Source: Oceanicoccus sp. KOV_DT_Chl (GTDB lineage Bacteria; Pseudomonadota; Gammaproteobacteria; Pseudomonadales; Dasaniaceae). From it: a DNA stretch of 64,000 nucleotides. The DNA lies in assembly GCF_900120175.1 (NCBI RefSeq), contig NZ_FQLF01000002.1, positions 682,001-746,000 on the forward strand, read 5' to 3'. The notes under the pieces were generated by a model, which worked only from the letters and a program-made list of their open reading frames with translations, ran no database searches and was not told where the DNA came from. Of the stretch, positions 1 to 64,000 are shown piece by piece (within the stretch, counting starts at the first letter, position 1; every line of letters begins with the position of its first letter). The position numbers were made by a program, and so were the translations under genes.

Positions 1-1488
1 TTTGGCCGCGAACACCCACTTCGATATTATGTGACTTGGTAGCAGGCAAGTATTGCTTCATACCGGCCACCGAGTCTTCTACCGGGCCACGTAAGCGGCG
101 CAGATCATCCACCGCATACCCTTCGGAGTAACCACCAAATAAGTCGATATTATCGGTCAGGTGATAGACCAGGCCGCCGTTGAAAGTCGTCTCGCTGTAA
201 TCCAAATCACCACCTTCAATGGTTTGACCGGAAAGCGGACCACGCACCGAAAGATAGCTCGGCACATCGTAGTTATAGCTTTCATGACGCACCCCCAACT
301 GCACTTCCAACTCAGGCATTACCTGATACCAGACTTGTGCAAACGGCGAGGTCTGCGTTTTAGTCACATCACAAATCCAGCAGCTACTGTTATCGCGCTG
401 TTTTTGCGTGGTGTTATCTTGTTCGAAATCAATGCCGTAAATAACCCGCAAACGTTCGTCATCACTTTGATAAACCAATTGCGGTACCAATTTATATTTT
501 TTGGATTCAACCAAGGTGGTCGCGTAGTTATAGGTGTTATCACCCACCGATGCTTGCAAGGTAAAGGTTTGACCTAACACCTGCTCGCGAATCCATTTAA
601 CCGTAAAAGAGCCAACTTCATTGGAGGGATCTTTGCCGGTATAAGGACTGCTGGTATCAATCACCGTAAAACCGGTAACCGGATCAATCATTCGCTCATA
701 GGTCAGACCGTTATTCATCTCGTAACTGTGTAAGGTCATGTCGACGGTGTCACGCTCACCGCGATAACCCAGCTTTAACAAAATATCGTATTGATCGCCG
801 TTGGCGTAACCACCCTGGCCACTTTGATCTTCGGGCAGGATATCGCCATCAGCATCGACAAATTTGCCGGTGTCTTTGTAATTGAAATTAGCCACGTAAT
901 TCCAGCTACTACCTAGTGGCCCGCTGAAACCCTGATTAACACCCCAACCAAAGGTATCGCTATTGCCATCCGGCTGGAAATTCGCTTCTACCGATGACCA
1001 TGCCTCAGTGGTATCGCTGGCTTTACGCGTCACAAAGTTAACCACCCCACCGGCATAACCATTGCCGTACAAGGCTGAACTGCCGTGGATAATTTCAACG
1101 GTCTCCAGCGCTTCTGGCGCGATAGTCATAAACTCTCTGGAAGCATTACGAATCGGGGTGGTTTGCAACACGCCGTCGATCAAGACCACCGCTTTTTTAC
1201 CGCGAAAGGTTTGACCAAAGTTGGATGCCAACTGGTTACTGGGGGAATAAGCCGGCACCAGATTCGCCATCATGTCGGCGATATCATGGGAAATACTCAG
1301 CTGCTCCAATATCTCTTGCTGGCCGATCACCTGAGCGGCACCAGGAATCGATGACAACGGCAATTCAGCGCCGCAATCCCGGTAATCACTAATTCTTCTA
1401 GCGGCTTTTTCCTGGCAGGGTCGGCAACACTGTTACCAGCAGCCAGCGCCGACATAATTGCGACGCTCAATAATTTGCTGTAGTTCAT
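1..1488 (-). CDS. TonB-dependent receptor, C-terminus beyond window, one frameshift
   Basis: Outer-membrane receptor that takes up a ligand, probably a siderophore or other iron complex, using TonB energy. The start at 1488 gives a signal peptide (MNYSKLLSVAIMSALAAG) and then the TonB-box-like segment LEELVITG. The frame then breaks between about 1378 and 1361. In the next frame a plug domain follows (LSSIPGAAQVIG, then GSSALYGNGYAGGVVNFVTRK) and a barrel that stays open to base 1. Adding one base restores the frame. A Fur-box-like site upstream supports iron control. The ligand cannot be told from sequence. The family call is firm; whether the frameshift is real is doubtful. Confidence 0.85.
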
Positions 1489-1559
1489 AAGCACTCTTTC
1501 TATCTCTGATGATTGAAAGAGCGCTATTGTACACACTAAATGTAAATCTTCAACTAAAT

Positions 1560-1578
1560 GATAATGATTTGTATTTAG
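1560..1578 (-). promoter_or_regulatory. Candidate Fur box upstream of TonB receptor
   Basis: GATAATGATTTGTATTTAG (plus strand) matches the 19-base Fur consensus at about 12 positions, including an unbroken GATAATGAT. A second AT-rich element, TAATGATTATTG, follows at about 1581-1592. Both lie 70-105 bases upstream of the receptor start at 1488, where a Fur-repressed promoter would be. The rest of the gap to 1830 shows nothing I recognise. Confidence 0.5.
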
Positions 1579-1830
1579 ATTAATGATTATTGCTTTCCGA
1601 TACGCCTACTCCAGAATAAACGGGATGAATTAAAGGCCAGTAAATCCCTGTCACCAAGCCCATAAAGCAACATTAGCGTACAACCTGCGCAAATATTTAT
1701 TTGATGTACGACTAACGATTTAGAGATAAAGGAAGGGGATGACGCTAGCGGTAGCTCAAACTCTAATAGTAGCAGTGCAAGTTTCGTTAGCCTCAGCTAT
1801 CCCAAAGCATAGAACCTTATACAACTTGTA

Positions 1831-1853
1831 AAAAAACCCCGCATCGGCGAGGC
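1831..1853 (-). terminator. Rho-independent terminator after the lipoprotein gene
   Basis: On the minus strand GCCTCGC, loop CGAT, GCGGGG and a run of T form a short GC-rich hairpin with a U tail. It lies about 40 bases past the stop of the gene ending at 1891. Confidence 0.7.
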
Positions 1854-1890
1854 TTAAAAAGGTAAGCTAATAAAAGCAGATAAAGACACT

Positions 1891-3522
1891 TTACTCCAAA
1901 CGACTACTTCTTACAGAATAAACACTAGCAGTACCAATATAATTCCCTTTATCTTGCATCCAAACAGTTAATGCCCGCCCTTCACTATCAAAGGCAATTT
2001 GCATCTCAGAATTGCCTTCTAGCTCGGACTCCTCAATCACAACTGGAGCTAACCAACCCTCACTCGGAATATATCGAACAGCAATAAAACTCGTTACTCC
2101 AGAATCAAAAGCTGCTGCTACGGCGATAGCATTGCCATTATCATCAAAAGCCACTTGTGCATCATCATAATAAGGAATAAACCCACCTTCAGGCCTACCA
2201 ATTGAAGCCCACCCAGAATCAAACGAGAATTTATATCCACTGAAGCCATTGGAAACTGCAATTACATTATCACTTTTATCAATAGCCAAATCAGAATGAT
2301 TACCTACCGGGCTTTGTTGAGGCGCCCCCCAACCGACGCCGACAGTATATTGATTATAGGCTGAGGAGTGATTACTACCGTTCCATTGCCCCCAAGTTAC
2401 CAATGCATCACCTTGACTATTAACCACTAAATTCATTTCATAAACTGAAACGGCATCAACACTCAATTGACTAGGAGTCTCCCAACCTGAACCATTTTGT
2501 TTACGGCTCCCCCAGAGAAGGTCATTACCAGAGCCATCATCTTCAGTCCAAATCACCAAAGAATTATTAAATGAGTCAATTGCCAATTTAGAACGGTAAA
2601 TACTGTCGGGAGCAGGGGTAACAACCCATTCAGAACTATCACTGTCAGTTTGAGGAGAATAAGTTGTAATACCCACCCCTATAGAGTTTGACCAAGTAAG
2701 AATTACCTTGCCGTAATTATCAATAGCAATTTGAGGCAAACTTGAACCCGCTGCAATAGAAGCCAAAGTCTGTTCGCCCTTCCATCCAATATTTGCAATA
2801 TATTGATTTAAATAAATTGTGCCATTATGTGACCAGACCACATAAATATTACTATTATCATCACACGCAATTACAGGTCGATGAACATTACCAGGAGGGT
2901 TTGACTCGATGAGTACAGCATCCTCCCAACCTAAGTCGACATCATAAAAAGCAGCCCAAACATTTTGGCCAGTATCAGAGTACTGCCTCCATGTAGAAAT
3001 AGCATTGCCATTTGGATCAAAGCAGATACTTGGGTCTTCACCCGGCCCTGGCGCCCAAGAATTAGTATAGACATTGCTATTAGCAATTTCGCTTGCAGCG
3101 CTCCAGCTTCGGTCCTTGGTTCTAAAACTCCAAGTCACATCATCACCAAGGGTAGATGAGCCTGCTCCGATCGATTTATCTATCACTACGGTATAAGAAG
3201 TTAAAAAACTCAAGATATCTGATGGCTGTATAGTCACTGTAGAACCACTAACACTGATGGCTGTATTGATGTCACCATGGTCACTGACAAGAGTGATTTT
3301 GCCGCTTAGCCCAGCTGAAGAAACATTCTGGTTAAAATTTGCGCTCAAAGGCATATTCAATGCCACATCATCTGCGTTATCTTCTGGTATCGTGCTCTCG
3401 AGCATTAAAGAAGGAGCTGAACTACCTCCGCCACCGCCACCGCCACCGCCACAAGCAGGTGTTAGAAAAACCGAGAAAGAAATGAACAAATAACAGCAAG
3501 AACGTACAAATAGGCCCCTCAT
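1891..3522 (-). CDS. Secreted lipoprotein with Ig-like (SbsA/Big_5-type) domain and repeated propeller-like segments
   Basis: A 543-residue exported protein. The signal sequence ends in LTPAC, a weak lipobox, followed by nine glycines, a common linker after the lipidated Cys in gammaproteobacterial lipoproteins. Residues about 40-135 resemble a bacterial Ig-like domain (STIPEDNADDVALN, then VTWSFRTKD). From about 140 to the end, repeats of the form (A/I)xDxxGNAxxxW recur roughly every 45-60 residues, suggesting a beta-propeller. No catalytic motif is visible. The gene stands alone with its own terminator. The role is unknown; surface binding is only a guess. Confidence 0.7.
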   Translation of the reverse strand: MRGLFVRSCCYLFISFSVFLTPACGGGGGGGGGSSAPSLMLESTIPEDNADDVALNMPLSANFNQNVSSAGLSGKITLVSDHGDINTAISVSGSTVTIQPSDILSFLTSYTVVIDKSIGAGSSTLGDDVTWSFRTKDRSWSAASEIANSNVYTNSWAPGPGEDPSICFDPNGNAISTWRQYSDTGQNVWAAFYDVDLGWEDAVLIESNPPGNVHRPVIACDDNSNIYVVWSHNGTIYLNQYIANIGWKGEQTLASIAAGSSLPQIAIDNYGKVILTWSNSIGVGITTYSPQTDSDSSEWVVTPAPDSIYRSKLAIDSFNNSLVIWTEDDGSGNDLLWGSRKQNGSGWETPSQLSVDAVSVYEMNLVVNSQGDALVTWGQWNGSNHSSAYNQYTVGVGWGAPQQSPVGNHSDLAIDKSDNVIAVSNGFSGYKFSFDSGWASIGRPEGGFIPYYDDAQVAFDDNGNAIAVAAAFDSGVTSFIAVRYIPSEGWLAPVVIEESELEGNSEMQIAFDSEGRALTVWMQDKGNYIGTASVYSVRSSRLE

Positions 3523-3685
3523 GAAAGTAATACTCCATTGAATTAAATCTTATTATTAGTGATTTTGAATGCAGCAATACTACAGATTTCTTCTAAATAT
3601 TTCAGTAATAACATCTACAGATAATTAGTTGATGGACTACTAGTGCTGTACAATCAGACGTTATTATTCAATTCTCGAAACTTCC

Positions 3686-5040
3686 ATGCAAAAGAATCAA
3701 ATCAATCAAAAAGTCGGTTTTATCTCCCTCGGATGCCCCAAAGCTTTAGTAGACTCCGAGCGCATCCTCACCCAACTGAAACTCGACGGCTACGAAATCA
3801 GCCCCGACTACGATGGCGCCGATGTAGTGGTAGTTAACACCTGTGGCTTTATCGACTCTGCCAAACAGGAATCCATGGATGCGATCGCCGAGGCGATGAA
3901 AGAAAACGGCAAGGTGATTGTGACTGGCTGTATGGGAAAAGGCGCAGACGCTGAAGCCATCAAAGCGGCCAACCCCAATGTATTGAGCATTTCCGGTCCC
4001 GCCGATTACGATAGCGTGATGGGGGCTGTGCATGAGTTTATTCCCCGACCCAAGACAAAGACCACAAACCCTATCCCGACTTATTGCAAACGGCGGGCAT
4101 TAAACTCACGCCGCCGCATTACAGTTATTTGAAAATTTCAGAGGGCTGTAACCATCGCTGCACGTTTTGCATTATCCCTGCCATGCGTGGCGACCTGGTT
4201 AGCCGACCAATTGCAGATGTGGTTGCCGAAGCCAAGCAACTGGTCGCCAGCGGCACGAGAGAACTGTTAGTTATTTCCCAAGACACCAGCGCTTACGGCG
4301 TTGATGTAAAGTACAAACTGGATTTTGTTGAGGGCAAGGCCCTTGAAACCCGCATGCAGGATTTGGCTGTAGCCTTGGGCGAGCTCGGCGTGTGGGTGCG
4401 ATTGCACTATGTTTACCCCTACCCGCATGTGGATAAAGTGATTCCGTTAATGGCGGCAGGTAAAATTCTGCCGTACCTGGATATTCCATTTCAACACGCC
4501 AGCCCTAAAATTCTTAAACTGATGAAACGCCCTGGCAACCAGGAAAAAGTGTTAGAGCGCATCAAAGCCTGGCGAGAAATTTGTCCCGAGCTGGTGATTC
4601 GCTCAACCTTTGTAGTTGGCTTTCCCGGTGAAACCGAAGAAGATTTTCAATTGCTTTTGGATTGGTTAGAGCAAGCGCAACTGGACCGCGTTGGTTGTTT
4701 TAAATATTCACCGGTAGAAGGTGCTACCGCCAATGCCTTACCTGATCATGTGCCGGAAGACATTCAACAGCAACGCTGGGAACGCTTTATGGAAACCCAG
4801 CAGCGCATTTCCGCCCAGCGCTTGCAACAACGTATCGGCCAACAAATGGAAGTATTAATCGACGAAGTCGATGAGCAAGGCGCGATTGGTCGCTGCTATG
4901 CCGATGCTCCGGAAATTGATGGCAAAGTTTATCTGGACGGTTTTACTGACACCTTCGCCGGTGACGCTCTACTGGTCACTATCACTGACGCTGATGAATA
5001 TGATTTATGGGCCGAGCCAGTGTACGAAGATGACGAGTGA
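3686..5040 (+). CDS. rimO: Ribosomal protein S12 methylthiotransferase RimO, one frameshift
   Basis: Radical SAM enzyme that methylthiolates the conserved Asp of ribosomal protein S12. The N-terminal methylthiotransferase domain has its three cluster cysteines (C17 in [14 protein letters not shown]53 in NTCGFID, C82 in GCMGKG). The radical SAM motif CNHRCTFC follows, then HYVYPYPH-type sequence and a C-terminal TRAM domain. The frame breaks between about 4058 and 4072; the second half reads [19 protein letters not shown] one base later. One added base restores a protein of normal length. All catalytic residues are present, so a base-call error is likelier than loss. rsmE follows 8 bases after the stop. 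Confidence 0.93.
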
Positions 5041-5048
5041 GATGAACT

Positions 5049-5759
5049 GTGAACGTAATCCTGTTTACCGATGCGGACAAAACGACTAACAATACCATTG
5101 TGTTGCGCGACCAGCGCCATCACCAAATTTTAAATATTCATGGCTCACAGGTCGGCGATAGCGTTAAAGTCGGCGAGCTAAATGGTCTAATCGGTAGCGG
5201 TATTATCGAGGCAATCGATCAACATGCCGTTACTTTAGCGGTAGACCTGTACCAAACGCCTCCGGTGAAATTGCCACTCACTATTATTCTCGCCCTGCCA
5301 CGCCCGAAAATGATTCGGCGTATTTTCCGCACGGTTGCAGAACTGGGGGTAACGCAACTAATCATTATTAATAGCTATAAAGTAGAAAAAAGTTTTTGGC
5401 AAAGCCCGGCGATTAATGAAGACAAAGTACGTCAATATTTAATCGATGGCTTGCAGCAAAGCAAGGATACCGTACTACCTGGCATTGCATTTAAACCACG
5501 ATTTAAACCGTTTGTAGAAGATGAGTTACCCGCCATAATAAAGGGCACAAAAGCACTGCTGGCCCACCCCGCTACCGGTCAACATTGTCCGCATCAACTC
5601 GATGAAGCGGTGACATTGGCCATTGGCCCCGAGGGCGGCTTTACCGAATATGAAGCAGAAAAATTATTGGCAATAGGGTTTGAAGGTATTCATTTAGGGG
5701 AGCGCATCTTAAAAGTAGAAAATGCGTTAACTACGCTGGTGGCAAAGCTCTATTCGTAA
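5049..5759 (+). CDS. rsmE: 16S rRNA (uracil-1498-N3)-methyltransferase RsmE
   Basis: SPOUT-class methyltransferase that methylates U1498 of 16S rRNA. The 236-residue length is usual. The N-terminal PUA-like part (LRDQRHHQILN) is followed by the SPOUT domain with IRRIFRTVAELGVTQL and the SAM-binding knot IGPEGGFTEYEAE ... LGERILKVENA. The start is GTG at 5049, 8 bases past rimO, so the two are probably co-transcribed. It converges with msrA. Confidence 0.93.
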   Translation: MNVILFTDADKTTNNTIVLRDQRHHQILNIHGSQVGDSVKVGELNGLIGSGIIEAIDQHAVTLAVDLYQTPPVKLPLTIILALPRPKMIRRIFRTVAELGVTQLIIINSYKVEKSFWQSPAINEDKVRQYLIDGLQQSKDTVLPGIAFKPRFKPFVEDELPAIIKGTKALLAHPATGQHCPHQLDEAVTLAIGPEGGFTEYEAEKLLAIGFEGIHLGERILKVENALTTLVAKLYS

Positions 5760-5805
5760 ACCGGAACAGCAACACATCCTGCCACTAACACGCGATGATT
5801 TATAT

Positions 5806-6462
5806 TTAGCTACAACTCACACCCGTGCCACCCAAACCACAATAACCACCAGGGTTTTTGGCCAGATATTGCTGGTGATACTCTTCGGCATAATAAAATT
5901 CTGGGGCGGCAATGATCTCGGTAGTTATCGCATCAAACCCCGCTGTCGTTAAACGCTGTTGAAATTTCACCCTGCTTTCTTCAGCCAACTTTCGTTGGGC
6001 ATCGCCAAAGTAATAAATTCCTGAGCGATACTGAGTACCACTATCATTACCCTGACGCATACCTTGGGTAGGGTTGTGACTTTCCCAGAAAATGGTCAGC
6101 AACTGTTCATAGCTAATTGCACTCGGATTAAAAACAACTAACACTACTTCATTATGGCCGGTCATACCGGAACAGACTTCCTGATAACTGGGGTTGGGAG
6201 TAAAGCCAGCCGCATACCCCACCGCCGTAGTATAGACCCCTTCTGATTGCCAAAATTTACGCTCAGCCCCCCAGAAGCAGCCCATACCGAACATCGCCTG
6301 CTCAAATCCGGCTGGTAACGGTCCGCGCATAGGGTTGGTATTCACGTGGTGCTTAGCTGGCACAGGCATCCGCTCATCACGGCCTGGCAGTGCCTGATCT
6401 TTACTCGGCATGACCGACTTTTTACTGCCACTCAATAAATCGAATACGCTCACTCTCACCAC
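5806..6462 (-). CDS. msrA: Peptide methionine sulfoxide reductase MsrA
   Basis: Reduces S-methionine sulfoxide in proteins with thioredoxin as donor. The active-site motif GCFWGAE holds the catalytic Cys (residue 62); [24 protein letters not shown], split around this site, and [11 protein letters not shown] are family signatures. Two C-terminal cysteines in [12 protein letters not shown] are the likely resolving residues. It aligns with the long E. coli-type MsrA that carries an N-terminal ALPGR segment. Several in-frame GTG codons (6462, 6459, 6453) leave the exact start open; no strong ribosome site decides it. Confidence 0.93.
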
Positions 6463-6564
6463 CTCTATGCTGTTTTACTATCCAGTAAAAAAAACCAAAA
6501 AAATAACCACGACACTAGCGGCTACGTTGCAGCAGCTTACTTGGATTAGGCTGGGGATTCAAAG

Positions 6565-6606
6565 CAGAAAAAACATAGAAACCGAGAGCGTAAATTCAAC
6601 TCTCGG
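6565..6606 (-). terminator. Probable terminator after the PEP-CTERM-type gene
   Basis: CCGAGAG (6582-6588) pairs with CTCTCGG (6600-6606) around an 11-base loop. On the minus strand a T-rich stretch follows after a few bases. It lies 25 bases past the stop at 6631. Confidence 0.5.
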
Positions 6607-6630
6607 GGAGACGGACTAAAATGTTGCGAC

Positions 6631-7134
6631 TCAGGCTTGCTTGCGACGAATTGCAACCAACCCCATTAGCGCAGAAAAGAATAACGGCAGTGCCGCAGGC
6701 ACGGGTACTTCAGAGATAATTTGAACGTTGTCGCTAATCGTCACCGACCATTCGCCAGTACCCGATAAAAAAGCTATATCCTGAAACCCATTCACTGCAT
6801 GGTTATCAAAAAACAGCACTTGTCCAATTGCGATTAAATAATCGTTACCGGCTAATACATTGTAAGAAAGCGAATCGCCATAATAGCTGGAGTCGAGTTC
6901 TGCACCACCTTGTAGCAACATGATTTGCGAATCGAAACCCGCTGTAATATCTATAGTCACCTGACCCGATGCAGCAGCGGAGAATTCTACCCAGGAAATA
7001 GAAAGATCATTACTACCACCCGCGCCATCACCATCCACAGCAAAGATCTCACCACTAACAACAGCAGCCATGCTGGACAGTGGAAGTAGTAGTAGAACTA
7101 ACAGTGCGATTATATTTTTTTGTACATGCAACAT
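6631..7134 (-). CDS. Secreted PEP-CTERM-type (VPxP) sorting-signal protein
   Basis: Small exported protein. The start at 7134 is chosen because GAGGAA sits 8 bases before it and a clean signal peptide follows (MLHVQKNIIALLVLLLLPL). The mature part is rich in small and acidic residues, as in bacterial pre-peptidase-like domains. The C-terminus carries VPVPAALPLF, a hydrophobic helix and the basic end IRRKQA. This three-part signal is the kind cut by an exosortase. An upstream in-frame start at 7185 would add 17 poor residues. No exosortase lies in the window; function unknown. Confidence 0.75.
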   Translation of the reverse strand: MLHVQKNIIALLVLLLLPLSSMAAVVSGEIFAVDGDGAGGSNDLSISWVEFSAAASGQVTIDITAGFDSQIMLLQGGAELDSSYYGDSLSYNVLAGNDYLIAIGQVLFFDNHAVNGFQDIAFLSGTGEWSVTISDNVQIISEVPVPAALPLFFSALMGLVAIRRKQA

Positions 7135-7185
7135 TACTGATTCCTCGAGAGAGAAGTTGTCGTCAGTGTGACCTACCATCACCAT

Positions 7186-7821
7186 GAAGGACCCTTCTCA
7201 TTATTATTTTTTAAGATTTAACTATGTCAGCACGCGTTGAAACCCGCTGGCAATCATACTAAACCGTCAAAATATATTGCTGAAATAGAGCAGCACAAAG
7301 TTTAATGCAAAAAGCGTGACAATTTTTTAACACCGCGTATTAACGGCCTCGCAGCTAGTTAATGGCGATTAAACAGGGAGGCAATGTAAAGAAACCCGAC
7401 AAAAAAAATACGTCCTTAAATCTATATTGATCATCACCTCTAGCCGTTTTGCCCGCTAAAGCCTGAGTATTATTTTTTTTACTACTACCCATTATGTGAA
7501 TTGTTTACAAACAACAGCTAAAACTACAAAAGAACTGCCAAATAATTACATTTTTTCGCCTCTTCACCCTATATATTAGCTACTGCCAGCATGTCGGCTT
7601 TTTTGACACCCGTCGCATTAAAGAACATTAATATGAATAATTAATCTTTGATATCAACAGCTTACACAACATGGCATATAGCATGCTATATAGAACCCAA
7701 TAACAGAGAACAAAAAAATGCTGCACTAACAATAAATATACTTACTGGTCATTACCAACCGGGACAACCCGCCAAGTTAACCACTTAGTAACACCGTTAG
7801 TCTGCACCCAATTTATCTCGC
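7186..7821. other. Long AT-rich intergenic region before the two-partner secretion genes
   Basis: About 640 bases with no credible gene; the few ATG frames are under 25 codons and lack ribosome sites. It must hold the promoters for the PEP-CTERM gene (leftward) and the tps pair (rightward). A 16-base perfect palindrome lies at 7676-7691 and is listed separately. Confidence 0.6.
7676..7691. promoter_or_regulatory. 16-base perfect palindrome, possible operator for the tps genes
   Basis: ATATAGCATGCTATAT is a perfect inverted repeat without loop, about 220 bases before the TpsB start used here. No run of T follows, so it is not a terminator. An operator role is inference. Confidence 0.3.
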
Positions 7822-7899
7822 TTGAGCCACGCTTACTGGAAAGGTTACCGCTACATGATGGAGCTATTGATAATGTTAACAAGGCTGTACCGATGCCCT

Positions 7900-9663
7900 A
7901 TGCACAAGCACAACAGTGCCAATATATTTACCAAGCACTTGGCTATCAGCACGTTAGTCGCTAGTAGCTTATTGACAACTCTACCCTCTTACGCCCAAGT
8001 TGGGGCTGTTAGCCCTGGTGCAGTTCAGCCGCAATTAGATCGCCCGCAACTGCCAACCACTGTTGAAACACCTGAATACACCGTTCCACCTGTCATCGAC
8101 CGCCCATTAGGTATCGAAGAAGGCCCAAGTATTGAGGTTAAACAATTTCATCTGCGTAGCGAAGACATGCAACCGCCAGAGATAGACCAGTCCGCTGTCA
8201 CCGCCATTCTCGATCGTCAACGTCAAGCTCACGCCGATGGCTTTACTATTGGCCAGCTGCAGCAAGTTGCTAATGAAGTTACCCAGTACTATCGGCAGCA
8301 GGGTTTTATATTGGCTCAAGCGTATATACCACAACAAAATGTGGAGAATGGCCTGGTAACCGTTAGTGTATTAACCGGTCGTTTGGGCGAGGTCACTTCG
8401 GAAAAGAATACCCACTTCTCGGACCAGCTGATGATTAAAGCACTGGACTTTCCTTCCGGTAGCGGCTTGCAGCAACAGCCCATGGAAACTGCACTGCTAC
8501 GTCTTAACGACTTACCCGGGCTTAAAGCCAGCGGTATTTTCCGCCCCGGCAGTAATATCGGTGAAGCCGATCTGATCTTGAATGTAGAGGAAGAAAACGT
8601 CTTTGATGGCTATGTACTAGCGGATAATTATGGCGTTGATTCAACCGGTAAAGAGCGCTTATTGGCTAACGCTAACTGGAACAACCCGACCGGTCGCGGT
8701 GACCGCTTAACGGTTACCGCATTACAGACCTTTGATCCTAGTGACTCCCTTTACGGCGGTTTTCGCTATGAAACACCATTGTTTAGCCGCGCCTTCACCT
8801 TAGGCGTGCAATACAACAATAATGATTACACCATCGGCCAGCAGGCTTTCAATATTCTGGAACTGGAAGGCGACACCGAGCAGACCTCAATTTATGGTCG
8901 TTACTCGATCGAGCGTTCTCGACTTGCCAATACATCCACTACCATTAGTCTGACACGCAAAAAAGCCGAACTGGAAACAGCCAACCAAGCTGTTGGCGAA
9001 GACAATCTTACTGTTTTAAAAGTGGCCTATAATTTTGATTCAACCGATACCAGTGGCATTCATCGCGCATCAATGGCTGTGAGTAAAGGCTTTGACGACT
9101 GGCTTGGCGCCATGGATGACGACGGCGATGACAATTCCCTGCGTATTGATAAAGATGGTAATTATGTCGGCGGCGACTTTGTTAAGCTCAATCTCAATTA
9201 CACCCGGTTACAGTCATTAGCAGCTAACCAATCGTTGCTAGTGCGTTTTGAAACCCAACAAACAAATGATGTATTAAGCTCATTGGAACAGTTTTCCATG
9301 GGCGGCCCCAACTCAGTAAGAGCCTACCCCGTCTCTGAATACATTCGCGACAGCGCGGTATTCACCAGTATTGAGTGGATAATAAATGCCCCCGGCTTTG
9401 CCAACACACCTGCCTTTGGTGGCCGCAATTGGGGTGAAATTTTAAAAGTTTCCCTATTTGCTGACTACGCCAACGGGGATTTAAATAATGCGCCTTCTGT
9501 TATAGAAGATGAAATTGAAATTTCTGGTGCAGGTATCAGTGTAGATTTACGCCTGGCCGATAGTTTTTTTGCGCGACTGGATGTAGCGACGCCATTAAGC
9601 AGCCGCGACGCCAGCAATGATGATGACCCACAAGTGTGGCTCACCACTGGCTTTAATTTTTAA
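7900..9663 (+). CDS. TpsB outer-membrane transporter (ShlB/FhaC/HecB family)
   Basis: Two-partner secretion pore that moves its partner TpsA across the outer membrane. After a signal peptide (MHKHNSANIFTKHLAIST to SYAQ) comes a proline-rich linker. A POTRA_2 domain follows (GFTIGQLQQVANEVTQYYRQQGFILAQAYIP, split around the central helix), then a 16-strand-type barrel. The motif GGPNSVRAYP matches the conserved VRGY/VRAY region of the barrel loop. The frame is open from 7822; I use ATG 7900 because the signal peptide begins there, but 7855 is possible. tpsA follows after 53 bases. Confidence 0.9.
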   Translation: MHKHNSANIFTKHLAISTLVASSLLTTLPSYAQVGAVSPGAVQPQLDRPQLPTTVETPEYTVPPVIDRPLGIEEGPSIEVKQFHLRSEDMQPPEIDQSAVTAILDRQRQAHADGFTIGQLQQVANEVTQYYRQQGFILAQAYIPQQNVENGLVTVSVLTGRLGEVTSEKNTHFSDQLMIKALDFPSGSGLQQQPMETALLRLNDLPGLKASGIFRPGSNIGEADLILNVEEENVFDGYVLADNYGVDSTGKERLLANANWNNPTGRGDRLTVTALQTFDPSDSLYGGFRYETPLFSRAFTLGVQYNNNDYTIGQQAFNILELEGDTEQTSIYGRYSIERSRLANTSTTISLTRKKAELETANQAVGEDNLTVLKVAYNFDSTDTSGIHRASMAVSKGFDDWLGAMDDDGDDNSLRIDKDGNYVGGDFVKLNLNYTRLQSLAANQSLLVRFETQQTNDVLSSLEQFSMGGPNSVRAYPVSEYIRDSAVFTSIEWIINAPGFANTPAFGGRNWGEILKVSLFADYANGDLNNAPSVIEDEIEISGAGISVDLRLADSFFARLDVATPLSSRDASNDDDPQVWLTTGFNF

Positions 9664-9716
9664 TCATAGATAAATAACGAAACCTATACGTTGTCGAAAG
9701 AGGGTAAGTAGTAGCA

Positions 9717-11462
9717 ATGAATCAGCACGCTAACAAAATGCAGTTATCTGCAGATGGTTCAACCACCAGCCAGGGTTTGATCGCTAGATCCAAACCTTTG
9801 CCATCCATGATTCGACAAACAACCGCTCTACTAGGAGTGATGGCTTTTGCCAGCCAGGTAATTGCTTTGCCGCAGGGCCCAAGTGGCCAGCAAAATATTC
9901 AAAGCATTGTGTCAGACGACACAACCCTCACCACGGTGACCCAAAATGCTGCAAACGCGATTGTAAACTGGACCAGTTACAACGTGGCAGACGGCCAAAC
10001 AGTACAATATGTGCGTGACGGCGGCGGCAACTTTGCCATTTTAAATCGTATCAACGACACCTCAGCCAGTACTATCAACGGCAACATCACCGCCGTTGGC
10101 GGTCAGGTCTTTTTACTTAACAGCAACGGTATGATTTTTGGCGAAACGGCGAATATAAATGTGGGTAGCCTGGTAGCCAGTAGTTTAGACATTGGTGACG
10201 CAGATTTTTTGGATGGTGCTAACTACACCATGCAAGCCAGCGGCGAAGGTGCGATCATTAATAACGGTAATATCAATGCGTCCAGCGCCGGTGTTGCTTT
10301 AGTAGGTAATAGCGTAGCCAATAATGGTGTCATTGTTGCCAATCTCGGTTCTGCTAACCTGATTTCGGGCACAGTGGCCACCCTAAGTTTCGATAACGGC
10401 TTAATGTCATTTGCAGTAAACACTGGCGTTAGCAGCAATAATGCAGGTGCTACTGATGCTATTGCGAATACTGGCAATATTTCTGCGCAGAGAGTTTTGC
10501 TAAATGCCATCGATGCAGCTGACGTATTCACTAATACGATAAATAATAACGGCATCATTACTGCGACTAAAATCAGTAATATCGGTGGCACCATCCGCCT
10601 GACAGGAACCGGCGATATAGTACTTGGCGAAAACTCCGCACTGACTGCTAATGGCGCGATCGCTATCCAATCAGCTGACGGCAATGTGACGAATGCGGGC
10701 TCGATTACTACTGATAATGCCGTTCAAATCAAAAGCGGTGGCGATATTATTAACCGCGGTGAAATCAGTGGCGACAAACTAGTTTCTCTGGACGCCGGTG
10801 GTGACATTGATCAGTTCGGTGCTATTACTACGGCAAAAGAAGTGATGAAAGCCGGCGGTAATATCGAGTTTGACGCCGATGGTGATGGAGTCGGTGATGA
10901 CAGCGATGCCTTCCCTAACGATCCCAATGAAAGCGTAGATACCGATGGTGATGGTGTTGGCGACAACAGTGATACCTTCCCTAACGACCCCACTGAAAGC
11001 GTAGACACAGATGGTGATGGTGTTGGCGACAATAGCGATGCCTTCCCTAATGACCCCACTGAAAGCGTAGACACAGATGGTGATGGTGTTGGCGACAATA
11101 GCGATGCCTTCCCTAATGATCCGACTCGATCAGAAGAGGAGCCTACTGAACCTGAAACACCTGCGCCAGAACCTGAAACTCCAGCACCTGAGCCTGAAAC
11201 ACCTGCGCCTGCGCCTGAACCTGAAACCCCAGCACCTGAACCTGAAACCCCAGCACCTGAGCCTGAAACGCCAGCGCCTGAGCCAGCACAAGTGCTACCT
11301 GAGTTTGACTCTACCCTCAATGCCAGCGCCAACACCGGCAATAGCCAGCAGGCTGCCATTGCAGGCACTAACAGCACCGCGCTAGGCTTATATGGTGTCG
11401 AAGGTACCGGTATCAAAATGCCAGCTGATCAACAGAGCGAAATGGAATTTATTAACAACTGA
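9717..11462 (+). CDS. Short TpsA exoprotein: haemagglutination (TPS) domain, Ca-binding repeats, Pro-rich tail
   Basis: Secreted partner of the TpsB encoded just upstream. AGAGGG precedes the ATG. A long signal region (to about residue 52) leads into a TPS domain with NFAILNRIN and NSNGMIFG (residues 135-142), matching the NPNG(I/L) hallmark. A short beta-helix runs to about 380. Residues 386-473 are four 22-residue repeats with the core DTDGDGVGDNSDAFPNDP, like thrombospondin type 3 calcium sites. An EPETPAP-type proline-rich stretch and a small C-terminal part follow. At 581 residues it is much shorter than usual TpsA adhesins. A strong terminator right after the stop shows it is not truncated. 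Confidence 0.88.
   Translation: MNQHANKMQLSADGSTTSQGLIARSKPLPSMIRQTTALLGVMAFASQVIALPQGPSGQQNIQSIVSDDTTLTTVTQNAANAIVNWTSYNVADGQTVQYVRDGGGNFAILNRINDTSASTINGNITAVGGQVFLLNSNGMIFGETANINVGSLVASSLDIGDADFLDGANYTMQASGEGAIINNGNINASSAGVALVGNSVANNGVIVANLGSANLISGTVATLSFDNGLMSFAVNTGVSSNNAGATDAIANTGNISAQRVLLNAIDAADVFTNTINNNGIITATKISNIGGTIRLTGTGDIVLGENSALTANGAIAIQSADGNVTNAGSITTDNAVQIKSGGDIINRGEISGDKLVSLDAGGDIDQFGAITTAKEVMKAGGNIEFDADGDGVGDDSDAFPNDPNESVDTDGDGVGDNSDTFPNDPTESVDTDGDGVGDNSDAFPNDPTESVDTDGDGVGDNSDAFPNDPTRSEEEPTEPETPAPEPETPAPEPETPAPAPEPETPAPEPETPAPEPETPAPEPAQVLPEFDSTLNASANTGNSQQAAIAGTNSTALGLYGVEGTGIKMPADQQSEMEFINN
10872..11135 (+). repeat. Four tandem 66-base coding repeats (calcium-binding type)
   Basis: Near-identical 66-base units encode DxDGDGVGDxSDxFPNDPxES. 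The last three are nearly identical in DNA; the first has drifted and the fourth degrades into the proline-rich segment. Such identity suggests recent copy-number change by slippage or unequal crossing-over. Confidence 0.9.
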
Positions 11463-11485
11463 TAACTCGCTTTATTCATAGCCAT

Positions 11486-11520
11486 CCCCTACTAGCGACC
11501 TACGCTAGTAGGGGTTCTCT
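11486..11520 (+). terminator. Strong Rho-independent terminator after tpsA
   Basis: A perfect 12-base stem (CCCCTACTAGCG / CGCTAGTAGGGG) with a 5-base loop is followed by TTCTCTT. It starts 24 bases after the tpsA stop and closes the tpsBA operon. Confidence 0.85.
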
Positions 11521-11609
11521 TATCAGCTCTCCCATATCACCAAAGTTTCAAATCGCTGTCATATCTCTGCAATATTTCATGGCGACAATAGCGGCCATGA
11601 CAAACAGAG

Positions 11610-11912
11610 ATGAAAAAGACAATGATGCTAGAAACTGAAAAAACTCAGCCCAATAACGCTCTACTGAACAACAAGCAGACGCTAAGGTTCGCCCCCTTTA
11701 AGCAAACCAGACGCGATAATATTCTTGACGTTAAAAATTTATGCAGTAGGAAATTACTGGAATTGTTAAGCGCTCATAGCGACGCCCCCCTCACTACGCA
11801 ACAACAAAATAGCGTACAGCAAGAGCTACTTAACCGCCGGCACTACCTGCAAGAGCTGGAAAAAATTCTATTATCGAAGCATTTCCCAGTCGCCGACTCA
11901 GGCACTCACTAA
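11610..11912 (+). CDS. Hypothetical small protein, 100 residues
   Basis: I do not recognise this protein. It is basic and glutamine/leucine-rich and predicted to be helical in its second half, with no signal peptide or membrane segment. ACAGAG lies just before the ATG, a weak ribosome site. Its last 15 bases overlap the convergent gene that ends at 11898. It could be a small cytosolic or DNA-binding protein, or not a gene at all. Confidence 0.45.
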   Translation: MKKTMMLETEKTQPNNALLNNKQTLRFAPFKQTRRDNILDVKNLCSRKLLELLSAHSDAPLTTQQQNSVQQELLNRRHYLQELEKILLSKHFPVADSGTH

Positions 11913-12833
11913 CAGTAATAAGCACAACACGGGTAGCAACGCATAAACCAGCAAGGGCAAAGTACTGGCCCAAAACCACAGCTGTGCTATATACGCGTGA
12001 TAAACGGACTCGGTAATTAGCGCCTGAGCATCGCTAGCGGTAGCAGTCGATTTATCCAGCTGCGCTAACTCAACACCCGCAAGCATTCCGTTTTTTAACA
12101 GTGCCTGTGATAATTTATTACCGTTTGCAACCGCGTTATGCACTGCTAAAAAATCATCCACATAGTTCACATCAGGAATTTTTTTCGCGGCTAATTTTAA
12201 TGACTGCAACAAGGGCAAGCCCGATTCAATACACTGACTCAAATTAGCCAGAAAATAATACCGCTGCGCCAGCGACAAGGTAGTCGCAATTGGAGGAATA
12301 TAACGATAAAGCCCAAGCGGTTGATAGTGACGAAAGCGCGACACACCATGCTGAATTAACGCCCCCAGCAAATAAAATCCCGCCGCTGTTAGCGCCAAGC
12401 GTAAAACGGCACCACTCACAGAAAAATAATTTTGCTCAAGCAACCATAGTAATAAGCCCATCACGATTACCGTCAGTATCAACAACGGTAATTTCAAATG
12501 CTGCTTAACCCGAAAAGCTAGCTGCTGTTGCAATAAATAATGATCACGTAAACGCTGATAACTGCCACGAACATTACCGGTAGCCAAGCCCAGCTCGATT
12601 AATTTTAATTCCCATGGTAAAAACTGACCGGTTTTTTTTAACCCTTCCAGCACCACCGTCTGCCCTTGTTCCAATTGCTCGGCCAACTCCGGCAACTGTG
12701 CCTGCTCAGCCACCCGCTGCCCTTGATTTAACAACTGAAACACCTTATCCCAACCACCTTGCTGGTGATCAAGCTCCAGCAGTGCTGAAAATAATGTTGC
12801 CCGATGACTGGCGCTAAGTTCAAGCTTGGTCAT
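11898..12833 (-). CDS. Solitary type II secretion/type IV pilus GspF/PilC-like inner-membrane protein
   Basis: A 311-residue membrane protein with one T2SSF-like domain. FLANLSQCIESGLPLLQSLKLAA (broken here around SGLPL) is the characteristic helix, present once near residue 190. Three or four hydrophobic segments are visible, near 115-135, 145-165 and 285-310. The N-terminal half (LxxLDxxxGxxxKxxxxL, LxxGLxTGN) looks like a decayed first F domain. No ATPase, pseudopilin or peptidase gene is near, so its machine partner is unknown. It is divergent from the VWA gene. Confidence 0.7.
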   Translation of the reverse strand: MTKLELSASHRATLFSALLELDHQQGGWDKVFQLLNQGQRVAEQAQLPELAEQLEQGQTVVLEGLKKTGQFLPWELKLIELGLATGNVRGSYQRLRDHYLLQQQLAFRVKQHLKLPLLILTVIVMGLLLWLLEQNYFSVSGAVLRLALTAAGFYLLGALIQHGVSRFRHYQPLGLYRYIPPIATTLSLAQRYYFLANLSQCIESGLPLLQSLKLAAKKIPDVNYVDDFLAVHNAVANGNKLSQALLKNGMLAGVELAQLDKSTATASDAQALITESVYHAYIAQLWFWASTLPLLVYALLPVLCLLLLVSA

Positions 12834-12961
12834 TTTATTATCGTTAATAGTAGAAAGGTAAAAACATCATAGCAGAACTCACCGTCAGGTTTCCTATCAC
12901 CTGCAAATCCCTCTACACTATATGCAAGCCCATACCGACACTCACAACCAGCTCTATTTTT

Positions 12962-13666
12962 ATGGCCGACGATAAACTTCCAGACAAAGCTGCTTCCCGC
13001 CAAGTACTCAGTGCGTTCCTTGATTCGGCCAGCCAACTACCGCAGCGGGTGGACAGTGATAGCCGCCAAACCGGCCGCCTGATTTTTGCCTTGGACGCGA
13101 CTGCCAGTCGTCAACCAAGCTGGGACCAGGCCTGCCAATTACAGAGTGAAATGTTTACTGCAACCGACAGCCTGGGCGGGCTGCAATTGCAGCTTTGTTA
13201 TTATCAGGGTTTCCATGAATTTCATTACAGCCCATGGCTAAGCGAAAGCCGGTCACTTCGGCGCACCATGAATGCGGTGCAATGTCTGGGCGGATACACA
13301 CAACTGGGACGAGTGTTAGAGCACAGTTTAAAACAACACAAGCAACAAGCGATTCAGGCGGTGATCATTATCGCCGACGCAATGGAAGAATCCGTAGATG
13401 TCTTATGCGACAAGGCCGGACAACTCGGATTGTTAGGCGTTCCCTTGTTTATGTTTCAGGAAGGTAATGATCCCGCAGTGCAACGCTGTTTTCAGCAAAT
13501 GGCCACCTTGAGCAAAGGTGCCTACGCCACGTTTGATGCGCACAGCGCGCAACAACTGGCACACATGCTGGCCGCCGTAGCGACTTATGCCAGTGGTGGG
13601 TTTACTGCGCTGCAACAGTTACAATCGTCGGCAGCACGACAACTACTCACCCAACTTAAGAGCTAA
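12962..13666 (+). CDS. VWA-like domain protein
   Basis: A 234-residue soluble protein with a von Willebrand A-like fold. LIFALDATASR gives DxTxS (D45, T47, S49), a variant of the metal-binding DxSxS. GGYTQLGRVLEHSL and VIIIADAMEES are the later strands and could supply the other metal ligands. There is no signal peptide. It lies 11 bases before a membrane J-domain gene, so the two probably act together, perhaps in chaperone-assisted assembly. Function inferred only from context. Confidence 0.72.
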   Translation: MADDKLPDKAASRQVLSAFLDSASQLPQRVDSDSRQTGRLIFALDATASRQPSWDQACQLQSEMFTATDSLGGLQLQLCYYQGFHEFHYSPWLSESRSLRRTMNAVQCLGGYTQLGRVLEHSLKQHKQQAIQAVIIIADAMEESVDVLCDKAGQLGLLGVPLFMFQEGNDPAVQRCFQQMATLSKGAYATFDAHSAQQLAHMLAAVATYASGGFTALQQLQSSAARQLLTQLKS

Positions 13667-13677
13667 GCCACCCGACC

Positions 13678-14406
13678 ATGATCGTTCGCCTGATTTTATT
13701 AATCGCCTTTGTAGTGGTGGTATTGACGCTGATTAACAAAGTCAAAAAAACACCCAAAGCGCAAATGAAAAAAGTGTACTGGAGCTATGGCTTGGGGGCC
13801 GCGGCGATTTTACTCATTCTATTGGCCGCCACCGGGCGTATCCACTGGATAGGGGCGATGATTGGTGCCGCCATCCCGTTAGCCAAACAGGCCCTGCCTT
13901 ATTTGATTCGGTATTTCCCCTACATTCAGCAACACCTGCGCAAACCGGCAGCCGCTAGCAGCAGTAACAATGGCAGCAATCAATCACAGGTGAAAACCGC
14001 TGTGTTAACCATGACCTTGAATCACGATACCCAACAGCTATCCGGTGAAGTCAACCAAGGGCCACTGGCCGGACAACAACTGGATGCACTGGAGTTATCG
14101 CAACTCCAGGCCTTGTTAGATTACTGTCATCAACAGGACAAAGACTCGGTTAAGTTATTGATGAGCTATCTCGACCACCGCTTTGGCAACCAGTGGCAAA
14201 GCCGCCCTCCGCCCAACAACTCCGGAGAAATGAATGAAGATAGCGCCTATGCCGTACTGGGGCTTCCCAAAGGCGCCAGCAAACAAGATGTGATTCAGGC
14301 TCATCGTAAAATGATGCAGAAAGTCCATCCTGACCGCGGCGGCAGTGATTATCTCGCCGCGCAAATCAATCAGGCCAAGGATCTCTTACTCAGTCGGCTT
14401 TCCTGA
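13678..14406 (+). CDS. Membrane-anchored J-domain protein (DnaJ/Tim14-like C-terminal J domain)
   Basis: The N-terminal 80 residues hold two transmembrane helices (MIVRLILLIAFVVVVLTLI, and a second at about 37-53). A low-complexity Ser/Asn linker and a conserved middle segment follow (LSGEVNQGPLAGQQLD). A J domain at about 190-242 has the HPD motif at 217-219 (KVHPDRGGSDYLAAQIN). The J domain being last, after a membrane anchor, resembles Pam18/Tim14 rather than DnaJ. It should recruit DnaK to the membrane. It appears co-transcribed with the VWA gene. Confidence 0.85.
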   Translation: MIVRLILLIAFVVVVLTLINKVKKTPKAQMKKVYWSYGLGAAAILLILLAATGRIHWIGAMIGAAIPLAKQALPYLIRYFPYIQQHLRKPAAASSSNNGSNQSQVKTAVLTMTLNHDTQQLSGEVNQGPLAGQQLDALELSQLQALLDYCHQQDKDSVKLLMSYLDHRFGNQWQSRPPPNNSGEMNEDSAYAVLGLPKGASKQDVIQAHRKMMQKVHPDRGGSDYLAAQINQAKDLLLSRLS

Positions 14407-14482
14407 GTTTGTGCTAGCCTGCCCCAATAAATCACGTTAAAATCTTCGCGGTAATTTCAGCAACAACGGGTATTTTTTACAG

Positions 14483-14799
14483 ATGAGTAAAGTTTTTGTC
14501 GTTCAAAATCAAGACGGTTATTTTGCCACCAAACACAAGGATTGGGAGTGCGGCCGCGACCCTAAACTATTATTTCGTAGCCCCACCGCGATGAAGCTAT
14601 AAACCTGGTATTTGAACTGAGTTCTAAAGATATCTATCTACGAGCGGAAGCAATCAGCGTTGACATGGATGAGAAAAAAAATCCCATCGTCGAAGTCACC
14701 GCAGCGCCTAAACCCAAACCAGAATTGGTCGCTGAAGTCACTGGTGATGAGCCGCAGGCTGAAGACAGTGAAACGAATAGCGAAGCTCTGGCTGACTAG
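14483..14799 (+). CDS. Small conserved-looking protein, one frameshift
   Basis: The frame starts MSKVFVVQNQDGYFATKHK and stops early at 14600. If a fifth C is added to the CCCC at 14581-14584 it continues as RSPHRDEAINLVFELSSKD and on to a stop at 14797-14799, giving about 105 residues. The tail is acidic and rich in Ala, Glu and Pro. I recall similar short proteins in pseudomonads but cannot name a function. It sits alone between the J-domain gene and htpX. Confidence 0.65.
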
Positions 14800-14940
14800 C
14801 CCCCGCAATCGCTTAGGGCAGGCGCTACTGCCCTTACTCCTTAAGCTCTTGAAACTTATTTCCCTCACCCCCATCTAATAGCCAGCTTTATCCGTATCAA
14901 TGGTTGAACGGATAGCTCACTACAAAAGGTACTGCACATC

Positions 14941-15828
14941 ATGCTACGCATCGGTTTATTTTTGATTACCAATATGGCGATTTTATTGGTTGCCAGCATT
15001 ACCCTCAGCTTGCTCGGCTTTAACTCAATTATGGCGTCAAACGGCATCGACCTGAATTTATCAGCGCTGCTGGTGTTCTGCGCGGTATTCGGTATGGGCG
15101 GATCGTTGATTTCGCTAATGCTCTCCAAGTGGATGGCTAAACGCAGTATGGGGGTCAAGCTCATTGAGCAACCTGGCAACAGGCAGGAACAATGGCTGGT
15201 CGATACTGTTGCCGAACTGGCACAAAAAGCCGGTATTGGTATGCCTGAAGTGGGTATCTTCCCCTCGCCACAGGCCAATGCTTTTGCCACTGGCTCTAAC
15301 CGTAACAAAGCACTGGTAGCCGTCAGCGCCGGCCTGCTTGACCGCTTTACACCTGAAGAAGCAAAAGCCGTCATGGCCCATGAAATTGGCCACGTCGCCA
15401 ATGGCGATATGATTACGCTGACCCTGATTCAGGGTGTGGTGAACACCTTTGTTATGTTCTTCGCCCGTATTATCGGCCACGCCTTTGATCGCATCGTGCT
15501 AAAAAACGAGCGTGGTTTTGGCATCGGTGCCTGGGTTGCCACCATGGTGGCTGAAGTGATTTTAGGTATCCTCGCCTCCACTATCGTGTTCTGGTTTTCT
15601 CGCTGGCGGGAATATCGCGCCGATGATGCCGGCGCCACCCTAGCCAGCCGCAGCGGCATGATTGCCGCACTGCAAAGGCTGCGCAGTGAACAAGGTCTGC
15701 CTAGCGATATGCCCGGAGAAATGACCGCCTTTGGTATTAACGGCGAATTGAAAGAAGGTTTAGCAGCATTGTTTTTAACCCATCCGCCGCTAGAAAAACG
15801 TATTAGCGCATTACAAAACAAAGCCTAA
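14941..15828 (+). CDS. htpX: Membrane zinc metalloprotease HtpX
   Basis: Heat-shock protease of family M48 that degrades misfolded inner-membrane proteins. Two N-terminal membrane helices are visible (residues about 4-26 and 40-60). The zinc site HEIGH is at 147-151, two more hydrophobic segments follow, and the third ligand region is YRADDAGA. The 295-residue length is usual. The ATG at 14941 follows a short gap with no strong ribosome site. Neighbouring genes do not suggest an operon. Confidence 0.95.
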
Positions 15829-15844
15829 GCACATTGCCACTGGA

Positions 15845-16471
15845 TTAATTCAGTGGCAACTCCATATAAATATGGTCCACAACGTTGCCAAAGGCAGACT
15901 CTAACGAGCTTCGATAAGTGGCTCGCTCAACAAAGCCCATCTTCGTATACAAACTCTTAGCGCCTGGATTCGTTACTGCTACATCCAAACCCGCTATAGA
16001 CAGGCCACGCTCTTTTACTTTCAGCAACAACTCTGCCACTAATCGCTTCCCGTAACCCTTGCCTTGGTGCTGCGGTGCAATGCCTAAATGATAAAGAATT
16101 CCGACATTTTGTTGCGGTGGTCGAATAACCCGCTCAATCGCCAGCCCTCTGGCAATGACACCGGCACAGGCCAGCAACGGATAAAATTGATAAAAAGAAT
16201 GGACAGCTGCCAGCATAAAGCCGGTGGTTTGTTTAGCACTTCGCACCGCGCCAACACCAATCAACTCGCCATCTAACAGTACCGCTATATGTTGCTGAAA
16301 ACCAAACTCCGACTTCCCCCGCACAAATTCCTGACGTAAATACGCCTGCGCCTGATCGGGTCGACGTTCACAAAACACATAATCAAAGGCTGCCGGACCG
16401 GAGCTGTATATCAGCGGTACCGCCAAATCTACATCTTCAGGCACACAATGTCGGAAGCTCAACTCAGGCAT
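15845..16471 (-). CDS. GNAT-family N-acetyltransferase
   Basis: Acetyl-CoA-dependent transferase of unknown substrate, 208 residues. The acetyl-CoA-binding motif A is LGIAPQHQGKGYGKRLVAEL. Motif B, AVTNPGAKSLYTKMGFVER, follows, as in RimI-like enzymes. It lies 3 bases after the SRPBCC gene on the same strand, suggesting co-expression. Confidence 0.85.
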   Translation of the reverse strand: MPELSFRHCVPEDVDLAVPLIYSSGPAAFDYVFCERRPDQAQAYLRQEFVRGKSEFGFQQHIAVLLDGELIGVGAVRSAKQTTGFMLAAVHSFYQFYPLLACAGVIARGLAIERVIRPPQQNVGILYHLGIAPQHQGKGYGKRLVAELLLKVKERGLSIAGLDVAVTNPGAKSLYTKMGFVERATYRSSLESAFGNVVDHIYMELPLN

Positions 16472-16474
16472 GTA

Positions 16475-17022
16475 TCACTCTGTGGCCATTGCTTCAGCCC
16501 GCTTTTTAAGCGCCGCACCATTGGCAGTAAAACCCCGTAATATTTTTTTCCCGTAGGTCAATTTCAACAACCAACCTAACGGACCAGCAATGCGCTCATA
16601 GGTTTGATAACGGGTTTTGCCGTCGGCCTGCGAACAAATATATTGTGAACGCTCAGCCGCAAAATAGGGCTTTATATCGGCGTAGGATAAACAACAATTC
16701 TCCTCCCACACGGTTAATCGCTCTCTATTCACAAACCCCGCTTCCGGCAAGGGCTCTTCATACGGCCCCCAACTGGGGCCAAAGGTCACGCTCTCACCCG
16801 CTTTAGCTACCGTATCCAATTTGAAAAAACGGTTCATGGGGTTCCATTCCGGGTACTGATCAAAACCCGTCATGATTTGCCACACCAATTCAATGGGGCA
16901 TCGATAATAACTGGCTCGGCCATAATAATTGACCCCATAAAACCCGGTATAGGCTCTGGCTGCTGGGGATTAAAATGACCAAACGGGTCAGAAAAAAGTG
17001 TTGGCGATTGAGTCGAATTCAC
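16475..17022 (-). CDS. SRPBCC (START-like) domain protein, one frameshift
   Basis: A hydrophobic-ligand-binding fold often annotated as polyketide cyclase/dehydrase. The intact part from 16888 reads MTGFDQYPEWNPMNRFF and VWEENCCLSY. Upstream, another frame beginning GTG 17022 supplies the missing first strand (MAEPVIIDAP, then IELVWQ) once one base is added to the GGGG at 16895-16898. The corrected protein is about 180 residues. The ligand is unknown. Confidence 0.75.
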
Positions 17023-17061
17023 TGCGTGTCCCTATAGTAAACAACAAAAGAAAACAGCATA

Positions 17062-17105
17062 ACAAAAAAAAGCCCCGTCACCTTCGTACATTCGGGTGAC
17101 GGGGC
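17062..17105 (-). terminator. Rho-independent terminator of the cytochrome operon
   Basis: GCCCCGTCACC (17072-17082) pairs perfectly with GGTGACGGGGC (17095-17105). On the minus strand a run of eight T follows. It lies 20 bases past the stop at 17125. Confidence 0.92.
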
Positions 17106-17124
17106 TGATGCTTTAACGCTAAAA

Positions 17125-18636
17125 CTACTTGGTTAATTGCAGCATGTATTTAGCCACCGCTAACCGCGCCTCTTCATCCAGATAATTCTGTGGAGGCATT
17201 TCCGGATAGTCCTCACGCTTTTTCACTGGCTTGGCAATATAATCCGCCAGCCCTTGTGGATTATCCATATATAAAGCCTGAATCACCTGTACTGGCGGGC
17301 CAATCATCCGGCCAGTGTAAGTATGGCAACCGGTACAAATTCCCATATAAGTCAGTTTGCCCTGCTCTGATTTAACTATTTGCCGCGGCGGTACTGGCTC
17401 CGCTAACAAGTAATCCTTAACATCATCGGTATTGGTAAACGCACACTCGGCAAAGTCATCTACACCGACGGTGATGTACTGATGCCGATTGATAATACAG
17501 CTATCGCGACTTTTACCCACACGAATAATATCGGGGTTACCTTGTTTCAACTCCGTTAACATCAACGCTTTTATTTCATCAATGGTATCCCAACCATTGT
17601 TCAGCATAATGTTATTCAGAATTGAAATTTCATCGGCATTCGGTTCTGACTCAGGATCAATCGTTACATTACTCGCACTGTAATGATCCGTAACAAGAAT
17701 CCCCGCCGTCTTATTATTACTAATAATATTATTCTCGATGATCACCTTATCAGCGGCCATCACCAGAATACCGGTACCTGCTGGAATACCGGCAACGGTA
17801 GAACCTGGCGCACCAAAGTTCTCAGTATTATTGTTGACCACAAAATTATTGCGAATAATAACGTCATAAGTCGTTTTAATCGGTAGGCCCGGGGTAATAA
17901 ACGCCAGAATGCCGCCAGTATTATTGTGGGTGTAATTATTTTCTACGATCGCGTGACGGGAATTTTCAATTTCAATGCCGGCAACACTATCGAACACTTC
18001 ATTGTGCGCCACATGAATATTGTCAGACATCCCCACATAAATTGCCGCGTCTTCAATACCGGAAATAACATTATGTTCAACCACGCCATTTTTACCCAGC
18101 TGCGGGAAGATACCGTAAACGCCAGTATCTACAATCAGGTTATTGCGGATAATAAAATTATTGCCCGCCTGCCCCATAATGCCATTGCCTTTATAGTGAG
18201 TGATTTTGAAATTCTCAATAATAATGCCATTACCGGAATACAAAATGGCATCGTTTAATCGAGTTTCACCTTCCAGAGTTGGCCACTTACCTTTTTCAAT
18301 CACACCCAACATATGGATATTGTCTTTATCGATATAAACCGTTTCGACATAGGTGCCAGGCATCACCTGAATGGTATCGCCAGGCTGAGCTGCAGTGACT
18401 GCCGCCTGAATCGACTCACCATTTTTAACTACATGCACTGCACCTTTAACCACGGGTTGCGCTGAACCCGAGGCTGCTGCATCCGCATCGTCAGCGGCGT
18501 TATAACCGCCACTAAAACTAGCTCCATCACTACCGGTAATGACCGGCGCTGGACCCTCACCACTTTGGCCAATATAAATACCGGCGCCAAATGCGGCGAG
18601 TGCCACCACTATTGCTACCACTTTACCTGCGCTCAT
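17125..18636 (-). CDS. Right-handed beta-helix protein fused to a C-terminal cytochrome c domain
   Basis: An N-terminal membrane anchor or signal (VVAIVVALAAFGAGIYIG) exports the protein. Residues about 65-330 are a parallel beta-helix built of PbH1-like turns (IENNIISNNKTAGILV, VEHNVISGIEDAAIYVG), starting with the NosD-like VVKNGESIQAAVTAAQPGDTI (broken here after 20 residues at most in the family signature). The C-terminus has one haem site CTGCH (434-438) and a likely Met ligand in EMPP (480). Its ATGA start overlaps the stop of the peroxidase gene after that gene is corrected. The fusion suggests a periplasmic protein that binds a polymer or surface and takes or gives electrons. Substrate unknown. 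Confidence 0.82.
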   Translation of the reverse strand: MSAGKVVAIVVALAAFGAGIYIGQSGEGPAPVITGSDGASFSGGYNAADDADAAASGSAQPVVKGAVHVVKNGESIQAAVTAAQPGDTIQVMPGTYVETVYIDKDNIHMLGVIEKGKWPTLEGETRLNDAILYSGNGIIIENFKITHYKGNGIMGQAGNNFIIRNNLIVDTGVYGIFPQLGKNGVVEHNVISGIEDAAIYVGMSDNIHVAHNEVFDSVAGIEIENSRHAIVENNYTHNNTGGILAFITPGLPIKTTYDVIIRNNFVVNNNTENFGAPGSTVAGIPAGTGILVMAADKVIIENNIISNNKTAGILVTDHYSASNVTIDPESEPNADEISILNNIMLNNGWDTIDEIKALMLTELKQGNPDIIRVGKSRDSCIINRHQYITVGVDDFAECAFTNTDDVKDYLLAEPVPPRQIVKSEQGKLTYMGICTGCHTYTGRMIGPPVQVIQALYMDNPQGLADYIAKPVKKREDYPEMPPQNYLDEEARLAVAKYMLQLTK

Positions 18637-18772
18637 CTGCTTTCTCCTTCGTCAGGTGTGACTTTTTTGGTTTGTGTTAACTGTATTTTTTCTTCTGTTG
18701 TTACTGTATGACTGATAGGCGTTAAACCGGATGGCACCCGCGAAGGTGTTTGCGGTGTAAAACTTTCATCGG

Positions 18773-19873
18773 TCAGTGTTTTAAAAAGGCGACTAATAAA
18801 TCCAATTCATGTTCGGCCAAATTGGGCTCCCAAATATGCCAATGCAAATTCATTTCGACACCATCCGGCACTGCATGACCTCGACCTTTGTTATAAAATT
18901 CCACCGTGTCGCGTAAATTATCAAAACGCCCTGAGTGCATATAAGGCGCTGTTTTTTCAATGTTGCGCAAGCTGGGAACTTTAAAACCGCCTTTTAATTT
19001 AGCGGCATTAAAGGTTTTTTCAGCACCAATATCCAATGGCAAACCCTCAGGCTCCGGCGCACCAATCACCGCAATTTGCTGATTAGTAAACAAAGGCGGC
19101 TGATGACATTCCGCGCAGCGCGCCACAAACGAACGAAACACATTTAAACCTTCAATTTCTGTTGCGGTTAATGCTTGGTGATAACCGTGTGCGTAGCGAT
19201 CGTAGCGACTATTTAAAGAAATCAATGACGTTTGAAAAGCAGCAAGCGCTAAATAAATCTGATCCAGCGTAATATCGTTAGTTGCTTGAGCCGCAGGAAA
19301 CGCTTGCTGAAACATATCGCGATAATCGGCATTAGCATTCAATGTTGCTAACAGCTGTACCGGTGTATTGCCCATTTCTTTCGGGTCATACAATGGGCCA
19401 AGCATTTGCTCTTCCAAACTACTGGCTCGTGCATCCCAAAAAAAACTGGTTAGAAATGCGCTATTCCATAACGTCGGTGCTGCCCTGCCTACATCCACTC
19501 CGGCGACACCGACACTGCGCGCGCGGCCATCACTCAAGCCCTTGTCAGGTTGATGGCAACTGGCGCAGGACATACTGCCATCGCCGGATAAGGCGGGATC
19601 AAAAAATAAATAGCGTCCCAAATCGATTTGTTCTGGGGTAAAGCCATCACGTCTTGGCGGTAATGACGATTGCAAACCACCCACTCCACGCCCCTGCACT
19701 GAATCATACTGGTCATATAGGGTATGTAATTTACACACACCCTCCCCGGTTTTTTCAAAACTGGGCGGGCAGCGATCTAACAAAACGAAACGATCATTTT
19801 CATTACTGTGAGCAACCGCAGAAAAACTTGTGATCAACAGAGCAGTAACAACGGAATAAACTAAGCGCTTCAC
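18773..19873 (-). CDS. Diheme cytochrome-c peroxidase family protein (CcpA/MauG type), C-terminal frameshift likely
   Basis: Periplasmic diheme enzyme. Signal peptide to about residue 22, haem sites CASCH (103-107) and CAECH (253-257), and family motifs APTLWNS, FFWDARASSLEEQ and PYMHSGRF. An extra N-terminal segment with C35 and C47 may form a disulfide. The start is GTG at 19873, with GGTAGG upstream. The reading ends at FLKH, but adding one base to the TTTT run at 18779-18782 gives FLKTLTDESF, the usual ending. The frame then runs to a TGA at 18633-18635 that overlaps the next ATG. It may reduce peroxide or oxidise a substrate; MauG-type roles vary. Confidence 0.9.
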   Translation of the reverse strand: MKRLVYSVVTALLITSFSAVAHSNENDRFVLLDRCPPSFEKTGEGVCKLHTLYDQYDSVQGRGVGGLQSSLPPRRDGFTPEQIDLGRYLFFDPALSGDGSMSCASCHQPDKGLSDGRARSVGVAGVDVGRAAPTLWNSAFLTSFFWDARASSLEEQMLGPLYDPKEMGNTPVQLLATLNANADYRDMFQQAFPAAQATNDITLDQIYLALAAFQTSLISLNSRYDRYAHGYHQALTATEIEGLNVFRSFVARCAECHQPPLFTNQQIAVIGAPEPEGLPLDIGAEKTFNAAKLKGGFKVPSLRNIEKTAPYMHSGRFDNLRDTVEFYNKGRGHAVPDGVEMNLHWHIWEPNLAEHELDLLVAFLKH

Positions 19874-19894
19874 AGCAACAACCTACCGCGCTAT

Positions 19895-20530
19895 TTATTG
19901 TACTGGCAGCGCGTGTAAATACGCCGCCATATCCAATAAATCTTTATCCGAGCGCACGGTATTCGCCATCAATTTCATCTGCCGGCCAAACCGGTCCATT
20001 TGGTGAGTACCGCGAATACCCTGTTTGAAATTATTGATCTGCCTGATCAGGTAAGCCTCATCCAAACCCGCCAATCGCGGTGAATTCAACGCCTGATTGC
20101 CCTCACCCTTACCGCCATGACAAGAACCACAGTTGCCTTGGTAAAGGTTATTGCCATTGCGCACATCACCTTCAATTTTAGTAGCCACTGCAGTCACCGG
20201 CAGCGAAGCAATATACTCAGACACATCGGTAATCGCCTGCTTATCCGCCAGTACAGCAGTCATAGCGCGCATTTGCATGCCCAAGCTATCCTTGGCATCA
20301 GCGCCGCGGATACCGTCTTTAAAGTGATTCAGTTGACGTGCCAGATACTCAGGGAACTGCCCATTTAAAGCAGGGGCATTCATCGCAGGGTTGCCTTCGG
20401 CATTGGCACCGTGACAAGCGACACAGCTGCTATACAGGGCCTTGCCAGCAACAACATCGGCCGAGGCTAGCATGGGCGCTATCAATAATGAAGCGAGTAA
20501 TAGTATTTTGGATGTAGTGAATCTTTTCAT
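19895..20530 (-). CDS. Diheme cytochrome c4-like protein
   Basis: Periplasmic electron carrier with two homologous cytochrome c domains. Haem sites are CVACH (36-40) and CGSCH (134-138), each followed by a QLNHFKDGIRG / QINNFKQGIRG helix typical of cytochrome c4. The start at 20530 is supported by GAAGG 8-9 bases upstream and a clean signal peptide (MKRFTTSKILLLASLL); an earlier frame start at 20578 is unlikely. It is first in the operon, 21 bases before the peroxidase. A shared operator-like motif lies about 125 bases upstream. Confidence 0.92.
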   Translation of the reverse strand: MKRFTTSKILLLASLLIAPMLASADVVAGKALYSSCVACHGANAEGNPAMNAPALNGQFPEYLARQLNHFKDGIRGADAKDSLGMQMRAMTAVLADKQAITDVSEYIASLPVTAVATKIEGDVRNGNNLYQGNCGSCHGGKGEGNQALNSPRLAGLDEAYLIRQINNFKQGIRGTHQMDRFGRQMKLMANTVRSDKDLLDMAAYLHALPVQ

Positions 20531-20654
20531 ACGAAAGACCTTCAATAGTAATAAACTCAGTCCGAATTCCTGTGCCACAACATGCCCGACAGGAAAGTTA
20601 CCATCAGAATAGTGACTGATTATGGTGATTTATCCTTACTAATCTCCTGTATTT

Positions 20655-20680
20655 CTGCAATCCGTCAGCTTTTGTTTAAC
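20655..20680 (-). promoter_or_regulatory. Shared operator-like motif, site 1 (cytochrome operon)
   Basis: Minus-strand AAACAAAAGCTGACGGATTG is nearly the same as sites at 25718-25741 and 26986-27011. It lies about 125-150 bases before the cytochrome c4 start. A regulator site is inferred, most simply for the nearby AraC-type protein. Confidence 0.55.
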
Positions 20681-20691
20681 TATTTTTGCTT

Positions 20692-20723
20692 TAAATATAA
20701 AAAGGGCTGAAAACCAGCCCTTT
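20692..20723 (-). terminator. Terminator after TonB receptor
   Basis: AAAGGGCTG (20701-20709) pairs with CAGCCCTTT (20715-20723). On the minus strand TTTTTATATTT follows. It lies 30 bases past the receptor stop and separates it from the cytochrome operon. Confidence 0.8.
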
Positions 20724-20752
20724 GTTATTTTACCTTCCTTTAAATGTCGTCC

Positions 20753-23311
20753 TTAGAAGTTGTATTTAAACTCAACACCGTAGAGGCGTGGATTATCACG
20801 TGTATAGGTAGGCGAGCCATCGGTTATTGACGAAGACAACGAACCACCTAAACCACCTGGATCCATAACATCACCGTGCTCGTCGGTCGCATTAAGCACA
20901 TACGTCGCCACTTCCCAATCACCCGAACCATCCATATAAGTGACTTTAAGATTCAGCAACTGTCTTTCAGGCTGATCAGGGCAGCTACTTGCGACAAAGT
21001 CAGGCTGGCCAGCGCCACCATTAATCTGCTGAAAGACGCCATCAATGGTGTCAAAACCATAGACAGAAACCGAGCCATCGGTATTTTCCTCAACAAACTT
21101 ACAAGACTCCCTTGAAACACTGTCTTTATAGTTATAGGCCGCATTAAAGTTCAGCTCAGCACCGGAATCCATGAAATAGGCGTAGTTGATACCCAAGCTG
21201 TAATTAAGGTCAGGGGTTTCAGAAAAGGACTCACCTTTTTCATCAATATCAGTACAGCTACCGCTGATATCTTTTTCAATAATACGACGGGTGTATTCTG
21301 CATCAAGATTACCGGTATTAAAGCTCAGGGTTAAACCTGAGACAGGAATCCAGATCGCCGATAATTCAAAACCCTCACCCTCAACATCAAAGGTATCAAA
21401 TTCATAGGTGGTAACACCATTGGCCGTACATGCCCCAGTCTTTTCTTCAAGCTTTTGCAAGTTCTCATATTCATAAAGGAAAATGGCACCGTTGACTCGC
21501 AAGCTATAATCTAACCAGGAGGTTTTAAAACCTAACTCTAAATTTTTAACATTTTCAGGGTCGAATGAGTCGGCCTCCATATTGACACTGTTAAAGCCAC
21601 CGGCTTTATAACCTTCTGAGTAACTGAGGTAAGTCAGAATATCTTCGGTAATCCGGTAATCAACAACCGCCCGCGGTGTCACTTCTTCCCATGCTTCACT
21701 TTGATCGTACCAACCCAAAGTGCCATTAAAGGGATCAATAGCGTTGGTGCCGGCTTCACGGGACAAATTACCCGAGGCATCTAAAATAGATTGTACTGGG
21801 AAGCCGAAGCCTATCCCAAAGTCATTAAATTGTGAAAATCGCGAAAAATCTTTTTCGTCTCGCGTCCAACGAACACCCAGCGTAACATCCAGATCCTCAG
21901 TCGCCGCATAAGTCGCATCAGCAAAAGCGGCATAGGATTTATATTTACCACGCACTTTGAATGACTCTTTAAACTCATCAGCCATTAGCGCTTCAGCGCC
22001 ACTGGCATAGATTCGATCAAACTGCGCATAGCCACTAAGATCGTTTGGGCCTGGCGCAAGAATATAGGGAATAGAGAAGGCCAAATCATAACCAACACCC
22101 TCATTGCCCGCATAAGGGGATCCTAAAACTGTTTCCCACAGCGCTTTCTCAAATGAAGTGGGACTGAAGAAAATAGAACTGGTTTGCTCGGCATCTTCAT
22201 AAGAATAATTAACACCGACAGTAAAGTTCAGCGGCCCGTCTGTAGTAGTATTAATACGCAATTCCTGATTCCAGGAGGCATTATCTTCAAAATTTTCATC
22301 ACTGAATTTATATAAAGGGTCCGCTGAACCGTCACGCTCTTCGCGATAGGCCGATTCAAATTCACGGTAGGCCGTAATCGAGGTCAATACATACTCCTCG
22401 AATTCCCAACTTATATGGACTGAAGCACCAAATAATTCGCGTGTTTGATACGTATCATCATCGGAAGCGACTTTATCAAAATCACTGCGTTTGCCATCTC
22501 TGGGGCCAACGGTGGCACTATTTTGAGCACGAGCACCGGTATCCAGTTCGTCGTACTCAAAGCGGGCGATAATTTCCAACTCATCCTTGGGATACCAAGC
22601 TAAAGAGGAGGTAATCGACCAATTATCCTCACCATTAAACGTATCAGGACCCGCAGGGCCGACATTATCCACATCACCATCACGTTCATTCCATAAAGCG
22701 CCGGTACGTAAATAAAGATTATCGGCAAGTGGGATGTTATAAACCCCTTCCAATTTACGCTTGTCATAGTTGCCTAGCGTCGCTTTTACCCAACCTTGCT
22801 CCTCAGCGATAGGTTTGTTGGTAATATACTGCACAGCACCGGCCGCAGCATTTCGACCAAACAAGGTTCCCTGCGGACCGTTTAATATCTCAACACGCTG
22901 AATATCATTGAACGCGACTTTAGACGCGCCTGCCCTACCTATATAAACACCATCGATATAAACACCCACTGCAGGGTCAGCACCTACCCCAAAGTCCCGA
23001 GTACCAATACCACGAATAGTGTAGCTAGGCTGGTTAGTGGAATTCCGACTCAAGTCAACATTGGGCGCAAACTCGCCCACATCCGCAATATCCTGCGCCA
23101 CCAGATTATTCAAATCACGCTCGGAGAACGCGGTCACTGCAATCGGTACATCCTGCAAGGTTTCCATCTGCTTCTGGGCTGTGACGATGATTTCTTCAAT
23201 CGTATTTTGGGCTTGCGCGGCTGTAGAAGTTAACGCGAGTGTAACTGCGGTCGCCAGCACGCTGGCCGCGCTATTTACTACGCGTGAACCTCTGAAACTG
23301 TGTTTAATCAT
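20753..23311 (-). CDS. TonB-dependent receptor, 850-residue class
   Basis: Outer-membrane receptor. The start at ATG 23311 has GGAG 8 bases upstream; an in-frame TTG at 23323 is less likely. After a signal peptide ending AQA comes the TonB box EEIIVTAQK, a plug domain (LQDVPIAVTAF, PSYTIRGIGTRDF, LNGPQGTLFGRNAAAGAV) and a barrel ending in LYGVEFKYNF. This class, common in marine gammaproteobacteria and sphingomonads, often imports non-iron substrates such as sterols, aromatics or glycans. No Fur box is seen. It is transcribed away from its own terminator-separated neighbour. Confidence 0.93.
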   Translation of the reverse strand: MIKHSFRGSRVVNSAASVLATAVTLALTSTAAQAQNTIEEIIVTAQKQMETLQDVPIAVTAFSERDLNNLVAQDIADVGEFAPNVDLSRNSTNQPSYTIRGIGTRDFGVGADPAVGVYIDGVYIGRAGASKVAFNDIQRVEILNGPQGTLFGRNAAAGAVQYITNKPIAEEQGWVKATLGNYDKRKLEGVYNIPLADNLYLRTGALWNERDGDVDNVGPAGPDTFNGEDNWSITSSLAWYPKDELEIIARFEYDELDTGARAQNSATVGPRDGKRSDFDKVASDDDTYQTRELFGASVHISWEFEEYVLTSITAYREFESAYREERDGSADPLYKFSDENFEDNASWNQELRINTTTDGPLNFTVGVNYSYEDAEQTSSIFFSPTSFEKALWETVLGSPYAGNEGVGYDLAFSIPYILAPGPNDLSGYAQFDRIYASGAEALMADEFKESFKVRGKYKSYAAFADATYAATEDLDVTLGVRWTRDEKDFSRFSQFNDFGIGFGFPVQSILDASGNLSREAGTNAIDPFNGTLGWYDQSEAWEEVTPRAVVDYRITEDILTYLSYSEGYKAGGFNSVNMEADSFDPENVKNLELGFKTSWLDYSLRVNGAIFLYEYENLQKLEEKTGACTANGVTTYEFDTFDVEGEGFELSAIWIPVSGLTLSFNTGNLDAEYTRRIIEKDISGSCTDIDEKGESFSETPDLNYSLGINYAYFMDSGAELNFNAAYNYKDSVSRESCKFVEENTDGSVSVYGFDTIDGVFQQINGGAGQPDFVASSCPDQPERQLLNLKVTYMDGSGDWEVATYVLNATDEHGDVMDPGGLGGSLSSSITDGSPTYTRDNPRLYGVEFKYNF

Positions 23312-23482
23312 TTTGATCTCCAAATGTTCATTATTTTTCGATTGTGCTGAGCAAAACGCCCCCCAAACATCCGTATATTGACCACTCCAGTAACTGCTCG
23401 CACCCCGTTTGGGCCCCTAGCGAGTCAGTTGTATCGATATCTCTCATAATAGTAAGTTTTACTGTTAAAGAAAGATAAAGCC

Positions 23483-25563
23483 TTAAAATTGAGCTGACAC
23501 ATTTAATTCTGCGAACAAGCCTAACCTTTTTTCAAAATACTCATTCGACTCTACTCCGCCGGCAGTGATCGACTCGGTAAAATTAACCCGGTCGGTTTCA
23601 ACGGTATTATCCAACAAGTTTTTCACATCCAGCCTGACATTCATCTTGCTGGGCAATTGCCATTCAACATAGGTATCCAGATAACCATCACTTTCTGACA
23701 CGGTATTAATTTCATCAATACGACGATTTTGATAACGGCTTTTATAGGCGTATTTCAAACCAATACTGAGTGGCACTGACAAATCCGGATATTCCTGCTT
23801 AATTTCAGCCGTCCAAACATTGTGTCTGACACCACTGATCTGACGAGTGTCTCCGTTAAAAGGGTCGGTGACTGAGGTATCAATCAAATCCAGCTTTAAT
23901 GTGCCGCGGGTATTTTCCGCCAGTGAAGTATCCAGCTCCACGGCAATGCCATGACGCTCACCATCGCCGATATTACCCAACACCGATTCAGTCGGGCTTA
24001 CCGGCATTTGATCAACCACGTCTTCGATATCGTGGTAATAATATTTGGCTTTAAGATTGCCGCCATTATTGGCTAATATACGTTCGTACTGGATACGTAT
24101 TTGCCACGATTTTTCCTGTTCCAGATCAGGATTAGAGGGCCTTAATTCATCGCTATCACTATCAACACTATTAGTGAAATCCGCCAGATTGAGCTGATTC
24201 ACTTCCCGATTGATACCCAGCAGCCAAGTTTCAGCCGACGATAATCGCCAGTTTAATTCCAGTTGCGGCTTGGGATAGAAAAACTCACGTTGTTGGCGCA
24301 GATCACCGCTCTGCCTGACATTGGAATATTCTGCTGAGGAACCTATATCCAGCTGCAATTCAGGTAGTAATTGCCACTGTCCAAACCAAAACATAACAGC
24401 GCGCTCCTCTACAATGCGTTGATCACTGTCCTCTGCAACGGAGCTGTCCTCAACCAAAAGCAGTTGTTGATCAATGAAGTTATGCACTAACTCAAGGCCA
24501 CTTCGACTACTAAAGGCGTCATTGTGGGAAACAAATAAACTCACTTTGGCAATGGTCTCACCGTTGTGGGTTTGTTTCTGTTCCAGGCTATTAAAGTCAG
24601 GGCCGCCCGCCAAAATAAACTGGTCATTGATAGCACGCTCAAAATCACGGCTGCTGCGATTTTGAATCCATTGCCACTTCAGCTGCGCGTCCGAGTCCAG
24701 TGACATGGCATAGTCTGCTCCCAGCTCCCAGTTGTAACCTAAATCCTGTTCTGACAAATCTCTGAGTTGATCCAACTCAAGCCGCCCAGCTGCTCCGCCA
24801 ATTGTTGCTGATCCTTGCTGCCCTGATACTGGATATCTTCATACAGCACATTCAGCTGTACATTATTGCTACTTTTGTCGAGCCAGCTCAGCGTTGAACT
24901 GAGCTTGCCACTCCAGCCCGCTTCCTGCAGGACACGATCGTAAGCACTCTCAAACTCCTGCTGCGGAGAATAGAGCCACTGCTGCTCAAATTCCGGCTTG
25001 CCGCGATCGAATAACTCCAACCCAGCTATCCAGTTACTGCTACCCTGTTGCCGATTGAAAAACAAGCCACCATTGACTGCCTGATGACCCTCTTCATAGC
25101 CCGTGACTTTGGCATCCCAGGACAAATCCAGACTGTCCTGATCGCGCAAGACCAGGTTAACCACGGTCTCGCTGCGCTTGATATTTAAACCATCTACGCC
25201 ACCGCGAATAATATCTACCCGCTCGACATTCTCGGCCGCAATTCTGGCCAGGATCGTTTTGATGCCATTACTCTTTGCAGATACCGGGCGACCATTGATC
25301 AACACCAACTGACTATTCTCGTTAAAACCACGGCCACCAGTATCGGCCTTATCAACAACCACCTGGGCACCGGGCACCCGGCTCAAAATATCTTCCGCAT
25401 TATTGGGGGTGTAAGCCATATAAAAATCTTCCCCATACTGCTGTATCGATTGCTCGGCATTTACGGGGGTAGATATCAGCAGAGCACACAGCAGCAACCA
25501 GCCAGGGATGGTTTGATAGAGGGGGAGAACGGGGGGAAATGTCTGATTAATCAACGGCATCAA
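23483..25563 (-). CDS. TonB-dependent receptor, smaller class, one frameshift
   Basis: The N-terminal part (from 25563) has a signal peptide to VNAEQ and a plug (NAEDILSRVPGAQVVVD, GRGFNENSQLVLINGRP, VERVDIIRGG). It stops near 24739. The barrel continues in the next frame from about 24775 (DQLRDLSEQDLGYNWELG) to the terminal FAELNVSAQF. One added base between about 24785 and 24769 joins them into roughly 690 residues. It carries a copy of the shared operator motif about 155 bases upstream. The ligand is unknown. Confidence 0.88.
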
Positions 25564-25717
25564 ATAACTCTAAAAAAGGATTGAGTTTCCACACAAGTAT
25601 TAAAAAATCCTTCTTTAATGGCCTGATCGTGACGGTGAAAGCAAGCATGACACGAAACGCGTCTGTTAGTAGTCGTGGATAATGCCTATGAAAACCGCTA
25701 ATCACCTACGCATTTTG

Positions 25718-25749
25718 AAAATCCGTCAGCTTTAGTTCACAAAATCCGT
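25718..25749 (-). promoter_or_regulatory. Shared operator-like motif, site 2 (TonB receptor), with a direct repeat
   Basis: Minus-strand GAACTAAAGCTGACGGATTT matches site 1. On the plus strand AAAATCCGT occurs twice, at 25718 and 25741, 23 bases apart, a spacing near two helical turns as in AraC-family operators. It lies 155-185 bases upstream of the receptor start at 25563. Confidence 0.55.
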
Positions 25750-25824
25750 ATTTTTTAGAGGATTGTTGGTCAAAACCTATGCCGGAATGGCTAATCAGTT
25801 GACCTGTATGACTGAGTCGATAGT

Positions 25825-26904
25825 TTATTCATCAGCTCCCAGCTGCTGGCGTCGATAAGCCGTGGGGGTAGTGTGGTAGGTATCTTTGAAGGCCTTATTA
25901 AAAGAACTCAGCGAGCGAAAGCCAATATCCAGCGCGATGGTTAACACGGGTAATTCTTTCTGTGCCGGATTTGCCAAGCGCTCGGAGGCTTCGGCGATGC
26001 GATAGCTATTCAGAAAATCGTTAAAGTTGCGATAGCCAAGACCGGCATTGATCGTTCTACGCAAGCGATATTCCGGAATCTCCAGGCGATGGGCTAGCTC
26101 TCCGATAGTCAGTCCCATCTCGCGGTAGACACCCTCCCCTTCAATCAGCGCTTTCATACGGTCCACTAATTCCGGATCAACCTCATCGGCGGATGCTATC
26201 GCCGGCTCAGGCGTAGATGGTGCTACTGCCCTATCCACACTTTGCTGCACTGGATGCACCACCAGCTGCTCTGCGGGCACTAGCAAACCCCGCTTGTACT
26301 GCAGCAAGATCGCGTTGGTCGCCAACAGAGTGAGCCCCACCGGGAGGTATTGCAAGGTGCCTAACCAATCCGCATCGGCAAATAGCAACTCGCGAAACAA
26401 AATCAGTACAAAAATATAAATGCCATTAAAACCACAAAACCACAAGCGCAAGCGACGTCGGGACTCAATCAAATCCACCCGCCAATATCTGGCAACAACC
26501 AATAGCGTCAAGCCCAGTAATATGAATTCCAACAACTGTGGCGCGGTAATAAATACCCATTCCACCCACGCTTGATCAAACCCACGGAGCAAGCGTCCAA
26601 TAATAGGCAAAAACACGGTAGTCGCTACCAGCGCCACCTGCCATCGGTGCAGACGAAAGTGATCATCAAATAAACTGCAGCTAAATAACCAGAACATACC
26701 GGGCACCGCCGTTGCTAATGCATCCGCCCAGTTCACCCACACCGAATTTGTCAATGGCGTAATCAAATAAGCAAATACCGCAACCAGCAGCAAGGCAAAT
26801 AAGCGCTGCTGAATTGACCAGACACCGCCGCCGAGTAACAGCAGCACACTAAGCACTAGTTGAGACATAGCAAAGGCGATCGCAGCGACCAGTAAAGTAT
26901 CCAT
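25825..26904 (-). CDS. AraC-family regulator with N-terminal membrane domain
   Basis: Residues 1-210 hold about seven hydrophobic helices. A charged linker follows, then a C-terminal AraC DNA-binding domain (about 255-355). The first helix-turn-helix is in LTIGELAHRLEIPEYRLRRT (residues approximately 266-285). The second is in LTIALDIGFRSLSSFNKAFK, followed by the signature TPTAYRR. It probably senses a membrane or periplasmic signal. It sits beside two TonB receptors and the cytochrome genes, and shared operator-like sites occur at three places in this region. Confidence 0.88.
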   Translation of the reverse strand: MDTLLVAAIAFAMSQLVLSVLLLLGGGVWSIQQRLFALLLVAVFAYLITPLTNSVWVNWADALATAVPGMFWLFSCSLFDDHFRLHRWQVALVATTVFLPIIGRLLRGFDQAWVEWVFITAPQLLEFILLGLTLLVVARYWRVDLIESRRRLRLWFCGFNGIYIFVLILFRELLFADADWLGTLQYLPVGLTLLATNAILLQYKRGLLVPAEQLVVHPVQQSVDRAVAPSTPEPAIASADEVDPELVDRMKALIEGEGVYREMGLTIGELAHRLEIPEYRLRRTINAGLGYRNFNDFLNSYRIAEASERLANPAQKELPVLTIALDIGFRSLSSFNKAFKDTYHTTPTAYRRQQLGADE

Positions 26905-26985
26905 AATTCTAATTATCTTATCTGATGAATTGATCCGTTATGGCTGCGAATAGTAGCCAGCTATCCAGAGCAATTCAAAGAATCC

Positions 26986-27011
26986 CACACAAAAGCTGAC
27001 GAATTTTAGAA
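26986..27011 (+). promoter_or_regulatory. Shared operator-like motif, site 3 (gap between AraC regulator and Mpo1-like gene)
   Basis: CACACAAAAGCTGACGAATT (plus strand) shares the core with sites 1 and 2. It lies about 85 bases upstream of the AraC-type gene and 115 bases upstream of the Mpo1-like gene, so it could serve either or both. Confidence 0.5.
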
Positions 27012-27121
27012 TAAACGCAGCATTTGCAACTGAGGGGCGGCATACTCTGGCGAATTCGACCTGAAAGGCTAGAGGCTAGATTCTAATCACCTCGTATCTC
27101 GCATCTATAAAAGGAGACATT

Positions 27122-27608
27122 ATGCAGCGCCGATCTTTAACCCAATGGCTGAACGAATACAGTGAAACTCATCAGCACCCAACCAATAAATGGATTCATT
27201 TTATCTGTGTGCCGGCCATACTGTTCTGTACGCTAGGGCTGTTGTGGCAGCTACCGACGCCCAACTTTATGCAGGCAATCAGCATCACCAATTGGGCGCT
27301 GCCATTGATAGTGGTTTCACTGGTTTTTTTACTGCTCCTTATCCATTGCCTTGACCCTTGGCATGGTCGTTATCGTCGCTGCTTGCGGCTGGGCCTTTGA
27401 AGCCTATATCAGCTATGGCCCAACCGAACTGTGGGTGTTATGTATCACAATCTTCACTATCGCCTGGATATTGCAATTCGTTGGTCACGCCTATGAAGGC
27501 AAAAAACCATCATTTTTCGAGGACATTCAATTTTTGTTAATCGGGCCGCTGTGGATACTGAGTTTTATTTATCAAAAATTACGTATACCTTATCGCCAAA
27601 CTGATTAA
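27122..27608 (+). CDS. Mpo1-like (DUF962/YGL010w) membrane protein, one frameshift
   Basis: Family of small membrane proteins. Yeast Mpo1 is an iron-dependent dioxygenase that shortens 2-hydroxy fatty acids. The N-terminal signature HQHPTNKWIHFICVP and the C-terminal GHAYEGKKPSFFEDIQFLLIGP are both present, with four hydrophobic helices. The frame breaks in a run of seven T (27324-27330); removing one T joins VVSLVF to YCSLSIALTLGM and gives about 161 residues, the usual size. GGAG lies just before the ATG. The bacterial substrate is not known. Confidence 0.85.
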
Positions 27609-27666
27609 TCGCCCCCCATACACAAGACACTCTTTGCCACCTAACCGAGCACCGGATACCGCCATC

Positions 27667-29052
27667 ATGTCACCCAGCTACAGTTCAGAAGTTCAAAACC
27701 TGCACCACTATCACCAACAGGGTCATTGCCACCCCTTAGAGTGGCGCAAGCAACAACTGCAGCAGTTAAAAACCATGCTACTGGAAAACGAAGCAGCGTT
27801 TTTACAAGCCCTGAATGACGATTTAGGCAAGCCAGCTATGGAAGCGTGGTCAATGGAAATCGCCTATGTGACCAATGACATTGATCACTGCATTGCCAAC
27901 CTCAAACGCTGGAGCAAACCGCGCAAAGTGCCAACGCCGCTAGCCGCCCAACCTGCTAGCTCGTTTATCCAACCCGAACCACTAGGCACAGTGCTCATCA
28001 TTGGCGCCTGGAACTACCCTTTGCAACTCACCCTGGCGCCACTCACGACCACACTGGCGGCAGGTAACTGCGCTGTATTAAAGCCCTCTGAATTAGCACC
28101 GGCGACTTCGGCATTAATCGCCAAGCTGTTACCGCAGTATGTTGAGCCGCAAGCGGTAATCGTCGTTGAAGGCGGGGTCGAAGAAACTACCGCGCTGCTG
28201 GAACAACGCTTTGACCATATCATTTATACCGGCAACGGCCAGGTCGGCAGAATTGTGATGAGCGCAGCGGCCAAACACCTCACCCCGGTCACGCTGGAAC
28301 TGGGCGGTAAAAGCCCGGTCTTCGTTGATGACAGTTGCAACCTCAGCATCGCTGCCGAGAGAATTATCTGGGGCAAATTAAGTAATGCCGGGCAAACTTG
28401 TGTGGCACCGGATTACATCCTGACCACCGCCAATATGCGCGAGCGTTTAGTGGCTGAGCTAAAAAAAACCATTGTGAGAATGTACGGTGAAATACCGGCA
28501 CAAAGTGAGAGCTATGGTCGTATTGTCAACCAACGTCACTGCCAACGACTGATCAACTATTTACAGCCTTACCTGAATAGCGAAGCTATCGCTCACGGCG
28601 GGGACTATCAACTCGAGGATTGCTTTATCGCTCCCACCATCATCCTAGAGCCTGAGCTGGACGGCCCACTGATGCAAGAAGAATTATTTGGCCCGCTGCT
28701 ACCCATTATCACCGTGCCGGATTTTGAAAGTGCGGTCCATTTTATTCGGCAGCGGGACAAGCCCTTAGCAGCCTATTTATTCAGTACCAACCCCATCCAG
28801 CAGCGGCTTTGGATTCAACAATTGAGCAGTGGCAATCAGGGTATAAACGATACCTTTATGTTTATGACGGTACCTAATCTACCGTTCGGCGGGGTCGGTG
28901 CTAGTGGAATAGGACAGTATTGTGGCCCTGGTGGCTTTGAGCGCCTGAGTCATATGAAGGCAGTCATCAAACGTCCTAACTTAAAAGATCTACCGCTGCG
29001 ATTCGCACCCTATAGCCAGCTTAAATTTAAATTTTTGCGCTGGGTACGCTAA
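27667..29052 (+). CDS. Aldehyde dehydrogenase, class 3-like (fatty or aryl aldehydes)
   Basis: NAD(P)-dependent oxidation of aldehydes to acids. Motifs seen: GAWNYPLQLTLAPL for the cofactor entrance, VTLELGGKSPVFVD with the general-base Glu, and NAGQTCVAPDY with the catalytic Cys. The C-terminal part reads PFGGVGASGIGQYCG. The length, about 460 residues, is typical for class 3 enzymes such as fatty aldehyde or coniferyl aldehyde dehydrogenases. The start at ATG 27667 is preferred to a TTG at 27634. It follows the Mpo1-like gene by 58 bases. Confidence 0.9.
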   Translation: MSPSYSSEVQNLHHYHQQGHCHPLEWRKQQLQQLKTMLLENEAAFLQALNDDLGKPAMEAWSMEIAYVTNDIDHCIANLKRWSKPRKVPTPLAAQPASSFIQPEPLGTVLIIGAWNYPLQLTLAPLTTTLAAGNCAVLKPSELAPATSALIAKLLPQYVEPQAVIVVEGGVEETTALLEQRFDHIIYTGNGQVGRIVMSAAAKHLTPVTLELGGKSPVFVDDSCNLSIAAERIIWGKLSNAGQTCVAPDYILTTANMRERLVAELKKTIVRMYGEIPAQSESYGRIVNQRHCQRLINYLQPYLNSEAIAHGGDYQLEDCFIAPTIILEPELDGPLMQEELFGPLLPIITVPDFESAVHFIRQRDKPLAAYLFSTNPIQQRLWIQQLSSGNQGINDTFMFMTVPNLPFGGVGASGIGQYCGPGGFERLSHMKAVIKRPNLKDLPLRFAPYSQLKFKFLRWVR

Positions 29053-29076
29053 ACAAGATTACGCTGCTGATAACAG

Positions 29077-29766
29077 TTAAGGCTTGCTTTGCTGATCACC
29101 ACTCGCCGCCAACAACATCACATTGATATGGCGGCGCACGGTATCTTCAATTTTTTCCTGATTGATTTCACTGCCAGCCAAAACCGCTTCCTGCTCCAAG
29201 CGCAGCAATACACTAATAGTAATTTGCGCATCGGCTTCCGCTTTATCCGAACCAATTAATTGATAGAACATTTTCAGACTATCAAATTGACCGGCCAAAC
29301 TTCCATGCACCACCCGTCGTAATTTTTCGCTGCGAGCAGCCTCATGATGAAACGCCAATTCAATCAAACGATCTTCACGGTGCTGGGTAATTTGGTGGCT
29401 GACATAGGTAATAGCTAACTCTGAGAAAGTGTTAGCAATATTGTCGCGGAGAGATGTAACTTGTAGCTGCTGTTGATCGAAGTCAGTACCGAGATGTTCT
29501 AATATTTTATTTCGAAAGCGGTCTCTATAAATATTGGCACTATGGTTCCAAAAGAGAAATGTTTCGCTGAGGAGCTCTTCAATGTCTTTGAAGTAATAGG
29601 TCGTCGAAGCTAACGGGACTTTAGCCTCCTCGGCAATAGCGCGGTGTCGTACTCCGCGTATTCCATCCCTTAATATAACCCTTAATGTAGCTTCTAAAAT
29701 CTGCTTTCGACGCTTAATGCCACTGGCCCTAACTACTTTACGTAGGCCAGAATTTTCCATGGTCAT
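29077..29766 (-). CDS. TetR/AcrR-family regulator
   Basis: A 229-residue repressor-type protein. The N-terminal helix-turn-helix is RHRAIAEEAKVPLASTTYYF (about 40-59), preceded by the usual KRRKQILEATLRVIL helix. The C-terminal ligand domain is all-helical and not assignable. It converges with the aldehyde dehydrogenase gene and diverges from the diguanylate cyclase gene; its targets are unknown. Confidence 0.88.
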   Translation of the reverse strand: MTMENSGLRKVVRASGIKRRKQILEATLRVILRDGIRGVRHRAIAEEAKVPLASTTYYFKDIEELLSETFLFWNHSANIYRDRFRNKILEHLGTDFDQQQLQVTSLRDNIANTFSELAITYVSHQITQHREDRLIELAFHHEAARSEKLRRVVHGSLAGQFDSLKMFYQLIGSDKAEADAQITISVLLRLEQEAVLAGSEINQEKIEDTVRRHINVMLLAASGDQQSKP

Positions 29767-30033
29767 TTACGAGGTAATCCTTGATAACGCACTAACCTAA
29801 CTTATCCTGTCGATACTCCAGAGCAACCATGCTCCTGCCGAAATTCGCGGCCTTTATAATTATCAATATAGCCTAACAGGGCTATAAAGGTGCTTTATCA
29901 TGCACTGATTTTACATCAGTTGCAAAGAAGCTATGATATTGGCAAGGATTCCCATAGTGCCAACAAGAAAACAACGTTAATATGCACCCATAGTAAGCTC
30001 AAAGTTAAGCCCAAAACGGACAAGGAATTAACG

Positions 30034-31074
30034 ATGCACTACTCTGAAAATTTGGCAACGGCTGCCAGCTATCTTAAAAAGTCGATCCCCCACATGATGG
30101 CCAATGAAGTCCCGGCCAACCCCATAAACTACACGCTTTGGTATAACTACGTTGCCAACCACATTCCTGAACTTAATAAAGCGCTGGATAGCCTGACAAA
30201 AACCAAAGGCAACCTCACTCCTCGCCTAAGTGAAGAACTCTATCGCTACTATATAATTAATGAACACCTTGAAGACCACCAAAAAACATTAGAAAGTATA
30301 ACCCAACTAGCCGCACAATTAGTCAATCATCTCAACGACTCTATGCTGGGTAGTAGCAACTTTGAACTGGAAATTAATGCCAATATCGATCAATTAAATC
30401 AAGCCGCGTCGATCGGAGAAATTACCGCTATTATCGATCAGGTAATCAATACCAGTGAATCTATCCGCACCGCCAACCGACACTTCCAGGACAACTTGCA
30501 ACTCGCCAGCGAAGAAATTAGTAATTTACGACAACAACTCAAGCAAGCTGAAAAACAGGCGTATATTGACCAACTAACCCAGCTTTATAACCGCCACGCC
30601 TTTGACCGCCAGCTAGATCAGCTGATCAATACGGAAGGCCTTGCAGAAAACGTATGCTTGATACTGGCCGACCTTGATCACTTTAAATCCTTTAATGATA
30701 ATTACGGCCATGTGATAGGCGATCGTGTGTTACACCGCATGGGAGAGTTGCTACAGGATTACTGTCCAGACAACGCGATCGCCGCTCGTTACGGGGGTGA
30801 GGAGTTTGCGATTATTGTTAACAACTCAACTATTGAAGACGCACAAGCAATCGCAGAAATGCTACGGCATAAAACCCAACAACTCAGAGTCAAAATTAAA
30901 AACTCGGATAAGGTACTTGATAGTATCAGCGCCTCTTTCGGCGTTGCCAGATTTCAAACAAACGAAACTGCTGAATGCTTTATCGACCGCACTGACCAAG
31001 CGTTGTACCGTGCCAAACATTGTGGCCGAAATCGAGTAGAAGTTTATCAGGAGGGATGGCCGCCAGCTGTCTGA
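30034..31074 (+). CDS. Diguanylate cyclase with GGEEF domain
   Basis: Makes cyclic di-GMP from GTP. The start at ATG 30034 has AAGGA 9-10 bases upstream; an open frame reaches back to 29890 but looks non-coding. The N-terminal 170 residues are helical (PINYTLWYNYVANHIPELN), with a coiled-coil stretch before the catalytic domain. The GGDEF domain runs from about 185 to 345 with GGEEF at 254-258. I see no RxxD inhibitory site at the usual position upstream. No membrane segment is seen. The input signal is unknown. Confidence 0.9.
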   Translation: MHYSENLATAASYLKKSIPHMMANEVPANPINYTLWYNYVANHIPELNKALDSLTKTKGNLTPRLSEELYRYYIINEHLEDHQKTLESITQLAAQLVNHLNDSMLGSSNFELEINANIDQLNQAASIGEITAIIDQVINTSESIRTANRHFQDNLQLASEEISNLRQQLKQAEKQAYIDQLTQLYNRHAFDRQLDQLINTEGLAENVCLILADLDHFKSFNDNYGHVIGDRVLHRMGELLQDYCPDNAIAARYGGEEFAIIVNNSTIEDAQAIAEMLRHKTQQLRVKIKNSDKVLDSISASFGVARFQTNETAECFIDRTDQALYRAKHCGRNRVEVYQEGWPPAV

Positions 31075-31121
31075 TTCCCCAAGCTGGTGGTACTTTGGTA
31101 CATTTGTTTTTACCGAGGTTT

Positions 31122-31766
31122 ATGACTAAGCTATCCGCAAAAGCCTGTGAGAATAAATCTGTGACTAAAAACTTCCTAGCGCTCATCGCCCTGCTGGCAC
31201 TAATCACAGCCTGTAGCCAACAAGCCACACTGGACTCGCTGGATACCGGTTCAGCCCAAGCTGGGGCAGGTAAGCAAAAAAGCAAATGGTTATGCAGTAG
31301 CGATAGCAATAAACAATGGAGCTGTAAGGATGTCTCCATTGCCGATATCCCTGCAACCACTAATAAAGCTCAATCAAAACCAGCGCAGACAAGTACCTCG
31401 CCAACAACCAAAGCGATAGTCACAGTAGCAACCGCTAAAACTATCGATCAAGCCAGCCAGAATAAAGCGCATCCAATGACGAAACCATCGTCTGCGCTAA
31501 GCGAATACCCTGATAATTATTATGCAGTGCAGCTGGTGGCCGCCAAACTACAGACCACAATTACTGACTATCTGGCGGCGAACCCGCAACTATCAGACCA
31601 CAGCCCCATAACCCTAAAATACAAGAGTGACTTGCACTTATTGGTTCTCGGCGTTTACCCTGACTACGCCGCAGCTCAAGCAGCAGTTGATAAAATATCA
31701 CCCGCATTAAAAAAAGCGCCCTGGATTCGGGCTGTCGGACCACTCAAGAAACATATTCGCCAGTAA
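31122..31766 (+). CDS. Lipoprotein with C-terminal SPOR-like domain
   Basis: The start at ATG 31122 has GAGG upstream. An alternative GTG at 31161 begins directly at the signal peptide. The lipobox is ITAC. A Thr/Ser/Lys-rich linker leads to a C-terminal domain of about 75 residues (YYAVQLVAAKLQTTI, LLVLGVYPDYAAAQAAVD) that has the SPOR pattern, a fold that binds denuded peptidoglycan. The gene follows the diguanylate cyclase by 47 bases. The link to c-di-GMP is only positional. Confidence 0.75.
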   Translation: MTKLSAKACENKSVTKNFLALIALLALITACSQQATLDSLDTGSAQAGAGKQKSKWLCSSDSNKQWSCKDVSIADIPATTNKAQSKPAQTSTSPTTKAIVTVATAKTIDQASQNKAHPMTKPSSALSEYPDNYYAVQLVAAKLQTTITDYLAANPQLSDHSPITLKYKSDLHLLVLGVYPDYAAAQAAVDKISPALKKAPWIRAVGPLKKHIRQ

Positions 31767-31990
31767 CCTCTGCATACTATTAACATCAGCCAAACCGCTT
31801 TAACTTACTGACTGCTGTAGCTCGCCACCATCCGCAAGCGCCGCCGTTAGATGACACAATATTCATTACTAGGTCACTCAGTTTTCGCGTTAAAGTAACC
31901 AATACTTACTGACTTTGCTTAACTAAGCACATACTCAGTCCGATAGGCGATATGCTCGCTGCTTGGACAAACACATCTTAATAGGAGCCA

Positions 31991-32950
31991 TTGGTGGCTA
32001 AACATCACTACCCCATTCACCCTGATTTTGAAAAATTCCCGGTGATTACGCTGAGTTTCAACCGAGTGATAATCGGTTTATTAAACAGCTTTATGAAATT
32101 GGAATGTTTTTTCTCCCAGCGACAGCGATTAAAGCGCGCCAAGCAACACACACTCACCAACGGCGACGGCAGCCAGTTTAAGGTTCTGCAGTTCACTCCT
32201 CAGCGAGACAGCAACGAAAAATTACCTGCCGTACTCATTTTCCACGGCGGTGCCTTTGCCCTTACCTACGGATCCGTTCATCTTTACTCAGCTGAATATA
32301 TTGCCGAACAAGCAAACTGCGCCGTATTTTTTGTCGACTATCGCCTGGCGCATAAAGCGCCGTTCCCGGCCGGATTTAATGACTGCTATAGCACGCTGGA
32401 ATGGGTACATAGCAATGCGGAGCAGTTGAATATTGATACGCAACGCATTGCAGTTCTAGGCGATAGTGCCGGTGGCGGTCTAGCCGCGGGCGTTGCCCAG
32501 CGTGCCCTCGATGAAGGAAAGATTAACGTGTGTGGACAGGTACTGGTATACCCAACGCTGGATCATCACTGCCAATCCAACACTGCCACGACCTATGTCG
32601 ACACCCCACTATGGAATGCCACCAACAATCGTCGTATGTGGCGTTACTATCTTCGCGATTACAATACCTATGCTAGTGGCGAAGCAGGAATCGCCCCAAG
32701 CTATGCCGCTCCCGGCGGGCGCGAAGATTTAACCGCACTGCCTGAAACCTACCTGGAAACAGCAGAATTTGATCCACTGTGTGATGAAGGGCTGACTTAC
32801 GCCCGGCGCTTAATAGCCGCCAGCATAACTACCGAACTCAACGAAACCAAAGGCACCATACACGGTTACGATTCAATTTTAAGCAATGAAATTAGTATTG
32901 ATGCCTTTCAACGCAGAATTGCGTTTCTCACCCGTGTATTTGAGCGCTAA
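31991..32950 (+). CDS. Alpha/beta-hydrolase, hormone-sensitive-lipase-type esterase
   Basis: Carboxylesterase of the HSL family, 319 residues. The oxyanion-hole motif HGGAF is followed by the nucleophile motif GDSAGG. The likely acid is in AEFDPLCDEG and the catalytic His in IHGYD. There is no signal peptide. AGGAG precedes a TTG (31991) and a GTG (31994), either of which may be the start. The substrate is probably a short acyl ester. Confidence 0.88.
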   Translation: MVAKHHYPIHPDFEKFPVITLSFNRVIIGLLNSFMKLECFFSQRQRLKRAKQHTLTNGDGSQFKVLQFTPQRDSNEKLPAVLIFHGGAFALTYGSVHLYSAEYIAEQANCAVFFVDYRLAHKAPFPAGFNDCYSTLEWVHSNAEQLNIDTQRIAVLGDSAGGGLAAGVAQRALDEGKINVCGQVLVYPTLDHHCQSNTATTYVDTPLWNATNNRRMWRYYLRDYNTYASGEAGIAPSYAAPGGREDLTALPETYLETAEFDPLCDEGLTYARRLIAASITTELNETKGTIHGYDSILSNEISIDAFQRRIAFLTRVFER

Positions 32951-32968
32951 CTCTCTGTGATAAACGCG

Positions 32969-34255
32969 CTAGCTGACATGAGGGTTACGCACTTCATCAG
33001 GAATAGTATAGCGCTGCCGATAAAAATCCAGCCGCGCTGAAACCTCATCTTTACTGAGGCCAAAATCCTCCAAGCTGTATTTATGCGAACCATGCTTGTG
33101 CTGATTATTAGTATCCAGCCACCCCTGCATACCGGCTAAAGCCTGTTCGTTGAGATCCATACCCAAAAAATCATAGATACCATTCATCGCCTGCCGCCAA
33201 TCTTTGGTGATATCGGCATATAAGACATCATATTGATTTGCATTGGGGATCATACTGTCGCGAACCCTTTGTGTTTTAGCTAGCATACTTTCTGTTTTAG
33301 TCAGCCACTCATTACCCAACCACTGCGGTGACAGCGTGTCGGTATCACGCACCATGCCATTCCACGCCATGGAACACATTGACCCCATAACTTTTACCGG
33401 GTCACGGTGCGGAAAAATACATTTTGCATCGGGGAAAACGTTTACCAGACAATCCAAATCCTGCATATGCTGTGGCGACTTTAATACCCAGGGTTTATCG
33501 ATTGGGTCATCGCGAAACCATGACACTACTTTCATCAGTGTGGCCATATACTCATAAGCAGGCGTTTGATCGTGGGTCATGATGTATTCAGCAAAACTGG
33601 GAACTTTAGTACACACTTCAAAAATCTGGCTGGCAAATGCGTGTTGTAATAAACCCACTTCCTCCTCAATCGCATCCGCTGCCAAGGGGTGTACTGCCGC
33701 TATTTGTGGGCTCAGATAAAGCACAGCTTTCAGGCCTTGTTGAATATTGGTAAAACGTGGATCGACTTTATTTTCTGCCCTGGCACTAAAACTTTCAGGA
33801 TAGGGAACCGGGTTAACCGACTCCCAAGCCTTGAGATTCAGGAAGCGCTTATCAGCCCCCAATAAACGATGCAAACGAGTGGTGCCGGAGCGAGCAAGCC
33901 CGACAATGACCACCGGAGATTTTATTTCGCGTTCAAGAATTTGCGGCTCGCGCTTTAGCAAGTCCGTTAGTAGCAATCGATGTTTTAATAACCGCACCAG
34001 TGAAATACCGGTTAACATCCGGCCAATGGGGTTTAAGTCGGCCTCTTGCTCCAGCGACTTCAATAACACACGCATGGGTACCAAAAAAGACTCGTCACCA
34101 AACTCTGTTAATCCAGCTTGCGCTCTGGCTTTTTTTATCAGCGAATTTTCATCCAGCGGATAACGACCAATACCCATAGTATTGAAGCCACCTAAAACCG
34201 TATTTAATATTTTAATTGGCGTGCGATGGTATCGGCTAGCAGCTGGTAGCGTCAT
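32969..34255 (-). CDS. Sulfotransferase-family protein (PAPS-dependent)
   Basis: The 5-prime-phosphosulfate loop GLARSGTTRLHRLL lies near residue 120. The 3-prime-phosphate region HRDPVKVMGSM is further on. The length, 428 residues, fits the long bacterial sulfotransferase family found in marine gammaproteobacteria and mycobacteria. The acceptor is unknown; sterol or lipid is a guess from the neighbours. It is divergent from the symporter gene. Confidence 0.85.
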   Translation of the reverse strand: MTLPAASRYHRTPIKILNTVLGGFNTMGIGRYPLDENSLIKKARAQAGLTEFGDESFLVPMRVLLKSLEQEADLNPIGRMLTGISLVRLLKHRLLLTDLLKREPQILEREIKSPVVIVGLARSGTTRLHRLLGADKRFLNLKAWESVNPVPYPESFSARAENKVDPRFTNIQQGLKAVLYLSPQIAAVHPLAADAIEEEVGLLQHAFASQIFEVCTKVPSFAEYIMTHDQTPAYEYMATLMKVVSWFRDDPIDKPWVLKSPQHMQDLDCLVNVFPDAKCIFPHRDPVKVMGSMCSMAWNGMVRDTDTLSPQWLGNEWLTKTESMLAKTQRVRDSMIPNANQYDVLYADITKDWRQAMNGIYDFLGMDLNEQALAGMQGWLDTNNQHKHGSHKYSLEDFGLSKDEVSARLDFYRQRYTIPDEVRNPHVS

Positions 34256-34398
34256 TTATTAGTACCCATAAATAAAATCTATTAATGTTATTGTACTGTG
34301 ATTCACTTTAACTGAATGTCACCATAAGATTACCAAAAATAAACAAACTAAAACTGTGAATGGGCTATAGTCAGCAATATTAAAATGTGGGCACACTG

Positions 34399-35298
34399 AT
34401 GAATCTGAATGACCTATTAGTAAATTTAATCGTGCCGCTATCGCTGTTTGTAGTGATGGCTATTATCGGCATGGATTTAACCAAAGAAGATTTCAAACGA
34501 ATTGCACTGTACCCCAAAGCGATTTTAGTGGGCACCGGCGCACAACTGATTACGCTGCCATTATTAGCCGCGGCCATTATATTTACACTGCAGACAACCA
34601 CATTTGCCCTAAGCCCCGAAAATATCGGTACCCTTATTATTTTCGCAGCCTGCCCTGGCGGTGGTATCTCTAATATTATGACCGCACTCGCTCGCGGCAA
34701 TGTTGCTCTTTCCGTCAGTTATACTGCTACATCAAGCATGCTAGGGTTAATCACCATCCCGCTAATCGCCGCCATCGGTTTTGATTGGTTTTTGGCGGAA
34801 TCCACAACTATTTCTGTCCCACTCGCTCCCATGATTGGCCAATTAATACTCTTGGTCTTCGCGCCAATCGCTGTTGGCATGTGGCTTAAAAGCAACCATC
34901 CAAATTGGATAGCAAACAATGAAAAAAACTTTAGCCGGATGACTAATGTACTGATCCTTATTATTGTGTCGCTAAGTTTTATGGTTGATAACGGTATCAC
35001 CGCCGAGAGTTTGGAGAATGCGCTACCTGCCGCGCTAGCCTTTACCTTTGGCTCTATTCTTCTAGGCTTGATAATCACCAGGTTAGCCAAACTAAATAAG
35101 CAAGATAGTATCGCCTTATTGATTGAATTTAGCGTCCGCCACGCAGGCATTGCCACTTTGATTATTATCGTTATTCTACAGCGCTTTGATATGATGGCGC
35201 TAATGACCGCCTGCGCTATCATTCAATTATTAGCCGTTTTATTAATTGTCGCAGCCATAAGAGGATTTTCAAAACCCACTGAAGTCGCGAGCGAGTAA
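34399..35298 (+). CDS. Bile acid:sodium symporter family (SBF/BASS) transporter
   Basis: A membrane protein with nine or ten hydrophobic helices. The motif CPGGGISNIMTALARGNVAL, then the Na-binding-type crossover in helices 4 and 9 (SVRHAGIATLI), matches the family. Members carry bile acids, keto acids or other organic anions with Na+. I use ATG 34399; GTG 34387 is possible. It converges with the hydroxylase gene. The lipid or sterol-like neighbours make a steroid-like anion plausible, but this is inference. Confidence 0.88.
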   Translation: MNLNDLLVNLIVPLSLFVVMAIIGMDLTKEDFKRIALYPKAILVGTGAQLITLPLLAAAIIFTLQTTTFALSPENIGTLIIFAACPGGGISNIMTALARGNVALSVSYTATSSMLGLITIPLIAAIGFDWFLAESTTISVPLAPMIGQLILLVFAPIAVGMWLKSNHPNWIANNEKNFSRMTNVLILIIVSLSFMVDNGITAESLENALPAALAFTFGSILLGLIITRLAKLNKQDSIALLIEFSVRHAGIATLIIIVILQRFDMMALMTACAIIQLLAVLLIVAAIRGFSKPTEVASE

Positions 35299-35305
35299 AC
35301 CAACA

Positions 35306-36502
35306 TTATTTTGCCGTTAGTGTTTGTTGAGTAAATCCTTCGCGTCGATAAACTATATAAGCGATAAACATCAAGCTTGCTATAATCAACACACTATTCA
35401 ACTCGCCCCACAGCACCAGCCCAATAATGGGTGCCAATCCCAAGCGAACTAACTCCAGCCCCCAATATCGCCCTTCAAGTAACCAGCCCAACACCATTAA
35501 GCTCAGCACCATATAAGCAAATAACACCGAGCCATTGATCATACCCATAGTTTCAAATTGGTACTTCAGCACGACACCCAAAACCACAGCTAATAAAAAT
35601 TGCAGTATCACATAATTACGCAACCATGCAGCAATGACTGGATCATAATGAGTGCCAGCTATCACCTCCCCTTTGGTAATATCATCAGGCACAAATGCTG
35701 TCGCACCAAACCACACTTTTATTTTGTCGCGCCAGGAACGAGTCAGAAAACTATCGCGAAACATACCTACATAGACATGAACATTGGCCCATATTGGATT
35801 CCAACTATTCAAACCCCGGGTAATGCCAAAATCTACAGCAATATCTTTGCGTTCAGGCGTATAGGTACCAAACAAACGGTCCCACACAATAAACACGCCG
35901 CCATAATTTTTATCAATATACTCTGCATTGCGGGCATGATGAACACGATGATTGGAGGGGGTTATAAACACCCTCTCGATGAGCCCTAACTCAGGAACAA
36001 AACGCGTGTGAACCCAGAATTGATAAATTAAATTGAGGCTGGCGACACTGACAAAAACCTCCGCTGGCATACCAATAAAAAAACACGGGATATAAAACAG
36101 CCAACTCAATAAAAAACCCGTACTGGTTTGACGCAAGGCTGTACTTAGATTGTATTCTTCGCTTTGATGATGCGAGACATGCGCAGCCCAAAACAATTTT
36201 CGTTCATGACTGATACGGTGAAACCAGTAATAACAAAGATCATAGAGCAAAAAGGCCAACAGCCATTGCCAAATACTAACGTGTTGCCAAACAGGTAGCG
36301 CCGTCGTTTGCTGCACTAACGCATACACTTTACCGCCAATATCGATTAATACTAAACCACTGGTCGTACTGATCAAGCCCATACTTAAACTGTTGATAGT
36401 GTCATTTGCACGGTAATAACCGGTACCGCGCAAATGATCAAACAACAACTCTAGCAATAGAGCCAGTAAAAAAAAGGGAATAGCATAAACGACAAAGTCC
36501 AT
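35306..36502 (-). CDS. Sterol desaturase/fatty acid hydroxylase superfamily protein
   Basis: A di-iron membrane hydroxylase. Histidine boxes are WFHRISHE, HVSHHQ and HRVHHARN. There are about seven hydrophobic segments. Bacterial members of this type hydroxylate or desaturate lipids; the substrate here is unknown. It is 13 bases downstream of a TonB receptor on the same strand and so likely belongs to its transcript. Confidence 0.9.
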   Translation of the reverse strand: MDFVVYAIPFFLLALLLELLFDHLRGTGYYRANDTINSLSMGLISTTSGLVLIDIGGKVYALVQQTTALPVWQHVSIWQWLLAFLLYDLCYYWFHRISHERKLFWAAHVSHHQSEEYNLSTALRQTSTGFLLSWLFYIPCFFIGMPAEVFVSVASLNLIYQFWVHTRFVPELGLIERVFITPSNHRVHHARNAEYIDKNYGGVFIVWDRLFGTYTPERKDIAVDFGITRGLNSWNPIWANVHVYVGMFRDSFLTRSWRDKIKVWFGATAFVPDDITKGEVIAGTHYDPVIAAWLRNYVILQFLLAVVLGVVLKYQFETMGMINGSVLFAYMVLSLMVLGWLLEGRYWGLELVRLGLAPIIGLVLWGELNSVLIIASLMFIAYIVYRREGFTQQTLTAK

Positions 36503-36515
36503 CGTATTAGCTCAT

Positions 36516-38729
36516 CTAAAATTGGTAAGCCGCACTAACGCCCACGGTACGACCAATAGCCGCAACTGCTATAGCTGCATTTAAATCGTATTTAGCCAAA
36601 CCACCCGCATCCACCAAATATTCTTCATCTGTCAGGTTTTGCCCAAACACGGCAACCGTCCAATGACTCGACGCATCGGTCCAGGCTATCCGCGCGTCCA
36701 CGGTACCAAAAGCATCCTGGTATTCATCAGGAGTATTGCTCACACTAAAATAATAATCATCTGACCATGAATAAGAAAGTCGTGCATCCACACTGGCTCC
36801 GGAATTCAGCATGGTGTCGTACATCAACGTCGCACTAAATTGTAACTCAGGCGCCAGCGGCATTTGATCACCCGCCAAATCAGTGGCTACATTATCAATC
36901 GCAGCAACAAATTCCTTAAACTCGGTATCCAGATAATTACCACTTAACATCAGCTGCCAGTTTTCCGATATTAACCAATTGGCATCAAATTCAAAGCCCT
37001 GCCCCTGTGCCTCACCAGCATTACGTAAGACGACTACTGCTCCTTCGATATTATTCACCTGCAAATCTTCGTAGTCGTAATAAAACAGAGCAGCATTTAA
37101 CTGTAAACGGTTATCGAGCCAACTACTTTTATTGCCCAGTTCATAACTCCACACAAACTCTGGGTCAAACGGGTTACCCGGCGCAAAACTATTAAAACCG
37201 CCGGATTTAAAACCTTTGGCGATGGAGCCATAAAACATGTTGCTGTCACTTTGATTCCAGCGCAAAACTAAACGTGGCGTCCAGGCGTCCCAGCTCTCAT
37301 CATTCTCATCCACAGGAAGATCCTGATATACCACACCGGGAAAATTTTCAGTACCAAAAAACACCAATTTATCCGGCTCAGGGCCACGGCTATCTACCAT
37401 ATGCTCTTTTTCATCCAGGGTATAACGCAAGCCAAAGGTCAGCTCCCAATCCTCGGTGAATTTCCAGGTCGCATCACCATAAACCGCATAACTATAATAT
37501 TCACCGGCGTTTTCTAAATACTCGTAGTAATCGACACCATCGGGGAAATCAACCGCAATAAATGGAAAGATTGCAGGTTGGCGATCCTGAATGACGTACT
37601 TAACGGTTTCGTTGGTTGATTCCAGCAGGGAATCCTGTTCAACATCCTCATAAAAAATACTCGTCCCTAAAAACCAAAACAAATCACCGCCATCATCAAA
37701 GTTCAACCGAAATTCCTGACTGTATTGTCTGGCATCCACAAAGATATTGGTTCTTAATCTGGCGTCACGACTGCCAGAACCGGTAGTATCCTTGCGCGAT
37801 TTATAATCTGTATCACGCACACCTGTTATCGACTGAAACTCATAATCGCCCCAGTCCCATCCCAGATGCACTGACGCATCATAAAGGCTGCGTTTTTCCA
37901 GACCGTTATCACCAAGGTCACTATTGATATCGTCATAGAAATCACCATTAGCGTAGAGGGGATTGGTAGATTGAGGGCCGCGGGAAATAACGTCAATTTT
38001 GTCGTAATTCAGTTTGAACATGGCATCAAAGCCAGCGTCATTATTGAAAACAGTAGTCCAGCGCAATCCTCTATTGTTTTCATCTTCGACGTCAGTGTTA
38101 TCAAAATCATTATGTTTCCAACCATCGCGACGGTTGTATAAACCGGATAAGCGCATAGTAACAGAATCGGTCACCGCACCTTCGATACTGGCATCAACAC
38201 GTTTTTTGTTATAACTGCCGGTTTCCACTTTAACTTTGCCGGCGGTTTCCTGGCCCGGCTTTTTAGTGGTGATGCTGATAGCACCTCCAATAGTATTGCG
38301 GCCAAACAAAGTGCCCTGCGGCCCTTTTAGAATCTCTACGCGTTCGGCATCAGCCAAATCTGAAATTGCACCAGAGATCCGCCCCACATAAATATCATCA
38401 ATAAAAACACCAACACTGATATCGCCACCAACGCCAAAATCATTCGAGCCGATACCACGGATATAAATATTAGGTTCACCCTGGGTGCTGGCCTGCGTAG
38501 TCAAAGCCGGGGTGAAGCGAGCGAGGTCATCAATTAATTCAGCACCTACCCCTTCAATAAATTCACTTTGAAATGCACTTAGCGCAATAGGGACATCCTG
38601 CAAACCCTGCTCACGCTTTTGCGCTGTAACCGTTATTTCTTCTAACTGGGTATCCGCACTTACGCTCAGCGCAGCACAACTCAGCAATAGCGTTATAGAA
38701 CGCACCGCCATTTTAGTGAAAGTCGTCAT
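36516..38729 (-). CDS. TonB-dependent receptor in the sterol/lipid-like cluster
   Basis: The start at ATG 38729 has a run GGGGGGA 5 bases upstream; the frame is open to 38765. Signal peptide to SVSADTQ, TonB box LEEITVTAQKRE, and plug motifs LQDVPIALSAF, PNIYIRGIGSNDFGVG and LKGPQGTLFGRNTIGGAI. The barrel ends in SAAYQF. The same receptor class as the one at 20.8-23.3 kb. Its place between YhhN and a hydroxylase suggests import of a hydrophobic substrate. Confidence 0.93.
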   Translation of the reverse strand: MTTFTKMAVRSITLLLSCAALSVSADTQLEEITVTAQKREQGLQDVPIALSAFQSEFIEGVGAELIDDLARFTPALTTQASTQGEPNIYIRGIGSNDFGVGGDISVGVFIDDIYVGRISGAISDLADAERVEILKGPQGTLFGRNTIGGAISITTKKPGQETAGKVKVETGSYNKKRVDASIEGAVTDSVTMRLSGLYNRRDGWKHNDFDNTDVEDENNRGLRWTTVFNNDAGFDAMFKLNYDKIDVISRGPQSTNPLYANGDFYDDINSDLGDNGLEKRSLYDASVHLGWDWGDYEFQSITGVRDTDYKSRKDTTGSGSRDARLRTNIFVDARQYSQEFRLNFDDGGDLFWFLGTSIFYEDVEQDSLLESTNETVKYVIQDRQPAIFPFIAVDFPDGVDYYEYLENAGEYYSYAVYGDATWKFTEDWELTFGLRYTLDEKEHMVDSRGPEPDKLVFFGTENFPGVVYQDLPVDENDESWDAWTPRLVLRWNQSDSNMFYGSIAKGFKSGGFNSFAPGNPFDPEFVWSYELGNKSSWLDNRLQLNAALFYYDYEDLQVNNIEGAVVVLRNAGEAQGQGFEFDANWLISENWQLMLSGNYLDTEFKEFVAAIDNVATDLAGDQMPLAPELQFSATLMYDTMLNSGASVDARLSYSWSDDYYFSVSNTPDEYQDAFGTVDARIAWTDASSHWTVAVFGQNLTDEEYLVDAGGLAKYDLNAAIAVAAIGRTVGVSAAYQF

Positions 38730-38761
38730 AAAATCCCCCCAGCCATTTTGGCCTATTGTTA

Positions 38762-39415
38762 TCATTGTCTAGTATGGCAGTCGATCACCGATCTACAAAT
38801 AGAATATTGCGCCAGATAGTAGCTGATCATCACCAATGGCATACTCAAGCTAATAGGATCGACAAACTCATTCCACGCCAAGATAAAATCTGATAGCAAA
38901 AAACTACAAACGCCGATCACCCCCCAGTGGTTAATCAGCCGGCTGGTCATGGCTATCAGGGCCATTAATGTAATGACCAGCAAATAACTGGCTATAGCCC
39001 AAAACAAGCCACCTGCAGAAGGTAAAATCAACACCGCAGCCAACACCATCGCCAAGATGATGGCAGCAGCAACATACTTTTTGGAGAGGGGGATAATCAG
39101 TACAGGGGCGGAACGCCATAACAGGATATAAACGAGATGCCCCAGTAAAAATGCAATCAAACCAGGAATAAAATAACCCAGGGCAAGCAAGGCATCACCA
39201 CTGGCACCCAGCACTAATGCAAGGATCAAATAAGGCCGACCAGGCGCGGCGACTATGGCCCATGCAATCAAACTTAGCAGAGGTAGCACTTTAAACACTG
39301 CCGCCCATGGAGCAGGGGCAGCCGCGAAAAACAGCATATAGACGACCGCTAGCAGCCAAAAAGTGCTACTGCGCGCGACGATATCGCCAGCCACTAGACT
39401 ATACCTACCAAGCAA
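38762..39415 (-). CDS. YhhN-family membrane protein (lysoplasmalogenase-like)
   Basis: A 217-residue protein with seven or eight membrane helices. LGASGDALLALG and FLLGHLVYI are the family's conserved helices. Animal members (TMEM86) cleave the vinyl-ether bond of lysoplasmalogens; bacterial members are little studied. It lies between the DUF1214 gene and a TonB receptor, all on the same strand with short gaps. Confidence 0.83.
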   Translation of the reverse strand: MLGRYSLVAGDIVARSSTFWLLAVVYMLFFAAAPAPWAAVFKVLPLLSLIAWAIVAAPGRPYLILALVLGASGDALLALGYFIPGLIAFLLGHLVYILLWRSAPVLIIPLSKKYVAAAIILAMVLAAVLILPSAGGLFWAIASYLLVITLMALIAMTSRLINHWGVIGVCSFLLSDFILAWNEFVDPISLSMPLVMISYYLAQYSICRSVIDCHTRQ

Positions 39416-39450
39416 TAAAACTCATTCGCAAGAGCTCCATCTATAACCAC

Positions 39451-40566
39451 TCAAACTAATTCGGCTAGTTTCACCACCGTCGCCTGCGGTGTTTCCACCT
39501 CACCTTCAACCAGAAAAAACCGCCAGAACACCAAGCCAAACAGGTTGTTTTCTGTATCAATCCAGTTAGGGTGTCCCGGGTTTTTATTCGCCAAAATTAT
39601 TTTAAAACTACCATCATCTTCCAGCTCTGTTTGCGCTCTATTCAAAGACGCGCTGCGATTAACGTAATCATAGGTTTGCTGAAAACGGTTCCATAAACAG
39701 ATATTAGCAAAGCGACATTCCGGCCAGCGACCCGTGATCACTAAAGCTTCATCATGATTGATAAAAAAGGGCGCCATCGAATAATGCGCATCAAAGGCAG
39801 CCAAACCAAAATCCCCCGGCGGAACGGGTGTCGGAAATTGATTGGGGATTAAACCGACAAAGTCCGGCTGAGTTTCAGCGTTAGCCATCGGTAACATTTC
39901 CAGAGTACGGGTACGGACAAAATTACTGACCCGGTTTATACCGGCAGCGATACTGGCATCATTAGCCGGCTCCGGAGTATCAATATCGCTAAGACATTCA
40001 ATCGTCAGACGTGGCTCTAAATCAACACGCTTAGCTGCAGGGGTTTTATGTTCATAATAATGACGTGTTGTTACTCTGGATGCGTTGGCAGATAAGGGCA
40101 ACCAATTCCGCGTTTTGGGCTCACCGCCTAAATAAATAGTGAAATGTCCATTGCTGTCGATATCCAGCTCAGTGTCGTTAATAACACCACCGGTTTTATT
40201 GGCCAGCTTGCCGTCCTCGGCACCCTCCTCAATAGTTACCGAAAAATAGGCCGAGCGCTGTACGGTCCCATGAACCACATAAGTGTAATCTGCACTGACC
40301 GGCGCATCAAAATAAATGGCATCGCTATTATCACCCGTGAGTTTACGACTGGGTGTTACTATACGACGAAAATTAGGACAGCGGACATCTTGCTCAAAAA
40401 ATCCGACCAAGCCGGCTTCTAAAATATGCATTAATGCGCGATGGGAGGCAGCCACATCTTCAGCAGAGTTTAAATTCCACTCAGGCCCAGACCAGCGATC
40501 ATCTACTTCTTGTAACAAACTGATTAAGTCTTTTAAAGCAGTACGACTTTGAGTTTCGATGGTCAT
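39451..40566 (-). CDS. DUF1214 domain protein
   Basis: A 371-residue soluble protein without signal peptide. The C-terminal region GLVFWRFFLVEGEVETPQ matches the DUF1214 ending as I recall it. No catalytic residues can be named. It heads the minus-strand set DUF1214-YhhN-TonB receptor-hydroxylase. In actinobacteria and marine gammaproteobacteria such genes often accompany steroid or lipid catabolism, which is weak support for such a role here. Confidence 0.7.
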   Translation of the reverse strand: MTIETQSRTALKDLISLLQEVDDRWSGPEWNLNSAEDVAASHRALMHILEAGLVGFFEQDVRCPNFRRIVTPSRKLTGDNSDAIYFDAPVSADYTYVVHGTVQRSAYFSVTIEEGAEDGKLANKTGGVINDTELDIDSNGHFTIYLGGEPKTRNWLPLSANASRVTTRHYYEHKTPAAKRVDLEPRLTIECLSDIDTPEPANDASIAAGINRVSNFVRTRTLEMLPMANAETQPDFVGLIPNQFPTPVPPGDFGLAAFDAHYSMAPFFINHDEALVITGRWPECRFANICLWNRFQQTYDYVNRSASLNRAQTELEDDGSFKIILANKNPGHPNWIDTENNLFGLVFWRFFLVEGEVETPQATVVKLAELV

Positions 40567-40993
40567 TTAACAGGCCTTATTATGTTATCAATTTCGACCT
40601 TACGGTAAATGTTCAGGTGAATCACTGTCAATCAACAAACCATGACAATAAAGCAATCATTCGATTTTTGAAAACGTCCAACATTTTATGATCCTGTAAA
40701 AAGCCATCAACAATTTTTACTCTGCGATCATGATATAAATTCACCACTTAAAAACCGTGTGCTACTTCTAATCTGTTAAGCGCTCGATACAGTCGGACTA
40801 ATCAAAACTATCAACCGCCAAAACGATGCCACCTTCAAGACAATACTACTGACAAGCCCCGATAGTACTTCGAGCAAGTAATACTATCGCTGGAACTATT
40901 AGCCCCTACCAATGATAAATCTGACCTGCCGGCAGTTGACGTTAACGTAAAGGTAACTTAGTATTACCCATCTTCCTATAGTGGGGCTCGACT
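40567..40993. other. Intergenic region between DUF1214 and liuR
   Basis: About 430 AT-rich bases without a credible gene. It contains the liuR promoter and operator candidate (listed separately). An imperfect inverted repeat lies at 40861-40888 (GATAGTA ... TACTATC), of unknown meaning. Confidence 0.6.
40936..40964 (+). promoter_or_regulatory. Candidate liu promoter with LiuR-type palindrome
   Basis: TTGACGTTAACGTAAA (40936-40951) is a near-perfect palindrome that overlaps a -35 box (TTGACG). A -10-like TAGTAT lies 17 bases on, at 40959-40964. MerR-family LiuR proteins bind such palindromes at liu promoters; here it lies 30-58 bases before the liuR start, which suggests self-control of the operon. 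Confidence 0.6.
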
Positions 40994-41380
40994 ATGTCCA
41001 ATACGTACAATATCTCGGATCTGGCAGCAGAATTTGACATTACCACCCGCACTATCCGCTTTTATGAAGAAAAAGGCCTGCTCAAGCCTGAACGTAATGG
41101 CAATAATCGTATTTACAGCCCCGCCGACCGAGTCGCTTTAAAGCTTATTCTGCGCGGTAAGCGGTTGGGGTTTACGCTTGAAGAGAGCCGCGACATCATC
41201 ACCATGTACCACCCCGGCCAGAATAATGCTGACCAGCTGCATAGTCTGATCAGCAAGATCCGTGAAAAGCGTGGCCAACTTGAGCAACAGTTACACGATC
41301 TGGAAGTGATGATGCTCGACCTGGAAAGCTCGGAAGAGAAATGCCTGCTAGCCTTAGCTGAGCTGGCTCCCACATCCTAA
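40994..41380 (+). CDS. liuR: MerR-family regulator of leucine/isovalerate degradation LiuR
   Basis: A 128-residue MerR-type protein. The N-terminal winged helix reads YNISDLAAEFDITTRTIRFY (residues 4-23), then EEKGLLKPER. A C-terminal dimer helix follows. It lacks the cysteine pattern of metal sensors, fitting LiuR, which senses branched-chain acyl-CoA intermediates. It is first in the liu operon, 43 bases before liuA. Confidence 0.9.
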   Translation: MSNTYNISDLAAEFDITTRTIRFYEEKGLLKPERNGNNRIYSPADRVALKLILRGKRLGFTLEESRDIITMYHPGQNNADQLHSLISKIREKRGQLEQQLHDLEVMMLDLESSEEKCLLALAELAPTS

Positions 41381-41423
41381 TATGCCCTTTTACTTTGAAG
41401 CGGCCCGTAACAGGTAACCCCCC

Positions 41424-42593
41424 ATGAACACTAGCTACCCCACCCTCAATTTTGACCTCGGTGAAGAAATCGACATGCTGCGCGACACGGTATATCAATT
41501 TTCTCAAAATGAGATTGCCCCTCGCGCTGCACAAATCGACACTGATAACGCCTTTCCCATGGATTTATGGCGCAAATTCGGTGATCTGGGTTTGCTGGGT
41601 ATGACCGTTGCCGAAGAATATGGCGGTACCAATATGGGTTATCTTGCTCACACCGTCGCGATGGAAGAAATCAGCCGGGCATCGGCGTCAGTCGGGCTTT
41701 CCTACGGCGCTCACTCCAACCTCTGCGTTAACCAGATTTTCAAAAACGGCAGCGAACAGCAAAAACAAAAATACCTGCCAGCGCTATGCTCCGGCGAGCA
41801 TATTGGCGCACTGGCAATGTCAGAACCCAATGCGGGTTCGGATGTAGTCAGTATGAAGTTGAAAGCCGAGAAAAAAGACAACCACTATATTTTGAACGGC
41901 AACAAAATGTGGATTACCAATGGTCCCGATGCCCATACTTATGTGATCTACGCCAAAACCGATATGGAAGCTGGCGCCAAAGGAATGACAGCGTTTATTG
42001 TTGAACACGACTACCCCGGTTTTTCCCGTCACCAAAAACTCGACAAACTGGGCATGCGAGGCTCCAACACTTGCGAGCTGGTGTTTCAAGACTGCGCAGT
42101 GCCAGCGGAAAATATTCTCGGCCAGGAAGGTGGTGGGGTACGGGTATTAATGAGCGGTCTGGATTACGAACGCACGGTTCTTTCCGGTGGCCCTGTCGGC
42201 ATTATGCAGGCCTGCATGGATATTGTGGTGCCTTATCTCCATGACCGTAAACAGTTCGGCCAAAGCATTGGCGAGTTTCAATTAATGCAAGGCAAACTCG
42301 CCGATATGTATACCGACTTAAATGCCTCTCGCGCCTATCTTTATGCGGTCGCAAAATCCTGTGACCGCGGCGATGAATCACGTAAAGATGCCGCCGCAGT
42401 GATTTTATTTACCGCCGAAAAAGCAACCCAGATGGCCTTACAAGCAATTCAGGCATTAGGTGGCAATGGTTATATCAATGAATTTGCTACCGGACGTTTA
42501 TTACGCGATGCCAAGCTCTATGAAATTGGCGCAGGCACCTCGGAAATTCGTCGTATGCTAATAGGTCGTGAATTATTTAAAGAAACCAGCTAA
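41424..42593 (+). CDS. liuA: Isovaleryl-CoA dehydrogenase
   Basis: Acyl-CoA dehydrogenase that oxidises isovaleryl-CoA to 3-methylcrotonyl-CoA with FAD. Length 389. Motifs seen: [12 protein letters not shown] and MWITNGPDA for FAD and substrate, [19 protein letters not shown] with the catalytic Glu region, and [17 protein letters not shown] and [19 protein letters not shown] at the C-terminus. Its place directly before the methylcrotonyl-CoA carboxylase genes fixes the substrate. Confidence 0.95.
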
Positions 42594-42642
42594 CCCGGTA
42601 ACCGGAAAATCTTTCATCACGGCAATAAAAAAGTGAACGGCT

Positions 42643-44262
42643 ATGAGCATGATCAACAACACCATTAAAAGCAAAATAAACACACGCTCTGCAGATTTCA
42701 TCGCAAATGTTGAAGCCATGCAGCAGCAAGTGGATGACCTCGCCGAAAAAATTGCAGCCATTAAAAAAGGCGGTGGCGAAAAATACCAGCAGCGCCATAA
42801 AGATCGGGGCAAGCTACTGGCTCGGGAACGTATCAATGCACTGGTAGACCCTGGCTCACCGTTTTTAGAAATATCACAACTCGCCGCTTATGACGTTTAC
42901 GATGAAGAAGTAAATGCCGCCGGCGTTATTGCTGGCGTAGGCCGTATCTGCGGGCAGGAATGCATGATTGTGGCGAACGATGCCACGGTCAAAGGTGGCT
43001 CATACTACCCATTGACAGTAAAAAAACATTTACGCGCGCAAACGATTGCGGAGGAAAATAATCTACCCTGTGTCTATCTAGTTGATTCCGGCGGTGCCAA
43101 TTTACCTCGACAAGACGAGGTATTTCCCGACCGCGAACACTTTGGCCGCATCTTTTTCAATCAAGCCAATATGTCTGCCAAAAATATTCCACAAATCGCA
43201 GTGGTAATGGGGTCCTGTACTGCTGGCGGCGCCTATGTGCCCGCAATGGCGGACGAGTCAATTATTGTGAAAGAGCAAGGGACTATTTTCCTAGCTGGCC
43301 CGCCGCTGGTAAAAGCCGCCACCGGTGAAGTGGTCAGCGCCGAGGATTTAGGCGGCGCAGACTTACACTGTAAAACTTCCGGTGTAACCGACCACTACGC
43401 CCAAAACGATCATCACGCCCTACAGTTAGCCAGGCAATCGATTGCTAATCTAAATCGGGTTAAACCTCAGCAACTAGCTACGAGAGCAGTAACGGAGCCA
43501 CTTTATGAGAGCAAGGAAATCTACGGTGTGGTGCCTAAAGATAGTCGCCACCCCTATGACGTTAGGGAAATCATTGCCCGTATTGTTGACGGTTCCGAGT
43601 TTACTGAATTTAAAGCACTGTATGGCACCACTCTAGTCTGTGGCTTTGCCCATATTTTTGGTTATCCGGTGGGTATTATTGGTAACAACGGCATTCTATT
43701 TTCCGAGTCTGCACAAAAAGGCGCACATTTTATTGAACTCTGTGCGCAACGCAAAATCCCGCTTATCTTCTTACAAAACATTACCGGTTTTATGGTAGGC
43801 CAACAGTATGAAGCCGGTGGTATCGCCAAACACGGTGCCAAAATGGTTACCGCTGTCGCCTGTGCCAAAGTCCCCAAGCTCACTGTTGTCATCGGCGGAT
43901 CCTTTGGTGCGGGAAATTACGGCATGTGCGGTCGCGCCTACGACCCCAATTTTTTATTCATGTGGCCTAACGCTCGCATTTCGGTAATGGGAGGCGAACA
44001 AGCTGCTGGTGTGTTGGCGCAAATCAAACGCGACCAGAAAGAAAACGAGGGTGAACACTGGAGTGCGGAACAAGAAGCCCAATTTAAACAGCCCATTCTT
44101 GAAACCTACGAAAAACAAGGTCACCCCTATTACGCCTCAGCCAGATTATGGGACGACGGCGTGATTGATCCCGCGGAGACCCGGATGGTACTGGGCCTAT
44201 CATTATCCGCTACCTTGAATAAGCCAATTGCGGACACACAGTTTGGTATTTTTAGAATGTAA
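42643..44262 (+). CDS. liuB: Methylcrotonyl-CoA carboxylase, carboxyltransferase (beta) subunit
   Basis: Transfers the carboxyl group from carboxybiotin to 3-methylcrotonyl-CoA. A 539-residue crotonase-fold carboxyltransferase. Motifs include [38 protein letters not shown], and [20 protein letters not shown] with the GG turns that form the oxyanion holes. It partners LiuD, encoded two genes on. The start at 42643 has a short weak ribosome site. Confidence 0.95.
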
Positions 44263-44273
44263 GGGAGACAGTT

Positions 44274-45080
44274 ATGAAGCTGGATAAAATTACTTCGGTA
44301 ATCGATGAACGCGGTATTGCCACGGTCACACTAAATAATCCCGATAAGCACAATGCTTTTGACGATCAAATCGTCGCGCAACTCACTCATATTTTTCTCG
44401 ACCTGAATGCTAACGCAGCAGTTAGAGTAGTCATTCTGGCCGCTAAGGGTAAAAGTTTTTCAGCCGGCGCTGATCTAAATTGGATGAAGCGGATGGCAAA
44501 TTACAGCGTCGAAGAAAACTTAGTAGACGCGAAGAAACTCGCACTGATGCTACACACGCTCTATAGCCTATCTAAACCCACCATAGCCCGCGTGCAAGGC
44601 GCAGCGTTTGGTGGTGGTGTCGGTTTAGTTAGCTGCTGCGACATGGCCATTGCCGCTGAACACGCAAGCTTTAGTTTAAGTGAGGTTAAATTAGGTATGG
44701 TTCCTGCCACGATTAGCCCCTATGTTATCGAAGCCATTGGGCCCCGTGCAGCGCGCCGCTATTTTATGACCGCTGAACGCTTTACTGCTGCTACTGCTTT
44801 TCAGCTTGGTCTGGTCAATGAGTGTGTGGCGCAAGAACAGCTGGATGCAAGCATTGCCACTATAACCGATGCACTATTAACCAACGGCCCTGCCGCTGTC
44901 ACCTCGGCAAAACAGTTAATCAGCGAGATAAAATTTCAAGCCATAGATCAAGCACTTATAAAACAGACCAGTGAACTAATCGCAACTATTCGCAGTTCAG
45001 CTGAGGGCAAAGAAGGGCTCGGCGCTTTTTTGGAAAAACGCCAACCCAACTGGATTAATGCTGCAACGGCAGGAGAATAA
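44274..45080 (+). CDS. liuC: Methylglutaconyl-CoA hydratase
   Basis: Crotonase-family hydratase that converts 3-methylglutaconyl-CoA to HMG-CoA. Oxyanion-hole motifs are SFSAGADLNWMKRM and GAAFGGGVGLVSCCD; the region SEVKLGMVPATISPYV holds the active-site Glu. GGGAGA lies just before the ATG. It is 11 bases after liuB and 3 bases before liuD. Confidence 0.93.
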   Translation: MKLDKITSVIDERGIATVTLNNPDKHNAFDDQIVAQLTHIFLDLNANAAVRVVILAAKGKSFSAGADLNWMKRMANYSVEENLVDAKKLALMLHTLYSLSKPTIARVQGAAFGGGVGLVSCCDMAIAAEHASFSLSEVKLGMVPATISPYVIEAIGPRAARRYFMTAERFTAATAFQLGLVNECVAQEQLDASIATITDALLTNGPAAVTSAKQLISEIKFQAIDQALIKQTSELIATIRSSAEGKEGLGAFLEKRQPNWINAATAGE

Positions 45081-45083
45081 ACT

Positions 45084-47090
45084 GTGTTCGATAAAATATT
45101 GATCGCCAATCGCGGTGAAATTGCATGCAGAGTCATTAAAACTGCGCGGCAAATGGGTATTCGCACCGTCGCTGTTTATTCAGATGCTGACAGTAATGCC
45201 CTACACGTAGCGATGGCCGATGAGGCAGTACACATAGGCGCTGCCCCCTCACGAGAATCTTACCTGCTAATGGAAAACGTCATCAAGGCCGCCAAACAAA
45301 CCGGCGCCCAAGCAATCCACCCCGGCTATGGTTTTCTCAGTGAAAATGCCGCCTTTTGTCAATTATGTATAGACAATGGTATTTGTTTTATTGGTCCACC
45401 TATTACTGCTATTCAAGCAATGGGATCAAAATCTGCCGCCAAAACTATTATGGAAAAAGCTGGCGTGCCTTTAGTGCCGGGTTACCACGGCGACAATCAG
45501 GATGCGGCTTTCTTGAAAAAAACGGCTACCGCTATGGGCTATCCGGTACTATTAAAAGCCGCTGCTGGTGGCGGCGGTAAAGGTATGCGCCAGGTATGGT
45601 CAGCGGACGAGTTTGATGAAGCCCTAGCTACCGCCAAGCGCGAAGCCATGAGTTCGTTTAGCGATGACATCATGCTGGTAGAAAAATATTTAACCCAACC
45701 CCGCCATGTCGAAATTCAGGTTTTTTGCGACCAGCACAATAATGCCGTGTATTTGGCAGAGCGCGATTGCTCGGTACAGCGACGTCATCAAAAAGTGATC
45801 GAAGAAGCCCCTGCCCCCGGCATGTCTGAAAGCTTGCGCCAGCAAATGGGAGCCGCCGCTATAGAGGCGGCTCAGGCTATCAACTATCAAGGTGCAGGCA
45901 CTGTAGAGTTTTTACTCGATAGTGACGGTTCATTTTTCTTTATGGAAATGAACACTCGACTACAAGTAGAGCACCCCGTCACTGAAATGATTACCGGTCA
46001 GGACTTGGTAGAGTGGCAATTTCGCGTTGCGGCGGGCGAACCCCTGCCCTTCCAGCAGGATCAAATACAGATTGACGGCCACGCTATCGAAGTTAGAATT
46101 TACGCGGAAGATCCAGCAAATGACTTTTTACCGGCAACCGGCACACTGTCGTTTTTGGAAACGCCGACGGAAGACGAGCATACCCGTATTGACACCGGCG
46201 TGCGCCAAGGTGATACCGTTAGTGTTTATTATGACCCAATGATCGCCAAGTTAATTGTCTGGGATGAAGACCGTCCACGCGCACTAAAACGTATGGCTAA
46301 AGCACTGACGGAATATCGTATCAACGGGGTCACTACCAACATTGATTTTCTCTATAACCTCTCTACTTGCAAACCTTTTGTGGATGCGGACTTAGACACC
46401 GGTTTTATTGAAAAACACCGTGCGGAGATTTTTCATGACAGCGCCCAGGACATGGCCAGAGATATACCGCTAGCGGCTTTATACCTAATTCTAAAACAGC
46501 AACAGCAAGCCGCTATCAACAGCAGCCACCAAGATCCGTCATCACCGTGGAATCAAAGCAATAGTTGGCGCTTGAATGAAGCGAATATTCATTGCCTACA
46601 AATACAATGCCATCAAAAAATCCTCGACGTTACCGTTGAAGAAACCAGTGTTGCGAATACGCCACGCTATATGATCCGCTATCATGACACTGAAATTGCG
46701 GCTCAAGGCCGATTAAACGGCAACATACTCAGCAGCGATATTAATGGCTATCGTTCACGCGTTTCTATTGCTGAAGAGAGCAGTGTTTTCAGTCTCTACT
46801 CGCAACAATCCGTGTTTCAATTTAGTGAAGTACTGCCTGATCTTGGTGACGATAACAGCAGCGTAACAGATGGCGGGCTAACTGCGCCGATGAACGGCAC
46901 CATTGTTGCTTTGTTAGTCAATAGCGGCGCTGCAGTCAAACAAGGCGATCCGCTAATCGTGATGGAGGCAATGAAAATGGAATACACCATTCGCGCGCCC
47001 GGCAATGGCACAGTGACAGAATTTTATTTCCAAGCCGGCAGCCTGGTCGATGGCGGCGCTGAACTATTAGCCTTCGAGACAAACGCATGA
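45084..47090 (+). CDS. liuD: Methylcrotonyl-CoA carboxylase, biotin-containing (alpha) subunit
   Basis: Biotin carboxylase plus biotin carrier. Starts at GTG 45084 (MFDKILIANRGEIACRV). The ATP-grasp motif KAAAGGGGKGMRQV is near residue 160, and EMNTRLQVEHPVTE follows. The biotinyl Lys is in VMEAMKMEY (K631). The length, 668, is typical. Its stop overlaps the start of liuE by 4 bases (ATGA). Confidence 0.95.
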   Translation: MFDKILIANRGEIACRVIKTARQMGIRTVAVYSDADSNALHVAMADEAVHIGAAPSRESYLLMENVIKAAKQTGAQAIHPGYGFLSENAAFCQLCIDNGICFIGPPITAIQAMGSKSAAKTIMEKAGVPLVPGYHGDNQDAAFLKKTATAMGYPVLLKAAAGGGGKGMRQVWSADEFDEALATAKREAMSSFSDDIMLVEKYLTQPRHVEIQVFCDQHNNAVYLAERDCSVQRRHQKVIEEAPAPGMSESLRQQMGAAAIEAAQAINYQGAGTVEFLLDSDGSFFFMEMNTRLQVEHPVTEMITGQDLVEWQFRVAAGEPLPFQQDQIQIDGHAIEVRIYAEDPANDFLPATGTLSFLETPTEDEHTRIDTGVRQGDTVSVYYDPMIAKLIVWDEDRPRALKRMAKALTEYRINGVTTNIDFLYNLSTCKPFVDADLDTGFIEKHRAEIFHDSAQDMARDIPLAALYLILKQQQQAAINSSHQDPSSPWNQSNSWRLNEANIHCLQIQCHQKILDVTVEETSVANTPRYMIRYHDTEIAAQGRLNGNILSSDINGYRSRVSIAEESSVFSLYSQQSVFQFSEVLPDLGDDNSSVTDGGLTAPMNGTIVALLVNSGAAVKQGDPLIVMEAMKMEYTIRAPGNGTVTEFYFQAGSLVDGGAELLAFETNA

Positions 47091-47995
47091 GTATTTTCTA
47101 CCCTAAACAAGTTCATATTGTTGAAGTAGGCCCTCGCGATGGCTTACAAAATGAAAAACAAGCGATTGATACCAGCATCAAAGTCGCGCTGATTGAAAAA
47201 CTGACTGAAGCTGGTGTGCAGTATGTAGAATCCGGTAGTTTTGTTAATCCTAAATGGGTGCCACAAATGGCTGGTAGCGAAGCAGTATTCACGGAGCTAA
47301 CACGAGTCAAAGGAGTAACCTATGCCGCGCTAACACCGAACTTGCAGGGCTTTGAACGGGCCCTATCCGTGCATGTCGATGAGGTCGCCATCTTTGCGGC
47401 CGCTTCCGAAACATTCAGTCAGAAAAATATTAATTGCTCTATTGCCGAAAGTATTTCTCGATTTGAACCCGTAATAGCAGCTGCCAGTGAACATAATATT
47501 CCCGTACGAGGTTATATATCCTGCGTCGCCGGCTGCCCTTATGAAGGTGATATTGCATCGGAAGCCGTGGCCAAAGTCGCCGCCCAACTATCTGCCATGG
47601 GCTGTTATGAAGTGTCTTTGGGTGACACTATTGGCACCGGTTCCGCTGGGAGCGTCAGTGCCATGCTAGATAAAGTAATAAGCGCAGTACCTGCCGATAA
47701 GTTGGCCGTACACTTTCATGATACCTACGGCCAGGCGCTAACAAATATTTTTGTGGCATTACAAAAAGGGATTAGCGTTATTGATAGCTCAGTGGCTGGT
47801 TTGGGCGGCTGCCCTTACGCTAAAGGCGCTTCCGGCAACGTGGCTACTGAGGACGTGGTCTATATGCTTAACGGTCTAAATATCCACACAGGCATTAATT
47901 TAGACAAACTCATCGATGCCGGTAATTTTATTTCTGCTGCGTTAGGTAGAGATAATCAGTCAAAAGTTGCGCGGGCGCTGATCAGTAAGCGTTAA
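47087..47995 (+). CDS. liuE: Hydroxymethylglutaryl-CoA lyase
   Basis: Splits HMG-CoA to acetyl-CoA and acetoacetate, the last step of the pathway. A 302-residue TIM barrel of the HMGL-like family. The metal-binding start VEVGPRDGLQNE, HFHDTYGQAL with the His ligands, and the active-site loop GLGGCPYAKGASGNVATED with its Cys are all present. The ATGA overlap with liuD shows translational coupling. No further liu genes follow. Confidence 0.95.
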   Translation: MSIFYPKQVHIVEVGPRDGLQNEKQAIDTSIKVALIEKLTEAGVQYVESGSFVNPKWVPQMAGSEAVFTELTRVKGVTYAALTPNLQGFERALSVHVDEVAIFAAASETFSQKNINCSIAESISRFEPVIAAASEHNIPVRGYISCVAGCPYEGDIASEAVAKVAAQLSAMGCYEVSLGDTIGTGSAGSVSAMLDKVISAVPADKLAVHFHDTYGQALTNIFVALQKGISVIDSSVAGLGGCPYAKGASGNVATEDVVYMLNGLNIHTGINLDKLIDAGNFISAALGRDNQSKVARALISKR

Positions 47996-48120
47996 ATTTG
48001 GCTGCCAGCAAAGCTTCACCCAGGCGAGTCAGCCCTCACAAACCACAAAAAAGAAGTTTTTAATTACTTGGAAAGGAACATGAAACTGGCTCACCCAATT
48101 GATTAAGCGAACCCTTTCAA

Positions 48121-48990
48121 CTACAAAATAATCAACAACGCTGCCACGACTACCCAACAAATTACACTACGGGATAACAAGCCTTGCAGTGCTAACAATT
48201 CTTCTCGACCATATTCAATGCAATGTTCAGGATCTGTCGGGCAAGCACGTTTATGACCACTATTGTTGATAGCGGCAACAGCACATTCATCTAATAATTC
48301 AGAACTGGGTTGATTGACAAAAAACTGCTGCCAACACTGACTAAAGCTGTTCACAAAATTACCTGTCAATGAGAAAGACAAAACAAGTAAACGCACGGGC
48401 AACCAATCAAGGTAGTGCACCAAGCGTAAAGCAAGCTGCCGCTCCTCAGCGTCAACCCACTGTTCACGGCCCAACAAATAACTTAAACGATAAACTAAAG
48501 CGACTACTGGTCCCAACAATAAAAACCAGAAAACCACTGCAAACCAACGTTCAAAACCATCGTATAAATACGCCCGCCGTACATGTTCATGTAGCGATTC
48601 GTGATCGGCAATAGCATCGCTTTGTTCAAAATCACCAATTGCCATTGCCTGCTCGTAAGCACTTTCAAAATTACCCTGATTCCAGGCAGTTAAATAATGT
48701 GTCAGCCGATCACTGTAATCGCCACGTCCCAAGCTGTATAACAATACTACTACTGTAACAATCAGTAATGGCAATCCAAACAACGCATCATCCAAAATTC
48801 CAGCTATAAGAATCAGCAAAATAACTGGCATTACCACCACCGCAATCAAACGGCTATGACCGGCGGATAACCAGCCACTGACTCTGTTATACCATTGATG
48901 AAGCCATTGATCTTGCTGCACCGGCCCACCAGAGCCCCATACTTGCAACAACCCTAAAACGATTAATAAACTTAGAAATTCCATTAGCAA
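48121..48990 (-). CDS. ampE: AmpE-like inner-membrane protein
   Basis: A 289-residue protein with four or five hydrophobic segments, at about 1-20, 44-90, 150-170 and 268-289. RGDYSDRLTHYLTAWNQGNF and FAVVFWFLLLGPVVALVYRL (split from the longer conserved helix) match AmpE. AmpE is the membrane partner of the ampDE operon linked to beta-lactamase signalling; its biochemical role is not settled. It begins 6 bases after ampD. Confidence 0.88.
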   Translation of the reverse strand: MLMEFLSLLIVLGLLQVWGSGGPVQQDQWLHQWYNRVSGWLSAGHSRLIAVVVMPVILLILIAGILDDALFGLPLLIVTVVVLLYSLGRGDYSDRLTHYLTAWNQGNFESAYEQAMAIGDFEQSDAIADHESLHEHVRRAYLYDGFERWFAVVFWFLLLGPVVALVYRLSYLLGREQWVDAEERQLALRLVHYLDWLPVRLLVLSFSLTGNFVNSFSQCWQQFFVNQPSSELLDECAVAAINNSGHKRACPTDPEHCIEYGREELLALQGLLSRSVICWVVVAALLIIL

Positions 48991-48996
48991 TCAACA

Positions 48997-49548
48997 CTAC
49001 AGTTGGTTAAAAAAATAATCCCAGTTAAACGCTGGGCCCGGATCAGTTTTACGCATAGGAGCAATATCACTATGCCCGACAATATTGCGACGGATAATTG
49101 CGGGATAGGCCTTTATTATCTGGCGAGTCATTTGCCGCAAAGATTTATATTGATGCTCAGTATAGGGACATTCGTCGGTTCCCTCCAACTCAATACCGAT
49201 ACTAAAATCATTACAGCCCGAGCGTCCCTCAAAACAGGACTCCCCCGCATGCCAGGCGCGATAATTCAATGGCACAAATTGGGTCACCCGACCCAGGCGA
49301 TCAATAAACAAATGCGCAGAGACTTCCAGCCCCTGCAAACTGGCAAAATCATCTCGCTCACTACAATCGAGGCAGTTGGTAAATAGCTGTTCAACACAAT
49401 CACTACCAAACTCACCCGCTGGTAAACTAATATTATGAATTACCAGAAGGCTGATTTTAGTATCAACGGGACGTTGATTATAGTTTGGCGACGGCACTTG
49501 TCGCACCGCAGGTAACCAGTGTGGTTCAGGTAAATTAATTGAATTCAA
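48997..49548 (-). CDS. ampD: 1,6-anhydro-N-acetylmuramyl-L-alanine amidase AmpD
   Basis: Cytosolic zinc amidase that recycles cell-wall anhydromuropeptides. The zinc ligands are H38 (LVIHNISLP), H159 and D169 (VGHSDIAPMRKTDPGPAFNW). IGIELEGTDECPYTEHQY is also typical. The length is 183 residues, without signal peptide, so it is AmpD rather than a periplasmic amidase. Confidence 0.95.
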   Translation of the reverse strand: MNSINLPEPHWLPAVRQVPSPNYNQRPVDTKISLLVIHNISLPAGEFGSDCVEQLFTNCLDCSERDDFASLQGLEVSAHLFIDRLGRVTQFVPLNYRAWHAGESCFEGRSGCNDFSIGIELEGTDECPYTEHQYKSLRQMTRQIIKAYPAIIRRNIVGHSDIAPMRKTDPGPAFNWDYFFNQL

Positions 49549-49655
49549 AGGATTAACTCTTGCAACAAATACCGCAAGAATAGCTTAAGGCTGGGAAGGG
49601 AACAAATACAGCCCCTAAACTGTAGACATTACTAATATTTGGCCAAGATTACACC

Positions 49656-52136
49656 CTAACCATTACCGGTCTTCATGTTACGTAAATTACCAATGACCGA
49701 CTCCAGCGCACGATCAAACAATTGACCGTCATCCAGCATCCCGATCTGCTCTTTCTTCATCGCTACGGCTAAAGACATCCGCGTATATTCGGCGACTTTC
49801 ATTCCAGAACGATTGACGAAAATATATTTATTGGTAGCACGGATAATAGCCGCCAAGCGACAGCGGAATTTTTTACCGTCATCCTGGTACAATTCCATCC
49901 AAAGTCCCGTCGACATGGCATCAACCTGCTGTAAACAAGGATCATCTGCAGACAAGCTTTCAATCACTGCACCGGTATCTTCGCTAGCGCCATTCACCAC
50001 CAGTTTCTCAACAACCCGACGTTCGAGTTTGGCATCAGCAGTCTGAGCTGGCGCTTCAGTTTTAACCATTTTTGGCGTCTGTGGATCAAACTCCTCCGCA
50101 GCACTGGCCACTAAATCACCCAGCGCATCAAATTCTGCCAGCTGCTGGTCTAATTCAGCATCCAGCTGCTCCAACGACACTTTACCGGCATCACGGCCAT
50201 CTAACATTTGGTCCAGCGTTTGCTCAATAGCACGATTTTGCTTGGCAATAGTTTGTTGCTTGGCTACTTTAGTTGTAGCGTTTGCGCCCGACTCACCCTG
50301 CTGTTTAAACGACTGCAATTGATTGAGATGAATGACTTCGAGATCGGTAAATAACTGATTCATTTCGAAAGGGTCAAACGAAATTCGGGTTAATCCTGCC
50401 CGTAATCTTTCTAACAACTTGGGCATCATGGCTAGCAACTTCTGCCGCGACTCCGTGTTTTCTACCGGCTGCACTGTCCACAGCAAGTCATCGACTACTT
50501 CTAAAGCCTGCTGCCATTGGTTAGTTTCTTCACCTTCCTTCAAGCAAATAAGAAACAGTACATTACTCCATGCCTGCTCTAGCAATGTAACCACAACCAC
50601 GGGTAACTCTTTACCAGCAACCTTTTCATTCAGTACTGCCTGCACTCGGTTGCGAGCCGCTTCAGATTTAGCACGACCATCTTCAGCATTAATTGTACGC
50701 TGCTCGACCAAGTTGATACGACGCTGATCCATTTCCTGGAAAGCCATAAAATCAGCAAGTACTTCAGGAAATAAATCATTACTTCCATCGTATTCAGCAA
50801 CGATGCGGCCAATAACATCAGATACTTTTTTATAGAGCGGATCTCGATCAATATTGGCCGTTGGTACCCAACCTAAACTGGCATTGGCAATTTCATTCAA
50901 TAATTTTCTGGCTGGATGCCCACCTTTACTGAAAAAAGATTTATCTTGCATCGCCACTTTAATAATTGGAATCTGCAGGCGAGCAATCAGTGCTTTCATT
51001 GGGGGGGCGAGATTGCGATCATCCAGAATAAATTGAAATAGCATTGCGACCAAATTAATCGCATCATCATCAATCTGACCAATACTTAATGCCTTATTCG
51101 GCATTTTCGCATTGAGGATACTACTTAAATATTGCTGCACATCTAATTGCTGAGGGCCAACACCTTGCAGCGCCGACTGCAACTGATTTTCCATGTTGCC
51201 CAGCAACGATTTTTGTACCGCTTGCAATAATTGCAATAAAGTTTCACGGGGAATTTGCGGTGCCTGGCCAGGTGCCACCAAACCACTACTCGCATTAGTA
51301 TTAGTCACTTGCGGCATATGGTGTAATAAGTTTTGCAAATCAGAAAATACATCGGTATTGGTCGAAGACTGTGCCTGAGCTTGCTCAGCAGCCACTGCAT
51401 TTGTAGGTTTTTTCGCACCATTATTTTGCTGCTGTTCGATATTAGGCATGATGCCGCCATCGACCAGAATATCATTACAGCATTTATATACTGTCGACAA
51501 GCCAGACATGACATAGCGATCAAATAATTTAAACAACACCAGTTTGGCTTTGATATCCAGTTCTAACGACTTGCAAATATCAATAAATGACTGACAAATA
51601 ACCGCGGGACTAAAAGGATTATTCTTCTCTGTAACATCCTGAGAGATAATCAAGGTATTTAAACGCGTGGTGAGCTGCTTCAACTCTAGCGCAAACTGAC
51701 GCTCTGCCTTGGCAACCATATTGTCTGATGCGACCAACTCTTCCAGCTCATCATCATTAACCAGTGACCAGCTTTCTGTGGAAATCTTGGCTGATTCATT
51801 CAGCACAGGCGGCTCATTTGGACTAGCCAACAGAGTGGCAAATGCAGAATCAATACCTTTGCCAAAAGCCAATTCCATACCGCGGCGCTTTATTCTGACT
51901 TCCCGCATCGATTCAAAATACATATTTTGTTCAGCATTAGCTTCTGCACGATCAGCCAATTCAAATAACGCATCGTCGATATTATCGAATAAGGACTGTA
52001 GTAATGGCTGCAAGGACTGCTTACCTTTATCCTTCATCTGCGCAAATGGTGCAGGCAAACGAACTAATAACGCGCTCGGGTCACTAGTCTTGGCCGCGTG
52101 ATCGCTAAGTTTTACAACGTTTTTTGTGTCTACCAT
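49656..52136 (-). CDS. DUF1631 family protein
   Basis: A large soluble helical protein of about 826 residues. It matches the DUF1631 family as I recall it, sometimes mislabelled thymidine phosphorylase. The C-terminal part (GLWMELYQDDGKKFRCRLAA, split within the family signature) resembles a PilZ-like or DUF1631 beta-barrel end. The start at 52136 (MVDTKNVVKLSD) is preferred to 52232. It is often found near nadC and ampD in gammaproteobacteria. Function unknown; c-di-GMP binding is a possibility. Confidence 0.78.
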   Translation of the reverse strand: MVDTKNVVKLSDHAAKTSDPSALLVRLPAPFAQMKDKGKQSLQPLLQSLFDNIDDALFELADRAEANAEQNMYFESMREVRIKRRGMELAFGKGIDSAFATLLASPNEPPVLNESAKISTESWSLVNDDELEELVASDNMVAKAERQFALELKQLTTRLNTLIISQDVTEKNNPFSPAVICQSFIDICKSLELDIKAKLVLFKLFDRYVMSGLSTVYKCCNDILVDGGIMPNIEQQQNNGAKKPTNAVAAEQAQAQSSTNTDVFSDLQNLLHHMPQVTNTNASSGLVAPGQAPQIPRETLLQLLQAVQKSLLGNMENQLQSALQGVGPQQLDVQQYLSSILNAKMPNKALSIGQIDDDAINLVAMLFQFILDDRNLAPPMKALIARLQIPIIKVAMQDKSFFSKGGHPARKLLNEIANASLGWVPTANIDRDPLYKKVSDVIGRIVAEYDGSNDLFPEVLADFMAFQEMDQRRINLVEQRTINAEDGRAKSEAARNRVQAVLNEKVAGKELPVVVVTLLEQAWSNVLFLICLKEGEETNQWQQALEVVDDLLWTVQPVENTESRQKLLAMMPKLLERLRAGLTRISFDPFEMNQLFTDLEVIHLNQLQSFKQQGESGANATTKVAKQQTIAKQNRAIEQTLDQMLDGRDAGKVSLEQLDAELDQQLAEFDALGDLVASAAEEFDPQTPKMVKTEAPAQTADAKLERRVVEKLVVNGASEDTGAVIESLSADDPCLQQVDAMSTGLWMELYQDDGKKFRCRLAAIIRATNKYIFVNRSGMKVAEYTRMSLAVAMKKEQIGMLDDGQLFDRALESVIGNLRNMKTGNG

Positions 52137-52353
52137 GGCAATACCCAAAAATGCTAATACGCGAATCTCGACTATGTACTGCTGGTTGAATAAAGACCTA
52201 ATCGAGAGTGCTTTGGTCTGATAGTATAACAATCAGCAAGCAGCTGTTATGACTGTATGTAAAGTTCGAGAATTCAGTCACAGTTTGCCCTCTCTACATA
52301 TAATCTTAGTACAATATCGACCATTTGATCAGTCAGGCACCAAACCTACATTA

Positions 52354-52887
52354 ATGAGTACTCCTACCGAACCGAATGCAAGCAATACCCCTAAAAGAAT
52401 GGGCCTCGCCATGTTTATTCTGGCCTGGCTGGTTTTGCTAGCCATGCTGATCACCTTTTTTGATGGCTGGATAGACGAACAAGTTAACCCTAATCAACAG
52501 CCGCTAAGCGAAATCAGCAGCACCGGCATCACTGAAGTCATCCTGATGCCCAACCGGCAGCATCACTATGTCACCAATGGCTTTATCAACGGCCACAAAG
52601 TCGTCTTCCTGCTGGACACTGGCGCCACTGACGTAGTGATTCCCAGCAAACTAGCCGCAAGCATTGGCCTGGTTGCTGGTAGAAAACAGCTTGCCAATAC
52701 TGCGAACGGTACGGTAACTGTAGCCAATACAGAGCTTGATAGTGTACAAATTGGCGGCATCAAACTTTACCGCATTCGTGCCAGCATCAACCCGGGCATG
52801 CGCGATAATATGGTATTGCTAGGCATGAGCGCATTACGGGAAATTGAATTTGCCCAGCGCGGCGACGCACTTATTCTTAGACAATAG
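52354..52887 (+). CDS. Membrane-anchored retropepsin-like aspartic protease
   Basis: Single N-terminal membrane helix (LAMFILAWLVLLAMLITFF) followed by a one-domain aspartic protease fold. The catalytic motif is LLDTGATDVVIP. NTANGTVTVANTELDSVQIG and the end LLGMSALREIEF match the TIGR02281 clan of bacterial retropepsin-like proteins. It probably works as a dimer in the periplasm. The frame is open from 52249; ATG 52354 is chosen. It lies 70 bases before nadC. Confidence 0.87.
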   Translation: MSTPTEPNASNTPKRMGLAMFILAWLVLLAMLITFFDGWIDEQVNPNQQPLSEISSTGITEVILMPNRQHHYVTNGFINGHKVVFLLDTGATDVVIPSKLAASIGLVAGRKQLANTANGTVTVANTELDSVQIGGIKLYRIRASINPGMRDNMVLLGMSALREIEFAQRGDALILRQ

Positions 52888-52957
52888 AAAAGCTGATAGA
52901 ATGCCCCGCGCAAGCTAATAGCCACTCGAAACCCACGACCAACATGAAAGCATATCC

Positions 52958-53809
52958 ATGAGCCAAGCTAACACCCTCCCTGCCTACGCCCAACAGGACC
53001 TCGAAATTACTGTCAAGCGCGCCCTACAAGAAGATATTGGTGACGGCGACATCACCGCGCGCCTGATTCCTGCCGAGCAACAGGCGACCGCTAGAGTAAT
53101 CACCCGGGAAGCAGCGATATTATGTGGCCAGGCATGGGTCAATGAAGTGTTTCGGCAAATTGACCCCAATGTACAGATAAAGTGGCATGCCGAGGATGGC
53201 GCGCAAGTCGAAGCCAACCAAACCCTGTTTGAATTATCCGGATTAGCCAGAAGCCTGCTAACTGGTGAACGTGCCGCCCTTAACTTCCTACAGCTATTGT
53301 CTGGCACAGCCACGACCTGCCAACGCTACGCCAATATTGTTAAAGCCACCAAAGTAAAACTGTTAGACACCCGCAAAACCATCCCCGGCTTACGTAACGC
53401 CCAAAAATACGCAGTCACCCAAGGAGGATGCTACAACCATAGGATCGGACTCTATGATGCCTTCCTAATCAAAGAAAATCATATTGCTGCCTGCGGCGGT
53501 ATAGCTCAGGCCATCGCCACGGCTAAAGAGCAGGAACCCAATAAACCTGTCGAAGTCGAGGTCGAAAACCTGGATGAATTAACCCAAGCGCTTGATGCCG
53601 GTGCCGATATCGTAATGCTGGATAATTTCACTGAATCACTGATGAAAGAAGCCGTTGTCTTAAACAGCGGCAAGGCCAAACTCGAAGCCAGCGGCGGCAT
53701 TACCACCGACACATTACTAATGTACGCAAATACAGGAGTGGATTATATTTCTATTGGGGTGCTGACCAAAGACTGCCGGGCGGTGGATTTGTCAATGCGG
53801 GTTGGGTAA
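52958..53809 (+). CDS. nadC: Nicotinate-nucleotide pyrophosphorylase (quinolinate phosphoribosyltransferase)
   Basis: Converts quinolinate and PRPP to nicotinate mononucleotide in NAD synthesis. Length 283. [41 protein letters not shown] (split within this signature), [20 protein letters not shown] and [20 protein letters not shown] are all hallmark segments. It ends 30 bases before the convergent polysaccharide cluster. Confidence 0.96.
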
Positions 53810-53839
53810 AGCGAGAAACCAACGAACTAATTAATAAAT

Positions 53840-55105
53840 TTATTTACGGCACATATTCTCGATTAAATCAGCATATTGATTTCCTATAGTCTGCCAATCA
53901 AACCGCGCCAAAACAGAAGCACGTGAAGCCGCTTGTAAGCGAGCTTTTAAATCCTGATCAGCTAACAATCTATTTAACGTTTGTCGCAAACTCGCTTGAT
54001 TAGAAGACTGAAAGAGCAATCCGTCTACGCCATCAGTAACGACATCAGCCACCACAGGTAAATCTGCAACCACAACAGCGCAACCACAAGCCATCGCCTC
54101 TACAGTCGTCAAACCCAAGCCCTCCTGATCACCATCGTTAGCTATTTCAAATGGCATCACTGCGATATCAGCCGCATATAAATAATCAGCTATCAGTGTA
54201 TTGTGAACTGCCCCAAGAAATTCAACCTTTGTATCAAGGTTTAATTTTCTACATAAATCAACAAGCAAAGGCATTAACGGCCCATCACCAATAATTTTGA
54301 GGCTCCAATCATCCCTGCCCAGCTCAGCCAATGCCTTCAACAGAGTTGCGACACCTTTCTTATCTACCAGCCGGCCAACAAAAATCATGGCATTGCTAGC
54401 ACGTAAAACTGGCTGCTTAATGGAAAAACGCCCGGCTATATCCACCCCCATTGGCAATACTGATAGTTTATTAGCTTCAATACCTAGCTGGTTTATACAA
54501 TAGCTTTGCATTGGACTACTCACCACGGTTATATGATCTGCATTATTAAGAACCCAACATTTTAATTTCACTAATAAATTGCTTTTTAAACTATACAAAT
54601 CACCACCGTGGGCAGTAATCAGTATTTTCTCTTTTGCTTTGAAAATCTTCTTATAGATAACAGCTACCAAGCCTTGAGGTATTATCCAATGAGCATGCAG
54701 GAGATCGATATTGCTATTTCTAGTCATCTTACTCAGCGCAAGCAGCTGCCCTGCCAACAACAAAGGAACTAGCAATAAACGCCATGGTTTTTCCTTTATA
54801 TTGGCATTAATACCGGCACCATAGCAAAGCTGCTCTAGACCTTTAAAAAAATATCGATAATAAACGACCTTCACCAGACCAACATCAGTATCAACATGTT
54901 TATTCATTAGCGAAGATGATGGAGCGAGAACGTTCACATTAATATTTTCTGCTAGACGAAGACAAAGGCTCTGAATAAAATCAGGCTGACAATCCTCTGG
55001 ACTCAAAGGATATGTTGTCGTCATTTCAACTATAGAAACCGACCCAATTTTTCTCTTACTCTTTTCCAACAAAAAAACCTCGAAAAAACTCTGCAATAAT
55101 TCCAA
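53840..55105 (-). CDS. Glycosyltransferase family 4, last gene of the polysaccharide cluster
   Basis: GT-B-fold retaining glycosyltransferase, about 420 residues. LITAHGGDLYSLKSNLLVKL, FVGRLVDKKGVATLLKAL and EGLGLTTVEAMACGCAVVVAD (the EX7E motif) mark it. The start is uncertain; TTG 55105 keeps the first Rossmann strand (SIVEMTTTYP), while ATG 55024 would cut it. Donor and acceptor sugars are unknown. Confidence 0.88.
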   Translation of the reverse strand: MELLQSFFEVFLLEKSKRKIGSVSIVEMTTTYPLSPEDCQPDFIQSLCLRLAENINVNVLAPSSSLMNKHVDTDVGLVKVVYYRYFFKGLEQLCYGAGINANIKEKPWRLLLVPLLLAGQLLALSKMTRNSNIDLLHAHWIIPQGLVAVIYKKIFKAKEKILITAHGGDLYSLKSNLLVKLKCWVLNNADHITVVSSPMQSYCINQLGIEANKLSVLPMGVDIAGRFSIKQPVLRASNAMIFVGRLVDKKGVATLLKALAELGRDDWSLKIIGDGPLMPLLVDLCRKLNLDTKVEFLGAVHNTLIADYLYAADIAVMPFEIANDGDQEGLGLTTVEAMACGCAVVVADLPVVADVVTDGVDGLLFQSSNQASLRQTLNRLLADQDLKARLQAASRASVLARFDWQTIGNQYADLIENMCRK

Positions 55106-55163
55106 CCCATTTTGCTATCAACTTCTTACTCTAAACCCCTTAAACACCGAGAAAAATATACAA

Positions 55164-56237
55164 TCAATTAGCTTTTGTTAGCAAAGACTCCAAACACCTC
55201 ACCTGTTCATCCCAGCCAGAGCCTTTACTCTGCACAGAATAGGGCCGAGTAATAAAAGCCTCTAGCTGCTGCTGCAACGCTTCACTACTACCTGCTGCAA
55301 ATAATGCCTCAGGGTAATCCTCCAGCACATATTTCGTGGAAGCTGTCGCACTTGCCAGCACCGGCGTACCCGAGGCTAAAGCCTCATAAATCTTTACCGG
55401 ATAACTGTAATTACCAAAGCTACTATCTTCATTTACTGCAACCAGAACATCTAAACTGCGAAACACATCTACCATACTCTTGTCTTCGAGATAACCTAAC
55501 CAATGTGTATTTTCCGGCACATTCAATTCAAGATTCTTTCTGCCAGTTAACACAAAATCAACCGCTGGGTTCCTGGCGGCCAGCGAATGGAAAGCCTCAA
55601 ATAAAACGCTAATACCTCGACTGGAAAATATACTGCCGCAATACCCTATTAATACTTTATCCTTAGGCAGCCGCAAGTGCTCGCGCGCAGCATGCTTATT
55701 TCCAGCACAAAACATCGGGTCCGCAGCCATCGCTATCACTTGTGCATTATCAGCATCACGTGGTCGATCTACTGAAATTTTATCTAGCAAACCAGGGCCT
55801 GCGGCAGTGAGTGCAGACGCACGTTTTAACGCCCGCCGCCAAAGCCAATGCAATGGTTTTAACCAAGGTATGTAGCTTTCATAATTATCGTAAGCATCTA
55901 TTAAAGAACGAGCGCCAACACTACCCGCGACACTAACAGCACAAATACCAAAATAGGTATCGGAAAAGCCTAGCAGCCAATCCGTATGAGCTTCTTCTGC
56001 AAGCGTTTTAACAAAAGAATAATAAGCAAGAGGGTTCGGCAATAAATTGACCGAGTGCCAGATAATCCCGTCACGCTGTTGCGTAAACTCAATTTGTCGC
56101 TTGTAATTAAGCAATACTAAATGAACTTCATGACCCGCCTCGGCCAAACCCTTGGCCAAATTAAAGAATCGACCATAAGGACGTTCCCATAAATCACGGG
56201 ACAGAGGGCTGCGCTTGGACAAACAGATAATTCTCAC
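55164..56237 (-). CDS. Glycosyltransferase family 4-like
   Basis: A 357-residue GT-B-type protein. The N-terminal part reads RPYGRFFNLAKGLAEAGHEV, the C-terminal donor part has LIGYCGSIFSSRGISVLFEA and YSYPVKIYEALASGTPVLAS. The start is 3 bases after the stop of the preceding gene, so the two are probably translated together. Sugar specificity unknown. Confidence 0.87.
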   Translation of the reverse strand: MRIICLSKRSPLSRDLWERPYGRFFNLAKGLAEAGHEVHLVLLNYKRQIEFTQQRDGIIWHSVNLLPNPLAYYSFVKTLAEEAHTDWLLGFSDTYFGICAVSVAGSVGARSLIDAYDNYESYIPWLKPLHWLWRRALKRASALTAAGPGLLDKISVDRPRDADNAQVIAMAADPMFCAGNKHAAREHLRLPKDKVLIGYCGSIFSSRGISVLFEAFHSLAARNPAVDFVLTGRKNLELNVPENTHWLGYLEDKSMVDVFRSLDVLVAVNEDSSFGNYSYPVKIYEALASGTPVLASATASTKYVLEDYPEALFAAGSSEALQQQLEAFITRPYSVQSKGSGWDEQVRCLESLLTKAN

Positions 56238-56240
56238 TGA

Positions 56241-57514
56241 TTAACCGTCAATTACACAGCTTTCAAACAGATTCAAATACTGTTCAACAACCGCATCAGC
56301 ACTATATTTTTGCTCTACGCTTTTTCTTGCCTGCTCACCCAATTGAGAACGCGTTGCTTCTTCAAGCGTCCAAGCAATTTCGCTAGCCAACGACGCTGCA
56401 GAAAAACACTCTGCCAAAGCCCCATTATGATGATGCTCAATCATATCGGGGAAGCCACCGGTATTGAAAGCCACACACGGCGTACCGCAGGCCATCGCCT
56501 CCATTACTGTATTCGGCAGATTATCTTGTAATGAAGGTGCTACAAAGATATCTGCCGCGGAATAAACCAGCGCCATGGTCAGTTCATCATTAAAAGTCCC
56601 AAGATAATGTACAGGCAGTGAAAACTCACTCGCCTCCGATGGCTGAGTGGCACCAACAATTAATAATTCAACATCATCAGCTTGAAGCGTTAAACGATTA
56701 AGGGCAGTTAAAAGCTGTGAAAAACCTTTACGTTCATCCGCTGTGCTCGATAATGCACCAAACAACAAGTAACGCTTTTCTAAAGATAAGCCTAATAGAT
56801 TTCTAGCAATTTTTTATCGATGGGTCGAAATAATTCAAGATCAATACAGTTAGGAATAGATCGCACCTTATGATTACGCAGTAAAGCACTCTGCTCTACA
56901 CACTGCGCTAGCCACACACTGGGCGTCACAAAATTAAACGGCTTTTTACTCCAGTGTTTGAATTTACGTTGCCAAACCCAGCGATCAAGGTCAAATCTTC
57001 CCCGGTGAGATTGGGAAGCCGGGTATCCCGCCTTATAGCGTTCTGGCTGGGCAAGGTCATCATAATGTTCAGCCCCACAAAAAGCCCACATATCATGCAA
57101 CGTCCAGACAATTGGGTGGTGAATTTTAGCTATTTCAGCAACCGACATCATTTCCCGGTTGATCCAATGCAGGTTGACTACATCCACATCCATCGCATTA
57201 ATTTTCTTATGTAAACCACTAGGAAAAATATTGTAGGAATGTAAATTACGATTAACTGCATCATGCAACCAGTGCAGGGGTAAACTTAAATAATTCCTCA
57301 AATCTGCCCATGTATTAGCAGGATTGGAATCGGGCCCCAGTACAGAATAATCACCGCTCATTTTTTTAGCTACCAGCATTTGGGATTGCACACCACGCTG
57401 AAGTAAAGCCCGGTGTAAACGATAGGCAGCGCGAGCAGCCCCGCCATGAACATCCGCCTGTGACACCACCAAAACTTTTAAATCAACTGCTTTCATCTGA
57501 ATATTTATTCTCAA
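56241..57514 (-). CDS. Glycosyltransferase family 4, one frameshift
   Basis: The N-terminal half (57514 to about 56815) has the WbaZ/colanic-type start VLVVSQADVHGGAARAAYRL, then LHWINREMMS, LHDMWAFCGAEHY and PNCIDLELFRP. It then stops. In the next frame ARNLLGLSLEKRYLLFGAL and VMEAMACGTPCVAFNTGG complete the donor domain. Adding one base to the six-T run (plus strand) at 56810-56815 joins them into about 424 residues. The start may be ATG 57496. Confidence 0.87.
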
Positions 57515-57581
57515 TTACCAAAAAATGAATCAAGCTTCTCACAATATCAAACACCACATTTTTCACCGAAACTATTAGGTT

Positions 57582-59969
57582 TCACCCGGCCTTTACCTGT
57601 AAGCGTAATAAGGCCTGCTGAAAATCACTACTAAAGTCTTTTTCTAGTGGTATAACTGGAGAGGGATTTATACCACTGAGCATGGCTTTAAGTTCATCTG
57701 CTATATTTTGTGCGGTAATTTCTTCAAGTGACAAATGAGGAATTTTCATTCGCTTAGCCAAAGTACTGACTTTACCTTGGCCCAAGGTATAATCAAGAAC
57801 CAATACCGGGCTTTGCATTTCTATAGCAAAAACCATAGAGTGAAATCGCATAGCCAACACGGCATCAGCGCCAGCAAATAAAGTGCAGGCTTGTTGGGGC
57901 TCAACCTCGTGGGTCAAATAAAAAGTATCAAGACAATCTTTAAAGCTATCAACCAGCGGATTATTTCCGGAAAATAAACGCCGATAATACCAGCGATCAT
58001 CACCACCATGATGATTAGTACACATTGGAAAAGGAATAATTCGCAACTTCGGATCATCCTTTACCAATAGACCTAATGCAAGCAACAACTGCTCTTCATA
58101 TTGTTTCTTTAATACCCGCGCCTGCTGCTCTGAATAATTGGAATACTGCTGATGAGGCCATTCCCTAAGACCAAGTATCAAATATTTTTCACCGGTATCA
58201 ACCTTGTTCACAGCGGACTTTCGGGATCTCAGCCACACATGCGCAGGATCTTCAGTAACAATATCATCACGGGTATTAACGCCTAGCGCTGCGGCAGCGG
58301 CTTTTGATTTTTCATCACGATATAAACGTATGGATGACAACGAAAGAATACGCTCAATATATCGGTTATGTAATTTGCTGCCCAAGGGACCAACGCCACA
58401 CCCCGATAAAATTGTAGGCACCTGCGCACAAGCCGCGCGCTGAAACAATGCCAACATATCCAATATGGCATTCACCGCCATCAATGGACCGCCTCCAAAT
58501 AACAACAAATCCATCTGAGATACTTGAGTTAGGGCCTCTTGCAAATGGATTACCTTAATGCCTGACAACTCCGGCATTTGCTGGCAGGTAAAATCAGATA
58601 TATAAGGATCTAAACTTACCAGGCATATCTCAACATCCGGCAATGTTTGACACAGGCTGTGCACAACCCCACCAAGAATCGCTTTATCTCCCAGCGTCTC
58701 TGTACCGTACCATCCACAAATCATCACTTGTCTGGGTTCATCTTTGGAAAGCAGTGAAAATGTCTGTGCGGGTTTTGGATCAACCTTATCTAAGCCATAG
58801 TTCTTTTGCTGCTTTAATAATTTCGCTTGCCGTAGCACCTGACCTATTGGCACCAGTGCCTCGCCTTTAATAAATTTTCGCAAGGGCAACCCTAGTCGAT
58901 CAGCCACCTCGATCGTACACTGTTTTAAAAATTCATTTCCTGGCGGAATGCCACCGTAATCGTGTTTACAATTATCACATTTACTCTGCAGTATTTCGTG
59001 TAAGTGTGGCGCATTAGAAAAATACAGTTGCGAGCTATCTTGATCGATGACACTTCCCAGCACATCACTTTCAACAGCGCAGTACATAAGTTCACCACGC
59101 GCAGAGAGGGTAATACCACGATGCTGCCAGTTACACCCTGCCTTACGTGGCTCTTGGTACATGATCTGATCAATAAGCGAACGATAAAAGAAACGCTGGG
59201 GCTCTGACTCCTCATATTCCTGAATCAAATTCTCCAGAAAAATACATAAATCGTATTTCTCTTGAAAATTAAGCGCAAATGGCTCGGTGACATTGTCGGT
59301 ATACAATCGCTGGTGTGGCACCGCCAAGCGATACTTGATATGCACATCTTGGGCAATCGCGTAATCAAGTAAATCATACAGTCCGTAGACATTATCTTTA
59401 ATAACAGTACATGCCAATTGATAGCTTGCAACCGCACGGGAATGTTTAGCATGCGCCAGAACTTTCTCGGCATTTTCAAAATTTCCTGGCCTGCCACGCA
59501 CCAAGTCATGCACATCACCCACACCATCCAAAGAAATCATCACATCCAGATTCCCAGCGTAACGCTGCGCCATTTCACCTACAGCATCGATACTGGCTAT
59601 GACTTTTTTAGACACCAGCGCATTTGTAATCAAGCTGATGGTTTTTAACTGCGGGAGATTTTTATAGAGCACCTCAACCAACTCAGGCAAATCTTTCCTT
59701 AAGGTTGGCTCACCACCATTGAGCCCGACACTTCGAACATCGGTAAATAAATCATTCTTTAAGGCATCGGAAAGCTGCTCAACACTTATCTGGGTATCAA
59801 GTTTTTGCTTCCATATTTCACACATTTGACAGCGGGCATTACAGATATCATTCACCGGAAATTGAATGACACGGGGCTTCACCAAAGGCCATGGCTTGGA
59901 CTGATAAGAACGAACAATATCTTCGACGGCATTAATAATTGAACGCACATCTATCTCCGTAACTGGCAA
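57582..59969 (-). CDS. Radical SAM / polysaccharide pyruvyl transferase fusion protein
   Basis: A 795-residue two-domain protein. Residues 1 to about 350 are a radical SAM domain with the cluster motif CNARCQMC (C43, C47, C50), VGLNGGEPTLRKDL and SLDGVGDVHDLVRG. A cysteine-rich, SPASM-like end follows (C279, C297, C331, C334, C351). A linker of about 60 residues leads to a polysaccharide pyruvyl transferase domain (about 413-795). This has a CsaB/WcaK-type start ICGWYGTETLGDKAILGG and the ending GADAVLAMRFHSMVFAIEM. It should modify a sugar of the surface polymer. Which reaction the radical domain does, and whether both halves share a substrate, is not known. No signal peptide, so cytosolic. 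Confidence 0.9.
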   Translation of the reverse strand: MPVTEIDVRSIINAVEDIVRSYQSKPWPLVKPRVIQFPVNDICNARCQMCEIWKQKLDTQISVEQLSDALKNDLFTDVRSVGLNGGEPTLRKDLPELVEVLYKNLPQLKTISLITNALVSKKVIASIDAVGEMAQRYAGNLDVMISLDGVGDVHDLVRGRPGNFENAEKVLAHAKHSRAVASYQLACTVIKDNVYGLYDLLDYAIAQDVHIKYRLAVPHQRLYTDNVTEPFALNFQEKYDLCIFLENLIQEYEESEPQRFFYRSLIDQIMYQEPRKAGCNWQHRGITLSARGELMYCAVESDVLGSVIDQDSSQLYFSNAPHLHEILQSKCDNCKHDYGGIPPGNEFLKQCTIEVADRLGLPLRKFIKGEALVPIGQVLRQAKLLKQQKNYGLDKVDPKPAQTFSLLSKDEPRQVMICGWYGTETLGDKAILGGVVHSLCQTLPDVEICLVSLDPYISDFTCQQMPELSGIKVIHLQEALTQVSQMDLLLFGGGPLMAVNAILDMLALFQRAACAQVPTILSGCGVGPLGSKLHNRYIERILSLSSIRLYRDEKSKAAAAALGVNTRDDIVTEDPAHVWLRSRKSAVNKVDTGEKYLILGLREWPHQQYSNYSEQQARVLKKQYEEQLLLALGLLVKDDPKLRIIPFPMCTNHHGGDDRWYYRRLFSGNNPLVDSFKDCLDTFYLTHEVEPQQACTLFAGADAVLAMRFHSMVFAIEMQSPVLVLDYTLGQGKVSTLAKRMKIPHLSLEEITAQNIADELKAMLSGINPSPVIPLEKDFSSDFQQALLRLQVKAG

Positions 59970-60068
59970 CTCGCATTTGTAATACTTTCAAACTTACTCC
60001 TCTTTCAATCATAATGCCCTTTAACATACCCCTCGATTCCAATATTCTGCTTACCGTTTTCCGTACTC

Positions 60069-61385
60069 CTAAGGAGCTTTAGGTAAATAACTCTTTAAAT
60101 ATCCTATTAAGCCTTGCAAAAAAAGCGCTCTTGTTTTCATAAAAAACAAAGGCCGCATTGCAGCATTAAACAGATCGAATAAATAAAATGCGACAAACAG
60201 TGATATTACTGTCGCCATTGCCGCTCCAATTCCTCCATAAAGTGGTATTAGCACTAGATTTAACAGCACATTACATACTGTACCCAGCAGCATCCTGTAC
60301 AAAGACAATATAATTTTACCTTCAGCAAAAATCCATGAGCCGGAACACAAACCTATTGCTACAGCAGGAAGACACCAGATATAAATCATTAAAATACTAG
60401 CAGCTTCGACATATTGTTCCCCAAAAAGTGTCTCGATCAATACAGGAGCAAGTAACATTGTAGGCAATACAATGGCATAACTCATCGCCGCTAATATTAA
60501 GAATAGATTCTGCAAGCTCTGCATATAATCATGTTCTGATGTCGCTCTAACGGCAATAATAGCGGGAAAGGTTGTACTAACAATTGCAGCAGGAATAAAG
60601 TACCAGGCGTCAGATAATCTTGCCGCAGTAGCGAACACCCCCACCGCTTTAATACCCACCATCTCCTCTAGCATCAGCTGATCTAAACGCATACAAAGCA
60701 TTGTACCTACTCCTGCCACAACTTCAGGCCAACATTCTGCGATCATTTTTTTGCTAGCTGCAACACTAAACTGACCGAATAACAGCTTATGATGTGCATG
60801 CCTATAGGCAATCAGCGCAAACAACCCCACCAGCATTAACTCACCACTAATAACTGCTGCAAAATATAGAAGGTCAGCTTCTAAAAATACTAGTACCAGA
60901 TTTACAGCTGACGCCGTAACAAAGGCAATGCTTTTGTAGATTGTGGAATACTTGGCCGCGACCTGTGACTGAAAAAAGAACTCAATGACATCGAATGCAC
61001 GAAACAGGCTACCAATAGCAAGAACCACTATAAGCAACCGGGCCTCGGGCGGCCCCACCCCCAACACCAGGCTAACAACAAGCAACAATAAAAAACAAAC
61101 TACTGCCACAAAAAGTTTACAAACAAAAACTGACGCTATGATTTCATCACGCTTCTCAGGAAACCTGACCAGATCCCGAACTAACATCCGGTTTAAACCT
61201 AATGCAATTAGCGGCTCGGTTACTGCCACCAGTACAACTGCAAAATTAAGCAAACCAAATTTTTCAGGACCCAAGTAGCGCGCTATATATGCAAAAAGAA
61301 AAATGCCTATAGTGATTCGAGCAACTTTCTCGGCCAACAGCCAGAGAGTGTTATTCAAATAGGGTCTTATTCGTTCGATTTTCAA
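60069..61385 (-). CDS. Wzx-like polysaccharide flippase (MOP superfamily)
   Basis: A 438-residue protein with 12 or so membrane helices. FLFAYIARYLGPEKFGLLNF is the usual N-terminal signature of the Wzx/RfbX family. It should flip lipid-linked oligosaccharide units across the inner membrane. A Wzy polymerase and an initiating transferase are not seen here and may lie beyond the right edge. Confidence 0.92.
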   Translation of the reverse strand: MKIERIRPYLNNTLWLLAEKVARITIGIFLFAYIARYLGPEKFGLLNFAVVLVAVTEPLIALGLNRMLVRDLVRFPEKRDEIIASVFVCKLFVAVVCFLLLLVVSLVLGVGPPEARLLIVVLAIGSLFRAFDVIEFFFQSQVAAKYSTIYKSIAFVTASAVNLVLVFLEADLLYFAAVISGELMLVGLFALIAYRHAHHKLLFGQFSVAASKKMIAECWPEVVAGVGTMLCMRLDQLMLEEMVGIKAVGVFATAARLSDAWYFIPAAIVSTTFPAIIAVRATSEHDYMQSLQNLFLILAAMSYAIVLPTMLLAPVLIETLFGEQYVEAASILMIYIWCLPAVAIGLCSGSWIFAEGKIILSLYRMLLGTVCNVLLNLVLIPLYGGIGAAMATVISLFVAFYLFDLFNAAMRPLFFMKTRALFLQGLIGYLKSYLPKAP

Positions 61386-61503
61386 AATTTATTGTTGTCC
61401 TGCCGCGTGCTTTGAAAAGCCATTTCTACTTCTCCAACAACTATCAATTACTAACTTTCAAAAACCCAAACCCTAAACCCGTTTATAACTTTGCTTACCG
61501 CCA

Positions 61504-62364
61504 CTACGCATTCTTTTCTTCATCCTTATAGAGAAGAGTCGTTATTTGTTCAGAGACCAGCCCCATTAAAAAAACCAGCATTGCACTAATAAAAAGCAGC
61601 GCGCTCATATTAGTAAACCGCCCCATCGTAGTGTAGGTATATCCGTAATAACAAACACCTGTTATAAAAAACATTATCGATATGGGGAAGAATATTTTTA
61701 ATGGCGAATACAATGTTCCAACCTTAAATATTATTAGCAAAAACTTGGTTCCATCTCTAAGCAAATTAATATGACTCGAACCTAAACGCTTTTCAGCTTC
61801 GATCGGAATATACTTGACCGTAAAGCCAGCTCTAAAAAAGCTCATAGTAATGGTTGTTGGGTAAGAAAACCCATTAGGCAACATATAAATAAATTGCAGA
61901 AATTTATCTTTACGCACCGCTCTAAAGCCTGAAGTCAGGTCTTCTACTTTATGCCCTACCATAAAGGTAGCAAGGCGATTATAAATTTTATTGCCTGCCA
62001 AACGGCTAACACTGGCTTGCGAACCATCATTACGAGCCCCAACAACCATATCGTAGCCCTTATCAAACTCTGCCAATAAGCGAGGGATATCATTCGGTTT
62101 ATGCTGCCCATCACCATCCATAAAAACAATGACGTCGCCAGTCGCTTTTTTAGCACCTGATTTAATAGCTGCACCATTACCCTTGCTATAGGGATGCCGC
62201 ACCTCAACAACCTCGCAGGTCTCACAAACCGCCGAGGTATTATCATCCGAGCCATCATTAACTACGATGAGCTCAGCCATGGGCATGGCCACTTTTATAG
62301 CCGGCAAAAGTACTAGCAATGATTCAGCTTCATTTTTTGCAGGTATTACAACAGACACTTTCAT
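61504..62364 (-). CDS. Glycosyltransferase family 2 (dolichol-phosphate-mannose synthase-like)
   Basis: A 286-residue GT-A enzyme with two C-terminal membrane helices. The N-terminus reads VSVVIPAKNEAESLLVLLP, the metal site is FMDGDGQHKPND (DxD-like), and VEDLTSGFRAVRKDKFLQF follows. Such enzymes move a sugar to a polyprenyl phosphate. It could supply a lipid-linked sugar for the cluster. Confidence 0.9.
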   Translation of the reverse strand: MKVSVVIPAKNEAESLLVLLPAIKVAMPMAELIVVNDGSDDNTSAVCETCEVVEVRHPYSKGNGAAIKSGAKKATGDVIVFMDGDGQHKPNDIPRLLAEFDKGYDMVVGARNDGSQASVSRLAGNKIYNRLATFMVGHKVEDLTSGFRAVRKDKFLQFIYMLPNGFSYPTTITMSFFRAGFTVKYIPIEAEKRLGSSHINLLRDGTKFLLIIFKVGTLYSPLKIFFPISIMFFITGVCYYGYTYTTMGRFTNMSALLFISAMLVFLMGLVSEQITTLLYKDEEKNA

Positions 62365-62410
62365 TAGGTCACCTTGACGTATATAAATTCACTTAAGCAG
62401 TTGGCCGCAC

Positions 62411-64000
62411 TCACTCACCGCAGCAGTTGTTAATCTGTAGCGATAAACGCTCAATATCCTCTAAATATTTATCATTAGCAAAGCCTTTTATAATGGCTAA
62501 ATATTCCCTGGCCTCATCAACTTCTTGTGAATGAAGAGCCAAATCTGCTAAAGCTATATAACCTTTAGCATTAGGCGATATCGCCATTGCTTGCAGCAAC
62601 AACTGTTTACTTTCTGCTGAACGCCCACGCTCGAACTCAAAAATTCCGTAGCCGCTTAACACATTCGAGCGCGCCCAATTACTCAAGGACTGATTATCCA
62701 AAACATTCAAAAATATGGCCTCAACCACATCAGCCTTAGCATAACAATCGCTATTACGATAACAAACAACCAGCTGGCTAAGATAGCTATCAGTACTCAC
62801 CCTATACGTATTACTCTTCAAACGCTTTAATAGCTCTGCCATTATTTGCGGTGAAAACATCTCATTATAACGAGAATGAAACACTAATAACCCCAAGTAG
62901 GATGCCACATAATCTGCATCTGCCTTGGCGGCCAGATTGGCACGTTTAAGCGCCTGCTGATATAAACTTGCGGCTTCTGCCGCGCGCCCAGCTAGAATTT
63001 CTACCTCACAGGCTTGCAGATATAACATCCCCAACTCCCATTGTGATCGCGCAGAATCAGGGTGCCTTGCTGCATCTGCCTGCATCTGTCCTGCCGCTGT
63101 TGACCATTCTGCCGCACGGAGAAATGTCATACTCGCAGTAAACATTAACAACGGCAGCGCAATCAGAATAACCCGTTGAGATGTTATTAAATTCCTTTTA
63201 AGTAACTCGGCTACAAGCATTACAACGATTAAAACAATCCCTACCGAGGGCAAATAGTTCCTATGCTCATACATAATTTCCAACGGTATAAAACTTGATT
63301 CAAGGCTATGCCCGATAATAAAAAAACTGATGCCAAAGCCAAGCCAGACAAACTTTTTCCTGCAAACTATCGCAGCCAAGACTAACAACGCTAAACCAAC
63401 AATTGAAATCACAGTAGAAACAGGCTTAAACAACTCCGTAGAAAATCTAAAATCATCATGATGCAAGCTATACTGACTAATATTAGGTATCACAATCCAG
63501 TTCAAATATGACCAAAGCACTCTTGGCTCGGTAAGCAAACGCTCGTATTGAGTAAACTGACGCATTTGGTAACCATCAACAAACCATGACTTAACAAATT
63601 GCAGGTAATACAGGATCACTAATACGGCAGCACCAGTTACAATCCAAAAAAACTGCCGGTAACGCTTTTCACGTAGTGATGTAGGCTGATCATTAAAGAA
63701 GTAGTATTCGATGAGAACAAAAAATACCGGCATTAGTATTGCATTTTCTTTACTTAATACGCCAAGCGCTAAACAGCTGGCGATCAAAACAGGGGACAAC
63801 CACTGCCTCTTGCCTGGACTTTCTAACTGCTGCCGCCAGCGGATATAACAAACCAACCCTAACAGCGTGAACATCCCTGACAATAAGGTCATCCTTTGAA
63901 CCACATAAAAAATAGTTGATATATGTAGCGGATGGATAGCCCAGAGCAAACCCACACTAAACGCCAATAATGTTATACGTTTCGGAGTAAGCCATTCATT
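62411..64000 (-). CDS. Multi-span membrane protein with TPR repeats (TMTC/Wzy-like), N-terminus beyond window
   Basis: The frame is open through base 64000, so the N-terminus is missing. About eight hydrophobic helices are seen. The first loop has HPLHISTIFYVVQRMTLLSG, like the HPLHxExVxxxxxR loop of TMTC-type and PMT-clan membrane glycosyltransferases. The C-terminal 230 residues are TPR-like helices (LGMLYLQACEVEILAGRAAE, LLVFHSRYN). It may transfer or polymerise sugars on the outer face of the membrane. The call rests on pattern likeness. Confidence 0.75.
   Translation of the reverse strand, partial: NEWLTPKRITLLAFSVGLLWAIHPLHISTIFYVVQRMTLLSGMFTLLGLVCYIRWRQQLESPGKRQWLSPVLIASCLALGVLSKENAILMPVFFVLIEYYFFNDQPTSLREKRYRQFFWIVTGAAVLVILYYLQFVKSWFVDGYQMRQFTQYERLLTEPRVLWSYLNWIVIPNISQYSLHHDDFRFSTELFKPVSTVISIVGLALLVLAAIVCRKKFVWLGFGISFFIIGHSLESSFIPLEIMYEHRNYLPSVGIVLIVVMLVAELLKRNLITSQRVILIALPLLMFTASMTFLRAAEWSTAAGQMQADAARHPDSARSQWELGMLYLQACEVEILAGRAAEAASLYQQALKRANLAAKADADYVASYLGLLVFHSRYNEMFSPQIMAELLKRLKSNTYRVSTDSYLSQLVVCYRNSDCYAKADVVEAIFLNVLDNQSLSNWARSNVLSGYGIFEFERGRSAESKQLLLQAMAISPNAKGYIALADLALHSQEVDEAREYLAIIKGFANDKYLEDIERLSLQINNCCGE

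Follow-up and report, generated by a model that had tools for sequence, protein, structure and literature searches.

One protein of 795 residues, encoded in the 64,000-nucleotide stretch of Oceanicoccus sp. KOV_DT_Chl DNA analysed here (the window), joins a radical SAM core and twitch domain to a polysaccharide pyruvyltransferase domain, and the fusion is genuine, is rare and occurs sporadically in several phyla. Judged from its sequence, the protein may be a bifunctional glycan-tailoring enzyme which would modify a lipid-linked saccharide ahead of its export; for its radical step, an oxidation of the BtrN kind is the likeliest. We put the probability of this reading at about 50%. Both component families are known; the joined enzyme is what is new. 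As the initial annotation had supposed, no description of the fusion was found in the open-licence literature, a scope mostly exclusive of subscription papers and preprints, and the words 'fusion', 'fused' and 'radical' are absent from the main text of a 2019 review of pyruvate on glycoconjugates (PMC6801904). The gene, its parts and its glycan-cluster neighbours are located in the window as follows.

57582..59969, minus strand: radical SAM (twitch)/polysaccharide pyruvyltransferase fusion, 795 aa (Pfam and homologues)
58935..59888, minus strand: radical SAM core and twitch domain, residues 28-345, with C43, C47, C50 and C279, C297, C331, C334
58734..58934, minus strand: linker without conservation, residues 346-412, 0 of 67 positions invariant in seven fusions
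57585..58733, minus strand: pyruvyltransferase domain, residues 413-795, with GWYGTET motif and R551, R708, H710, K733
56792..57514, minus strand: companion GT4 glycosyltransferase, N-terminal half of a split gene (Pfam, comparison)
56241..56768, minus strand: companion GT4 glycosyltransferase, C-terminal half, in another frame (Pfam, comparison)
60069..61385, minus strand: Wzx-type polysaccharide flippase, directly upstream of the fusion (Pfam)
55164..56237, minus strand: further cluster glycosyltransferase (Pfam)
53840..55105, minus strand: GT4-type cluster glycosyltransferase (Pfam)
61504..62364, minus strand: GT2 cluster glycosyltransferase (Pfam)

The coordinates, strand and length first assigned to this two-domain protein were exact. 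Its reading frame starts with TTG, has zero internal stops and is intact in the assembled source genome at the matching position; the start codon is uncertain, as no ATG lies upstream of the radical SAM motif. Both domains scored above their Pfam cut-offs. The PF04055 match at residues 39-176 (46.9 bits against 29.5) and the CxxxCxxC motif of C43, C47 and C50, which is invariant in all seven fusions, bear out the complete radical SAM core that had been proposed. The PF04230 match at residues 426-727 (68.4 bits against 25.3) spans positions 2-278 of the 280 in the profile, as expected of the full pyruvyltransferase domain claimed earlier; the domain is conserved, and PF04230 matched in all five fusions scanned.

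Named genome contigs were scanned with two patterns from the radical SAM half, an approach blind to transferase-only kin; it yielded 79 candidate stretches and 15 loci encoding a relative, among them 4 full-length fusions. Identity to the window fusion was 50% for a Desulfobacterales MAG, 46% for a Bacteroidia MAG, 45% for Zooshikella harenae and 33% for a Caldilineales MAG; Zooshikella harenae was the sole named isolate among the carriers. Genome searches added one fusion from the phylum of the Bacteroidia MAG (G1201) and one from the phylum of the window (G1456). Seven intact fusions of 749-805 aa, including that of the window, are thus at hand, hosted by Pseudomonadota, Bacteroidota, the Desulfobacterales MAG and the Caldilineales MAG. 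The initial annotation had asked whether the fusion might be common, and across the genome sets scanned the pairing proved rare; these sets overlap, and the class- and phylum-level counts are lower bounds, since no more than the two to four top candidates of each genome were scored. A full-length fusion was present in 2 of 95 relatives, namely the source genome and G079, whose protein is that of Zooshikella letter for letter, and in none of six same-genus genomes, where G004 had a weak radical SAM-only match. The class-level set contained it in at least 1 of 369 genomes (the source genome); at E<=1e-15 this set also gave partial matches, with G417 hit in the transferase half alone and four genomes in the radical SAM half alone. 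By phylum, the fusion was found in at least 2 of 398 genomes for the window (own and G1456), at least 2 of 247 for the Bacteroidia MAG (seed and G1201), at least 1 of 297 for the Desulfobacterales MAG (the seed, with three radical SAM-only matches besides) and at least 1 of 301 for the Caldilineales MAG (the seed itself). Only the seeds themselves carried it among 87 relatives of G1201 and 90 relatives of G1456. Fourteen plasmid records match part of the fusion protein and none of them covers 80% of it, and scans of viral contigs with a few short patterns each returned no relative.

Zooshikella belongs to the same order as the window, yet its radical SAM half (53.5% identity to that of the window) is less similar than those of two MAGs of other groups, the Desulfobacterales (62.9%) and the Bacteroidia MAG (57.2%). 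Since this sporadic distribution is at odds with species relations, we read it as probable horizontal spread of the fusion; binning errors are possible for single MAGs, but hardly for all. The trees of both halves, which have long outgroup branches and moderate supports of 82-95, are compatible: each has a group of window, Desulfobacterales and Zooshikella, followed by the Bacteroidia MAG. The radical SAM tree adds G1201 to this group and pairs the Caldilineales MAG with G1456, and the transferase tree leaves the placement of G1201, Caldilineales and G1456 without resolution. As judged from both trees, the fusions are one family whose halves descended together. Across the seven fusions, 56 of the 318 positions of the radical SAM half are invariant, as are 48 of the 383 of the transferase half; the better conservation of the radical SAM half indicates that it is under selection.

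The G417 relative is a protein of 655 aa (2433-4400 of locus L054, also 574-2541 of L017) with a GWYGTET transferase half, preceded by about 300 residues which contain none of the seven cysteines of the fusions. This N-terminal part is possibly a decayed radical SAM domain; an hhalign comparison of profiles did not support this (probability 0.2%, E 0.35), and the multiple alignment contained only scattered matches of 13-17% identity. The transferase can thus persist without radical chemistry. No companion GT4 of the family seen beside the fusions was found in the locus of this relative.

The setting in a glycan cluster, noted at the outset, is borne out by the flippase and glycosyltransferase neighbours, and the conservation of neighbourhood that had been suggested as a check was indeed found. 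An orthologous GT4 gene accompanies the fusion in six of the seven loci. It directly adjoins the fusion in the window (as a split gene), Desulfobacterales, Zooshikella, Caldilineales and G1201 loci, and one methyltransferase-like gene lies between the two in G1456; within about 8 kb of the seventh fusion (L024), glycan genes are absent by eye. With the Desulfobacterales GT4 as query, the companions scored E 2e-108 to 9e-39, against 3e-12 for the best of the remaining cluster glycosyltransferases. Genes for a flippase or an ABC exporter are frequent neighbours too. The flippase is directly upstream of the fusion in the window, Desulfobacterales and Caldilineales loci, two genes away in Zooshikella and four genes away in G1201, and the five flippases tested (window, L022, L023, L025, L057) all matched polysaccharide-flippase Pfam families; in G1456, ABC-exporter-like genes were seen by eye upstream of the fusion. 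The frame of the window GT4 is broken next to a short A run in the stretch 56741-56860, and the companion is undivided in the five other loci (406-424 aa). About 11 kb from this break, the pilB gene of the same assembly (13381-15089 of locus L056, outside the window), a single gene in relatives, also changes frame, near position 13674. A second break makes sequencing error a more likely cause of the broken GT4 than it would otherwise be, and the two breaks together hint at errors in the assembly. The GT4 break may also be real, with the fusion module inactive in the window strain.

Taken together, it is quite probable, as far as the sequences tell, that both halves act on a glycan; a point to the contrary is that SkfB, the best match of the radical SAM half in a PDB profile search, modifies a peptide. 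At the cytoplasmic face of the membrane, a lipid-linked saccharide would receive a sugar from the GT4. The radical SAM half would cleave SAM reductively, and the resulting 5'-deoxyadenosyl radical would abstract a hydrogen atom from a sugar carbon; the auxiliary cluster would accept the second electron, for a net oxidation as in BtrN. The C-terminal half would place a PEP-derived pyruvate ketal onto the same or a neighbouring sugar, and the flippase or ABC exporter would then carry the product outward. A lipid-linked substrate is proposed by analogy, because the acceptor assayed for CsaB was ManNAc-GlcNAc on a lipid diphosphate (passages of PMC10435577).

That both halves act on the same sugar has, in our estimate, slightly less than an even chance. 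They could instead work on separate residues of one glycan, having been joined for co-expression or for a shared membrane location, which we regard as rather unlikely. The lack of any invariant position in the linker would suit such an arrangement, and so would a G417 relative that retains the transferase without the cysteines, but the joint descent of the halves over several phyla suggests a shared acceptor, and the single companion GT4 suggests one common acceptor.

The tail of the radical SAM half follows the pattern C279-x12-G292-x4-C297 ... C331-x2-C334, with cysteines and glycine invariant in all seven fusions, and beyond the seven presumed ligands of the clusters no further cysteine is invariant. 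This tail had been called SPASM-like and is more exactly a twitch domain: SPASM domains have a seven-cysteine C-terminal motif and two auxiliary clusters, only four tail cysteines are invariant here, and SPASM families were absent among Pfam matches at E<=0.1 in the five fusions scanned, so that the SPASM assignment was dropped. A twitch domain is a shortened SPASM domain with one auxiliary cluster (passages of PMC6231123 and PMC9012708), and the tail has its order of cysteine, hairpin, cysteine, helix and paired cysteines, with putative cluster binding; BtrN and SkfB are described with this same anatomy. The beta-hairpin (residues 285-288/293-296) between the tail cysteines, followed by the helix and CxxC, was seen in structure models of middling confidence (mean pLDDT 73.5, and 68.9 for the radical SAM half alone). 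Similarity of this half to curated NCBIfam families was far below cut-off and none of those shown was reached, including N_Twi_rSAM (NF033640, 62.6 bits against 170) and the PTO1314 family (TIGR03961, 77.9 bits against 306.05); PHROGs matches were to generic radical SAM families only.

Among solved proteins, the radical SAM profile reached SkfB best, then BlsE (two sequences) and 8wm2, which is AbmM; the BlsE and AbmM matches are limited to the core, at profile positions 14-145 and 10-78 of 373. AbmM has a role on a sugar. Both proteins belong to other pathways and have no transferase domain, BlsE being a cytosylglucuronate decarboxylase. For the full-length model, the best 50 of 1422 Foldseek matches fit the transferase half, and the radical SAM half was therefore modelled alone. 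This domain model has the barrel fold (best E 1.4e-7, TM about 0.5, at its mean pLDDT of 68.9), and its matches include anSME, SuiB, MoaA, TigE, EpeE, viperin, AbmM and DesII. The seven best were chains of anSME, a peptide-modifying enzyme, and the matches of the model point to no particular reaction.

BtrN resembles the fusion in its CxxxCxxC core and four-cysteine twitch auxiliary-cluster site, and performs a two-electron oxidation, that of a secondary alcohol, on an aminocyclitol (passages of PMC9012708 and PMC6231123). It differs as an antibiotic enzyme with a single domain pair and no transferase, and the likeness is one of cysteine set, with no family-level sequence relation to the fusion shown. 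SkfB is alike in the spacing of its auxiliary site, Cx33CxC against Cx33CxxC in the fusion, and different as a twitch sactisynthase on a ribosomal peptide with a peptide-binding domain, a domain not seen in the fusion. In the crystal structure of SkfB the fourth conserved cysteine is not a cluster ligand (passages of PMC9012708 and PMC6231123), so four cysteines in the fusion do not prove full ligation. The four-cysteine auxiliary site suggests that a two-electron oxidation would suit the protein better than an epimerisation, and for oxidation as the radical step we would tentatively give odds not quite even.

Less probable still, and unlikely in our view, is a redox-neutral step, by which the radical SAM half would be a sugar epimerase or catalyse an isomerisation or dehydration. 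Glycan clusters frequently need rare sugars, and the radical SAM epimerase EpeE is among the Foldseek matches, as C223A structures. Radical SAM epimerases of this type use a cysteine. Epimerisation, one of the examples offered in the initial annotation, is disfavoured because the fusions contain no eighth invariant cysteine as hydrogen donor. Redox-neutral twitch enzymes do exist, such as MoaA (passages of PMC9012708 and PMC6231123), but the auxiliary cluster of MoaA has an open site, in contrast to the four ligand cysteines of the fusion, a difference which is not decisive given SkfB.

The pyruvyl half of the proposed oxidising and pyruvylating enzyme shares with CsaB the GGG motif, a PEP site of Arg, Arg-x-His and Lys, a modelled fold which we take to be GT-B-like and the glycan-cluster setting; it differs from CsaB by its place behind a radical SAM half and by a score below the CsaB cut-off. 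R551, R708, H710 and K733 align with the matching residues of an annotated archaeal CsaB and are identical in eight sequences, the seven fusions and the G417 relative. Of the counterpart residues in P. alvei CsaB, three (R148, H308 and K328) have proved critical to the binding of PEP, and docking assigned R306 to the PEP site (passages of PMC10435577); this numbering was tied to the fusion by motif, the alignment having been made with the archaeal CsaB. Y14 and F16 of the P. alvei enzyme, tested for acceptor binding (passages of PMC10435577), match Y421 and T423 by motif, and only the tyrosine is kept. As the PEP-site residues are kept and the F16 position is changed, PEP use is probably retained and the acceptor probably different from that of CsaB. 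A PDB sequence search with the transferase profile returned nothing at E<=0.01, and the best 50 of the 1422 Foldseek matches of the full-length model were mostly UDP-GlcNAc 2-epimerases. It is improbable that the C-terminal half has lost pyruvyltransferase activity and merely binds glycan for the radical SAM half. Such a binding module would account for the faster divergence of the transferase half (27.7% identity from window to L057, against 50.3% for the radical SAM half), for the T at the F16 position in all eight sequences and for the score below the cut-off of the CsaB equivalog TIGR03609 (99.4 against 213.1 bits), but the four PEP-site residues are unchanged throughout and the PF04230 score is well above its cut-off.

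An artefact, in which two genes were merged by a frameshift or missed stop as the initial annotation had cautioned, has practically no chance despite the frame breaks in the nearby GT4 and pilB genes, as it is refuted by seven intact fusions in different genomes and by the absence of any two-gene version from 40 stand-alone radical SAM loci. The loci represent 32 distinct places and, with overlaps counted, 318,659 bases; many had no more than 1-2 kb of flanking sequence. They were searched with tblastn and a profile of the transferase half.

The glycan cluster of the window lies between nadC (window 53809) and a pilA-pilB-pilC-pilD set (pilA at 12676 of L056), of which pilA and the pilB ATPase were identified by Pfam and the others by eye. 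We looked for nadC in eight genomes, seven of which gave a match, and read six neighbourhoods. G001, G004, G008 and G009 have nadC and pilus genes together, glycan genes being absent by eye, and three of these four have a gene for a membrane-protein-like product of 242-258 aa at this locus. G005 has a different gene set from nadC to pilB, with a GT2 (59%) and a TPR-membrane gene (38%) in common with the window. The fusion island of Zooshikella also adjoins nadC. These variable contents of the nadC-pilin locus indicate that, in the lineage of the window, the fusion is carried as cargo by a glycan island which varies between genomes. Two related membrane/TPR proteins of about 650 aa are encoded between the glycan genes and pilA (8412-10379 and 10407-12353 of L056, the first partly in the window at 62411-64000); neither has a Pfam family above cut-off, and they might be glycan transferases of the island.

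With all parts combined, a horizontally spread module of fusion and GT4 might serve a surface or pilus glycan, one sugar of which would be radically oxidised and pyruvylated by one protein on a lipid-linked intermediate. This would be the first radical SAM chemistry linked to polysaccharide pyruvylation, and the odds are somewhat against the scheme as a whole. If both halves act on one residue, the product would be an undescribed sugar of bacterial surfaces. Radical SAM genes occur in exopolysaccharide clusters without an assigned role, and the covalent link of one such protein to an enzyme whose reaction and acceptor type are known (for CsaB, a lipid-linked saccharide) makes its substrate guessable. 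The fusion could help to explain three stand-alone radical SAM genes seen by eye in such clusters (L049 7062-8132, L051 7281-8390, L052 7589-8728), two of which adjoin a flippase-like gene. Stand-alone proteins such as those of L049 and L051 are radical SAM relatives with glycan genes nearby by eye, and differ from the fusion in being unfused. Another glycan/radical SAM fusion was found at L004 457-2523 (G036), where a frame of 688 aa contains, by eye, a GT2 glycosyltransferase and a radical SAM domain.
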